Shown: piece after piece, positions 1 to 64,000 of the stretch
How the letters are laid out: each line of letters starts with the position of its first letter
How positions within the stretch are numbered: position 1 is the stretch's first letter
Assembly: GCF_037975245.1 (NCBI RefSeq)
Contig: NC_092568.1
Location: 5,153,501-5,217,500, forward strand
Direction: 5' to 3'
Length of the DNA: 64,000 nucleotides
Origin: Apostichopus japonicus
Lineage: Eukaryota; Echinodermata; Holothuroidea; Aspidochirotida; Stichopodidae
The notes under the pieces: model-generated
Databases searched by the model: none
What the model saw: the letters and a program-made list of their open reading frames with translations, nothing else
Told to the model about the DNA's origin: nothing
Position numbers and translations under genes: made by a program

Positions 1-929
1 TGATCTAGTGTTCCATGTTACCTTCAACCTCGTCAGAAAAGATAGTCGACATCAAGTTTACCTAAGAAGGAAGTTCCTTTCCCCATTAAATATTTTCAAA
101 GGTTGATTATATTGGTTGTATTCTAAATACTATCTTTCCAATGCACTCAAAACCTGAAATGCTTAGGATTTCGTTTTTTTTTTTTTTTCTAGGTAACAAT
201 CCTGGTAGCTCTCAATGCTAAGACTGTATGGAAATATCAGCATTGTAAAAGTCTTCTGTTTTAATCTTTACCTAAAGATTTCTTGACCATGTACTAAGTA
301 GTATTACTAACAGTTGCTACCATCATAATGTTACAAAGAGAATAAAGATTCTAATTATATTCAAGTTATATCTCTCACATCATTTGCATATTAATTGTTT
401 TAAACAGGCTTAAATGTTGCAAATGCTAAGACTGTATTTTCCATTCAGTTGATGAAGTGGGGAGTAGGAGAAAGGGGAGAAAATGGACTATGACATTTCT
501 AGTAATTGTAACAATAATTGACATTTTATCCTATAGTTAAGGTTATGCACATTAATCTGTAACAACAAAAGATTACATTTTGAAGTTTTTATCAAAATAA
601 AAGTATGAATAAATAGAATTTTTCAATACAACCCTATATTTTTCATTTTAACTTTGCTGTTACATTTATATTACATATCACAACGATCTTTGAAATGGAC
701 AGAGGAATGGCAGGTGGTCGGGGAGGGGGGGGGGGTGGGTCTGTGTGTAGAAGGGATCTACTGTCAGACAAAGGAATGTATGGCACTTCTTTGTTGTTGC
801 TAACCGCAACCAAATGCATCAAACACAGAAAACAACCCTAATCAAATCGAAGTTACTTTCCACCATTTGGTTGGATGGTCTCATGTCTGTCTTTTCTTTG
901 ACCAGTTCTATTTCTTCTTGTTGTCTTCT
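1..929. other. 3' flank of RBM34, no gene
   Basis: Nothing coding is supported here. The stretch is AT-rich with a poly-T run near 174-189 and a G-run at 719-738. It should include the 3' UTR of the minus-strand RBM34 gene. I see no AATAAA on the minus strand here. A weaker ATTAAA complement lies near 261, so the polyadenylation site is not assigned. Confidence 0.5.
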
Positions 930-1172
930 TCATGCCATCTCCTTCTTTCTCTTGTGTCCTGGTTCTGATTGCTTCCATTTAAATTGTTTGTTGCCCATTT
1001 TGGTCTGTTGCTTCGAGACTCTGTCTAACGGCCCGGCCTGTTGGGGCTTCTTGCTCTTGATTTTTTTCTTGTAACGGAGTCGTTTCAGCGACCTCTGATT
1101 GATCCTCCTCTCTGCGTTGGAGAGCTGATCCGCCTCGTTAGTGTTGCTGTGATCAAAAAAATCATTAAGGAA
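930..1172 (-). CDS. RBM34: RBM34 last exon, basic C-terminal tail
   Basis: A 243-nt exon including the stop at 930-932. The acceptor is chosen as TATTTGCAG because it keeps phase 0. An acceptor 17 nt upstream (TTTCAG) is possible but breaks the phase. The product is rich in Lys, Arg and Gln (for example RSLKRLRYKKKIKSKKP), like a nucleolar localisation tail. Confidence 0.8.
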   Translation of the reverse strand, partial: FLNDFFDHSNTNEADQLSNAERRINQRSLKRLRYKKKIKSKKPQQAGPLDRVSKQQTKMGNKQFKWKQSEPGHKRKKEMA

Positions 1173-4100
1173 CTGCAAATACTTTTCAGCTGAAATTGCT
1201 TATTCCTTATAGATCATTAAGCCTACCCTCCCATGCCCCCCCTGCCCCCCTCCTACAACAACTTAAACAATGTAAGACAAGCCTGTACAACCTCCTTTTT
1301 CCTGGGGATCCCGACGCTCCAGATAACTTGCCAAGAATGCATAGTATCCAATCAGATAATTTGTTTCAATGAATCTGATGATGGCTTTAAAATACCCTTG
1401 AGAAGTGTTTATATAAGTAACCATTATTTTGAATTCTAGCATATTTGGATGGGAGGGGGGAGGGGTGTGGGCATCTTTGAATGCAATCCTATCACCCTTT
1501 TGTGGTGGCCTTTTAAATCTTAGTTGTCAGCAACTGTTCACAGGTGAAATTAACAGTCACCTTCTGAACCACAGGGATATGGTCATTGTGACTTACAAGT
1601 CTACTTAGGATGCTAGCAGGCATATTCAGCAGTAGAAATTTTGTCTTATATCTCTTTAAGCAATTTACAATTTTTTTACATATATTTTTGGATATATATA
1701 TATATATAACTTTTCATAAAGTGCTAAATCTTGAAAAAATTGACCTTTGGATGTTGGATTCATAGCCCTGTTTTCAACCTTGGTCCCTGCTACATTTAGT
1801 TTGGGTTAAATTTGCACTTACAGTATAGATTTAGCTTAACGTCCAAAGGTAGGGCCATATCTATTGTAACAGGCTCAGAGATAATTTCTGACCATGCACA
1901 TAGGAACAGGAAGTGGGCTTTCAGTTAACATATGGGAGGGATCCTATCAAAAGGTCGGGAGGTCACTCCATGAAACAAATATTGGCATATTTCTCAAGTT
2001 GGTCAAACGCAATGCAAAATGATGAATTTGGATGCAAAATATATAATAATCACAGCTTGGGGTATTATAAATCACAAAAGCTTTCAAGGATATTGTCACT
2101 GGTCTTGCATTCTGCTTATGTTTTGTTTCTATGGGTTTGACTCGGATTTTTCTTCCGTTCAATTTCTGAGAATTCATCTTCAAAGCTAAAGCCACGGACG
2201 ATGGATCCTGTTGGTCAAATTGGAAAAGGAGATAATTAAGAGTACATCTGTGGTTATTCACATGGAAATACATTTGACTGGCTAGAAATAAAAGGCTTTG
2301 CAAAATGCACGGATTCATCCTTTCACATGCAACAATGGTTTTTTTGTTTTTTCCATCTATGAAACCAAACCATCAGCAACTTCTGAAGGCTCATAGCATG
2401 ATGGGGGAACGACACACCTTAAAGCAGCCTTTTGAGTTTGCTCGAAAACATTTCCCAAACACGATGAATAAATGATTGCAATTAACCAAAGTATAATATC
2501 CTTCTAGTCCTTTTCACCAAATGATTTTTAATTGAGTGAGAAATGCATGGAATTTGATTCCATTTCTCAACATTTTAGCAGCCAGACACTTTTTATAGAC
2601 ATAGTATAAAACATGTGCAGAAGCAAGTTTCAAAATTTCTAATTTTCAAGGTTTCATTCGCTACTTGATATGAAACTCGACCGAGCATGCTTATGAGTTA
2701 CTTTGTTGTGGGAGTTTAATTTAGACTATCGTTGAAATATTTATCAACTTCTACTAAAGTTGCTTTTAACCATATAATTATGAATAGTAATGGAAACAGT
2801 TTAAGTTCAATTTGTTTACTTGAAAGCAAACAGCAAATCAAAATAATATAATGATTCAACTTTTCTTTGCTAGATGAAATGAAAGTTTTAGTTGTCTTGC
2901 TGCTTTTTAATGCATTCCCTCCGCATATTAGATTGTTTCTTTAAATTCATATTATGAACAAATATAATGATTTTTAAAATTCAATCCAAATCAGATCATA
3001 AATTGAAGACCCATTCAAGTTCATTCGTATTTTTGGAAAATTTTGATTCAACTGTTCAGAGCTATTATTCTAAATAACTCCTTATCAACATTATGTATTA
3101 ATTACACAATAAACTGTGAGATGAACAATCGGAAAATTTGATACTTTCCAGTGTTTGATATTCCATTTCCCTGGGAAGCTTTGTCTCAATCAAAACTGAT
3201 TCCTGAGGGTGGCTGGATCAACATAGACAAACTTATATTTTGCCTGATAACAAAGTTTTCCTCAAAGGTGACCATTTTACTTAAGCAATGTCTTATCTAT
3301 CCTTCTACATTAACATTTTCAGAGAAACTTTCTTTTGCCGATTGACAATCTCATCAGAAATATGTGGTCCCTCCTTAAGAGAAGTTGTGAACTTTTCTTT
3401 TGAAAGAGACACTGGAGATGATCTTACCTTAAATACTAGGAATCCAAAGCCCTTCCCCATTCCAGTGGCGGGATCTCTGACCACTCGGACACTCTCTAGT
3501 TCACCAAAGTCTTCAAAGTGTCTCCTGACGTCCTCATCGTTGATACCGTAAGGTAAACTTCCCAGGAAGACAGTCTTCTTTGGGTCACCTTCTTGGATCT
3601 GGATAAGCAAACAGAGGTTGTATGCTATGAAAGTGTTGCAGGACTAGACAAGATATTCATATAAATTTGTCAGTAGACTAAAACAAGATCTTCTCTTTAT
3701 GTCATCATACGGTGGGAGATGATAGACAGCATATACATCCAGCCGAAATGATGTTACTTTTGTGTATTCATTAATGTGATGGTTGCATTTTTTGTGATTC
3801 TAAGGCTGTTTAACACCAGTATTAAGTTAACCGCCAACCCTCTACCCTTAGATCAGAATAGAGGCGTGACTGGTGGGTATATTGGTGGTAATATCAATTA
3901 TCATTTGCTGTAATTTTCATCACTAACATACATCATGACCCACCCCCCTCCCCCTCCCCACCCCTGTCCTTGACCTAAAGAGGGATTGCAAATGCATAGT
4001 AGATACAACCATAAATGGTCATATTACTTCAAATAGTAACTACATGTACAAATTAAACAAAAAAAATTAAAAAGTATAAAAGCACTCAAGAAAAGGTAAC

Positions 4101-7100
4101 ACATTACCTTTTCATCTGTAACTGTAAGATCGACTCTTAGGTGATGTCCTTCTAGGATTGTGCCATTTCTACAATAAATAGCAAAAATTTCAAGAAATAT
4201 TGATTAGAAAAAGCATAAATGAAGTGTTTGATTGGGCTCATCTAGAGGGCATTGAGACTTAAGCTCAAATCGAAGTAAAAGTTTTTGATGTGACAAATTT
4301 TTATGAATCACCATTGGCTGCACTTTAAGTCCTCAATAGAGCGTTGAGTAACAATACAAAATGTAAATCTTTCTTCAAAAGTATCAACAATTGTTTTCGG
4401 AAAATGATAATACGGTAGAAGTAGAAAGAAACAAACAAAGACATTTTGATCAAAGGTTCTTCCCCATACAGTAAGAGATGGTAGAAGGAAAAATAAGATT
4501 TGCAGATATGGAAACATTGAATACAGGAAAAGAATCAGTAAATATTCTTACTTTTCAATGGCATTTTGTGCAGCCTCCACAGTAGTAAAGACAACATAGG
4601 CGTTGTAACTGTTTCTCTTTGAGTTAATGTCTTGAGTCTTGCCGACCACTTTCTGTGGCATTCCTTGTTGGGCAGGTGCCTTTCAAGAGATGACAGAGAA
4701 AAAAGGCAAAAACTTAAGTCAAAATACAATTGGGTATTTTCATAAGTTCTGTTACTTCAGATAGAGAGAGGACCATGTAACAACAAACATAGATCAAAAT
4801 TCTTTTGAAAAGAATTCTTAGCTGAAAATAAAATGGAGTAAGGGGAGGGGTAACAGTACCTCACAAACACGACGCAAGTGCCTTTAAAGAATAACGTTAC
4901 CTTGGCAATAATTTGCATAAATATGGCAAGTCCCCACAATAAAAAGGAAAGGGTAAGGAATTAAACCCTCTCCCCAAACTCTGTTGATATCAGTACTACT
5001 TTCCAACACAAAAAAATCCATCTAAGACCATACTGTAGTTCTCATGAATCAATCACTTTAATTGAATGCATGTAGAAGCAGATAACTCACTAGGAAATTG
5101 CAAAATGTGCTGTTTGCACCCATCATTTCAATACACTGTGAACTTCGATGCAATGGGTTGGAGACTACAGTGTAGATTACACATTAAGGAGAACATTGAA
5201 ATGAAGTTAATGAACTGGTATTGTAATATGGTACAAACCGATCACCACAATATAACTTACCAATGACCTCATTCGAACTGTCTCTATTGCTCCATATTCT
5301 AGGAAATGCTTCTTCAGGGCCTAACGACAGAAGGAAAATATCATGCATGGTCAGGTGTCCAAAAATTTCTTACGAGGATGTGTTGGTCACTGATAACAAG
5401 CTGGACCATGTCTGTGTCTAGCAATTAACGAATGTTTCAACTTTTGTGAATCCTCACATTCTTTATGACAAAATGGAAGAATAAGTATTATTATTATAGA
5501 TACATCATTTTTTAGTCGTATCTACCATAATGCTAGCCAAATTTACAACCTACTATTGGTCAAAAATTTGCAAATATAAAATATTAATCTTTCAAGCCTC
5601 TGGAACATATAAGACCAAATATCTCAGTATATGAAAATTTGCCTCCCAAGGGGGGTCGCCACCACACAACCCATCTATACTTCCTCATTAAATTCAGATA
5701 TTATTATTAAACATACACAGTTTTTCAGTCGTATCAGCCATAGTACTAGCCAAATTTACAACCTACTATTGGTCAAAATTTTTCAAATATAAATGATAAA
5801 TCTGGAACATATGAGACCAAAATATCTACAGTATATTGCCAAATTGCTCCCAATGGGGGTCTCCATCTTATAACCCATCTATACTTCCTCATTTAATTCA
5901 GATATATTCACCTTCTTCTGAGTTTCCTTTGAGATGTTTCCCACAAAAATTGTCCTCTTATCTCGAGGAATTGACGATTGTTGCTTCTTTTCTTTCTTCT
6001 TCTTCTCTTTCAATTTGGGCTCATCCTTGGTAGATGGATCTTCTTCATCCATCCCTACCATCTCCTCCTTCTCCTCATCACCATGATCCTCATCACCATC
6101 ATCACCTTCACCATCCTCCTCATCACTCTCCTCATGACTTACATCACCGTCTTCTTGCCTGTGTGTTTTTTAAAGACCATTAGAGCGTGATTGCATGACC
6201 TAGTAACTACCATATACCATACAGGTTCCAACTTTTTGATAACATTGCTTTGCATAATATATACATTGTCCAAAAAGAAATGCTAGATTTTGAAGAAGAG
6301 GAAAGTGTGTAACAACTAAAAAGGTGGTCGATAAGTTGGAAGGATTCACTGTGGTGGGGGGGGGGGGGGAGTTGATGACATAGGGTTCGATGTGTTGGGA
6401 GGATTCACTATGGTGGAAGGGGGTTGATGAGATTAGGGGGTTCAATGTGGTGGGAGGGGTCAATGTGGTGGGATTGGGTCAATGAGATGGTAGGGTTCAA
6501 TGTGGTGGCAAGGGTCAATGTGGTGGAGGTGTCAACAGGTGGGTGTGGTCAGTGAGGTGGGTGGGGAATGTGCAGAAACTGTACCAATGGACAAAGTCGA
6601 TAGGTGAATATAAGCTGGCATATTCACTCGAAGAAAAGAAAATACTTTCATCTAGTTAAGGCACAGTGAGGGGAAGAAAGTTGAATGAATGGATAAATGG
6701 CTACCATATCTGTGAAAAATGAAGTCTTCATATACTCAACATTGGTGCATGATAATGGGCAACTCAAATTTAAACTAAACATGTCTAGAGCTCTCATAGT
6801 GTGTGTGTGTGTTCTTGCATTATTCTAGTAAGTTTTATGCAATTCAAAATGCAAAATCTTATTAGCTGTAAAAGTGCTGTTCTGAATTTGGAGAACACAT
6901 ACATAAACAAAGTGTTAAACTTTTTATCAACCAGCACTTAGAACAGCATCAGCCAGCACCCTGTTACACAGTTGAATTATTTTACAAGCTTCACCACTTA
7001 CTTGTCAAAGACAGTAGTCTTGTCATCATCGTCATCATCATCCTGTTCTTCACTTGTTGAATTATGTTCCTGAAATAAATTTTCAAAAAATAACTGAAAA

Positions 7101-8155
7101 CTGCTGAAACTTCCTGAAATAAATGTCAAACTGATGCATTGCTAACAGTCTAAACTGAGTCAAATCTGATGGTTGAAGTTCTGGATGGAATAAATATAGT
7201 AAAATCTGGAATCTGAAGGATACAACTCTTAGACAATTGTAGAAGCTTCTTGTAAATTGTTAGTGTGCTCAGACCTGGGTTAACTTTAATGATCAATTCA
7301 CAAAACTGAAGGCATTTAGTCCTATCTTCCCTGACATTTCAAAACCTGACATTTCAAAATATCTAAATGAGTCTGACAAAGTTTAATAAATATTGACCAT
7401 CAAAGAATATTAGACAAGGGATTATAGGCCGGGCTTATTTAACAAATAACATCATGGATTCAGGTCCAATAGGCAGTAGGTGAGTTTCAATTGTTCTTCA
7501 TTTGCATGGATCAATAAATACAAAACAGCCTTTTTATGAAAAGTGACACCGTCCGCAAACTGAGACATGACAACAGTTCTTCTTCTACTATAGTGTGACA
7601 GCTGTTAGATCGGTCACCGTGAGAAGTTGACAATAATGTATAACACTTATTAGTTGTAACCATACCCCTTTCCTCAACCATCACCCACCTCCCCTTGCAC
7701 TGGTTCTATGTCTTGCTGGTTTGCTTGGTGAAATCTGGTCTTCTATTGTATTGATGCACTTTTAAGCAAGAAAAAATACTAAACAATGTTCCATCCAAAG
7801 GGGTTTAGTTAGAGAAAGATTTACTGTAGTTCAAAAGGTGGATAATGTATAGTGTGATTCTGTATTTTTTTTTATATATTTTTTAGGAAACTCCTCAAAC
7901 TCCAATCTCCTCCATATTCACAAATGTTGAGAATCATCATCTGTTGATAAATTTGTAAAATGATAAGGGAGGTAATACCTTTGATAAAGACAAATAGTTT
8001 TGGTAATGTTGTTGATTGTAAGCACTACAGGGTGATTTCCCAAATATCAGAGCTAATGGGTTGGTATCTTCCAACTCATCCTGCTTTTGTCTTCTTTTTC
8101 TTCTGATTTTTTTTAAGAATTTCGCCACATCTCCAATTTTATATTCTTCATCCAT
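930..8155 (-). CDS. RBM34: RNA-binding protein 34 (RBM34), nine coding exons
   Basis: RBM34 is a nucleolar protein with two RRMs, related to yeast Nop12, and is linked to rRNA and ribosome biogenesis (known for the family). Chained exons on the minus strand are 7979-8155, 7002-7069, 5912-6158, 5261-5320, 4552-4679, 4108-4168, 3428-3598, 2100-2207 and 930-1172. All junctions are GT-AG and phases agree, giving 420 residues, close to the vertebrate length of about 430. Residues 1-150 are acidic and lysine-rich. RRM1 (about 151-245) has RNP2 TIFVGN and RNP1 NAYVVF. RRM2 (about 256-330) has RNP2 TVFLGSLP and RNP1 KGFGFLVF. The tail (340-420) is strongly basic, as expected for a nucleolar protein. 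The first exon has an AG acceptor about 21 nt before the ATG and stays open upstream to it. A 5' exon, possibly coding, must therefore lie upstream. The ATG at 8155 is the best visible start. Confidence 0.9.
2100..2207 (-). CDS. RBM34: RBM34 exon 8, end of RRM2
   Basis: A 108-nt exon with acceptor CCAACAG and donor GTGACA, phase 0 on both sides. It encodes DPSSVALALKMNSQKLNGRK and IRVKPIE, helix 2 and beta-4 of RRM2, then a basic start of the tail. Confidence 0.87.
3428..3598 (-). CDS. RBM34: RBM34 exon 7, RRM2 core
   Basis: A 171-nt exon with acceptor TTATCCAG and donor GTAAGA. It encodes 57 residues covering RNP2 (TVFLGSLP), helix 1 (DEDVRRHFEDFGELESVRVV) and RNP1 (GKGFGFLVF). This is the exon that identifies the gene most clearly. 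Confidence 0.93.
4108..4168 (-). CDS. RBM34: RBM34 exon 6, end of RRM1
   Basis: A 61-nt exon with acceptor TTGTAG and donor GTAATG. It encodes NGTILEGHHLRVDLTVTDEK, the last strand of RRM1 (typical G-hydrophobic-RVD motif). Phase 2 in, phase 0 out. Confidence 0.85.
4552..4679 (-). CDS. RBM34: RBM34 exon 5, RRM1 with RNP1
   Basis: A 128-nt exon with acceptor TTGAAAG and donor GTAAGA. It includes the RBM34-type insertion between beta-2 and beta-3 and then NSYNAYVVFTTVEAAQNAIE, the RNP1 strand and helix 2. It leaves in phase 2. Confidence 0.88.
5261..5320 (-). CDS. RBM34: RBM34 exon 4, RRM1 helix
   Basis: A 60-nt exon with acceptor GTTAG and donor GTAAGT, phase 0 on both sides. It encodes ALKKHFLEYGAIETVRMRSL, which is alpha-1 and beta-2 of RRM1 directly following the previous exon. 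Confidence 0.88.
5500..5910. repeat. Tandem duplication of about 200 bp in RBM34 intron
   Basis: Two diverged direct copies, about 5500-5705 and 5720-5910. They share CTAGCCAAATTTACAACCTA, TTGGTCAAAA and CCATCTATACTTCCTCAT. The second copy ends at the donor of the exon that starts RRM1. Confidence 0.75.
5912..6158 (-). CDS. RBM34: RBM34 exon 3, acidic region and start of RRM1
   Basis: A 247-nt exon with acceptor ACACAG and donor GTGAAT. It encodes a Glu/Asp-rich run, a Lys/Glu-rich helix, then SSIPRDKRTIFVGNISKETQ, the beta-1 strand of RRM1 with its RNP2 motif. Confidence 0.9.
6318..6570. repeat. Degenerate G-rich minisatellite in RBM34 intron
   Basis: About ten imperfect units of roughly 20 bp built on GGTTCAATGTGGTGGGAGG, with a run of G at 6354-6369. 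The G-rich strand is the plus strand, opposite to RBM34 transcription. Confidence 0.6.
7002..7069 (-). CDS. RBM34: RBM34 exon 2, acidic linker
   Basis: A 68-nt exon with acceptor TTTCAG and donor GTAAGT. It encodes EHNSTSEEQ followed by seven aspartates and KTTVFD. It enters in phase 0 and leaves in phase 2, matching both neighbours. Confidence 0.75.
7979..8155 (-). CDS. RBM34: RBM34 first recognised coding exon
   Basis: Encodes 59 residues beginning MDEEYKIGDVAKFLKK, matching the family's N-terminal motif of the type YxxGxVA. The donor after TCAAAG is GTATTA, phase 0. An AG acceptor lies at about 8177 (TTCTTTTAG), and the reading frame is open from there to the ATG, so translation could begin in an earlier exon. 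Confidence 0.75.
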
Positions 8156-9296
8156 GATAGCAGTTTCTACAGAGTTCTAAAAGAAGAAAGGGAAGACCAT
8201 TATATGATGAGTGCAAATACAATAATGGAATTCAAAGCTGAAGCAAGGATAAGAATCAGAAATATATCCTCGATTCCAAAGCTTTTGACATTTCTGTAAG
8301 CTTTAACATAGTAATGTGAGATAGGTATCTTTGAATTAATGATTTCATCTCAAGGGTATTTTTTTGTGGGGTTATGAAGAAAACTAAACTGATCATCCAA
8401 ATTTGAACTGATGTATATAGGCCAAATACAGTACATCAGTTCCATCAAAAGAAGGACTTGGGCAGTTTTCTGGTTTACTGTAAATTGACACTGAAATCTT
8501 TAGAAATCTTTTAATGGTGAGTCAGGGAATAATTCTGTTTAAATATTTCGGAAGTTTATGAATTTTGTTCTGATAAAATACATACACAAAGAATATCTTT
8601 CCATTTGTGTGATAATTTGCTGATATTTCATAGCATGCTGCATACTAATTTTTTCACTCTTGATGAGAAATATTAAAACAGATGTTCAACTTGATTGGCT
8701 GTTCAAATTAGGTCTAGCTAGGTGAATGACTGGAAGTCTTTCAAAGAAACCCACAATATTCTATCCAACAAAACACATGTCTTGTTATGGGAGATTCAAA
8801 ACCACTAACAATTCATGATACTTAATTTAACAGGACAACACTGAAAATAGCAATTTCTAATTTCACAGCAAGGAAGTTTGTCATTGAGATGATACAGGAG
8901 ATGAGATGGGACAGGGTATGCCTAGAAAACTAGAGGCATTAAAGGGTGTGAAGACTCGCACAAAAAGAAACATCTAATGCCGGTGATCTGACCTAGTTTC
9001 GAATGCGGTGTAACAAAAGTGTAAGACACCACCATCAATCCCAGAAAATGCACACACAGCCTTCTACGTCGGTAATTAGACACTAGTGTACAGTCATTAC
9101 AAACAGCTGCGGTCAATACCCACAGCACAGTGTACAAATGATACAGCGATGGACATATCAGGTCCAGCTAAAGATAACAAGGTATCACATTTCATTACTG
9201 TCTGCATTTTGTAGCAACAAGAGAAAAGCTTCACTGGCAAGCAACGGAAACTTTTTAAAGATGGCGGCACGCTGTTTGGGGCGAGTCTTCAATGCC
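8156..9296. other. RBM34 5' region and promoter candidate
   Basis: No coding exon could be fixed here. The word AAGATGGCGGC at 9259-9269 matches the YY1 element typical of promoters of housekeeping genes, so the RBM34 start site may be close to it. That is inference from motif and position. Confidence 0.4.
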
Positions 9297-9302
9297 TTTA
9301 AT

Positions 9303-10009
9303 GGGGTACCGTTGTTTTCCGCACACGTTACTTTCCGCTGAAACAAAACGGTGTTTTCCGCAAACAAATTTGTCAGCGGAAAACAACGTTTTTTTCAGCG
9401 GAAAGTAAAGTTTTTTTTTTTGGAGAAACAGAATAACTTACTGAATTGATTAGGCACATGGAAGGATTTAGGAAGATGGAGAAGATAGGATTTGACTGTA
9501 ACAGGATAAAATGTAGCTTCGAGACTAGATTTAGGATACATGCAGTAGCTAAGGTTGTACTTGTAGCTTAGGCTGTAAGGCTTACTTATACAGCCATTTT
9601 ATTTCCAGCGAAAATCAAAGATACCGCCTTTCACACCTTTTTTTTAAACCATCATTACGCGGGCCGAATTTTTAATACTTAATTAGATACTCAATCCTTC
9701 ATGACGAGGGCCTCCCTTTGCCCTAGTATATATGTTTCTTTAATAATTTGTAATTACAAACACCCCAAGCCTCCTCTAAATTATACGCAGCTTAACTTTT
9801 CTGACATGAACTCAGTCTAACCATCCTTGATCGACGTTCTTTGATACTTTCTCATGTTATTTTAATCATCCTGCCTGAATTTGGTATCTCAAAATTGCGG
9901 AAAAATATAGTGTACAGGTAAGTGAAAAATAGGTGTTTTCCGCAGAAGAATTTTTTCAGCGGAAAGTAATCAGCGGAAAGTAACGTATGCGGAAAACAAC
10001 TGAAACCCC
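9303..10009. mobile_element. Non-autonomous DNA transposon, 707 bp, TTTAAT duplication
   Basis: Terminal inverted repeats of about 43 bp begin GGGGT and share GTTGTTTTCCGCA, CGTTACTTTCCGCTGA. Both sides are flanked by TTTAAT (9297-9302 and 10010-10015). The word TTTCCGC or its complement recurs about nine times, clustered in the two ends (9315-9410 and 9935-9995). There is no ORF. A 6-bp duplication fits superfamilies such as IS3EU or Dada, but I cannot assign it. Confidence 0.85.
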
Positions 10010-10015
10010 TTTAAT

Positions 10016-11233
10016 GTGACTATCATGACAGTGTGAGAACACAGCACATGTATGCAAAGTTATTGTAGTAACATTAATTCATTAATTATTGTTTTATTAT
10101 TGTGTCCTTAACAAGATAATTTGAAAATGATAAGACCAATGTGTAGCTGCAAAAGGCTTAGATTAATGAATAAATGGAAGAATCCAACCAGCATATTATG
10201 GCTATGACTTTTGAAAAATTTGAGTATGAATTATGGCTGAGTTGAGTGTGACTTTGCAATATCACATTATCAGACTCAGAGATTTAGAACTGATCCTCAG
10301 CTTTATTTTCCAAAAGCTGTCAGTTCTATCAGTATCATCTATTTTCATCAATTTAAAGGATATCTACATGTCACCCAATTCGCTGAGATTTTTACTGGAA
10401 AGCGATTGATACGTCGCCTAACTACTGTAGTACTAGCCTAGTATGACTCTTTAGAATATATATTATAACCCTGTGCCATGGCTGACGTCGTGAAACTACC
10501 CCCTGTGTAATAACATAAACAGCGCAAACATGTGGACGTGAGAGCAAGAACTATTCTCTTTTGCCTAACCTTTGCTAAGAGCACGTTAGAGGTTTTTTGG
10601 CATGGATGCGCTTTACCTGTACGTATTACATGGACCCACGATTAGGGAAAGTTGGAAACTTCGTATCAACTGAATGCTGTGTAGCTCCAAATCGCAAAGC
10701 TTGTAACAGTGAAAGGCTGTAGTTCAACGATAACATTACGGCTAGCTGTAGTCTGTTGAATACACAGCTGCTAGATGTGAATACCATGCTAGAACCGTAC
10801 ACATTTGTATAGCGCCATCCAGTTGGTATCGTTTTCGCCGGAGCAGAGCGTTACATTCCGCTTCTGAAGATAATCAGACTCATCGAAAGGCGAAGTAATA
10901 CTGACCAAACGTTGCAAATGTAGTTGGGATGAAAAATTTCCGCAGCCTTCACTAATGTGTAATATATCACTCCAACTTTACGGTTGCTATTCCAATTTTA
11001 TGTTCATCATAACTCATGCAACCCATTTTATGAAATTGCTAATTGCCATCACCACGTTTCATATCTCCCCGCCACCTTCGGCTTCCCGTCCCTTCACCTC
11101 AACTACAAATTTTATACCCTGCACGTTTCTCCGAACCACACCCGACTGAAAGATTTGGTTTTGACCTGGTTTTGAAATGCTGGAAAGGAACTACTGGGCC
11201 AATAATTACGCAGTTAGAACCAGGAAGTTGTTA
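10016..11233. other. Intergenic, nothing recognised
   Basis: Divergent space between RBM34 and SRF. I see no exon, RNA gene or element boundary here. Confidence 0.4.
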
Positions 11234-11431
11234 TTACCCCAGGGGCGTATCCAGGATTTTCCAATAGGGGGGGGCGCCAGGCATGAATGATCGCCGTCCT
11301 GGGGGATGGGTCTAAGGGGAGGGGGTGTACAATTTTTGCTTTCAAAGAAGGGCTGAAATGCAAAATGGTGTCATATGCATGGGCGGCGATCCGTACTTCC
11401 GAGTGGGGGGGGGGGGATATGACCTTGTTGA

Positions 11432-11530
11432 CTATCTAAGCGTAGCGCCACCATGAGTTGGCGCGAAGCGTACAAGAAAATTTTGGGATTAACAAACCCT
11501 CTAGATGGCCGGAAACGGCACTTCCCGAGG
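11432..11530 (+). repeat. GC-rich subterminal module, copy 1
   Basis: Contains CTATCTAAGCG, AGCGCCACC, TTGGCGCG, AGCGTACAAGAAAATTT and CCGGAAACGGCACTTC. It lies about 55 nt from the 5' end of the 11378-12888 element. Similar copies occur at 60108-60208 and 60814-60917. Confidence 0.8.
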
Positions 11531-11904
11531 TTTCCAAGCGGCATATACCCAACTTTAAAATAGGGATGTCATGTCCGAAATATCTCATAATCAGGATCCA
11601 AAATACTTTTTTTTTTTTAATTTCGGGTGTTATTTTGGGAAAATTGCCCCTGTCAATCTTGTTTCAGTCGCAACGTTAGAATGTTCGAGAGCTCTGTTAT
11701 ATTATTCGATGAAGAAAATGGCCTCATGCAGGCTATTATAGGCCTATACACATGCAATACACAATTACACATAGTTACATTCCTAGGTACCGATTGCTAG
11801 GGCATCCAGGTGAAACGTGTATTAAGCATTACCCTGGTTACATGAGATTCTCAGCTGTTCGAGGGAACATGTACGTGTGTAGGCCTACTATAGGGCCTAT
11901 ATGA

Positions 11905-12563
11905 ATCAACGAGGTAAATGAATCTGGAGGATTCATGTCAATTGGGTGCGCGCGTACCATGTATGGAGGGTCATGTGATGTGTTCCAGGGTGGTACTATA
12001 CTGATATTTCTCTGTAGCAGTTCGAGAACAGTGTTAGTGACTTCGTGAAAGATTGGTCGGTTCGGACATGGGAAATAACGGCATAAGAAGGTACTGGTAC
12101 TTCAGGCCTACGAAATAGTGCTAATATGCTAACGTTCAACCTTATTCTCTTGAATGAAGGCAGGCTTTCTACATAATCTTACTTATTAATACAGCTCTAG
12201 GGCACGCTTTGTCTCATATGGCCTAACGTTTTAATACACGCTATAAGTTAATGTAGAAATGGGAAATGTTTAGTTCAGTGCAACCACGGAATTCTCCATG
12301 GAACAGAGCCTAATGCTGCTCGACGGGAATATAGCTATCACGTTAGGCTACAGGCACGGTTATTGCTAGGTAACGGGTGTCGTCTGCTGCTCTAAGCACG
12401 CAAACACATTTACGTACTAGTTGGGTGAAATAATCATGCGTAATAGGGAGAGTAGTATATTAGTACCACCCTGGAACACATCACATGACCCTCCATACAT
12501 GGTACGCGCGTACGCCCGTATTTACTGTGTGATAGTTTCTCCAGATTCATTTACCTCGTTGAT
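11905..12563. repeat. Innermost foldback with arms of about 95-105 bp
   Basis: Arms 11908-11998 and about 12461-12560 are inverted copies sharing AACGAGGTAAATGAATCTGG and CGCGCGTACCATGTATGGAG among others, with a loop of about 450 bp. It is either a third nested MITE or part of the middle element. Confidence 0.75.
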
Positions 12564-13157
12564 ATGAATACTATGAGGGTGCATATATGTACTATATCAA
12601 TACCGTGGGCTCAATAATACATCTTGTTGTTATAGGGCCAATGAAGCCTACAGTCAACTATTTTTGCTTTATAAAGACGCTTTATTTGAAAAGATCGCAC
12701 TGCGTGTATGGTAGGCGAGAAATGAAGCTAAAAAAGAGCCGTACATTAATGAAGATGCATAAATGTAGGCATGAAAATATTCTTATCCCTGGCATTTGGT
12801 GGGGGGGGGGGGATATGGTGCATTACATCCCCTCCACCCATTTTCATGGGGGGATATATCCCCCCTCCACCCAGGATCGCCGCCCATGGCCATATGTGAT
12901 CCATTTTTCGACCTTAATAATAAGCAACATTTCCAGTAAATATGGACACAAAATGCACAATTTAGTATGGCTGGCATGTCATTGGCATGTTAGTGTTTAT
13001 AGTGATAATACAAACACAATTACCATCTATGTTTCTAAAACTATTTTGCCGCCGAACTTCGCCAGAACCTTTTTTTGGCAAACAAAAAATAAAGCATACG
13101 GGAGGGGGGGGGGGGTTGAGCGATCACCGACATCTCACATAAAGGTCGTCATCAATT

Positions 13158-13183
13158 GTTTTTTTTTTTTTTTTTTTTTTTTT
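13158..13183 (+). repeat. Poly-T tract
   Basis: A near-uninterrupted run of T inside the outer hAT element, close to its 3' end. Confidence 0.9.
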
Positions 13184-13247
13184 GGTGACGGCCAATAGGG
13201 GGGGCGCGCGCCTGTTGCGCCCCCCCCTGGATACGCCCATGTTACCC

Positions 13248-15237
13248 TATAGTCAACACTCCTTTATAGAAATTTATACAGGAAGACAGTTTTCGACCAC
13301 TGTTTGATGTGCTCGGGTTACAAGTTTGTTTGGAGTGCAAAACTTATACGAAATAGTGTATCCCCAATTCTGTGGTCATACCGTAGCTGAGACCCATTTT
13401 TCTTTCAGTTTAGCTGTTACGACTTTCTCTGTAACTTACGGCAGTGCAGACTACCGTCTAATAAAATGGTAGGTTTCTACAAAGGCTACAGGCTAATGAC
13501 AGTTTGACTAAATCAAACAAACAACATTACAAAAAGTATCTTACAGAATCGATGGAACTAGTTCATAATAATAAAAGGTGCACCAGACTGCAGTCAAACA
13601 ACAGTTAAAGAATGGCTACACATCATGGGTGGCATGTCATTCTACTTTGACGAGGATCCTACAGGTGGAGATCGGAGTGTGGTGGTCCCCCTGCCCCTGT
13701 CAACCAGAACACCATAGCGACCTTGCGTGTACACCTATAACTGAGAAACATATATTACATAGGCTATAAATATGTATCAGGATCTGAACCATTTTCGGGT
13801 CCAATTCTGGGAGCGTACATGGTTGAGTAGGCTTCAACGGCCCCAAGACCAATGATCTTCTCTTGTTTAAAATTCAGGGACCCGACCTTCTGAATGGCGG
13901 GAAAACGGGCCCTATATCTGCCTGATCATTTCATACAATTTGGATTGAGAGAAAGCAGCAATTAATTCAGTGATACCCGGAAAAAAATACATTGCATATA
14001 TATGATCTTGAGCATTACAAGTAGAAATATATTAGATATCCCCAGGGTTGTCGAAGAAATCATCGGGGTGCATGAGACCAGAAAGGGAAATAGATATTGA
14101 TTTGAGCGATGCACTTCGGAGCCGGTAATGGCGCATTAAACGAGGCTGAGCTTTTATGCTTTGCAGTAATATTCGTTTTCTCTTGCAGTAGTTTTTAAGC
14201 ACAAATGTATATATACGCATGTCATAGATAAAGCCTTGTATGGAAAATTACTTTGAACCTGATTGGAGTTAAGTAAGCCGCGCAGGCTTTCATGTACTTC
14301 ATGTTGTTCTCTTAGGCTTAGTGAATTTCAAGAACAAACTATACTCCGGCCTGCGTACATTTGATATATAAGCTACTCTTAAATTTCTTTGACTTTAATG
14401 TCTTTCTTTTAATGCAGGTATATAGCCCCCCCCCCTCCCTACCGTTCGTACACCGCTGATTACTTTATTTGGAAAGGGAAGGTCCATATGATTGGGGGAA
14501 GGGGGGGGGGCTCTGTAAGTTAAAGACAATTCAGCCTCTCTTGTTTTTTATGAAGAAAAAACCTTACCGCCGGTTGCAAAGGCTTATCTTGTACGATGAT
14601 TTGATGTGTCTATAATTAGGCTATATAGTTTGCACCATTTCTGTGGTTGATATTTCCAATAGAATTTATAATTAAGTTTATAGGTTATAAAAGTAAAATT
14701 GGGATAAATGTGACCAAACGGGTAGTTTTGTTTTTCTGAAAAGAAACACATTTATTTTTATCTTTAATTTGGCAATTTGGGTAGTAGACTGGGAATCGAG
14801 GGGATAAACTGGTCCGATAGTGGGCCATATAATGGGCTGGAGGGTACCGCCCTCACCCCTCAGTACGTTAATTAAATCAGGTCATAATAGGCCAACCAGG
14901 GAGCTGCTCCATTCTAGTCCGACAATATACTAAAGACAAGTCGTAACGTGAGCTTACTTGTGAATACCTATTGCAAACCCGTGTCTTGTACTTCCTTGTA
15001 AGTATACAATGTGTATATATGTAAATTATCATTCTGAATAGGATAGCGAGAGCAAATATTAGCAGTTGTAACTTGCAATGAACTTCACAATTGTGAGGGC
15101 ACTATTCTCATCTTTTCATGACTTTCTTCTAAGCATTTCTCTCCGCCACAGTCATGACTGAAGATATAATACTCTAGAGTCCCCATAATCTGAACAGAAT
15201 TGTTTTGGAACAGTCCTCCGTATACGGGAAACCACAC
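13248..15237. other. Intergenic upstream of SRF
   Basis: No gene seen. C- and G-runs near 14428-14440 and 14500-14510 resemble worn transposon ends, but I could not pair them. Confidence 0.4.
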
Positions 15238-15238
15238 C

Positions 15239-15248
15239 CCTTATAAGG
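15239..15248. promoter_or_regulatory. CArG box 1 upstream of SRF
   Basis: CCTTATAAGG is a perfect CC(A/T)6GG element, the DNA site bound by SRF dimers. It lies about 400 bp before the SRF ATG and 14 bp before a second such site. Vertebrate SRF promoters also use CArG boxes for autoregulation (established). A GGGAAAC word precedes it, and GGAAA on the minus strand follows at about 15280; either could be an ETS-factor contact. Confidence 0.75.
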
Positions 15249-15261
15249 TCTTTCGCTGACG

Positions 15262-15271
15262 CCATATTTGG
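15262..15271. promoter_or_regulatory. CArG box 2 upstream of SRF
   Basis: CCATATTTGG is a second perfect CC(A/T)6GG site, centred 23 bp from the first. Confidence 0.75.
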
Positions 15272-15551
15272 TCATGTCATTTCCTTTCTGGCGTTACTGA
15301 GCCACTTCACCCAAAATAATTTGTACGATAATTACTCCGCATTCTTATTGCTCTCAACCTTCTTCTTTATTCAGAGATATATCGAGCTCACACTTAACAC
15401 GAAAATCAAAATATTCTTCTCGATTGATGAATGTCTACAATATGTCTATAATAAAGCAAATTTGGAACAAAACGCAAAAAAACTATTTTATCTTCGTGTA
15501 TATATATTAAGTTACAAGGCATTGCCATATGAAGAAGGAGGAAGTCTGCTT

Positions 15552-15635
15552 ATGGAAGTTGAAATTGGTGCGGGCAAAATAAAAACATTTAGTTCTCATT
15601 CGCATGCTGCTGCTAACTTCTTTCGGACTCACTGA
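15552..15635 (+). other. Possible short uORF in SRF leader
   Basis: An ATG at 15552 opens 27 codons and ends with TGA at 15633-15635, 11 nt before the SRF ATG. It matters only if transcription starts upstream of it. The frame stays open further upstream without another ATG. Confidence 0.3.
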
Positions 15636-15646
15636 TAAAGCGAAAC

Positions 15647-15961
15647 ATGTCAGCAGCTAAGTATATGATGGCTCATGGAGGAGTAGAAAATGGAAACGTT
15701 GAAACCAAATATTCTCAAGCGAACCTAAATGTTCGATCCGGAGCAGTTTTGCACAGTGAAATGCAGTTGGATAAAGATGTAGCTAACGGTGCAGAGAGTC
15801 ACAGTCCAACGGGGGTTTCCCCGTATGAACACAACGATGGACCTCCTGCAAAGAAACAGAAGAAAACCAAAGGCAGGGTCAAGATTAAAATGGAGTTTAT
15901 TGATAACAAACTTCGCCGATACACCACTTTCAGCAAACGCAAGACTGGTATCATGAAGAAG
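15647..15961 (+). CDS. SRF: SRF exon 1, N-terminus and first part of MADS box
   Basis: A 315-nt exon from ATG (context GAAACATGT) to donor AAG|GTTAAT, phase 0. It encodes a variable N-terminus, the basic KKQKKTKG stretch, and DNA-contacting MADS residues through KRKTGIMKK. Confidence 0.93.
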
Positions 15962-18900
15962 GTTAATATTTCATATTCATGCACTTATTCCCCACGTTAG
16001 GCTATGCCAGCCTAGGTCTAACACTGCGCCTAGCCAGTGGCAGTATATGATTATGTTGGGACTAGACTAGGCCTATCCTACTTTCCTAGGAAACAAGGAA
16101 TGCACATACTCACAGCTAGGTTTAAATGTAGACTGTATGTATAACATAGACGTAACGTTGGGAATCTCAGTAGGTGTAAGAGTCGAAAGTATAGAGTTTC
16201 ATTTTTAGCAGATCTACCTGTTATTTGTTAATGTTTGTTATCGGCTTAGGCCAAAGCTACCTTTTTTAGCTGGTTTTGGGCAACATGATATATTTATTCA
16301 TGATGTAGGCCTATGGTAACTTAACTTTGATGGCCCCTAACTTTGCTCACTGTAGTACATATTTGACTGCACTGACAGATATTGCGAATTTGCCGTGTGT
16401 GACAGTAAAATTGTAACCCCCTGTTCAAACAAAATTTATTCCCCACAACCTAAACGAAGACGACTAAAATGTATACAGAGCAAGAACGAGACATCAAGTC
16501 TGTATTCCCATGCACTTCCAGAATGATTCCACCCACAAACCAAAATGATACGATAAAATTAAATCAATTTGTGAAGTTTTCCTTGCTTTGACTGTTCTGA
16601 CGCAAGCACTTCACAAGTTTCAATCTATTTCATTCGGATGGTATTTGATCAATTGGTCAAATCACACAGAACGTGAAAGATGAAACTAGTCTACAAAATA
16701 AAATCAAAGAGATAATCATTATGTTTATCCTTGAAACAGTTGTATTCTTACAATAACAAATTTACTGTAACATACCAAGGCACACATCAAATTTCAAATT
16801 CCAATATTGTCAGGTGTATTGAGTTTTTAAGTTTGACTTCGTGCTACAATGACCCCAGAACTGTTACAGTTCAAATATTCAACGGTAATTAAAATAAACA
16901 GTAGTACAGTAAACATGCTGTTGACAAAAACTTTGTAATCATGGGCTTGGTATGGTGATGGTCTGCACAAAGTTGCTTGACATCTTGGGAATAAAGTTGA
17001 TGGTTAAAAAAACAACCTGAGTGAAGCCCTCAACTAAAAAGGCATTTTTACTTTCTGGTCATTTGCCCACCACATTTAGTGACCATGAGTTACATTGGGA
17101 GACCCATTATGATGACAGTAGGAGAAAGCTTAAAATGGGATTTGTGCACAAGATAGCTTACCCCTTGGCGATTGCATCTCCTCTGACTACTTGAGCAGTA
17201 ATATGAGAAGTCAGTTTATATTCCTATGTTATATTCACAGGTTTTATTCCCTAATATCCTCTAACTTCCTAATTCAAATAACAAGTATATATAATTTTTT
17301 CATAGTGAATGTTATTTGATAAAATGTTGACACAGAGTGGGCCAGTCATGATCCTCAATAAAGAAGACAAAGCAGATTCTTGGTTGTATGTAGATAAAAT
17401 ACCAATTTAATAACTATTTTGTACCCTTATCATGGTTAATACAAACAGCACTGAATGGCTCCTAAGCTGAACTTTAATGTTCATTTTCTCCATTAATATG
17501 CTCATAAATTTATGATTTGTGTTCAACCTCTCTCTCTCTTCACCCCTCCCCCCCCCCATATCCCTCCCTTCACCTCCAAGGACAGCTATTTTTTATTTTT
17601 TGGAAAGTTGTTAAACTATGTGTACAGTGGTGCCAACTTTATGGTGATAAATGTTCACATGGTACATGTCTGTTCACTTCTGTGCAACATATTGGAATAG
17701 ACACTGGACACTGAAAATTCTTCCAGTGAAACTAGAATCATATCCTTCAAGTTTCAGACTTGTAGAAATTACAATATATATAAATCTATAAGCTCTGATA
17801 ATTCTTTAAATAAAATATGTGTACTTGTCAAAGTTTTCATTGCTTATTTAAGATTTATATTGATTGTAAGCTATTGCTGTGATTAGTTAGCTCTGGTGAC
17901 AATATGATAATTTTTGGTGTACGGTAAGTTGTTTTTTTCTCTCGAAATTACAGCTTATAGAAAAGTCAACAATGGTTGTCAGATACTGTTTAAACTTAAC
18001 ATACTGGTAAATGCAGTTCTGCATGTGAAATATAATGTTTTTGTTGTTTTTGTTTTTTTTATTTTTATCTCAATACATTACATGTATAGAGATATTGTAA
18101 CAGTAAGTGGGACTCTCTCCTCTCTTAAAAATTTTTCAGCGTCTTCATATAAAGTTCTTTTTCTCTGGAATTTTCAGAGCAAGCATATATCATATAGGCC
18201 AACAAAAGTTACCATTTTTTATTCGAGAATTTTATCTCATTCTATGACTTCTTCACCGATTTATGTCCAAATCGGGCCAATTTGGTCTGAAATCCAGTTT
18301 AAACAACCCATTTTTGCACACGCTCCAAAACTTATGTTTTATGAAAGAGAATAGAATAGAATTGTCTGTCAACAGTGGTATCGTCTAAGATAGGGTCCTA
18401 TGTATTATATATTTTATTAACATTTTAAACTTTCATTAGTTGTTTACAGGTAGGTATTAATAAGAATTTTACCAGCTGTATATGACATTTTATGGCTTTT
18501 ATTTGCTTTATTTGATGTTTAAATGATTTTTCTTTCTTAAAACAACACTGAGCTGCCGCCCCTACTTTTAGTAAAAAGGTCCGTTTTTGATGATTAAGCT
18601 CCGCCCCCAAGTCTGTTTTGTAGCAGATTGGCTATGACTCATGGCAGCTACATGTTAGATATACGAAAATGGCTACCCTCGCGACCAATTTTTGTATTGT
18701 AGTTAGGTACGCCAGGTGTAGTGTATTGCATGCTAATTACATATAAGTGCATTTTATATCAGGCCTTCGTTTTTGTAACCTCCATTTAAGGATAGTACTG
18801 GTGTTCAGGTAGCTTTTCAGAGCAAGGGCCATGATAAGTTTGTTTGATTGCCCTTCATGTATTTTGTATAATTACGTATACACATTCTTGTATTTCTGAA

Positions 18901-21900
18901 GGCTACTTACTGTAGGCCTAGTGCATTTAAAACAATATATATATAGGCCTAGCCTAGGCCCCCTAGGTCTATTAGGCTTTCAGTGATAGCCACATTAGCA
19001 TTGTACTGGTGTTTAGACAGCTCTTCCTAGGAAGGACCAGGGTAAGTTTGTTGATGGGTACGTATAAAAGAGGAGCCGGCCATAGCATCACAACTTTTAT
19101 AAGACTATACAAATTGTATAAGGTTATGTTTTATTTATAAGGATATAAGATGTATAAGGTTATAAGAAGTATGTTTAGCTTTCTTTTGAACCTGTAATGT
19201 TTGACATCAAATGTACAAAGAATTAAAATAAAATAACAAAATGGAGAGGAACTGAGGTGGCTATTAGGGGAGGAAGAGGCCACCCATCACTTGCATATAA
19301 AAACTTGTAATCTTCTTTTACATTATTTTTCCAAGTCATAAATCCATGAAATCTTCATGTCAGAAAACTTGAGATGGAAAAACGTGGGTTGTTTTGATAT
19401 CTAGAAGTGGACACAGTTTTGATGGTAGTCACCACTGCAGTCTACAGTATCATACAGTAGGTCAATAGGCCTAGCTCTCAAGGCAGGCATCAAGAATCTG
19501 GTCGAGTTGTTCGCCTCTTCTTATTTGGCCGTTGTCATTGACGTCAAACTATATGACCAAAAAGTCCAACAGAGACTGACCCAAGATGAAGGATACCACA
19601 TAAAAAACAAGTTCTTAAATATTCTATGACATTACTAAACCTTGCAACGTCGTTCTTTCGACTAACAGGCAATGAGCGCTAAAGGCAAGACTAGCAGGAT
19701 AAAGTGTAACCTGCAGAGACTATTCGTGGCAAAGTAGCAAAAATGCAAGTTATATATTTGTTGTACCATGATTGATAATTGTAGAGACAGAGCAAAGATT
19801 TGAAATTAGGAATCAAAATTAAAACTTCCAGTATTGAGATACTGCGTCATTGATGCTCTTGTTGTTATTCTTTACTGTACCACATCTCCCAAATTATGGA
19901 AAGAAACATGAAATAGAAGAAGAAAAGAAAGGAGGTAATAAAACACCAAAAAGCAGAAAAAAGCAAGAACATTGTGGTGTAGAGTCATATTGTGTCTGTT
20001 TCATTTGCTGAGGTAGTTGTTTCCAAGGAATCTGAAGTCACTTAGAACAAGCATAAAACACACAAGGATTTTATATTCATCTGAAAATACAACCTAAATT
20101 AGTTTGAATAATTTCTTTTCTGGTGTTTCTCACTATTTCCTACCTTCATCTGGCATATAATGCTTGACTAAGGTAAAGTGCAGACCCTACGACATAGCCT
20201 CTGACATACTGTAAGCACTGTTGTTCTTGTTCAACTGATTTATGAATATCATTTCCCTTTAAGTGATCATATAAATACATTAATCTACTTATGTTGCATA
20301 TTAATCCCCCATTGTTTCATGGATAAGTTTTAATAGATTGCTAAATGAAATCCTCCCGAAGGTAACACATTCTAGGGCGCTACCTAAGATGCCTTGTTTC
20401 TTAAAGTATCGTTCACTGCTCAGTCGAGTATGATCGGTCTGCGGAGCTGCTTGTAATTCACAAGAAGCAAATTAATTGACAGGCTTTGACATGTTTGTGT
20501 GGTATATGAGATGTAAGACATGATCTGAGTGGTCATGAACCAGTTTGGCTGGCCAGGATTGGATTTTATGAGATAATTACCTTCTCTCTTTAATCTTTGT
20601 TTGAAGTAATCATGGAAGGTATTTTTCTTCAGGTTTGATTTAATTGGTGCAATGACCTCTGTACTTATTGCAAATTGCAGGAGACTAATACTGCAATCAA
20701 TCTTAGATTCGGATCTGAATGGCTATAGAACCGCATGTCAATAATTTGCTCCTCTTGAAAGCAGTAAAATACAAGCAAATGTCCAGCGTCCGAGGGCGAG
20801 ATTTCCCCCTCTTTCACACAACACTTACTACATAGCAAGTTGGTTGGGAGGCAATTGTTTTCTGTGATAAGATGAGCTTGTGTAGAAAATGCTATATGTG
20901 AAGATTAATTGCCAGTTATCCAATATTGATGACATTTACATAGGAAAATGGTTTACTGTTCATTCCCATCATCTTCTTGATCAAATGACACATAAAGACA
21001 ATCTGCTTTTCATGCCTGAAAACAAATTCTATAATACCAAAGTAACTTGTGTACTTTACAAATAATTAAAGTATTTATTTAGCACTCAAAACCAACATGT
21101 AAATGAACAGGAGACAATACATATTACAGTAAATCTAACATTACAGTAGTACCACAAAAGATTCAATCAGTTTCAAGAAGCTCAAAAATTTGTAAACTTT
21201 GTAACGTGTGTACGGTATGCCTTTTTATATTGAGCCATTGACATGCACCGACACACAACATTTCCCAGTCGTACAGTTTGTAAAGAAGACTGCACAATCA
21301 AACGTTTCAGCCAAGTATTCACATTATTTAGGGACAATATTGCTCAGAATCCTATTTGTCAGTAAACATAGTGCACATGGGCATGGATGCTCCTACCCAT
21401 AGACTTACTTATTAGTGTTGTTGGACATATCAGAATTCAATGTATACAGTTGTGCCTTTAAAACTTGAGAATTATCGATGCATCATCACAGGCAATGCGT
21501 GGTTAGTGTCTTTAAACTTAGCAAATAGATTGTCTACCCTTAAAAGTTTATAAATAGAATATAGTTGATCACTGTTTTGAAGCAATTGTCCAGACAGCCC
21601 AAATGATTTCTCAGGCCTCTATTTGCAGAGTCCTGTTTCAAAAGAAGGGGGAAACATCCGCCCCCCACCCGCCGTTCTAGCTATATTGCAGTGTAACCGT
21701 AGGTTGGGTATATGGACGCAGGGTGAATCTGTGTCATCACAACAATTTTTGTTCCCATTTGAAAGTTTCTGAGATTGAGGTTAGTTTCCATGGTAATTTT
21801 CTCTAAACCTGAAATGAAGGGGGTACCTGTACAATATGCTTTTGTGAAATGTTCTTGCAATATAAATATGTCAAACCTCAGGCCTATTCTTGTAACACAA

Positions 21901-24900
21901 TTTACTGGAGGAAGAAAAGGATGTGGTATTTGGGTAATTAGTGTAACATTATCATTTGATTAATTGACATCCCGAGGGTTTTTGTCTTTATGCATCCTTG
22001 CTACAGGCGTATGAATTATCAACACTGACTGGCACTCAGGTCATGCTGTTAGTCGCCAGCGAAACTGGTCATGTTTACACGTTTGCTACTCGGAAACTGC
22101 AGCCTATGATCACAAGTGAGAGTGGAAAAGCTCTCATTCAGACCTGCCTGAACTCTCCAGATTTACCCGGTGAGAACCAGTCTCGGAGAAGTCCAGACCA
22201 GAGGATGTGTGCCACCGGGTTTGAGGAGACCGAGCTGTCCTACTCTGTGTCAGAAGAAGACGAAAAGGTAGGTGACCGATTCAAGATGGTCAAGAAAACT
22301 GAACGAAAGTTCTAGAGATTGTAGTATTACTGGCACCGTGTCTCGGACAAAATACTTGTTTCTGAATAAAGTGTTCTGAAGTGAGGCATAATTAGGTCAG
22401 TATCCTCGAAAAACATGGTAATAACCAAACCTTTCATCGGTCCTTGTAATTCCAATGGTGACTTCATGTAAAAGAGCCAATCAATTTCTTTCCGTTTACA
22501 TTCAGTCACAGATTTGAAGTTAGAAGCAATTAAATCATTTTAGGTCTTTGAGAGAATGTGTATGAAGATTGAAACAGAGAATCCTGCAAAATTATCACGA
22601 ATTGAGTTTTTGTGATTCTTAAAATGTAAGCGGAACTGAGAGCCTGTTTTACCTACTTAATTGCCCTCTTTACAAAAAACACAGTGGAATATGTAAATTT
22701 ATGACATTGTTAGAATCACATCACCGGCATCAACAAAGACTTGGGACCCCTAAACAACTACCACTTCCACAAACATATGTAATCCGTTCTTCCTATTCTT
22801 TGCTCTTTATATCCGCTTCCTGTAAAGTCATAGTTTATTTGGTTCTAGTTCCATCAGTGCCACTCACACTAACATATCTAGCGTCATACTCTCATTGTGT
22901 TACATTTTGTGCTTTGATTCCACTGCCACGTATTGCTGAGGAACATCCCAGGGGGACCAAATATTCAAATTGATTTTCTAAAATAGTTCTCCTCATTTGT
23001 CAATTATGAGTCATATTTTACTTCTCCACATTTTTCAAATAATATTTACTTTTGGAGTATACATGGATTTTCTATATATAGGATGTTTATTACTGTACCA
23101 CTCCCATGTGACTGTGGTTGAACCATGGAGCAACTAATCCTACTGTACATGAATGTCTGGGTAATACAGTTGAACCCTGATACCCTCTGGGTGGTGTTGT
23201 TCAAGTTGTTTCTTATCCCTTATCATCATGCTCCGTTTCATTCACAACTTCTGTCATTTCCAGTGTGTTGTGTTGTTGCTGACCTCTCAGTAGTAAAGTC
23301 CCTGCCAGTACAGAAATTTGACCTTAGGCATGCCTCCCTTAAAACCACAAATTCCTTTTATGTCCAATGGCATTCCAAATTTGTGTCAGGAGGAGTGTGG
23401 CAGGCATCGAGTCACTGATGCACAGTTAGGACTGTAAAGCCTGTCAGAGGCTGGCTTATGACCATATTTGGAACAGAGGTCGTGTGGCTGGTTTAGATTT
23501 ATTGATAGTTGTGAACTGCCATTGTCTTCCTCGTTGTGGGCAAAATCAGGAGGGGGTGTAGGTACTAAATGGTCTTGTGGTTTTGTGGAGTAATGTTTCT
23601 TTGTTTCACAGATTTTAAGTTAAAAATCACTGAACATGTGACAATTTTTTTTTTTACAAGATAGTCCTAGGTAAAGGAGAGTAGTATTTCTATGTCAGTA
23701 ACAGCATGGAGGTAAAACTGTTTTTACCTCCATGGTTACAGTAAAAGTGGTGTCCACTAGGTGACCATGAAACTACATGTACCTTTATACATGTACTGTA
23801 TGGACAAAATTACATGTAAACTGTAGCCTTTATTTTGTTGTTTTTTGTTTGACATTTACTGATGAGAAACTCAGGAGGCCTAGAATTTTAGCCACTTGCT
23901 ATTAAAGAAAAATGTAATTACAGTACAGTGGCATTCTCTTGTATTACAGCACACAACAGTTAAATAATGCACAGGCTTATGGGAGCATCGTCAAATAGCC
24001 CAATAATATGCTGATAATACTGTAAGTAGTAATATGGATCTTCTGTAAGTGGGAACATGCCGATTCTTTGACTAACAATTGCTACCCCAATTATCATGCA
24101 TTTATAGTCTTTAATGTCTATCTGGAGCAAAAAATACAAGTGCTTATTTTTCTTCTAAATCTTTGGCTGCCATTTAATTGCTCTAGGTAGATCGCAAACC
24201 GTCATCAGACCAGCTATATCAAAGGAGTGATGATTTTATCATGGAAGGGGAAAAAAAAGCAATAAGTGTCCTCTCCAGTCCTGAGTACTAGCAAAGGTAC
24301 TCATGAATCCATAGGAAATAAGAAAATGTGTGAATAATTCAAGATATGGACAAAAAAGAAAGAAAGACAGAAATGTATTGAGTTCACTCCTCGCTTTAAT
24401 ACAAATTTGTCTCTCCACAATAACTACCATGTTCGGGACACCATGGTAACCTTTTAGCACAGTAACACACACGCAAATAAAATGTTCACCTTTGCAATCA
24501 GCTTCTCAGTAAATGCAGACATCATGACTGCTGGTAGAAAATTAATGTAAATATTCACAGTCTGAAAGACTATTATATAAGTATTTAAATCCTGCAGTTC
24601 TTCCCATGACCTCCAAATCATACAGTATGTAATGTATGCACAGTGAATTTCATCAGACTATGAGACATTGGCTTCAGGCAGAGTAGTTAACTGGAAGACA
24701 GAGCCTGTAAGTTGCATTGAATCTGACAGGATCTTGATTAAAAACATGATCTTGATTAAAACTTCATTTGTACTTTCATGAACTGAAAAGTAGAATCAGA
24801 AAGATTACAGTTTAGTTGGTACAAACAAAATGCAAGCTTTGGAATGGAGAAAGATTTCTAAACAGAAAGTTTCTAAACAGGAAGCAGAGGCAATATTCCC

Positions 24901-27900
24901 CCAAAAAAATCCCCCCTCAAAAACAGATGTTGTGCCAATCAACCACCAATGAAATAAAGTATAGAAACAAACTGAACAACAAGAATAAATAACCTTGAAG
25001 AGGACAATGAAAGGTGTGATATATATTCATATTCATATATATATTCTGTTGCAAAGAGACACGCCATTGCCTAGAAGTCAGCCTTTGCTATTGCATGTAG
25101 CCCAGGTAGAAAAGTGGGAACTACTCCTTTGAAAAACCAGGCTTGTTTGTAATTCAAGTTTAATGTAAACTATTAAAAAAGTTTAATAGCAAACCTTTCA
25201 GCTTTCAAAGTACCGAATTGAAGGCAATCTTTTTAGCTCTAGGGTTTGATGCAGTGTTGCAGTTTATAAATGGATAGAACTTCTTAATTGATGATGCCCC
25301 ATGACGTTCAGGGTTTTACACTTTAATTAACTGGTTGTCCAGTGGATGAAGACAGACTAACTATAGTTGAATTTGAATCGAGTTACTTAAAAAGCACAGT
25401 CCCGATTCAGGTTGCACTTGTATAGTGATGTAATCGTGATAGGGCAACCAATGCACATCACAGATGTGTCATGTACTGTATAAATAAATATCATCATCAT
25501 TCATGAACGATTCGAGTTCTGCAGAAAAAGAACATCTTGCCTTTCCACTCCTAGTATCAATTGCAAAATGTTTGCAATACTTCAGTGGACCAATCTATAT
25601 AACGCAAAGTCCAAGTGACCTAACTTTAATTGTGAATGAGTGCGATGTATCATCACTTATGATGCTATCAGTGATAGAGATCTATATAAATAAAGGGTGA
25701 ACCAATGTTGTCTGAGGTATTCACGTAGAGCACCTCCACCACTGGAGGTCTAAATCATCATACTTACATTAAAACACTTTATTGCTACAATACACATTTT
25801 CATTCATACATAATTGCCACACATGCACATGAACACACACACATACCCTAACTCGCTTGCTGTACGCTACGTAGATTGCAATGGTTGTATCGAGGGAATC
25901 CAGGGATTCCTATACCTATTATTTGACATTACGTGCTTGGCAGTCCCGTATCGTCATGGTCCGAAAATAACTCTGACCTGATGACACCACACAGAGACCC
26001 AGCCTCCCGGTGGATAACGACCTCTTTCATTCAACGACAAACGACGTCAGGTTGATGTCATAGTGAGAGGAACCTGGCTTGGCTTCTCAAGTCTCCATGC
26101 CAAAGATTCCTGGGATAGCTGAGACGGAGCAATTGTACTCCCAAAGTTATCGAGTGTATTAATGAGACATACCTTGTATGCTCATGGGCATTCCTAATTG
26201 GGCCCAACTCATTAGATGCCGGGGCTAAAATGACCTCATAAGGAGAGGGTAGGGACGGCAAAGGACTGTCATTAGCATAAAGTATGCAACCGGGGAGGAG
26301 GACCGCCTCCTTCCATTGTGACAATAACGAGAGCAGGTATGACGTAATGGAGTTTTGTTAGATCGTTAGGCCTTATCGTTGTGTAGATAATGGGTGCTAT
26401 TATATGCACATAGTGACATTAATCTTACACTGCATAGCCTGGCAAGTCATTATCTCATTTTGATGGGCTCGCTGGCATGCGTCTTGCCAAGTGTATTTGA
26501 AAATTAGTCCTAAGTGTCAGAGTGTGGGATGAAGAATTGTTTTGAAAAAGCACTGGTTGAGCCTAAAGGAATTTTGTTGTCATGATATGATTAATGGGGG
26601 GCTGCCAGAGGATAGTTTTTTTTATGATATTTTTCTACCCAATTTCTGTTTTGGCCTTTGGAGCATGATAGGTACAGTAGGTTGTCGCATAGAGAAAGTG
26701 CTCATTTAATGCTCATGTTGTGAAAATCCTCATTTATGTTTCCAGTGACATGATAAAGTGGGTCACAACTTTTGAAATACTGTAGGACCACAGGAGAGTT
26801 ATTGCAAGAAATGTATTACAAAGGTAGAGGTCATCAACTTAGTTTATTAAGCCAACCAACTATTTTTCTAGAAACTTTTTTTTTAGATTTTTCTTTTTAT
26901 GAATTTGTAGCAAATCTGTCAAATTTGACCCTTGATGTCACAGACAATTTTTTTTGTGTAATTCATGTGTTTTGTGTGACGATGGTTGCTACAGTACTTG
27001 CTCTTGCTACCTTTTTTTTTTGCAGCTCATGCAGTAATTTCAAAGGGAGCACTTTGACAAAGGATTCTTAGGAAGTTGCTCATTCAAAGGACTCTTTATT
27101 TCATTTTAAGTTAGTTATACCATTTCTTCTGTGTATCAGAATGAGTTGGGGAGGAGGGTTGGGATAGGGTAGGTAGTGCTGATGAATTGTTATTGGGGAG
27201 GGGTCCTTGTTTGTGGAACTGCAAATGGGGGGATTGAGAATTTCATCAGTTCGATTGGAACTTACCTGGTAGTGTTTCTCCCTAGAGTTAAAAAGGGTTG
27301 TGTTTTTAACGCTTGATTTGTTGCCTATAAACCATTGGTTCACTGCATGTCTTGGTTGCTCTACCTGATACTGTAGATAGTCAATCTGTGGCACTAGCAG
27401 TCAAGTTGACTACTGTACCTGATATACTGTAGATAGTCAATCTGTCACTGGCAGTCGAGTCGACTACCTGATATACTGTAGATAGTCAATCTGTGGCACT
27501 AGCAGTCGAGTCCACTACCTGATATACTGTAGATAGTCAATCTGTGTCTCTAGCAGTCGAGTCGACTACCTGAAATACTGTAGATAGTCAATCTGTGTCA
27601 CTAGCAGTTGAGTCAAATACCTGATATACTGTAGATAGTCAATCTGTGTCACTGGCAGTCGAGTCGACTATCTGATATACTGTAGATAGTCAATCTGTCT
27701 CTCTGGCAATTGAGTCGACTATCTGATTTACTGTAGATAGTCAATTTGTGTCACTGGCAGTAGAGTCTACTACCTGATATACTGTAGATAGTCAATCTGT
27801 GTCACTGGCAGTCGAGTCGACTACCTGATATTCTGTAGATAGTCAGTCTGTGTCACTGGCAGTCAAGTCGACTACCTGAAATACTGTAGATAGTCAATCT

Positions 27901-30900
27901 GTGTCTCTGGCAATTGAGTCGACTATCTGATTTACTGTAGATAGTCAATCTGTGTCACAAGCACTTGAGTCGACTACCTGAAATACTGTAGATAGTCAAT
28001 CTATGTCTCTGGCAATTGAGTCGACTACCAATATACACATAGATAGTAAATCTGTGTCACTGACAGTCGAGTCGACTACCTGATATACTGTAGATAGTCA
28101 ATCTGTGTCACTGGCAGTCAAGTTGACTATCTGATATACTGTAGATAGTAAAATCTGTGTCACTAGCAGTGGAGTTGACTACCTGAAATACTGTAGATAG
28201 TCAATCTATGTCTCTGGCAATTGAGTCGACTACCAATATACACATAGATAGTAAATCTGTGTCACTGACAGTCGAGTCGACTACCTGATATACTGTTGAT
28301 AGTCAATCTGTGTCACTGGCAGTCAAGTTGACTATCTGATATACTGTAGATAGTAAAATCTGTGTCACTAGCAGTGGAGTTGACTACCTGATATACTGTA
28401 GATAGTCAATCTGTGTCACTAGCAGTCGAGTCGACTACCTGATATACTGTAGATAGTCAATCTGTGTCACTGGCAGTCAAGTTGACTATCTGATATACTG
28501 TAGATAGTAAAATCTGTGTCACTAGCAGTGGAGTTGACTACCTGATATACTGTAGATAGTCAATCTGTGTCACTAGCAGTCGAGTCGACTACCTGATATA
28601 CTGTAGATAGTCAATCTGTGTCACTAGCAGTCGAGTCGACTACCTGATATACTGTAGATAGTCAATCTGTGTCACTGGCAGTCAAGTTGACTATCTGATA
28701 TAGGGCAGGTCCAAGCTATTTGCACTGTGACGTACGGGACATTTCAGAGACTTAAATGTGTCTAAAAGTTATAAAAAATCTATTTTCCAGAAACTTTTTC
28801 AGGTTTTCATATTTGTTATTGCTGCTACTTTATTACAAACTTATGAAGATTTCCTACACTTGCTTTAATTAGGTCCCATCTTAATTAATGTACAGTGTGA
28901 CGTACGGGACCAGAGAATTTTGTGTTTTTTTTGCTAAAGAGCAAAGCTGAAATCGCTCTGAAATTAGGAGGGCAGTGATCAAGCTGTTATAACTAGTGAA
29001 TAGCCTAACCTTCCAAGAGCTAAGCTGTAACATATTAGAAAAAAATATGAAGCCATTCCAGTTCAGTGATTACACAAATGAAAATTGTCCTGTGACGTAC
29101 GGGACATGTGACGTACGGGACAATTTGTCCAAATAAAAATTGACTATGAAAACTCATATTTTTATTCTTGAATATACCATAACAAGCTGATTTCTACATA
29201 AAAACATTAATTTGGATATGTCAGAACAATGTCATTGGTAATTTCATGCCATATTTCCTTCTTTCTGGGATCGAAAAGAGCAGTGACTGTACTTGTGAGA
29301 TCATTCCACTACATAAAACATGGAATGCGTAAAGTATAAATCTACTCTACACATTCATCAAATACTCATAACATCAATTCTAGCTTTGTTAGACCACAAA
29401 TGATCCAAGATGCAAGTTTTGGTGCAAAACTGTCTCAGTATATACTGTACAACACTGTATCATACTCCCCACTATTGACCCTGAAGTTGAAATATGATCC
29501 ATCCCATTCAAAACATACCAAAATGTCCACAGTAACATCAACATAATGTCCATCTATGAAACTAGTACAACAAAGAAAACTCTATAGACCTAATAATGGT
29601 TACCAGACCAAATGCTCATAACATCAATTCTAGCTTTGTTAGACCACAAATGATTCAAGATGAAAAGTTTTGATGCAAAACTGTTTTGGTATATATACTG
29701 TACAGCACTGTATCATACTCCCCACTATTGACCCTCAAGTTGAAATATGATCCATCATATTCTACCAAAATGTCCACAGTAACGTCCACATAATGTCCAT
29801 CTGTGAAACTAGTACAACAAAGAAAACTCTATAGACCTGATACTGGTTACCAGACCAAATACTCATAACATCAATTCTAGCTTTGTTAGACCACAAATGA
29901 TTCAAGATGCAAAGTTTTGGTGCAAAACTGTTTTGGTATATACTGTACAACACTGTATCATACTCCCCACTATTGACCCTCAAGTTGAAATATGATCCAT
30001 CCCATTCAAAACATATCAAAATGTCCACAGTAACGTCCACATAATGTCCATCTATGAAACTAGTACAACAAAGAAAACTCTATAGACCTGATACTGGTTA
30101 CCAGACCAAATACTCATAACATCAATTCTAGCTTTGTTAGACCACAAATGATTCAAGATGCAAAGTTTTGGTGCAAAACTGTCTCAGTATATACTGTACA
30201 ACACTGTATCATACTCCCCACTATTGACCCTCAAGTTGAAATATGATCCATCCCATTCAAAACATATCAAAATGTCCACAGTAACGTCCACATAATGTCC
30301 ATCTATGAAACTAGTACAACAAAGAAAACTCTATAGACCTGATACTGGTTACCAGACCAAATAGTTATAACATCAATTCTAGCTTTGTTAGACCACAAAT
30401 GATTCAAGATGCAAAGTTTTGGTGCAAAACTGTTTCCGGTATATACTGTACAACACTGTATCATATTCCCCACTATTAAACCCTCATGTTGAAATATGAT
30501 CCATCCCATTCAAAACATATCAAAATGTCCACAGTAACGTCAATGTAATGTCCATCTATGAAACTAGTACAACAAAGAAAACTCTATAGACCTGATACTG
30601 ATTATTGAACAAACTCATGAGTGTTTGTCCTCTGCAAAAATTGGGCGAGCAAAACTCTACACTTGTAAGGGCCAAAGCCATTAATGGTCATCACTTTACC
30701 TGGAATTTGAACATTGCCACTTAGGCTTATTTCACCCATGGTTATGAGAACAACTAACCAAAGTTCTGTAATCATAAAAAAAATTACGATAACTCGCATA
30801 ACAATGGAATGCGGTCATTCCAAAATGCAGGTAGCACACTCCTGATGTGGTGGGACGGAATTTCAGAAAAATGAGGTAATTACATATAGGAACAAAGTTG

Positions 30901-33900
30901 AAGTTTTCTGTTTTTGACAGTATAAATGGCCTTTAATGAGGATACTTTATGCACTATAAAATGTATCAATAGTAGTTCTTGAATGAAGAAAAAAATGAAA
31001 CGAAAGTGTTCAATTCCGTCCCACCACATTTTTGAACATATTTTTTTAATTTCCAAGGCGGAAAAAAATGATAATTTTTTTTAAACACTCCAAACTATCA
31101 ACTATGTATGTAACTGACACCTCTGAGTGGAGAAAAAATAAATATTTTATCCTGGATAGACAGGGGGATAGTCCAACATTTTTCGTGGTGGGACGGAAAC
31201 AAGGTGTGGTGGGACGGAATTGTTAATGGAAGGCATCTTCAAACAGCATGTCTGGTCCAAAATTCACCTCTGTCACTTAAGATTACAAACTTATTCAGAC
31301 TCCTTGAACACCCAACCTTATAACAATGTGATTAATTGATGATACTTCAAAATTTTATGTATCTGGATATTCCATACATGTATACTGTACACATCACATC
31401 AGTTTTGAACCTCATGTGTCAAAACAACACATTTTTGGGTAAATTGAGAATGGGTTTTTTATCATGCATAAATAAATCCCATCACTATTGAAATAGTCCT
31501 AGTTGTTCACCCTAGGTTTCTTTCTTGGCCCTTTTGGCTTTCCTAAACTATCCATTGTAGAACATGTGCTTTTGAATTGATATCATCAATGATCCACGTG
31601 CACAAGAAATTGACTCTAAAGTCAAGTTGTAATTATGGTACTCACATACTGAAGCATACAAGATAGAAGAGCTAGATTGCAAGAATAAAGGTAAGAATTC
31701 ATTGCTTCTCAATAGTAATATATTAATTTACCTCCAGTTCATGGTTATAGGCAATTCAGACAATTTGATAGTGATAATTATGATTTAGCCTAAGCTGTTG
31801 CCTAACAGACTATGTTATATTGGAAAGGTTTAAAACAAAACTTATAATATAATGAGAGGTAGAAATGTGTTCCCTACAGTACTAATGCTAGGAAGCAAAC
31901 CTGTTAGATTAAATATTACATAGTTTGCTGGAGTTGTCTAGCCTAGCAAATTAATGTTTTAGCCTAAGCTGTTGCCTAACAGAATATGGCATGCTGCCTA
32001 AGCTGTTGCTATCTACCATACTAAGTTGGATTTTGAAACTTGTAGCCTACGATGCAAGAAAAGTGAACCAAAACACCATGTACAGTAGGCTAGTTGAAAT
32101 ATATTGTGCAGGAAGTGTATACTGTATATGCCTAGCAATTATTCAGCCTGTTCATAACTGCACATTATGAGGCCGACTCTCATGACATTGCATTTGTAAT
32201 TTACACAATTCACAGGATGGTAATCACCAACTTATTCTTTCTTTCTATTCACATGTTGGCATATGGGGGAAGACCACTATTGCTTCCTGGTCCCCCAACT
32301 TCTTAATAATTAAGCCAGAAATGTGTGTGGCTATACCCCCCACACCCAGTCCCCTTTTCATGCATCCCGCTGGTAAGAATGTCCTTTTATCTCTCTTTGC
32401 AAAACAGATCAATATGGAAAATCCTGAGCCTCAAAATGTGTCTGCTAACAGATACATACATTATAGGAAGAAAAAGAAGGAGAGAATGGGGTGCTGACTG
32501 CTGAGGTATTTCCAGACTGGGAGTGGACGTGGGAAGAAAAGGCAAAGGGCCAACCAGAAAGCAAATAATCGAGCAGCGTACAAAGCATCCATTACAAATG
32601 TTCAAAATAACTTTCCAACTGAATAAGTCCAAGATCTTATGGAGCATATTCAATATTTCACTCTGGACAGCATAAATTTCATTGTTGCTTATGAACTTCT
32701 TGTGAGAGAAAACATAATTGTTGATTGTTTTCGTACCTAATCAACAGCCTTTACATTGGAAAAAAATTCCGTCCCACCACATTCCGTCCCACCACACTGA
32801 CACACTTTTGGTAAAATTAACACAATTCTTATGCGTGAAGTATAATTTCTGCCATTGTTTCCCTAATGGTAGAAGAATAGTTCACCTTCATTTCAGTGTT
32901 AATAATTACTATGATATTGTACTACTTTTGATAATAATTACATAAAGGTTACATGTACATGATTTCATGAGATTTATCATTCCGTCCCACCACGTCAATA
33001 TATTTGTGTTACCATGGCAACATCTTCAAATTTGTGTCTGTTTTTTTTGTGTCTGGTTGCAGTCTGTGACTGACCTGTTTGTGTGGATATCCTGATTCCT
33101 TCATATATGCTACATATAAAGTGGTATTATTCAAAAGGTCTATCAAATTCCGTCCCACCACAATTACGGTAATTTTGGCTTTGGCCCGTAACTAAAGATC
33201 TCAATGTCTACTATCTAAGTCTGGACACAAGAACATTGTTGCACAGTCATGATAGTCACACTTCACAATAGGCCTACGAAATGTTGAAATGCAAACTCAA
33301 CATTCTTGAAGTTGTCCTCATTCAATGTCAATGTTGAATAGCATTGTAGATGATTCTGTATCCCACACACACACACAATTGACTTCCCGATAGTATATTG
33401 AACAACACCTGGGATGTTGGTGGTCATCAGTCAATGGTTTATTTGAAGCCATGTTGTGCTCTTCAGGCATGCAGGGATTATAAGTTGCAACTACCATCTT
33501 TCAACAAAATAGATTTGCAAGCATTGAAAGGTTTCCAGTAGAGGTCCCCATTGGAGCCCATGCATGTTTATTATGTATAAATACAGGGTTTCCCCCACAC
33601 TATGTCCCGTACGTCACATTTTGTCCCGTACGTCACATTTTTAATTTTGATAATTAGATTTGCTGTGAATATTTTTTCAAATTTTTTGGGATGGATTTTG
33701 TTGAACAATGTTCTTAATTAGAACTTTACAGAATATCACCAAAAAAAAATTGTTCGTCCATATCAAAACTTGAAAAAAAGTGCTGAAAATTGTGACGTAC
33801 GGGACATCAGTATTTGGACACTAGCTAATTAGCATATTTAATTGATGAACCCCCAAACATCATATGTTAAAATTATTGGAAGGAAGGGTGTATCATGTCC

Positions 33901-36900
33901 CATATAACTTATATTCAATAAGTTCATATTGCTGGCAGGGAAATAGAATACAAAATGTCCCGTACGTCACGCTGCAATTTGAATTTATGCAAATTAGCCG
34001 GCTGTAATTGTTCGAATAGGCAAAACAATTTAAAAAAATTATGAAAATCTGAAACTTCAATAATTCAGCTTTAACATGACACCACATTTAGGGAGCTTCA
34101 GTAAAGTTTGAAATTTGGCTTCTAGGGATACAATAGCTTGGACCTGCCCTATACTGTAGATAGTAAAATCTGTGTCACTAGCAGTGGAGTTGACTACCTG
34201 ATATACTGTAGATAGTAAAATCTGTGTCACTGGCAGTCGAGTTGACTACCTGATATACTGTAGATAGTCAATCTGTGTCACTAGCAGTCAAGTCGACTAC
34301 CTGATATACTGTAGATAGATAGTCAATCTGTGTCACTGGCAGTCGAGTCCACTACCTGATATTCTGTAGATAGTCAATCTGTGTCTCTGGCAATTGAGTC
34401 CACTACCAATATAGACATAGATAGTAAATCTGTGTCACTAGAGTCGAGTCGACTACCTGATATACTGTAGATAGTCAATCTGTGTCACTGGCAGTTGAGT
34501 CAAATACCTGATATACTGTAGATAGTCAATCTGTGTCACTGGCAGTCGAGTCGACTATCTGATATACTGTAGATAGTCAATCTGTCTCTCTGGCAATTGA
34601 GTCGACTATCTGATTTACTGTAGATAGTCAATTTGTGTCACTGGCAGTAGAGTCTACTACCTGATATACTGTAGATAGTCAATCTGTGTCACTGGCAGTC
34701 GAGTTGACTACCTGATATTCTGTAGATAGTCAGTCTGTGTCACTGGCAGTCAAGTCGACTACCTGAAATACTGTAGATAGTCAATCTGTGTCTCTGGCAA
34801 TTGAGTCGACTATCTGATTTACTGTAGATAGTCAATCTGTGTCACAAGCACTCGAGTCGACTACCTGAAATACTGTAGATAGTCAATCTATGTCTCTGGC
34901 AATTGAGTCGACTACCAATATACACATAGATAGTAAATCTGTGTCACTGACAGTCGAGTCGACTACCTGATATACTGTAGATAGTCAATCTGTGTCACTG
35001 GCAGTCAAGTTGACTATCTGATATACTGTAGATAGTAAAATCTGTGTCACTAGCAGTGGAGTTGACTACCTGATATACTGTAGATAGTCAATCTGTGTCA
35101 CTAGCAGTCGAGTCGACTACCTGATATACTGTAGATAGTCAATCTGTGTCACTGGCAGTCGAGTCCACTACCTGATATTCTGTAGATAGTCAATCTGTGT
35201 CTCTGGCAATTGAGTCGACTACCAATATAGACATAGATAGTAAATCTGTGTCACTAGAGTCGAGTCGACTACCTGATATACTGTAGATAGTCAATCTGTG
35301 TCACTGGCAGTCGAGTTGACTATGTGATATACTGTAGAAAGTAAATCTGTGTCACTAGCAGTCGAGTCGACTACCTGATAAATTGTAGATAGTCAATCTG
35401 TGTACTTTGCGTTTTTCACTTACCTATCTTTGCACAACCATGGTATATTGTCACTGTACTGTGTTTTATATTGATCAGCGATGTGATTTACGTTTTCTCT
35501 CAACACTTTTCCGTGGTTCACTTTCGGTTCACCAGCTTCATTCTGATAAAGAAACAGGTTTGGATAAACTTATTGCAGATGAGTTACAAATTTACAGTAC
35601 CTGACTTCATAGATAGAGTAGATTATGGAGCAATTTTAATTGGTTTACAAATATAATTGGTTAATAGATTAAACTATAGATGAACTAGACGATTAATTAC
35701 TAGACTACCTGCAAAGTTTAAATAGCCAGCATTTTTGCTTCGTTCCTCGCTTACCTGTCTCCTCACAACCTGAGCACCTTCTACTGTGCCTAGAATGAAC
35801 TGGTAACCTTTTAACACTGTGCACTCCCCCCTGGTCTATCCCCTTCCTTCTCATGAGACTTCTCATGCACAGTGTTAAAAGGTTACCAGTTCATTCTAGG
35901 CACGGTAGAAAGAGGTGCTAAGGTTGTGAGGAGACAGGTAAGCTTGTCACTCGTAAATATCCAAACCAGTAAGTTTTGGAATGTTTGATGTACTCTTATG
36001 CTTCCTGGATTCTCTTCACATCAAAAGTATATTAAATACTCAACTAAATAAATAATTTATCCAATCCCACTTGTTTTAAAGCTCTGTGGTACAAGGAAGC
36101 TTAAAGTTACTGAAAGAATTTGGTTTAGCTTGTGTATCACTTGCCAAATTCTATAAAGTTAAACGTTTTGTCAATATTGTGTCAGGGAATTTTTTTCTCG
36201 GGTTTCAGAGAAACTAGCTTTGCTTCCACATTGTCAAAAGTTGATATGTTTGTACAAGCTATGACCCCATAACACCTACAACTGGTTTGACCTCCACACT
36301 AGTTTGGAACCCACCAGTCTGAATAATTTGCTCAAACTGTTCTATGAAAGTTACTACCATACTATGTTTATTGACTATAGTGGGACTGAAAATACATGTG
36401 TTTGCCAGCTATAGAGGTCATGGCCTTCACATAGGTATATTTCCTTGTTGGCCTTATACCTTGTCAGTGCATTGAAGCAGAGCTGAGATTTGTCAATGTT
36501 AATTAAGGTTTGGTGGAATTATAGCATCATACACAATTAGTCACATGTATGGCCTTGACGTCCTTGCGTTATTAAGCAAATAAAGTATCTATACAGATGT
36601 GAATCTGTAAACTGACTACCAGTCATTGGAAGTTTTGGGTGGGAATTATTCTCAATTTCTCACTGATTTTACATTTTTCTAGAGCCTGAGCATTTTGAAA
36701 GCTTTAACGTATTTAATCCAAAGCTGGGCTGTTTTTGTTACAATCATTGCAATATAGTGTATTCATCCCATGTCTACCTGATAGATGTAGGGTAACGTCT
36801 AATGGAAGTTGAGGTTTGATAGCGGATGAAAGTGTCCATCAACCGGCCATATACTAGTATGTGATGATTAGCTAAATTTATAGGTCTGCATAAACTGAAC

Positions 36901-39900
36901 TTAACCTGAATGCAAAGAATGCGTTCCAGATTTGTGCTGTTACTTGTGAGCTCATTGATCGGACTGGTAAATGACATTTCAACACACTGGCAAACAAGCA
37001 TGCCAATCTTCTAAGGTCCTCCCAGGAATTCTACTCTCTGTATAGAGAGAGAGACAAATATTTTCCAGCCGTAACTCGTGGCAGCAGTAACTTCACCGTA
37101 CTGGCAATAGTCGTTTTCCCCTTGGCAGGTTATAGTGATGTCATAGACTAAATTGAGGCTACTGGGTAATTGTAACTGAAGTATCTAAGAATAGACCTAC
37201 CAATGGGCAAGGTGCAACAAAGTAATTATGAATGGGGTTGTCCAAATAGTCAAATCACCTTCCATTGGTAATGTCCACAAGCAGTTCGAATGAGATGCAT
37301 TTACTTCGTCATGGTTATTCATTAGTTTAGGTTATTCCATTCTTCCGAAACGGAGGGGGTAGCAAGAAATGCATAGCTATTGAACTCCTGGCTGTTCTTG
37401 GATTTGTGGTTGTATTCTCAATAGTAGACTGTTGTACTGTATTATATATAGTGATAAACTAAGTAATATTTATGTTCTTACAATATAGATGGATGCATTA
37501 GGGCTACATATTTCAAAGCAAATCAAAACAAAATGCTCTCTTTTAAAGGTTATTGAGGATTGTGGGATATCAAGTCAGGATTTAATGGCTAGATTCATTT
37601 ATAAATTAATGTAAAATCATGATTTTCCAGTTAAAAAAATTATCACTTTTCCTTCTTGTATGGTCCTGAATGAATACACTCTGAAATGTGTTCCATGCTT
37701 TCTTGTTACTGTAATCAAGGTAACACTCAGTTCAAAGTGCGCATGTTTCCCCTGAGAAAAAAATATACAGTATATACTGAGAATACTTCATTCAACAGTT
37801 TGTGTTCTGTTTAGTATTGATAGGGAAGTACACTACATCAGTAAGCTTTACTGTGATCAGAAGTAATTGTTTTTTGTTGTTGCAAAGATCAGAAATCATG
37901 TGCTTCATTCATCACTATCCTTAAACATCATGAGAGGAACTGGTAAATAGTTGTTTGTACAAGGAAATACATGACTGGAATGGGCTGGACAGGAGAGGAG
38001 AGGGGTGTAATTGTACCACATGGGTGATAGGACTAACTCTTTTCTATGTATTTAATTCATTTCTAATAAGTTTAAAGGTGGGGTACAATACTACTAGCTC
38101 AAAAGTTTTTTTTTTTCTTTTCTTTATGATGTATATAGCTAATGGGAGATTTGACAAGTCCTCTTTAGCTATTGTGAATGACTAGAGACTAAGTTTGTGT
38201 TCAAACTTCATATCTGTTGTATCTTTTTCTGTTTATGTTTGTCAGGAGTCACCCAGGAATCCAACAATGTTCACTGTAACAGTACCTGGAGCTGGGGCAG
38301 ATGTTCCCAGTGGGAGTAACACATCTTCAACAGGTTTGTATTAAATTGACTTCTACATGATCTTCAACTAAAGTAATTAAGATGGTAATCTAAATTCAAA
38401 GACCAGTGTGTACTTATTATTTCATATCTAGGAATTATTCGTTGAGACCCATGGTCTACAACTGACCCCCTGCTCGTTGATCGACCGATCAGGGCATGTA
38501 ACGGACGTTTTCTGTTGAATGACAAGTGATGGGTTAGGTCACATGCAAAAACCACTTTCCCAGTTTAATATTGATTACTGTACATTTGTTTAAACTGGAC
38601 GGTTTCAGCTGTGAACAGCTACAGTACACACTGCTGACAGCCAGTCGGTAAAATGCTACATGTTGAGATGCCCAAACTGAACCCGATGCGACTTAAAACT
38701 TGCAAGTTCTTGATCTGCAGTATTTGTAAACAACATGCACACTATCCCATAGGGTACATGTATGCTTCAAATGCTATTCTACTGTAGTTTTGTTTTGAGA
38801 AATTTTTTTCCCCCATTTTCCAAAAAATAGATCTAATAATTTGTGTATTAATATTACTCGTTTCTCTTTAATAGGGTTGTCCCTTGCAGGAACAGGCCAC
38901 ACTTATCCAATGACTACTTACTTGCCAACTACCACAGTATCATCAGGACTGAGGCACAACGTCTCGGCTACCAACAGCATCATCAGTCGCAACAGTGTTG
39001 CAACAGCCCAGTCATCTCCCACTGCTAGCTTTACAACATTGCTTCCACAAAGTAAGGAACAGAGAAGTACAAAACATAACAAACTGTTTAACTGCAGCAA
39101 AAATAGAATTTAATATAAAATGCAAAGATATAATAATAAGAGGTCCTGGTGTTTCAATCCTAACTTCAGGGCTAACTGGCAACACCAACAGGGGGAAAGA
39201 ACAATTTTAAAAGTACTTTTGCAGTCTCTCCCATCTGTTTGTAAAAAAAAAATTCTTATGAATATATGTCACTGTCATTTTGCCTCGATGGAGATTCTGC
39301 TATGATCAAATTCCCCAGACCTTTAACTTTTACTGTGGAGGCATGGAACTTAGATTAGGATTACTTCTTTAGGTTCTACACCCTGGCATAATTCTTGACC
39401 AGAACCCATCAGGCCATTTTGGAGTGTTTTGTTTAGGTGCTAACGAGGGTGACAGGATCTCCAGAAATTAAATATACAAAAAATTAAACAATGCCTGATT
39501 TCTTTTCTTATCGCTTAGCAACCTCACTGACATCTGCAGGTGCTCTTCAAGCAGGGCTTGTTCAAGTTACCCAGGCTCAGACACCAGTACAGGTCCAAGC
39601 TCTACCACATCAGGGTGCACCACCAGCCCTCGTTAGGTATGACCATGGGTAAATACGTATACTAATCATTCAGGACACCCTTATGAAGGAATTAGAGATG
39701 GTAATGGTACGGTATTAATTGATGAATGGTAAAATGAATCTTATGTTGTGGTGAGGGGTTAAGGACTAAGGAAGGAAGGAAGCAAGCATGAGAGACTTGT
39801 GTTCTTTCTTCATACACAAGATTTCTATTGGGAGTAGAAACATTTGAAAAATGGTCAATTTGATCGTTATCAAAGCTGAAACAACTAACAAATATCTGTT

Positions 39901-42900
39901 AGTTTAAGTGTCATACTTGGCAAACATTTAGATATTTCTAGTAAGTACAAGAATCATCGCGTGTCTTGTGACATGTGAGAACTTTTTGATACAAGATATG
40001 GAAGTGAAGGAAATTTCCATAAACTTGTTCAGTTCTATGTATAGATCATAATGAATTTATGAAATATTGCTCAAGTTTGGTAGAATAGAAACAAATCAAC
40101 TACAGCTTGTAAACACAATAACAGGCAAAGTCATTGTAATAACATGGGATGATTTTCAGACTTGGTGAATAGATACCCTATTGGTGAGGCCTTTGTTTTC
40201 GGAAGTGTCAGCAGAAGACGAGAGCATGAACCCTGAAGAATGAGAGCAGAAATTTATGATTGATGTATCACCTAATTATATGGATTACTCACGATGAGTA
40301 GTAAATTTTTTGTCAAAGACATAGATCCCAGCTGCTTCCTGTAGTCAGAACAGAAAGTAGTAATTATGGTGGAAGTATGGCCATACAAATTTTTCTTTGT
40401 CCAATAATGCAAAACTGGCATTGTTTCCCCATCCCCCCTCTCCCTCCCCAAATGTAACCTAAAATTTCTGACTTTTAGAGCAATGTTTAGGATGTGTGTT
40501 AAGAAATACTTGTATTTGTATACCACATATATGTTATGATGATATGGTTTCATGTAAAAGCATTTTTGAACTTGAGACAGATTTTATTTCCCCTTTTGAA
40601 GTTGATATCTGAAATAATTGCCTTCAAGTTTGTGCTACTACCAAGATAATGAAAGGATAATGTTAGTCTCAGACTACATATTGGAGGTAGCATAAATTCC
40701 ATTGTTGGCACACGTTGTGTTCTCTCATAAAGTAAATAATTGCAGCATTATTATGACCTCATTTTCTTTCTAATTTGGTGACTGTCATTGGTTGGAATGT
40801 TACCAGCAGGGGTCTAAGGTTAAATAATCCTCATTCACCGAGTTTGTTTTCTTCCGTTCCCGTTGATCTCCGTCCTTTGCCAATGTTTTGTGTTCATTGG
40901 CCTAGATGATTTAAGTTAAACATGTGACATGGAAAGTCAATCATAGCAGAGAGAGGTTGCCTGTCTGCAGCAAAAGGTTTCTCGTCTTAAATATACTCAA
41001 CTCATCAAAGAGCTGCTATATGGTTATTTCAAATTAAAATTAAGAACTGGGGCCAAAGATTTGTCATAACCTTCTGTAAATTGATTTAAACTCTAGATGG
41101 CAAATGATCAGTAAACGTAAAGAAAGTTTTACTTCACTCCTTACTTCCATGTATCGGCACAACAACTATACCCATGCTGTATCCTGTGCAGAGCATATGT
41201 TAACCTTTTAGCAATGTCCTCTCCTGGTGACCGGCCCAATTCTGGTCTGCTGCCCTCCATATGGTTCTACCATCCATAATTCTTCAGACAATTTTTCAAT
41301 GTGATAACCAATGAAATACTATCACGGAGAGAATGAGGAAAAGTTTAAGTAAGCCACAGAGGATAGTAGTGTACTTGTGTGTGTGTTTGTTTTGAATTGA
41401 GAACAATGTTGCCACTGGTATATAAAGCAGTTTAACTCCTTTCTCTTTTAGATTTATTGATTCAAACATAATATCAAATATGCCACAATAATAATTAAGA
41501 AGACAAAAACCTTCATCCTTTGAAAGCAAAAATGCTCAAGTTTTAACATTTCTAATGCATATAAAATGGAAACATGAATCTATGTGTTTTTTGGGGGGGG
41601 TTTTTTGGGCATATTTTCATGGGATGTCACATCAGTTTTCAATAGTTTTTGATCATTGCAGAAAGATGATATCACCTGCAATAGGTCCATGAACTTAAAT
41701 ATTTCTTTACTTAATTTGAAACATGTTTCAGAAAACAAGTTGATAAGACAACTTTCAAAATATTCAATATGTAACCATTAGGTTCGTGACAGTTATCTCT
41801 ATGACATAGATCAATGATGATGATGGTTGGGTTTGTGTCTCCTGTCTGTGGAGGGAAAGATGGAGGGGGGGGGGAGGAGGGGGTAGTTGTTCATGACAAT
41901 TATCTGTATCTCATAGACCAATAATGATGATGGCTGGGTTTGTATCTCATGTCTGTGGAGGTGTGGAGGGAGGGCAGATGGGAGGGAGGGGGTAGTTGTT
42001 CATTACAGTTATCTCTATGACATATATCAATGATGAGTAATGATGATAGTTGAATTTGTGTCTCCTTTAACAGTATGTATGCAGTTAACAAGGAATGATG
42101 AAGTGGAGATTGCAAACTTATTCAAGATGGAGTTTTAATCTTTTTGTAATATTTCTTTCTTTTTGTCATTCAGACTACCACAACAAGCTACAGCCACAAT
42201 GTCTGGAAACACAAGACAACAGCTACTGACAACTCTATTGCCGACCGTCTCTTCTGGACAACAACAGCAATTAGCAACAGCTCAACCTGCCAACGCTGTT
42301 GCAATGCTAGCGAGTACCCAACCACAGGCTTTGACAAGTAAGTTCCCTTTAACTGTATACACTTTTATCCTGCTAGTTCCCATCTATTATAAAGACAAAA
42401 ATACTACAACATTTTATTGACAGTCTTAGAGTCCCACCTTGGACCATTTAGTGTTGATGGAAATTGTAGCCCTCGAAGGGCTCTCTCAAAACAAGGGTCA
42501 GTTGTTTGCCTGGACCTACATCAGTTTACCCAATGCACATAGGCTTGTGTACTCTAAATATAGGAATCAGGGCTGAAGGGTATCGTTATGATTGTGGATT
42601 GAGGCTGACACCAGATAATTGCACCCATCTGAAAGAATAAAGAAAACTTCTATGAAGTGAGGACAGAAGATTGCTTAACTCAGAAAAATTTGACAGAGAC
42701 TACAATATGGTTATTGAAATGCAAATGCTGCTTAAAAACTCTTCGACTAGATTTTACCGGTAGCTAGGAGGCAAATATCTCTTCCGCTACATAAACTAAG
42801 AAGGCAAAAGAGGAAGAACAGAAAAAATAAGGACAGAAATAATCAACTGGAGAACAGAAATAAAGATATAAGAACAGAACAGAAGATCTTGTAATCACCA

Positions 42901-45900
42901 CGATACTTACAATGTAAGATTATAGCCTTCCAAATGGTATTCCACATGTATCCGTACATGGTGATATTTTAGAGACTGGCATTGAGTGCTTGATCTACTT
43001 GACTATGTTTTAAGACAGCACATCTGCTTGGCAGACTTAATGTAGTTTTACTAAAAGGCTGTTTAGTTAATCAATGGTACTTAAAATAAGCTACTCCTTA
43101 TATTGTGTGTGAAGTTTCTCAAATGGATGATTGCCAATTGGTTTATTACCAACCTCAAACAAATAGGGAGATAAAAATTTTGCAAGGTGTAACTTCTGGC
43201 TTAAATGTTTTCTACATTCACAATAATTGCAGCCAGATGCTTAGATCAAAAGTCAAAACCTTACAAGTTTACTGAAGGTGAAACGTGTGTGTGGTTATTT
43301 CGGTTTCGTTTCAGAAGTGAAAATAATATCTTCGTCTGCATAATTTTAGAGACATGGTCATCACCGGTTATTTGTAACAATTTGCAAAGTAAAAGGTGTA
43401 TGCATCATAAATATTTGGTGGTGGGGGGGGGGGGGGTTTGCCCCTTTTCTTTAAGACATTAAGCTTACATGTGTTGGTTTCTTTTCATCTTAGCATCAAA
43501 TGGCAGTACTTACACCACACCACACATTATGTACCAGACACCACAGGGAGTGGTATACGCAGCGGGAGCTGCTGGAACCGTTAACATCCCAGAAGCTCTC
43601 GTCCTGAACTACCAAGCAGCAGCTCATCAAAGTAAGTACGAAACAATCCTCTCTGATAATGCAAAAAGAATAGAGAAGAATGACAACTATTCTTGAATTG
43701 GCAATTTCTGTTTACAATGCTAGATGCCACCATGCAATTGCGCATTTTTTTGTAGAAGGTTTTTTTCTTTAGATATAATACTGTATGCTGCTTAGCTTGT
43801 GGGAGCTAGGATGAATTTCATTTTAGGCTTCTTGTATATATCTCTTAGTTTATGAAATGTCTGCGTACTAGTTAAGGTCTCTTAATTGTGTACAAATTAT
43901 CAAAAACTTAAGAAATACTCACACGAACTACCTGGTGCCTTTCTTCAAAACGTCACAGAGAGTATGGAGAAAAGTACAATTAAACATTGTTAATCAGATG
44001 CATAATTGGGACTTATGTGTGTTGTTTTGAGTTCATCTGTATATGCTTTTGGATCAAATTTCCAGTTCTTTTAGACATAAATTAATTTTCTTCATCTAAC
44101 TTGTTGCGATGAAAGGGAATTTAAATGTTTGGCTTTTTACTATAGATGTTTTTGGCCAATTTGTCTTCTTTCTGAAAGGGGGTGTAGGGGGGCGGGGAGT
44201 GTAGGGGTAAATGACAATGTTTGCACGGGGTATCCGGGTACCGGCCCTACGTGATACTACCTGGTTCCTAATTTATTACCGGAAGTTGTGTTTTTTTTAT
44301 GTTTATTGCAAACCGATGGTTAGGCAAGATTTTTCCCATTGCCTTAGTGTGGTGTTAGGCTACTATGTGGTCGAAGATAACAGCAATAACGAAAGTATTC
44401 CATGGATATCTTATAACTGCGTCACAATTTCAGCTAATAAACAGATGGTAAGGTAGATTACCCCATTGACTTAGTGTGGTGTTAGGCTACTATGTGGTCG
44501 AAGATAACAGCAATAATGAAAGTATTGCATGGATATCTTATTACTGCGTCTCAATTTCAGCGAATAAACAGATGGATAGGCTAGGTTTTCCCCATTGCCT
44601 TAGTGTGGTGTTAGGCTGCCATGTGGAAGAAATTGAAAGTTTTTTTCACAATTATTATTTATTTATTCGATTATTTCATAGAAGGAAAGACTGACAAGGA
44701 AGTTTACGAGATGTTACCAGTGGATTATAGATGGGGTAACTAAAAAATAATAATCACAAATGGCTTTTTACTAAACGTTTATTCCAAATGCGATCAAATT
44801 GCGCGAATCGCACATTCTCGCGGCAAATGCAAACCCTGGGCCTGTATAATAGATAGTAGTAGTAAAAACTGTTTCAGAGCTAAATTTGATATTTATATGG
44901 TCTGATCCAATAGAGGTCGAGAGCATACATAAGCAGCTGCGGCAGTGCGATGTTAGTAGTGGTGTTAATTATATGAAGTTATTAACAAGTTAATGAAAGA
45001 AACAAAAGCAAATAGAAATTATTGAGGAAGATTTTATACCTCATCTTAAACCTATACGTATTTGAACATGAAAACATTGTCAGTGGAGAATATCATTCAT
45101 TATAGCATCAAATGTGTAGTTTCTTGAAAATCGTGATACACGAGGGTAAACAATTTTTTCCGGGTACCCTGATACCTGACGGGTAACGGCTCTCGGATAC
45201 CCGGTTCCCGTTTTTTGGACCCGTGCAAACACTAGTAAATGATCTAGGATGAAAATAGACGATTTGCTCCATTAACAGATTTTCAACCTAAAATGCTCTC
45301 CTCGTCTCCAGTGGCAATGTCGCTCACAGTCAATAAAATAGAGTCATTTGAAAATGGTATGAATTATTGTTATTTTAACAGCTCAGACTCTTGGAGCTGG
45401 TGGTCAAGCAACTCAGACATACCCAATCACAGCTCTACCACTGCCACTTCAGGGTGTAGCTCTCTCCCAGCAGGTAAGTCCAGGTTTTGTAAAAAAAGAG
45501 CTCTACAAGATAGATAGTCACAGCCTGAGTACCAATTCTGGTGGTTTAACTTATGACTCCCATTCTGTCAGCAAATCCATTGGAATTAGGTAAAAGGAAA
45601 GAACCTGCCTGCCTGGCATTGGAAGTTCTTGGAGTTTAAAGTATTATGCCTGGAAAAGTGAGGAAAACAAATCCATTTTTAAATAAGTCTCCTTTTGATA
45701 TGTTTTTATGAACACTGATTTCTGGCAAAAAGAACCTTTCTGGTTTAGAGCGGTCAATTTTGGTAGTATTTTGTAATCGTCGATCAAATATGCCTCATGA
45801 AAGCAATTCAGCAAAGCCATCATGTCTAAGCCTTTTACTCAGAGTATATGCTGAATTTTACAGCTAGGACTAGGTCATACTATATCACTATGAAATGGCT

Positions 45901-47242
45901 TATGTGAGCAAGGTGTCTAGGAAGTGTGAGATGAACAGGGCAGGGATATGTTTGGAATTCATGGCTCTTTGAAACCTTGTAACCCCTCTCCACCTCCCCC
46001 CCTTCCCCTCCACTCACCCTTCCACATAACCACAAATTAAGAATTGAGGTTAGCAAACAGTTTTGTAAAGAGTAACAATAATTGTTCGGCCTACTATCGG
46101 TGTCCAAGCGTTAGGTCCTCATTCCTGTGTAGCTGTGACTGTGAAGCATGTTATGGTCTTGATAAGCTGATGTAAAGAAAGGTCCTGTAATTTCATTCTG
46201 TTTGAAAGTGTGAGGACCAATTTAATTTACAATTAAGAATACTGCCACCTTGACTTGCTCCTACTCTTCGTTGACTTAATATAATAATCTCTTTTGTAGT
46301 GTAAAATTTACTTTATGATGTCCTTGAATAATCTCTTTCTGCATCACTGTGTGTGTGTGTGACATGACTGAGAGGAAAGTTTAGGATTTCAAGTTTTCAT
46401 GTTGAATGCTTCCTAATGCATTATTCATGTCTGTCCATATGTTGAATGCTTTCCTAATGCATTATTCATGTCTGTGCATATGTTGAATGCTTTCTAATGC
46501 ATTATTTATGTCTGTTATATGTTGAATGCTTTCCTAATGCATTATTCATGTCTGTGCATATGTTGAATGCTTTCCTAATGCATTATTCATGTCTGTGCAT
46601 ATGTTGAATGCTTCCTATTGCATTATTCATGTATGTGCATATGTTGAATGCTTCCTAATGCATTATTCATGTCTGCATATGTTGAATGCTTTCCTAATGC
46701 ATTATTCATGTCTGTGCATATGTTGAATGCTTCCTATTGCATTATTCATGTCTGTGCATATGTTGAATGCTTTCCTAATGCATTATTCATGTCTGTGCAT
46801 ATGTTGAATGCTTCCTAATGCATTATTCATGTCTGTGTCCAATGTTGAATGCTTTCCTAATGCATTATTCATGTCTGTGCATATGTTGAACAGCCAGTTG
46901 GGACAATTTCCGAATGCTAATACCTCTCTAAACTGTACTCCAATATCATGCTCTCAAAGCACTGGTACAGTAAAAATAATTCCTAAACTTGATCTGATAG
47001 AAACATGTTATTCATACGAGTGCTCTGAAGTGGTACATAACACTACAGTATAGATAAAATTGTCCCAACTGGGTGATGTTGAAATGCTTCTTAATGCATA
47101 TTCATATCTGTGCATATATTGAATGCTTCCTAATGCATTATTCATATCTGTGCATCTCTTGCAGCAGCTTCCCCAAGGAACGATGTTAAATGCCGAAACA
47201 GCCAAGAAACTAACAGCTGGTCAAGGTCGATCTTCTACGTAG
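15647..47242 (+). CDS. SRF: Serum response factor (SRF), nine coding exons
   Basis: SRF is a MADS-box transcription factor that binds CArG boxes as a dimer and, with MRTF or ETS-family partners, drives actin-cytoskeleton, muscle and immediate-early genes. Exons are 15647-15961, 22007-22267, 38246-38333, 38875-39051, 39519-39636, 42174-42337, 43494-43631, 45382-45473 and 47165-47242. All junctions are GT-AG and phases agree, giving 476 residues (vertebrates about 508). The MADS box starts at residue 76 (GRVKIKMEFIDNKLRRYTTF) and is cut by intron 1 after GIMKK. It continues in exon 2 with AYELSTLTGTQVMLLVASET, then the SAM-type extension through ITSESGKALIQTCLNSPD. Residues 193-476 are rich in Gln, Thr, Ala and Pro, the activation domain. 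A lysine-rich KKQKKTKG just before the MADS box is the likely nuclear signal. Intron 2 is 16 kb and full of repeats. Confidence 0.95.
15962..22006. other. SRF intron 1
   Basis: About 6.0 kb. Apart from the 1.8-kb dispersed repeat at 18066-19863 I see no coding or structured element. Confidence 0.7.
18066..19863 (+). mobile_element. 1.8-kb dispersed repeat, copy A
   Basis: Almost identical along its length to 52806-54551, in the same orientation. Both start TATCTCAATACATTACATG. Near the 3' end both have GTATTGAGATA, the inverse of the start, followed by about 24 more shared bases. The family is unrecognised. A frame at about 19461-19625 reads as plausible protein (GIKNLVELFASSYLAVVIDV and onward) but is short. 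Likely a non-autonomous or decayed transposon. Confidence 0.75.
22007..22267 (+). CDS. SRF: SRF exon 2, MADS dimerisation part and SAM extension
   Basis: A 261-nt exon with acceptor CTACAG and donor AAG|GTAGGT, phase 0 on both sides. Begins AYELSTLTGTQVMLLVASET and GHVYTFATRKLQPMITSESG, almost invariant in animal SRF, then an acidic stretch (SVSEEDEK). Confidence 0.95.
23705..23734. repeat. Short perfect hairpin
   Basis: Arms CATGGAGGTAAAA and TTTTACCTCCATG with a 4-nt loop. Its function is unknown; it may be the tip of a decayed foldback element. Confidence 0.7.
25380..25505 (+). repeat. Possible retroelement 3' tail
   Basis: CATGTACTGTATAAATAAAT followed by ATCATCATCAT resembles the 3' end with short ATC repeats of CR1- or RTE-like elements or their SINEs. 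No body was found upstream. Confidence 0.35.
27370..28702 (+). repeat. 51-bp satellite array, left part
   Basis: About 25 units of roughly 51 bp, consensus pieces CTGTAGATAGTCAATCTGTG, TCACTGGCAGTCGAGTCGAC and TACCTGATATA. Variant units (GGCAATTGAGTCGACTAC; ACCAATATACACATAGATAG) recur in the same order, so there is a higher-order pattern. The array continues at 34150 after the transposon insertion. Confidence 0.95.
28726..29121 (+). repeat. Left subterminal motif cluster of the 5.4-kb element
   Basis: TGTGACGTACGGGAC at 28726-28740, 28896-28910, 29091-29105 and 29107-29121, all in the same orientation. The last two are one base apart. Likely transposase-binding sites. Confidence 0.88.
29207..29308 (-). 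CDS. Candidate terminal exon in the 5.4-kb element
   Basis: After an AG acceptor (TTTTATGTAG) the minus strand is open for 33 codons to a TAA, including ALFDPRKKEIWHEITNDIVL. The amino-acid mix is protein-like. I cannot match it to a family, and the phase with the upstream repeated exon does not agree without another exon between them. Confidence 0.35.
   Translation of the reverse strand, partial: WNDLTSTVTALFDPRKKEIWHEITNDIVLTYPN
29340..30600 (-). repeat. Five tandem copies of a 250-bp unit with an exon-like core
   Basis: Units start with CATCAATTCTAGCTTTGTTA at about 29372, 29623, 29870, 30120 and 30372. On the minus strand each has a pyrimidine-rich AG acceptor (TTGTTGTACTAG), an open core and a GTACAG donor. 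Cores are 29451-29561 (111 nt), 29704-29808 (105), 29949-30059 (111), 30200-30310 (111) and 30452-30563 (112). The first four keep multiples of three, and the fifth has a frameshift and stop. The core reads FIDGHYVDVTVDILICFEWD followed by GSYFNLRVNSGEYDTV. Family unknown. Confidence 0.75.
30669..33187. mobile_element. 2519-bp DNA transposon nested in the 5.4-kb element, GTAA duplication
   Basis: Perfect 12-bp inverted ends GGGCCAAAGCCA (30669-30680 and 33176-33187), flanked by GTAA (30665-30668 and 33188-33191). The motif TGTGGTGGGACGGAATT occurs four times at the left (30846, 31012 inverted, 31185, 31205) and four times inverted at the right (32765, 32781, 32979, 33146). Same layout as its host element with a different motif, so the two probably belong to one superfamily. 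Confidence 0.88.
32412..32625 (+). pseudogene. Possible N-terminal transposase fragment in the 2.5-kb element
   Basis: From ATG at about 32412 the frame reads MENPEPQNVSANRYIHYRKK, meets one TGA, and goes on in the same frame to GRGKKRQRANQKANNRAAYK before a TAA. A basic stretch with an NRAAYKAS-like word is often seen near the start of some large DNA-transposon proteins. That link is weak. The TGA may also be removed by splicing (TTTCCAG acceptor follows). Confidence 0.35.
33318..33497 (-). CDS. Short open frame in the 5.4-kb element, possible transposase remnant
   Basis: A 59-codon frame from ATG to TGA, including MVVATYNPCMPEEHNMASNK and DDHQHPRCCSIYYREVN. The frame directly upstream in another phase is also protein-like (GSNGDLYWKPFNACKSILLK), suggesting one coding exon broken by a frameshift. 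Together with the frames at 29.2-30.6 kb it suggests a minus-strand gene within the element. Function not recognised. Confidence 0.35.
   Translation of the reverse strand: MVVATYNPCMPEEHNMASNKPLTDDHQHPRCCSIYYREVNCVCVWDTESSTMLFNIDIE
33604..33970. repeat. Right subterminal motif cluster of the 5.4-kb element
   Basis: GTCCCGTACGTCACA at 33604-33618 and 33623-33637, TGTGACGTACGGGAC at 33791-33805, and a 14-bp match at 33957-33970. Three of four are inverted relative to the left cluster, as expected for element ends. Confidence 0.88.
34150..35400 (+). repeat. 51-bp satellite array, right part
   Basis: Continuation of the same array. Roughly 34493-35060 repeats the unit order and private variants of about 27607-28190 nearly base for base, showing a recent block duplication of about 570 bp. 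Confidence 0.95.
35745..35950. mobile_element. Foldback MITE or long hairpin
   Basis: Arms of about 78 bp (35750-35828 and 35868-35944) are near-perfect inverted copies, outer ends GCTTACCTGTCTCCTCACAA, inner ends AACTGGTAACCTTTTAACAC, with a loop of about 40 nt. Transcribed with SRF it would form a long hairpin RNA. The arms are longer than usual for a microRNA precursor, so a MITE is the simpler reading. Confidence 0.8.
38246..38333 (+). CDS. SRF: SRF exon 3
   Basis: An 88-nt exon with acceptor TTGTCAG and donor GTTTGT, leaving in phase 1. Encodes ESPRNPTMFTVTVPGAGADV and a Ser/Thr-rich end. It is identified by splice phase and by composition like the SRF activation domain. Confidence 0.8.
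38875..39051 (+). CDS. SRF: SRF exon 4
   Basis: A 177-nt exon with acceptor TTTAATAG and donor GTAAGG, phase 1 to 1. Encodes a Thr/Ser-rich segment including GTGHTYPMTTYLPTTTVSSG. A second acceptor 15 nt inside (CTTGCAG) keeps the frame and could give an isoform five residues shorter. Confidence 0.82.
39519..39636 (+). CDS. SRF: SRF exon 5
   Basis: A 118-nt exon with acceptor TCGCTTAG and donor GTATGA, phase 1 to 2. Encodes a Gln/Ala/Val-rich segment with VQVTQAQTPVQVQALPHQG, typical of SRF activation domains. Confidence 0.85.
41785..42065 (+). repeat. Tandem repeat of about 118 bp in SRF intron 5
   Basis: About 2.3 diverged copies containing GACA(G/A)TTATCTCTATGACATA, AATGATGATGGTTGGGTTTG and GTCTGTGGAGG, with G-rich stretches between. 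Confidence 0.7.
42174..42337 (+). CDS. SRF: SRF exon 6
   Basis: A 164-nt exon with acceptor GTCATTCAG and donor GTAAGT, phase 2 to 1. Encodes LPQQATATMSGNTRQQLLTT and a Gln run, then AVAMLASTQPQALT. Confidence 0.85.
43494..43631 (+). CDS. SRF: SRF exon 7
   Basis: A 138-nt exon with acceptor CATCTTAG and donor GTAAGT, phase 1 to 1. Encodes HIMYQTPQGVVYAAGAAGTV and ALVLNYQ. The MYQTPQGVVYA block is well kept in SRF proteins. Confidence 0.88.
44215..45234. mobile_element. 1020-bp hAT element in SRF intron 7
   Basis: Inverted ends CAATGTTTGCACGGG and TAGTGTTTGCACGGG (the right one on the minus strand), flanked by a perfect 8-bp duplication GTAAATGA (44207-44214, 45235-45242). Inside are about 2.7 copies of a 127-bp tandem unit (44330-44640) with TTAGTGTGGTGTTAGGCT. 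No transposase, so non-autonomous. Lies about 150 bp before SRF exon 8. Confidence 0.92.
45382..45473 (+). CDS. SRF: SRF exon 8
   Basis: A 92-nt exon with acceptor TTTAACAG and donor CAG|GTAAGT, phase 1 to 0. Encodes TQTLGAGGQATQTYPITALP and LPLQGVALSQQ. Confidence 0.82.
46397..47160 (+). repeat. 41-bp minisatellite in the last SRF intron
   Basis: About 11 units of CATATGTTGAATGCTTTCCT plus AATGCATTATTCATGTCTGT up to 46890, then two or three diverged units at 47076-47160. A MITE splits the two parts. The array ends 4 nt before the exon 9 acceptor. Confidence 0.92.
46891..47075. mobile_element. 185-bp hAT MITE inside the minisatellite
   Basis: Inverted ends CAGCCAGTTGGGACAATTT and CACCCAGTTGGGACAATTT (right end on the minus strand), one mismatch in 19. 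Perfect 8-bp duplication ATGTTGAA (46883-46890, 47076-47083), which is part of the minisatellite unit. Confidence 0.92.
47165..47242 (+). CDS. SRF: SRF exon 9 with stop
   Basis: A 78-nt exon ending TAG at 47240-47242. It encodes QLPQGTMLNAETAKKLTAGQ and a short end, resembling the conserved SRF C-terminus. The acceptor is CTCTTGCAG followed at once by CAG, a NAGNAG site that could add or drop one Gln. Confidence 0.85.
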   Translation, partial: QLPQGTMLNAETAKKLTAGQGRSST

Positions 47243-49714
47243 CTGGGAGGGGGGAAGAAGAGATTCGTGAATCTTTATGCCAGATCTAATTTTCAAACTC
47301 CAGGGATCATGGGTTAAAGTGGAGTTTGAGAGCCTGTAGAGTCTTCACCTAGCAACAGTTTGAGCATAGTTTCTATGGCTATTAGGGAGAAGAGAAAGCA
47401 ATCGTGAAAAGCAGTAGCTAAGAATGTGAGATTGTGTAACAGAATTACACATCTGTGGACTGTCGGTCAGTGTCACAACAAAAGGACATTGTGCTGGATT
47501 TAGCATTTGGAAACGGTTATTTATAGGCAAGACCGTATCTATAAGGTTGTCTTTTCACTTGATACTCAATGTTTTGAGAGGTCAATGGTCGTCAGTTGTG
47601 GAATGGAAAAAAACTCAAACGGATAGACAGACAGACAGATATTTTGATGGATGTCACCTATGAATGTCTTTGTTGAAAGCATGGTTAGTCTGTGGATCGA
47701 TTGCAAGTCGCCAGAAATGGATCATTTAGTCATATTTGTAGAATGGATGAGATTTACTTGAAACTTTTTTCAAGAGTTGACCTTTTGTAGAGGTGTACAG
47801 AAGCTTGCTCAGGTGACAGCTTAAGATCAGAAGTAAGAGGGATTTGCTGTTTGTTAAAATCGGTCGTCGTCTGCTTTCTGACAGAAAAGTGAGACTGGTT
47901 TTATTAATGCCAGTCACTTGTATTATTGCCTTAGCCCTGCAGCTTAAGCCTTACATTTTGGTAAGATTTGCTGAGGCAAAATTCTGTGAGGAGATTTTCC
48001 TGAGGATTTTTCTGAGGAGAAATTCTGAGTGACTTTTGTGGATCTTCTTCTTTTTCCCTTCGACCTTCGGTCTGCGGTTATTTTGCAGAACGGTGTATGT
48101 ATCAACTGTAATACAAACCTAAACTTAATTGTCACTGCCTGGGTTCTAATTTTTAGAATACCATTTGACTACTATTTTCCTTTTCTCACTTCTATGGTAC
48201 ACACCTTTTTTATTCAACAGCAGCATTGTTGGTTTGTAACAAAGAACAATCATGTCGGTTATCAACAACAACTAATTAATTTTCAACTAATTACTTTCAG
48301 CTACTAACTTTTCAAAAATTTGAAACAAAGGCAATGTTCATAGGAAAATAAGACAGTTCAACAGAAGGCGGAATGTTGACCCGTAGCGTCATCAGTCTGC
48401 TTTCTACAGCATAATTAAAGCTTTCAGATTGTGTATTATTTTACAATCTTTCGGTGAGGGGTCTTGTAAGATCTCCTTTGCCTGCCGTTTGTTGGTTCAA
48501 AGTTGCAATATGTCCGGTAAGAGTACTTACCCGAAAGTTTTCTCTTTGTTAAAATATTTTTCAATATTTTTTCTCTTGGTTGTAATTCTTCTGTTAGACG
48601 ATTACCTCTGTTTTGAGTTTATCATGTCACAGCAGGTTGCAGCAACGAGAAATTTGAATGACTAAAAAAAAAGGAGGTTAAAAGAAGTCTTGGGTGAAAC
48701 AAGTTTTGTCTTTTGTTTTGGAGTTTATCATGTCACAGCAGGTTACAGCATGAGAAATCCGAAAGTTGCCTTTCAGCCTGAAAAATGTTTGGTTTTGGAT
48801 GATAAATGGGTAGTGTAAATATACAAGTGACCCCAGGTGGGTCTTCTCGATGTCAAGTGTACCATAGGGGTAAATCTTCATTTGTTTTTATTTATCGATG
48901 TTTTTTTATTTATTGTAGGTGTACAGGAAAGTGCTTGCTAAACTTACCACAGGGCAGTGATATTGAAAGATGCTGCTAGGTTTGTTGTTCCTGAAAAGTT
49001 ATATAATGGAGAGATTGCTGGATTTGTTGGGTAAATATTGAAGAATGCTTCAAAGGTACAGTTAAATTTGTCATGCAAGACTTTCTATGAACCTATTTTG
49101 AGCCAGTTTTCATCATTTGGAGCCATTCTGAGAGGAATGAATGATCTTTCACATCATTAAGGCAAAAATGAAATAATTCATTTTGTGGAAATAGTCATTG
49201 TTGGATTATATTGACTTATAAGAGAAGTACATTTGCATCTCTGTGTTATAACTGAGTTCACATGGAAAGAAATACTTTAAAATCCACTGTAGTGCCAGTT
49301 AATATCCATCTCTGTGAAATATCATGTAGCTATAATTCTTTGTAAACGGGCAGAGGGTTGGCATGTGGGCGTTTTTGTTAAGTCAATCCCTTTGATTGTA
49401 TCAGCACTGTGTAATAGCGTGTATCATGTGTAGTGTAGCATTATAACCGATCGAATAATTATTTTGCTGAACATTCCGGGCCATTTGTAGGCCCACCGAA
49501 ACCTCAAGTGTAATAATACCTGACATTGTGATGCTAACATTAGTGAGTGACTAGTTTCTTAATCGTGTGTGAGACTTTTTTTTTTTTTTTTCATTGTAAA
49601 TTTGATATCTCGTATAAATCATGTCCTTTTTGTTATGATTCCTCTAGAAGGTTTGTGAGTAATGGTGAAACCAGTTTGAGAATTTTGGAGTGCTTTTCGG
49701 AACTCTTCCGTTAC

Positions 49715-49750
<36 letters not shown>

Positions 49751-52700
49751 TCATAAGACTGAAGGAGAAAGCAATGTAATTCTTCTTTGTAGAAAAAGAA
49801 AATCCAAAGTAGATAGAAAACAATCTTCAATAAATTTTAATATCTCAATTTTGAGATTTCATTGTGCTTGATACTTGAAACGAGGTACTAACGAATGTAA
49901 GAATTAGTTGCATAGATGGATCTGCAATGCATTGCGTGCAAACAAGATTTCAAAGTAAAAAGAAAACTATCTAAAAGAAAAAAATATTATAATTGGCAAT
50001 CATCGAAGTGAAGCTAAATCGAAAAGACATGCTTTGATCAGTTTTGAAATGGAAACCTGCATTACACTATTAGAAGCAAAACAAAGAGAGATTCGTGGAA
50101 GAGTTGCAAAATCTCTCCGTTTTAATATATAACGCTTTGAATTTTAAATATTTAACAGCCTTTTTAACAGTAATACCTATCTATGTCAACTTTTTGTTTG
50201 TTATTTGCTTGTGTGGAATGCAAACGCCTTTGTTCAATCCTGTGGTGAGGATATCATTTTCAGCTACCATTTTGCAGGAGATATAATTCTTTTCTGATCC
50301 CTTCAGCCTATTAGAAATGGGTTAAGTTATCCTTTTATTCATATTGTGAGCAATATTGTTTGCAAATATTTTTCAAAGATATTTTTGGAAACTTCAAAAT
50401 GATTTTTTCATGGGTACTCTAACTACAGACGAAAAGATTATAGTAGGGATAATGAAAGCAACCCTTGTAAAAAAAAAAAAAACAGCTTTCATTCAATTTT
50501 TCATATTCTTTATCTTACCTTTATTCATTTCCATGTATATTTAGTCCTCTCACCAAAGTCCCAACATTTACTGTAGTTTTTAACTAGCTTTACTTAGTAT
50601 TCTTACAAGCCGTGTAGTGCCTTGAAGTTGGAAATATATATCGTAAAGGAAAAGTCTATTTTGATATAAGCTGTGTTTCCCACAACAGGGTGGTAAGGAT
50701 CTGAGCTAAATATACAGCTCATTGGTTTAGGCAGTTGACTTGGAGTTATAGAACTGAAATGCTGCCCTCTAAAATGATATGACTCAACTGTAGATGCATA
50801 CAAGTTGAGGTTGTGTTCAAGTGTGTATTTTGACAAGACAGACAAATTTTTATTTTGCTTAAAATCAACTGTTGCAACTTTTTTTTTATTATATATAAAA
50901 CGATTATTTTGTATTTGTTTACATTGTAAAAACAGGATTTATATATTGTAGAATATTTGTAAATATGAATTTCAAAATGGCCTGAAATGGTGTACATAAT
51001 ATAAATAGAATTTTACTTTCTCTAAGTATGTCGTAGAAATAGGTCCAATGGCTCATTAGGTTACCCCCACTGTGCTTGAAAATTGAATAGAATTTTGACG
51101 AGAAGTTTGACAAACCACTCATACGAAGTGTCATCGTCTGACGTGAGTGCGCGAGAAGAGTTTTGTGACCTTGTTTAGACATTCTCATATGCAAGATTTG
51201 GAATGTATCTGTTGAAGGGACACAATGACTGTAGTGACCTTTAACCAAGATCGTTGTATAATAGTAGTAGTATCCATTTCAATTTGAAGGGACTTGTGAC
51301 ACCGTCCTTCATGTGACATTGTCACGATCACACGGTTACAGTCTCGATGTAAGAGGACTCTTGTCGAGGGTGCATCGAGTTGTTTGGTTTTTGTGTCCAA
51401 GCTCTCTCTATCTCGGGTGACTTTTTGTAAAAGTAACGAGATTCAAAAGTGTACTGTGGAGGAAGACCTATGGAGACAGCGGTAAAGTTGCTGTCGCAGA
51501 AGTATAAAAAAAAACTAGTTTATCACTTAACAGCTGAAGAAGACATTCAATTCATTTGTCAGCATTTGCTATCAGAGTGAAGACATATTTTTTCTTACCA
51601 GATATTTTTAAATAAATGAAGCGTATCATGGACTTCATTATATGATATAACCTTAAAAAAAAAATCGCACGTCACAACTTGAGTTGTTTAACTTAACGTA
51701 CCAGATTTCTGATATGTTTGATCGAAATATAAATTTCATGGATTGTGTAATAATACAATAGAATGGAACTGATCAGGCAGGGGTAGCATATGGACTCCTT
51801 AAATATTCTGTATTTATAGTATTATAAAATTGTACGACTTAAAAAGACAATACCTATCAATGATTGGTTTATAAATACTAATAATGTTAATGTTCTTCCT
51901 TTTTATCTGATTGTGGGTTGGTATCGATATTTGTTTGAAAGGTGGATTTCTTTTGCCTTCAACAATGGAGTGAAATGGAAGTTTGTTGGGTTGGGAGTGT
52001 TAAATCAATTATCCTTTTCGTTTAGTCTATTTATTCTATTCAGTGGGGTGGGTTCTTTTTACTTTGTTTTAGTTTGAACAAAATATATTTAGTAGGTTTC
52101 GTGTGTTTCAGATGAAGCGGTGTGATTAGAGCTTGCTCAGTGGGGACATTTTGTTACCCCTAACGAGTGAAACACGTGTACCTGATGAGTTTATCGGTAA
52201 TTAACGAGCAATTTGAATGTGTTTAACAAGGTTATTTTACCAATTCATTTCAGTCATGTGACTCATGTGTTTACGTCTCTCCTTTGTCTGTATTTTTTTT
52301 ATATCAATTATGAACAAAGATAAAAAATGCATACTATTTAATTTCAAGAGTTATTTGAGTATAACGATGCACAAATTGATTGGCTCGGCTTCTATTTTGT
52401 ACTCTGCGTCTGATAAATCTGCCATTATTATCAAACTATAGTTATAACAATATACAAGATACTTCAATGGATTGGGGGTGGGTAGGGGAGGGGGTAGTCC
52501 TCTTTACCATACTTATCTTATTAAGGGTTCCCATCATTTTCTTTGTTTTGTTTCTTTTTAAGTTCACATGAGGAAGATGTGAGAAAAACAATAAAAAGTG
52601 GAAATCCTTTAAGACAATTCTCACTTGTCATATATTGTGTAAAAAATCCAACCTGTTATTTGAGGAGCCATCCTCTCCTCGGCTTAGTTGTCATGGTTTA

Positions 52701-52805
52701 CTTAATCTCTTTCCTCTTCCTCTTCCTTCTTTTTCTATCCCTCTCGTCATCTTCTCATCCCCTTTTCGTTATATTAGTTTTCTACCCAGCCCGTTTTACC
52801 CTTAT
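47243..52805 (+). other. SRF: SRF 3' UTR and downstream flank
   Basis: No further gene is seen. AATAAA occurs at 49829-49834 and 51611-51616, either of which could serve SRF, so the UTR length is open. Poly-T runs at 49579-49592 and 49720-49747. A diverged tandem duplication near 48610-48770 shares TTTATCATGTCACAGCAGGT. Confidence 0.45.
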
Positions 52806-54551
52806 TATCTCAATACATTACATGTATAGAGATATTGTAACAGTAAGTGGGACTCTCTCTTCTCTTAAAAATTTTTCAGCGTCTTCAAACAAAGTTCTTT
52901 TTCTCTGGAATTTCCAGAGCAAGAATATATCATATAGACCAACAAAAGTTACTATTTTTTATTCCAGAATTGTATCTCATTCTGTGACTTTTTCACCGAT
53001 TTATGTCCAAATCGGGCCAATTTGGACTGAAAACACACTTTGGCAGACCTGTTTTGCACACGCTCCAAAACTTATGTTTTATGAAAGAGAATAGAATAGA
53101 ACTGTCTTTCAACAGTGGTATCGTCTAAGATAGGGTCCTATGTATTATATATTTTATTAACATTTTAAACTTTCATTTGTTGTTTACAGGTAGGTATTAA
53201 TAAGAATTTTACTACCTGTATATGACATTTTATGCCTTTTATTTGCTTTATTTGATGGTTAAATGATTTTTCTTTCTTAAAACAACACTGAGCTGCCGCC
53301 CCTACTATTAGTAAAAAGGTCCGTTTTTGATGATTAAGCCCCGCCCCAAGTCTGTTTTGTAGCAGATTGGCTATGACTCATAACAGCTACACGAAAATGG
53401 CTACGCTCGCGACCAATTTCTGTAGTGTAGTTAGGTACGCGAGGTGTTAGTGTATTGCATGCTAATTACATTCTGTACTGCTGAATTCCATTTAAGGATA
53501 GTACTGGTGTTCAGGTAGCTTTTTAGAGCAAGGGCCATGATAAGTTTGTTTGATTGCCCTTCATGTATTTTGTATAATTACGTATACACATTCTTGTATT
53601 TCTGAAGGCTACTTACTGTAGGCCTAGTGCATTTAAAAAATATATATATATATATATAAGCCTAGGCCTATTAGGCTTTCAGTGATAGCCACATTAGCAT
53701 TGTACTGGTGTTCAGACAGCTTTTCCTAGGAAGGACCAGGTAAGTTTGTTTGATGAGTACGTATAAAAGAGGAGCCGGCCATAGCATCACAACTTTTATA
53801 AGACTATAAAAATTGTATAAGGTTATGTTTTATTTATAAGGATATAAGATGTATAAGGTTATATGAAGTATGTTTAGCTTTCTTTTGAACCTGTAATGTT
53901 TGACATCAAATGTACAAAGAATTAAAATAACAAAATGGAGAGGAACTGAGGTGGCTATTAGGGGAAGAGGAGGCCACCCATCACTTGCATATAAAAACTT
54001 GTAATCTTCTTTTACATTATTTTTTTCCAAGTCATAAATCCATGAAATCTTCATGTCCAAAAATTGAGATGGAAAAACGTGGGTTGTTTTGATATCTAGA
54101 AATGGACACAGTTTTGATGGTAGTCACCACTACAGTAACATACATAGGTCAATAGGCCTAGCTCTCAAGGCAGGCATCAAGAATATGGTCGAGTTGTTAG
54201 CCTCTTCTAATTTGGCTGTTGTCATTGACGTCAAACTATATGACCAAAAAGTCCAACAGAGACTGACCTAAGATGAAGGATACCACATAAAAAACAAGTT
54301 TTTAGGTATTCTATGACATTACTAAACCTTGCAATGTCGTTCTTTCGACTAACAGGCAATGAGCGCTAAAGGCAAGACTAGCAGGAGTGTAACCTGCAGA
54401 GACTATTCGTGGCAAAGTAGCAAAAATGCAAGTTATGTATTTGTTGTACCATGATTGATATTGATAATTGTAGAGACAGAGCAAAGATTTGAAATTAGGA
54501 ATCAAATTAAAACTTCCAGTATTGAGATACTGCATCATTGATGCTCTTGTT
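52806..54551 (+). mobile_element. 1.75-kb dispersed repeat, copy B
   Basis: Same orientation and nearly the same sequence as 18066-19863, with small indels. One indel region is a (TA)n expansion at about 53640-53658. Copy B changes a CAA to a TAA in the frame that is open in copy A, and carries other in-frame substitutions. Both ends agree between copies. Confidence 0.75.
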
Positions 54552-57500
54552 CTGTCATCCTCTCATTGCTGTCACACATCTGCTAGAAAATAAATGCCGT
54601 CTACCATGGACCACATACACCTGCCCCTATTAACCCTTGCCCTATTAACCCCTACCTCTCCAAACCCAACCCCTACCCCTCCAAACCCTACCCCTCCTCA
54701 TACTTGGTTTGGCCATTTTGGTCGATTTCATGTATAAATGAAAAACAGGTATTTGTGATCATCTCCAGTGGTTTACATTTCATTAATAAATACAAATCAC
54801 TTATGCACAAGGAAATATGCTCAATAAGAAACTTCGAACTAGTTCACTGGTTATTTAAACGATTCGTGGGAGTTATACGAACATGATACTTTGACCCAGT
54901 GATTGCATTTGGGGGGGGGGGGGGGGAGAGGGTAATTTTAATAGGGTTTATTTGGGGGGGGCCTGTAATGGTTTATTTAAAATATTTTCATTATTGAAAG
55001 AACAATTGAAGCGTTGTCATCGATTTTTCAAAACAAAGACACTAAAGAAAATCTGCTCTTGTAATTCTCCCAACGTTATCAAAATACCATAACTATAACA
55101 GCATATTTTTTTTTTTATTAACTTTTTATCAAAGATAATTCCTTCAAACTCGCCAATACGTCAAACACATATGGCAATCACAATTACATATTTGAATAAA
55201 CTTTATTTATGGACCATATTTCCGCTAAAGTTCTAAATATAGACAGATCTTATTCGACCGTGGTCTCACCATTCCGTAAAAAACATGACAAGAGGGTGTC
55301 AACATCGTCTATGGGTTTTATTAATTCCGTCTGACATGTTAATAAAATCTTCGTTGACTTATTCCCCGATGGTTTTATTTGTGGTCGTAAACGTGATGCA
55401 TGATAGCTTAATTAAAACTTACAATCTTCAAGTATAGGAAGAGAACATTGAGGTTTTGTTATATCAAGAATGCAACAGCCGTGTAACAGTCAAACTTCAG
55501 GTCATCAGTCTTGACCCAAAATATGCATAGACGGTCAAATATTAAATTTCAAACTTCATAAGCTATTTTCCTGCCACCTTCAAAGAATATTTCCCTCTCC
55601 AAGAAATTAAACTTATCCAGTTAGACTCCTCGATGTCTGTAGATACTTAGGAGAGGTCGATCGAACCTCTTAGAATATCAAAACAAATAATAATTATGTG
55701 TTGTTGTGTGGATATTTCCAAAAAAAGGTTCGTTTGCAAACTCACACTTTTATTGGGAAAACAGAGTTAATGTTACACTCTCCCGCCTGTCGTAACGACC
55801 AGGTGAAGTACGACTAACCAGTCAATGTTGAAGACGTCGGATGGGGGTGAGGGGGTGGGGGTGAGGGGGCAGGCGGTCAACGGAGCGGGACATTAATTGT
55901 GGCGACAATGCATAACCTCCGACGGACAATTCTATAAATGTTGACCCAATAATCTGTCCGATTCAAACATGAGTAATTACAGTGCAACACCCGATTGTTC
56001 ACACCTTCGCTATTAGATATATCCATAGGAACTGTTTTTAATTCGCTCGTTCATGAAGGATAAGTGTGTTCTTTTTTTGTTTCCATGGAAATGCAATTTC
56101 TATATAATAAGGTATGAGTGCAAAAAAATGTCTTTTGAACTAAAATGCTTCACGTTATTACATTTGTTCTGCACAGTTTCCGACTGACCGACCATCTGTT
56201 CGTATAATTTTAGTATTAATAACAGCACGGATATAGGTAGTTATTACACCACTGACGGTTACCTATACGTAAATAATATACCGTGACTGTCCAGCTTCAA
56301 CGAGAAATAAGCATTAGTTAAAAGGTTTACTCAAAATAATAATATTTTGTTTACAAATCGAGACTTTATTACTTTGAAAAAAACATTCAAGTTAAACAGA
56401 CTGTTTTTTCTATGTTATTATTCTATTCATTTACTTATTAACGTTTCCTTGGGTGAGGGGGGGGGGTGCTGTCTATTCGCAAGGCCAATGAAGACAAGTT
56501 AGCTATTAGCATAATAAACCTATCGGTGAAATGCAATCTGGATGATATTTAACGAGTATTTAGTCTTTTGAATAATTGCAAAATATGAAAGTACATTTCT
56601 TTACTTTCGGAATGGCCGGCGATCTGCGTTTGATAATTTTCGGCTGTTTTTTAAAGATATTTTCCGATTATTCTTGCTTCATCCGATCATGACATTTGTC
56701 TCATAATTGCTCTTCACTTTTGTTACAAACTGACTTGAATTATTCTTTCCTGTAATAATTACATAGGCCAAATTAATATACTATTTTAAAAGACAACATG
56801 TTTGCTTCATTTTCCAAATCATCAAAATACTTATCTACACCCCTATATATACATTACTTGCAAATGTTGATGCGCACTGTATTTCTTGAAGAACTAATTT
56901 TAGTCCCAATAATATAGTTTTCTATTACTCTGTTGTTATATTTTATAGCTAGTGTAAAGTTACAGTATACAGCGTTTGAATATGTTAACTATATAAAAAG
57001 AAGGTAAACAATTTGTTTACGTTATATCAACAAATATTTTTATTTCCAGTAAGTTGCCTAGAATGGAACTTGTTTGTTTCATTTCAAAGCACGTGACTAA
57101 AAGTTTCATTCGTCTAGCTATTTCCGTGACGTAATCACCGGTACAAACGGCTCTCCGATTTAATTATTTCCGATTTAATTAAAACGGCTCTCTGATTCCA
57201 TAATTATAATGGGAAAGAAATGCACGGAATCATGTTAACGCAGAAAATAGCTTCAGGCAGATTATCACCCCCTGGCGAAACCTTACAGAAAGCCATTTAC
57301 TTGAATCGCGTCCAATAAAGTTCAGTAACATTTATATTCCCAAAGAGTAAAAGTTCACTCTTTGAGAGCCACCAGGGTAATCATGTGTTACTTTTTGAAG
57401 AGAGAATTCTACTGTTTACCCAAAAGAGAAAACCTACAAATTTAGCTCTACATATTAATCAACACTATCCTCTAATACATGCAGCTACATTATTATAGGC

Positions 57501-58461
57501 TGACGCCGTTCTTCGGTTCGAGTGAAAGTCACTCCACAAAAGATTAATAATCCAGTTTACTCTCAGAGAGTGAATTTATTTTAATATTTGGCATTAATAA
57601 TGAGCAAAGGAGTGGCATTAAGATTGAGCAAGTTCTTGCTGACATCATGCCATCCGGGCCATACAAAATATATATCTCTATTCCTATCATCAGTTTTGTT
57701 TTGCTCAAAACATTTAAAAAAAAAACTTATACATTATCAATCTATTAAAGATTATGGTCACTAACGCCAAACACTTAGACCGAACATTTCAATCGATTCT
57801 ATAGCATTTTCAATCTATGAAACTTATTGGAATAAAAAGAAAGCATATATATATATTAAACACTGTTTGAAACGACAGTCTTGAATTTATACTCTTACAG
57901 TCGTATAGTTTGGTCTCAGTGACTTACCATGGCATTTTGTACGACTATAATTAAACTTAATATTGGCCTCCAGACGGTGGTTGGTTACTTAACGAGTGGG
58001 AGTGAGTTTCCTAACAGCTCATTCATCAAAACGATGATGAGTTTGTACTTTACTTGTCAAGAAAAAGGGGCATCTTTTAATCCATTTAAAAAACGCTTTT
58101 TATTGATCATAACAGATAAAACTGAAGAGTGAAAAACATATTTATAGGTTTGAGCATGACTTTGAACGCTTACAAATTTGAGAGATGATTTGAAAGCTTT
58201 AAGCAGTCGGAAATTAGTCGGGAATTCAGACACCAAACCCATCAATTAGTACTCAAAATTAAGTTGCACTTAATTAAATTAAGATAGGCACATGTATACC
58301 AAAATAAAGATTTTTCGGCAACTGTATAATTAACGAATTCGTGTTTCTTGTCAAAAGTTTTAAAACCCAGACACTTTTTTGGGACAAAATATATAGCCTA
58401 TAATTATGACATGTAAATATCAAATGTGAAAATCCAATTTTCTCATAGAAAATAAATAAAC

Positions 58462-58464
<3 letters not shown>
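54552..58464. other. AT-rich flank, nothing recognised
   Basis: No supported gene, RNA or transposon boundary. A G-run lies at 54911-54926 and G-rich runs near 55840-55870 and 56458-56468. Confidence 0.5.
54590..54700 (+). repeat. Degenerate C-rich short repeat
   Basis: Imperfect units built from CCCTACCCCTCCAAACC, not a telomere repeat. Confidence 0.55.

Positions 58465-58555
<91 letters not shown>
58465..58555. repeat. (TA)n tract at the 5' edge of the Penelope-like element
   Basis: About 45 TA units ending exactly where the RT frame begins. Confidence 0.97.
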
Positions 58556-58557
<2 letters not shown>

Positions 58558-59768
58558 ACACTATTACCGGCAACTCACTGGTGTAGCTATGGGTACCAAG
58601 CTGGGTCCATCGGTAGCGTGCCTCACCATGGGACTATTCGAGGAGCGTGTTTTATCTAGTTTTCAAGGCACCGTACCTATTCTTTATAAACGCTATATCG
58701 ATGATATCGTGGGAGTATCAGTTTGTTCGAAAGTTGACCTTGAACAGTTTATTGATTTTGTTAGTAATTTCCATCCTTGCTTAAATTTCACACATACCAT
58801 TTCCGAGTCTTCGGTGACCTTCCTGGACATGGAACTCTCTATCGAGCATTGCAACATCGTTTCCAATATGATTTCAAACCAACGGACTCACACAGCTACT
58901 TGCTATATTCATCCAGTCATCCCCCCAGTTGCATTAACTCAATTCCTTCATCCCAACTTTTGAGAGCAAAACGTATCTGCTCCAAGGAAGCCGACTTCGA
59001 CAACGCAGCTTCTATGTTCAATGGTTTCTTCCTATCTCGGGGATACCCTCCCTCAGTTATAACCACCGCCAATCAACGCATTAACCTCATCAGCCGAGAA
59101 TCGACTCTGGAACCCACCAACGACGTCACTAACACCGACCGCATTCCCCTCACACTTCCTTTCCATCCCTTATTACAACACATTCGCCACACCGTATACA
59201 GGAACTTCAAAACTCTCACACGTGACCCCACCACCAAGGAAGTTTTCACGGAGATGCCTATTACAGCTTACAGGCGACTGAACAACCTGGCGGATCATTT
59301 GGTGAGGGCATCGCATCCTCAGCCCATCCCTGTCGACACTCCCGGCACCTACCCTTGTAACCGTAGTAGATGTAATACCTGCAAATATGTCACCTCAAAT
59401 ACTATGCTTCGTATCACTGGCCCTAATAACTCTTTTATAATCAAACATCACTTTTCTTGTATTTCCACTAATGTAATTTATGTTATCATATGTAAACGTT
59501 GTAATTTACTTTACATAGGTGAAACCAAGCGAAGACTGGCAGACCGTATTACCGAACACTTACGCTCCATCAAATCCAAGTTTCCTAGTTACCCTGTTGC
59601 CTCTCACTTCAATTCCCCCTCCCCCTGTAAGATCACTGACTTTTCAGTTACGTGTGCTCTGTCCCCCAAAGGCACTGATATCGATCGTCTTAAATCCGAA
59701 AATAGACTAATTTTCCGACTTGGCACCTTATCCCCTTATGGTTTAAACTCTAAATTCGATTTGTTGTA
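58556..59768 (+). mobile_element. Penelope-like retroelement, 5'-truncated, RT and GIY-YIG
   Basis: The frame begins inside the reverse transcriptase (GHYYRQLTGVAMGTKLGPSV) and includes the catalytic YIDD (YKRYIDDIVG). At about 58855-58875 the coding frame shifts by one base. The second frame carries the thumb region (FKPTDSHSYLLYSSSHPP) and a linker with Cys residues (CNRSRCNTC). It ends in a GIY-YIG endonuclease with VIYVIICKRCNLLYIGETKR and a following EHL. The stop is at 59767-59769. Elements of this group copy themselves by target-primed reverse transcription and often sit in TA-rich sites. This copy is dead through truncation and frameshift, though otherwise well kept. Confidence 0.92.
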
Positions 59769-59769
59769 A

Positions 59770-60067
<298 letters not shown>

Positions 60068-60107
60068 GCGCGTATCCAGGATTTTCAAACCCGGGGGGCG
60101 CGAATTA

Positions 60108-60208
60108 CTATCTAAGCGGAGCGCCACCATCGGTTGGCGCGCAGCGTACAAGAAAATTTCTTGTTCTGAAACCCCCCAGATCACCGGAAACGGCACTTCT
60201 CGGGCTTG
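60108..60208 (+). repeat. GC-rich subterminal module, copy 2
   Basis: CTATCTAAGCGGAGCGCCAC, TTGGCGCG, AGCGTACAAGAAAATTTC and CCGGAAACGGCACTTC, about 43 nt from the left end of its element. Confidence 0.85.
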
Positions 60209-60750
60209 AAATGACCAACCAGATGTACACTTTTTGCCTGAGAACCAAGTATTTCCCAATAGTTTTGTTCCATCCATAATCTTTTTGAAGATTGTCAACC
60301 CGGCACACATCATGTTCGACCTGATCGCATCTCCTGTGGGTCTTTGCTTTTGTAGGTGATTCTACGTCGCGGCCCACAATACCCGTCAGCCCCACTTTTC
60401 AAGGTTTTGAGCCCCATATTTGTTTAGAATTTGAAAATTCACATTTCTCGTGAATAAACTCACTTCAAAACATACCCATAATGTTGTACAAAATTTCATC
60501 TATGGACAACCAATATAGAAAAAACTTCCTTCAACCCCTAACAGACCGGTCACAATTGCACGAGTAGAGGGAAGTGTGATGTAGAATGTTGGTCAGAAAT
60601 TTTCGAAAATTCAGACACAGTTAATTTATTGGTGTACAAATATTAAAACCTGTTATAACGGCTATTATAGAACTTGGTTGAAGGAAATGAAAGAATAGCA
60701 GATATTTCCGAAACCGAACACTACACACATAGGCGTAGGAGGCGCGGCGG

Positions 60751-61129
60751 CAGTGGCGGAGCTAGGGGTATTGGTCAGGAGTGGCGGGAATGGTCTGAAG
60801 GGGCGCTTTCGACACTATCTAAGCGGAGCGCCACCACTGGTTGGCGCGTAGCGTACAGAAAATTTTTGAGTAAAGATACTCCCTAGATCGCCGGAAATGA
60901 CCCTTTCCGGGCCTGGCTAATTTGCAGATAAACGAAGAATAAATAGGTGTCATCGCCAAATTACACCAACAAAATGTGAGAAATGTCAATAAGTAGATGA
61001 GAGCGCAATAAAAAAGTCAATAATCTAGAATAAGTAAAAAGTGGTAAAGAGCTGAAAAAGGCGCCAGCAGTCCATTTGAGTCCGTCAGGGGGGCATCCGC
61101 CCCCTGACCATATGGACGCTCCGCCACTG
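60751..61129. mobile_element. 379-bp hAT MITE, CGCGGCGG duplication
   Basis: Inverted ends CAGTGGCGGAGC, perfect 8-bp duplication CGCGGCGG (60743-60750, 61130-61137). Nested in 60065-62260. Confidence 0.93.
60814..60917 (+). repeat. GC-rich subterminal module, copy 3
   Basis: CTATCTAAGCGGAGCGCCAC, TTGGCGCG, AGCGTACAGAAAATTT, then CCGGAAATG and CCGGGCC, about 63 nt from the left end of the 379-bp element. Confidence 0.85.
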
Positions 61130-61522
61130 CGCGGCGGGGGTGCAGGTCCTAATTCGCCATTACTAATGTAAAAGAGAGTTTTGACATAATTGGACCTCCA
61201 TGCTTTTTATACATCTACATGTGACATGTCGTTGTTTACATTAGCATCCCGCGGTATACTGCGCAATTTTAACGGACCGTACGGTACATGATGGCATGCG
61301 ATGTAATAACCGATGCTTGCTTATATGATATTGACATGAACACGTTGAACGCGAAAAGTTTTGGTTATTTTTTCAGGCAAGTCGGACAGCTTTGAGGCTT
61401 TTCATCCTGGAACGCCATTTTCATGCTCACTGATATGATGTGATATCTGCTGTTTGCGTTACAAATTCGAACAGTGAGAGAGGAAAATGGAAACGTCAAA
61501 AAATGGAGTTGTCGGTGTAAGG

Positions 61523-61970
61523 CCTTGGTTTTCAACCTTTTTTCGATCACGAGCCCAATTCGTCTTCCGAGCCGTCCTCGCGAGCCCATACCCTACCCTG
61601 CAAAGTTATCAACTTCATAAAATCAATTTCACAGCGTTTATTAGTGTATTCTTGACACAAGTGACCCGGGGACTCAATCAGAGCTATGTATGTTCCTCCG
61701 TGATCAGATGACAGGTACTGCCCAATTAGAGCCTATCTCAAAGATTTCTTGCAACCCTCAATGGTATTCTCTTATACTAGTCTTATAGGGTTAGGGTTGA
61801 GTAAATTTTACCCGTTGTACAAGGTTTCATCGAAGAGGCTTCCTAAGAAACATCATCATGTGCCTTCGCCACCAGCCCCCAAAAATGCCACAATTTTTAA
61901 TCATTACTGGGGCAATGCTCGCGAGCCCACAAAATCGGCTTCGCGGGCCCAAGGTTGAAAACCACGGGAC
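61523..61970. mobile_element. 448-bp hAT-like element
   Basis: Inverted ends share TGGTTTTCAACCTT. TGTAAGG is repeated on both flanks (61516-61522, 61971-61977), with an eighth base that differs, so an aged 8-bp duplication. Nested in 60065-62260. Confidence 0.78.
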
Positions 61971-62257
61971 TGTAAGGGGTAGGGTGAGTCACACTTTTAC
62001 GAAATCATTGATCCGTCACTGGCTACCCTTCAGCGCTGTAATGATGTCACTGTTCTTCTTTCTCTTCCCGGTGTCTTCGCGTTTTGCATTTCCTCCCTCT
62101 TTTTCTCCTTTTTCTCTCTTTATTCTTTTTCTTTTCCCTTCCTTCCTCTCCTCCTCCTCTTTTTTCCCCTCTTTTTTTCCTTTTTTCTTCTCTTTTTTCT
62201 CTTCTCTTTTTCTTACCCGGGGGGCGCGCGCCCCCAACGCCCCCCCTGGATACGCAC

Positions 62258-62260
<3 letters not shown>

Positions 62261-62323
<63 letters not shown>

Positions 62324-62328
62324 TTAAT

Positions 62329-62360
<32 letters not shown>
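62261..62360. repeat. (TA)n tract, right half, with (CA)n end
   Basis: TA units at 62261-62318 and 62329-62345, then CA units to about 62359. It is the other half of the tract at 59954-60064. Confidence 0.95.
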
Positions 62361-62599
62361 ACTAATTATGTAAGTTTAAATTTCTGAAAGTTAGGATTTT
62401 ATTTTTATGATTATTATTAATGAATCCGTATTTATTTGACCAACCAACTAGTTACAGACTTATTACTATGAAAATGTTTATATGGGCTAGTATAGTGCTT
62501 GACTCTATTAGTGCTTGACTCCATTGACAACAATAGTATCAAATTCTGCTGTATGAACACGTGGTCCGAGATAAATAAAACAACTGAACTAGTAGACCT

Positions 62600-64000
62600 T
62601 TGTTATTGAACACAAGCTCGATCTAATTGCTCTTATACTGAGACCTGGATTAAGCCAGGAGACATATACGTCATTTGGGAATATTGGACCCCTCCCCCCC
62701 CCCACCCCCGTTGGATAAACTCTTAATCAGATCCCTCGTGTTGGCCAAACATGGCGGGGGGGGTAGCTCTTCTATACAACTCTATACAAGTAACTCTTAA
62801 ATTACTTTTTGTGACATTAAATTTAAATTTAAATCTTTTGAATTAATACGTGTTGATATATCCAGTGGTACTTTTTCATCCAGCCGTGTTGTTTTGTACC
62901 GCCCACAGAGTCAATCAACCGGCTGCTCATTTAAGGTTTTTTTTTTTTTTGGTAAGATGAATTCTCAAATGTTGTTGAGCAATTCTTTGAGACCTACTCC
63001 AGTTGTAATTACCGGTGTGACGACTTCATCCTTCAGTGAGTAATCATGCTGATACCAATGTAAGTTCTATTCAGAATATATTTATTGCCAACGGACTGCA
63101 ACAGCATGTGTCTACAACTGCACAAACTATAGACTTATTAATCACATGGGTAACGGACCTACTAGTTATTTCCTCCAACTCAAAAAGTTATTGATGGTAT
63201 GTTTCAACAGAATGTCCCAAAGTCATCTTTCTCTAATCATTCCTCATACTAACAAAGTCACATATGGAGATTGTTCTTTCAGTGCAGTTGGTCCTAAACT
63301 CTGGAATTCTCTTCCTCATCAATTGAGAAATATCACATCTATTGACACTTTTAAGAAGCATTTGAAAACTTATCTTTTTAGGCTCAAGTATGGGCATTAA
63401 TCTTATTCACATTATATTGTTTTATTCACTTTACTGTGCCCATATTTATGTATATTTATATTTTTATGTTCTATATTGTGGTTTTATTACCCTGTCTTAT
63501 ATCATGTTTTACTTTTACTGCTGTTGTTATTACTTTTAGGTTTTCTTAAGTTTGGTAATTTTATATTCCAGGTGTTGGTTCTTTTGTACAGTGCTCTTGA
63601 GCATGTTTTACTTTTACTGCTGTTGTTATTACTTTTAGGTTTTCTTAAGTTTGGTAGTTTTATATTCCAGGTTTTGTACAGTGCTCTTGAGCATGTTTTA
63701 TTTCATGATAACAGCACTTTAACATATGGTATTTATATTATTTATATTATATTATTATGTTTCTGATCACTGTGCGGTCATATGCAAATTCTTTTTTTAA
63801 GGAAACCGCCTTCTTTTACCAAATTCATATAACTACTCGCAAATGGAAAGACATAGGCCTATAAGCACTGATGCATTCTGTAATGATATAACAGATTTTG
63901 CCTCCTCTTTCTCGAAACTTGGACTTTGCTAGTTAAGTTCAGCAAATACGATTCTATTTTTGAGGAAGCTACTGGACATACACGCATATCGCACCACAAT
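62600..64000 (+). mobile_element. Decayed non-LTR retrotransposon, endonuclease region, interrupted
   Basis: Broken frames spell an apurinic-type endonuclease: ETWIKPGD (62640), then FELIRVDISSGTFSSSRVVL with YRP (62830-62900), NGLQQHVST (about 63090), and after an insertion SDHCAVICK (63763-63789). The order and spacing fit CR1/L2-like elements. Several frameshifts and stops. It runs off the window. Confidence 0.75.
63146..63760 (+). mobile_element. 3' end of a second non-LTR element nested in the first
   Basis: A frame of 84 codons ends with CSFSAVGPKLWNSLPHQLRN and KKHLKTYLFRLKYGH, the usual C-terminus of CR1/Jockey-type RT proteins. Its 3' UTR has two copies of a roughly 100-bp unit (63501-63600 and 63603-63693) with TTTTACTTTTACTGCTGTTG. 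It separates the two halves of the endonuclease of the host element. Exact borders not fixed. Confidence 0.72.

Follow-up and report, generated by a model that had tools for sequence, protein, structure and literature searches.

Two nested transposons in the Apostichopus japonicus genome and a shared layout of family-specific end motifs

The window analysed here, a stretch of 64,000 nucleotides from Apostichopus japonicus (assembly GCF_037975245.1, contig NC_092568.1, positions 5,153,501 to 5,217,500), probably holds two nested non-autonomous transposons of one group that were moved in trans. Each carries eight putative protein sites, whose places would have been held while the word found there was replaced at all of them together. 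Near-identical sets of eight places in three of four families, filled with family-specific words, suggest a protein complex of fixed shape that reads a changing code.

An outer transposon and a second one nested within it

The outer, non-autonomous element occupies positions 28703–34149 of the forward strand, its A end at 28703 and its B end at 34149 being defined by terminal repeats, target duplication and copy comparison. An exact 18-bp terminal inverted repeat (TIR), GGGCAGGTCCAAGCTATT, lies at 28703–28720 and, as the inverted copy on the minus strand, at 34132–34149, with no other place in the window within three mismatches (chance mean 0.01). TATA is found on both sides (28699–28702 and 34150–34153), and the target is a 51-bp satellite array detected by Tandem Repeats Finder at 27361–28702 on the left and 34150–35403 on the right flank. 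Rejoining the flanks restores an intact 51-bp unit, confirming the ends, TATA duplication and satellite unit given in a preliminary description of this DNA. The single 5.4-kb transposon proposed there turned out to be an element of about 2.9 kb with a 2.5-kb sister-family element nested within, as the 5.4 kb count in the 2519 bp of the latter. The same span holds a 251-bp tandem repeat of five units (29359–30604, Tandem Repeats Finder) inside the outer element, which had been overlooked.

The eight copies of one 15-bp motif previously noticed in the subterminal zones were all recovered. The outer motif TGTGACGTACGGGAC occurs at eight places in the window, seven exact and one with a single mismatch, while chance accounts for a mean of 0.47 at up to three mismatches and none of 100 shuffles reached eight. 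On the plus strand lie A1 (28726–28740), A2 (28896–28910), A3 (29091–29105) and A4 (29107–29121), as well as B2 (33791–33805), which is inverted; B4 (33604–33618), B3 (33623–33637) and the mismatched B1 (33957–33971) lie on the minus strand. Allowing one mismatch, the motif has 926 places in the host genome, compared to 41 for a reversed control.

The inner element, a non-autonomous member of a second family, covers 2519 bp on the minus strand (30669–33187; A end 33187, B end 30669), as established from its motif, its ends and uninterrupted sister sites. Its TIR GGGCCAAAGCCA is found at the B end (30669–30680, plus strand) and the A end (33176–33187, minus strand), and sister-copy comparison identified a GTAA duplication at 30665–30668 and 33188–33191. 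Eight exact copies of the inner motif GTGGTGGGACGGAA are present: B1 (30847–30860), B3 (31185–31198) and B4 (31206–31219) on the plus strand, and A4 (32767–32780), A3 (32782–32795), A2 (32980–32993), A1 (33148–33161) and B2 (31014–31027) on the minus strand, the last being inverted like outer B2. The insertion site is uninterrupted in 18 of 19 sister outer copies when up to six edits are allowed. An inner copy at C2:11531770 was rejected: it retains just 536 bp of the A end, and 9.7 kb of sequence there contain no B end.

The 671.6-Mb host genome contains 121 outer A ends. As further copies we took the first 20 whose opening 38 bp match exactly, a choice that biases them to intact A ends. A B end is present in 19 of these, 16 of which show an exact 4-bp duplication; in copy L026, one of the three with an inexact duplication, the flanks agree in 3 bases only. 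In 15 of the 19, all eight sites are kept and none departs by more than 8 bp from its place in the outer element of the window, with sites lost or shifted in the other four; a 13-kb copy has seven motif sites. Together with the window copy there are 17 exact duplications, among them TCTA, TGGT, AACA, GTCA, TCCA and AGAA, and an A adjoins the A end in 14 of the 17. Two copies (L029 and L030, 6.4 and 6.6 kb) owe their extra length to other insertions, one of which belongs to the third family described below.

Conservation was assessed in an alignment of 20 outer copies, namely the window copy and 19 picked by their exact first 38 bp, a selection that biases the conservation of the TIR and of A1. 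Motif columns were not clearly more conserved than spacers within the family: mismatches amounted to 22/1191 against 164/7013 at the A end and 17/1189 against 297/9559 at the B end, values reached by 2003 and 299 of 5000 circular shifts, respectively.

End layout in four families

Two further families with the motifs GGTAACGGAGGGAC and TGCGAGGGACGGAA were found in the host genome, and all four families have GGGC ends (outer GGGCAGGTCC, inner GGGCCAAAGC, third GGGCAGGGTC, fourth GGGCCAAAGC). Three of them (outer, inner and fourth) have an asymmetric 4+4 layout in common: counted from the A end, four sites pointing inward lie near 35, 205, 400 and 416 bp, and counted from the B end, sites lie near 188, 350 (inverted), 524 and 544 bp. 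Core centres from the A end fall at 36, 206, 401 and 417 in the outer, 34, 202, 400 and 415 in the inner and 33, 205, 402 and 416 in the fourth family; from the B end they fall at 191+, 347−, 525+ and 544+, at 186+, 352−, 524+ and 545+, and at 188+, 355−, 524+ and 543+, in the same order. Three of the four long intervals between sites are near 168 bp and one is near 196. The eight inner sites thus match the outer ones in place (within 6 bp) and orientation, with differing words. When four sites were placed at random in 560 bp, the closeness of inner and outer sites was reached in 0 of 400,000 trials at the A end and 2 of 400,000 at the B end, orientation not being counted.

The third family, represented by one copy, also has eight sites with a roughly kept A layout (26, 205, 392 and 415), a different B end (368−, 383−, 548− and 571+) and the flanks AGGT and AGAT, one base apart. 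The fourth family shows an AGTT duplication. Both families were picked by scans that required A-type spacing, so their A2–A4 spacing is not independent, whereas A1, the TIRs, the B sites and the duplication of the fourth family are independent of the scan criterion. The scan pattern of the fourth family was not enriched in itself (1223 matches versus 1561 for a reversed control). Apart from motifs already known, a layout scan of 317 kb brought up the third family as well as tandem arrays, namely L024, which was read as such, and L042 and L043, judged so from regular spacing. Locus L045 (6.7 kb, GGGCC) was dismissed as a further long element, since it is a copy of the fourth family that has gained a 5.1-kb insert and suffered a deletion; four words ending in GGGACGGAA are still present in this copy.

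Once TIRs and motifs were removed, the alignment of outer with inner spacers stayed at the level of shuffled sequence (z 0.3 and 0.6). Spacers of the inner and fourth families, by contrast, do align (z 8.0 and 6.9), yet the motifs of these two differ in the 5′ half at all eight sites. The B-end spacers of the inner and third families show a weak similarity (z 3.1, reached by 2 of 300 shuffles).

Coding capacity and a CACTA-like insert

The longest stop-to-stop frames measure 76–165 codons in the 20 outer copies, 117 in the inner, 94 in the third and 121 in the fourth family (L044), and copies beyond the usual length owe it to nested inserts. Ten short frames from the inner family's window copy found no match in Pfam. 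Of the 20 further outer copies collected, a step that the preliminary description had proposed, 19 have a B end; neither an own transposase nor a motif-binding protein was found among the copies read of these families. With no coding copy among those read, assigning the element to a named superfamily is still not feasible, in agreement with the preliminary description.

A 13,166-bp copy (L031/L032) with an 817-aa frame, the one candidate gene seen, was rejected as an autonomous outer element. The frame sits in a 10.7-kb insert that has its own ends, CACTGTAAAAAAT...ATTTTTTACAGTG (CACTG...CAGTG), and a 2-bp TG duplication, and the other outer copies compared run through its insertion site without a break, hence the gene is not the outer element's own; the insert is a nested CACTG-ended EnSpm/CACTA-like element. 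Its protein shows C2H2 fingers and what we take to be CMC-like motifs, and searches against Pfam and PDB sequences returned sub-threshold matches only (at best zf-C2H2_aberr, E 0.019; DUF4218, E 0.07; PDB, E 0.24). Frames related to a CACTA-like transposase gave 56 matches in the genome, from 55 scored out of 361 candidates, and all six families inspected have N-terminal C2H2-type fingers. In four of four families of related transposases, a CACTGT-type sequence resembling a left end lies upstream, which in F1 and F2 was picked from several CACTG words; right ends were searched for in these four and not found.

Possible mechanism, rival explanations and known systems

A sequence-specific DNA-binding domain, of either the transposase or an accessory protein, would occupy all eight sites, and their asymmetry may let an A end pair with a B end only. 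The spacing could be dictated by how the synaptic complex is shaped, or by intervening nucleosomes, and a DDE-type staggered 4-bp cut would yield the duplication. Should the binding domain shift its specificity, all eight sites must follow, and therefore families would diverge by concerted motif replacement with the layout kept. What the preliminary description called a distinct transposase-binding array holds up as an array of binding-site-like words, with positions recurring in other families with other words; binding by a transposase is what we infer from it. We tentatively entertain that this is a transposon group without a name in the sources found, perhaps a superfamily of its own. Its end architecture (eight sites, A/B asymmetry and a spacing constant to a few bases, mostly about 168 bp) would have been frozen by a synaptic complex that is large or includes nucleosomes, and the 14–15-bp word read by the binding domain would be exchanged throughout the eight sites whenever families split.

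Among named superfamilies, Kolobok and Sola3 target TTAA, hAT, Merlin and Mutator leave duplications of 8–10 bp, and Sola1, Chapaev and Ginger share a 4-bp duplication. The outer family duplicates 4 bp, none of its 17 exact duplications is TTAA, and TGGT, AGAA, TCCA, AACA and GTCA lack the TA target of Tc1/mariner. GGGC ends, 4-bp duplication and the 4+4 layout with a family-specific motif are fully combined in the outer, inner and fourth families and partly in the third. In the iMITEdb paper, which counts Sola1, Sola2 and Ginger among its MITE superfamilies, Academ is given a 3-bp duplication, in contrast to the 4 bp seen here, and piggyBac the TTAA target (PMC5199201). A named superfamily with 4-bp duplications that is not recorded with such ends (such as Sola1/Sola2, or a lineage akin to Chapaev or Ginger) has a real if minor chance of being the source, since Sola2 is described with short TIRs and 4-bp duplications (PMC3627910), as found here in 16 of 19 outer copies, the window copy, the inner element (GTAA) and the fourth family (AGTT). 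The duplications reported for amoebozoan Sola2 are, however, AT-rich, with AWWT for one host and ATAT, AAAT and ATTT for another (PMC3627910), whereas TCTA, TGGT, AACA, GTCA and TCCA are among those used here. It is rather improbable that the four families are divergent EnSpm/CACTA (CMC) elements with ends drifted from CACTG to GGGC, TNPA-type sites as motifs and one of the genomic CACTA-like transposases as partner. CACTA elements are likewise described with short conserved ends and with asymmetric subterminal repeats, the latter varying widely from one family to another (PMC2613891), family-specific arrays are present here, and the genome has many CACTA-like transposase frames, one of them inside an outer copy. 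That gene belongs to an insert with its own ends and TG duplication, though, and the transposase relatives show CACTGT-type left-end-like sequences, whereas CACTA or CACTG ends are absent from all four families, with their 4-bp duplications.

Two further explanations were considered. That the motifs are captured host transcription-factor or insulator sites, outside the transposition machinery, would agree with outer motif columns that are not clearly more conserved than the spacers and with a presumably CREB-like TGACGTA in the outer motif; we regard it as very improbable, because a host factor is not expected to adopt another word at every site with each new family, and three words stand at near-identical places at both ends of three families, inverted B2 included, with another word again at the A-type places of the third family. 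We also doubt that the equal layout reflects mere common descent of the ends, with motifs changed by gene conversion among copies and spacing free of functional constraint. The homologous spacers of the inner and fourth families speak for such descent; between outer and inner, spacer similarity is no longer detectable, yet sites stay within 6 bp, where neutral drift should presumably have brought site-shifting indels.

How a transposase can take on a new DNA specificity and still keep its own ends is an open question, because every end must change along with the protein. The families of this one genome would show before and after, with the same or related ends and layout and another word at all eight sites, and for the inner and fourth families the word has changed while the spacers remain recognisably homologous. 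If the reading of a frozen architecture with an exchanged word is true, they form a natural series of matched lock-and-key changes; if a protein proves to read the word, the series would supply orthogonal transposon ends and test whether spacing reflects helical phase or nucleosomes. For annotators, the layout provides a search rule for a group whose families have almost no sequence in common.

Phage Mu and Tn7 resemble the present elements in that their two ends are dissimilar, each bearing three or four spaced sites for the transposase, an arrangement that fixes left–right pairing; they differ in being bacterial and in their 5-bp duplication, and we know of no site-word turnover under a frozen layout in them. 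A published description of the 4+4 layout was not recognised in the literature searched. Maize En/Spm and soybean Tgmt* share short TIRs and asymmetric family-specific word arrays, bound by TNPA in En/Spm (PMC2613891), and differ from our elements in the CACTA/CACTG rather than GGGC ends and the 3-bp duplication of Tgmt*; here, eight well-spaced 14–15-bp sites moreover keep their positions between families. Galileo, a Foldback-like member of the P superfamily, is described with many sites for the THAP domain of its transposase along long ends, these being long TIRs with tandem repeats, unlike the 12–18-bp TIRs found here (PMC3688188). Hermes, of the hAT superfamily, likewise has subterminal repeats arranged asymmetrically on ends that differ from each other and measure about 450 bp, the left of which is read by three protomers of a transposase octamer via zinc-finger BED domains, and differs in its 8-bp duplication and its 4-bp words in 17 and 14 copies, compared to eight sites of 14–15 bp in the elements presented here (PMC10368747).

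Two nested elements and other repeats

The outer element (28703-34149) carries an exact 18-bp terminal inverted repeat, with its A end at 28703 and its B end at 34149, and is flanked by a TATA target duplication within a 51-bp satellite, where joining the flanks restores an intact satellite unit. Its first 420 bp and last 550 bp hold eight copies of TGTGACGTACGGGAC, seven exact and one with one mismatch, against a chance expectation of 0.47 places at up to three mismatches. The borders, the duplication and the eight motif copies in both subterminal zones, all proposed in the preliminary description, are thus borne out. Its reading of the stretch as a single 5.4-kb transposon fails, as a second, inner element lies at 30669-33187 in minus orientation with ends GGGCCAAAGCCA and target duplication GTAA, containing eight exact copies of a different word, GTGGTGGGACGGAA. 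The joined flanks of this inner element are uninterrupted in 18 of 19 other outer copies examined (up to six edits), which is direct empty-site proof of its insertion; the interval consists of two elements, one nested in the other. The original observation is confirmed and extended to further families and a common layout, and the interpretation given with it is right in part.

A 251-bp tandem repeat (29359-30604) is carried by the outer family, and the lengths of outer copies group near 2160, 2440, 2680 and 2930 bp, at intervals of about 250 bp, suggesting that its repeat number differs between copies. Short frames of the inner element at 32387-32740, among them MENPEPQNVSANRYIHYRKKKKERMG, are a possible remnant of coding sequence; a Pfam search with its short frames returned no match. 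Elsewhere in the window, an element of about 0.7 kb (9303-10009) with similar inverted ends GGGGTACCGTTGTTTTCCGCA and GGGGTTTCAGTTGTTTTCCGCA, TTTAAT on both flanks and the words TCAGCGGAAAGTAA and TGCGGAAAACA repeated near both ends is another array-bearing transposon, apparently of different duplication length. A 1.8-kb dispersed repeat occurs at 18062-19863 and 52802-54551 (92% identical), a foldback-like region at 11905-12563 contains two nearby inverted-arm pairs of 53 bp (98%) and 25 bp (100%) separated by 462 and 609 bp, and a 40/81-bp tandem array occupies 46399-46890 (12 units of 40 bp, 93%).

Site layout across the families

Searches of the 671.6-Mb host assembly located the outer motif at 926 places with at most one mismatch, compared with 41 for a reversed control, the outer A end at 121 places (38 bp, up to three mismatches; 62 exact) and the B end at 111. 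Pairing 100 listed matches per end gave at least 86 A/B pairs and left 14 per set unpaired; among these matches, 82 pairs measure 1.8-3.4 kb, the others being the window copy and pairs of 6,452, 6,582 and 13,166 bp. Twenty further outer copies were fetched by their exact first 38 bp; 19 possess the B end, of which 16 show an exact 4-bp duplication and 15 keep all eight sites no more than 8 bp away from their places in the window copy. Across these 19 and the window copy, each end has a mean pairwise identity of 96%, and the base adjoining the A end is A in 14 of 17 exact target duplications. CpG is nearly absent from the outer ends outside the motif (16 of 18 consensus-end CpGs lie within motif sites across 20 copies), and motif CpGs are altered less often than the two others (B end: 11 of 317 versus 16 of 79 cells). 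The inner A end was found at 17 places (40 bp, up to three mismatches), and since 15 of these are exact, the inner family looks young.

Taking the centre of the GGGAC core as site position and the inner element in its own orientation, the A sites lie 36, 206, 401 and 417 bp from the A end in the outer element and 34, 202, 400 and 415 in the inner, all pointing inward, while the B sites lie at 191, 347, 525 and 544 and at 186, 352, 524 and 545 from the B end, the second being inverted in both. Outer site starts are spaced 170, 195 and 16 bp at A and 166, 168 and 19 bp at B. Random placement of four sites in a 560-bp stretch, orientation ignored, produced agreement as close as that between outer and inner sites in 0 of 400,000 trials at the A end and 2 of 400,000 at the B end. 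Once inverted repeats and motifs are removed, the alignment of outer with inner spacers scores no higher than that of shuffled sequences (z 0.3 for A, 0.6 for B).

A scan for the A layout in 317 kb of sequence found a third family, described from one copy of 2209 bp nested in an outer copy (L030:3937-6145), with ends GGGCAGGGTCAAGC and GGGCAAGGTCAAGG, flanks AGGT and AGAT, and eight copies of GGTAACGGAGGGAC (six exact, one with one change, one with two). Its A sites fall near the common places (26, 205, 392 and 415), and its B sites differ from them (368-, 383-, 548- and 571+). Among the matches listed for a pattern of three spaced GGGAC cores, C1:3358853 looks like a second copy. This pattern was not enriched in the genome (1223 places versus 1561 in the reversed control), and its 100 listed matches were for the most part satellites, yet it led to a fourth family, described from two copies, L044 and the rearranged L045. 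The L044 element (reverse complement of 128-3048, 2921 bp) has ends GGGCCAAAGCCAAAA, duplication AGTT and eight copies of TGCGAGGGACGGAA, of which six are exact and two carry one change. Its A sites lie at 33, 205, 402 and 416 and its B sites at 188, 355 (inverted), 524 and 543; the A2-A4 spacing was selected by the search pattern, of which A1, the terminal inverted repeats, the duplication and all B sites are independent. Fourth and inner spacers are homologous (z 8.0 and 6.9), and at each of the eight sites the words of these two families differ in the part 5' of GGGACGGAA; the remaining family pairs gave z -0.7 to 1.9, the exception being the B end of the inner-third pair (3.1). The 12-bp end GGGCCAAAGCCA common to inner and fourth families occurs at 102 places versus 10 in the control, and at least 40 facing pairs come from the 100 matches listed, 18 of them of inner size (2.45-2.6 kb) and 17 of fourth size (2.7-2.95 kb). 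In three families the places of the eight sites agree to within a few bases, and in one more they agree in part, while the site sequence is replaced as a set.

Search for a transposase

The longest stop-to-stop frames span only 76-165 codons in 20 outer copies, and 117, 94 and 121 codons in the inner, third and fourth elements. The 13-kb outer copy (L031/L032, C14:11920428-11933993) holds an open frame of 817 aa that includes C2H2 fingers, though the finger region is split over two frames, and whose motifs resemble those of a CACTA/Chapaev-type (CMC) transposase; another frame measures 308 aa. We rejected it as the autonomous outer partner, as it sits in a separate 10.7-kb insert that begins CACTGTAAAAAATGTCTATG, ends ATTTTTTACAGTG and duplicates TG, at a site uninterrupted in the outer copies compared. 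The first 572-577 and last 1918-1925 bp of the 13-kb copy match the window copy and five of the fetched ones (L010 with gaps). The insert is a CACTG-ended, EnSpm/CACTA-like element. With 55 of 361 candidates scored, the genome yields 56 matches related to the frame, and many of these contain open frames 836-950 codons long; CACTGT-type, left-end-like sequence precedes four related transposase families, for which right ends were not found. The remaining long copies of the GGGC-ended families owe their length to nested inserts. As about 21 A and 11 B ends lie outside the pairing, besides the 14 unpaired per set, an autonomous outer copy could still exist in the genome.

Proposed mechanism and known systems

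The observed features of the group are short inverted repeats of GGGC type, target duplications of 4 bp, two unlike ends, eight sites per element, a word specific to each family and, in three families, conserved site places. We propose that a DDE transposase acts in trans, whose strand transfer, staggered by 4 bp, would create the duplication, and that a single DNA-binding protein, either the transposase or a TNPA-like helper, may bind all eight putative sites. With A and B non-equivalent, excision would follow only from A-B pairing, and the geometry of the complex may set the site spacing, perhaps with nucleosomes lying between the sites. The clearest support for this mechanism is the replacement of the word at all eight sites from one family to the next, with site places and orientation unchanged; its weak point is that motif columns of the outer family are hardly better conserved than spacers, as expected if copies decay once inserted.

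Our literature search, whose coverage many journals lie outside, recognised no publication with this eight-site layout. The defining ends of CACTA are absent from this GGGC-ended group, the duplication is 4 bp rather than the 8 bp of hAT, and neither the TTAA target of piggyBac and Kolobok nor the TA target of Tc1 applies here. For Sola2 the duplication length agrees, but not the AT-rich target reported for it (PMC3627910). The group may belong to Sola1, Ginger or Academ, or constitute a new superfamily. In CACTA elements, conserved ends are described as occurring together with asymmetric subterminal words, which vary widely from family to family; the authors of the work on soybean Tgmt* raise co-evolution with TNPA-like proteins (PMC2613891). 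Hermes (hAT) is described as having asymmetric subterminal repeats that an octamer recognises through several of its zinc-finger BED domains (PMC10368747), and Galileo is described with several THAP sites in its long ends (PMC3688188). By analogy, the GGGC-ended group may work like CACTA, Hermes and Galileo in its use of subterminal sites.
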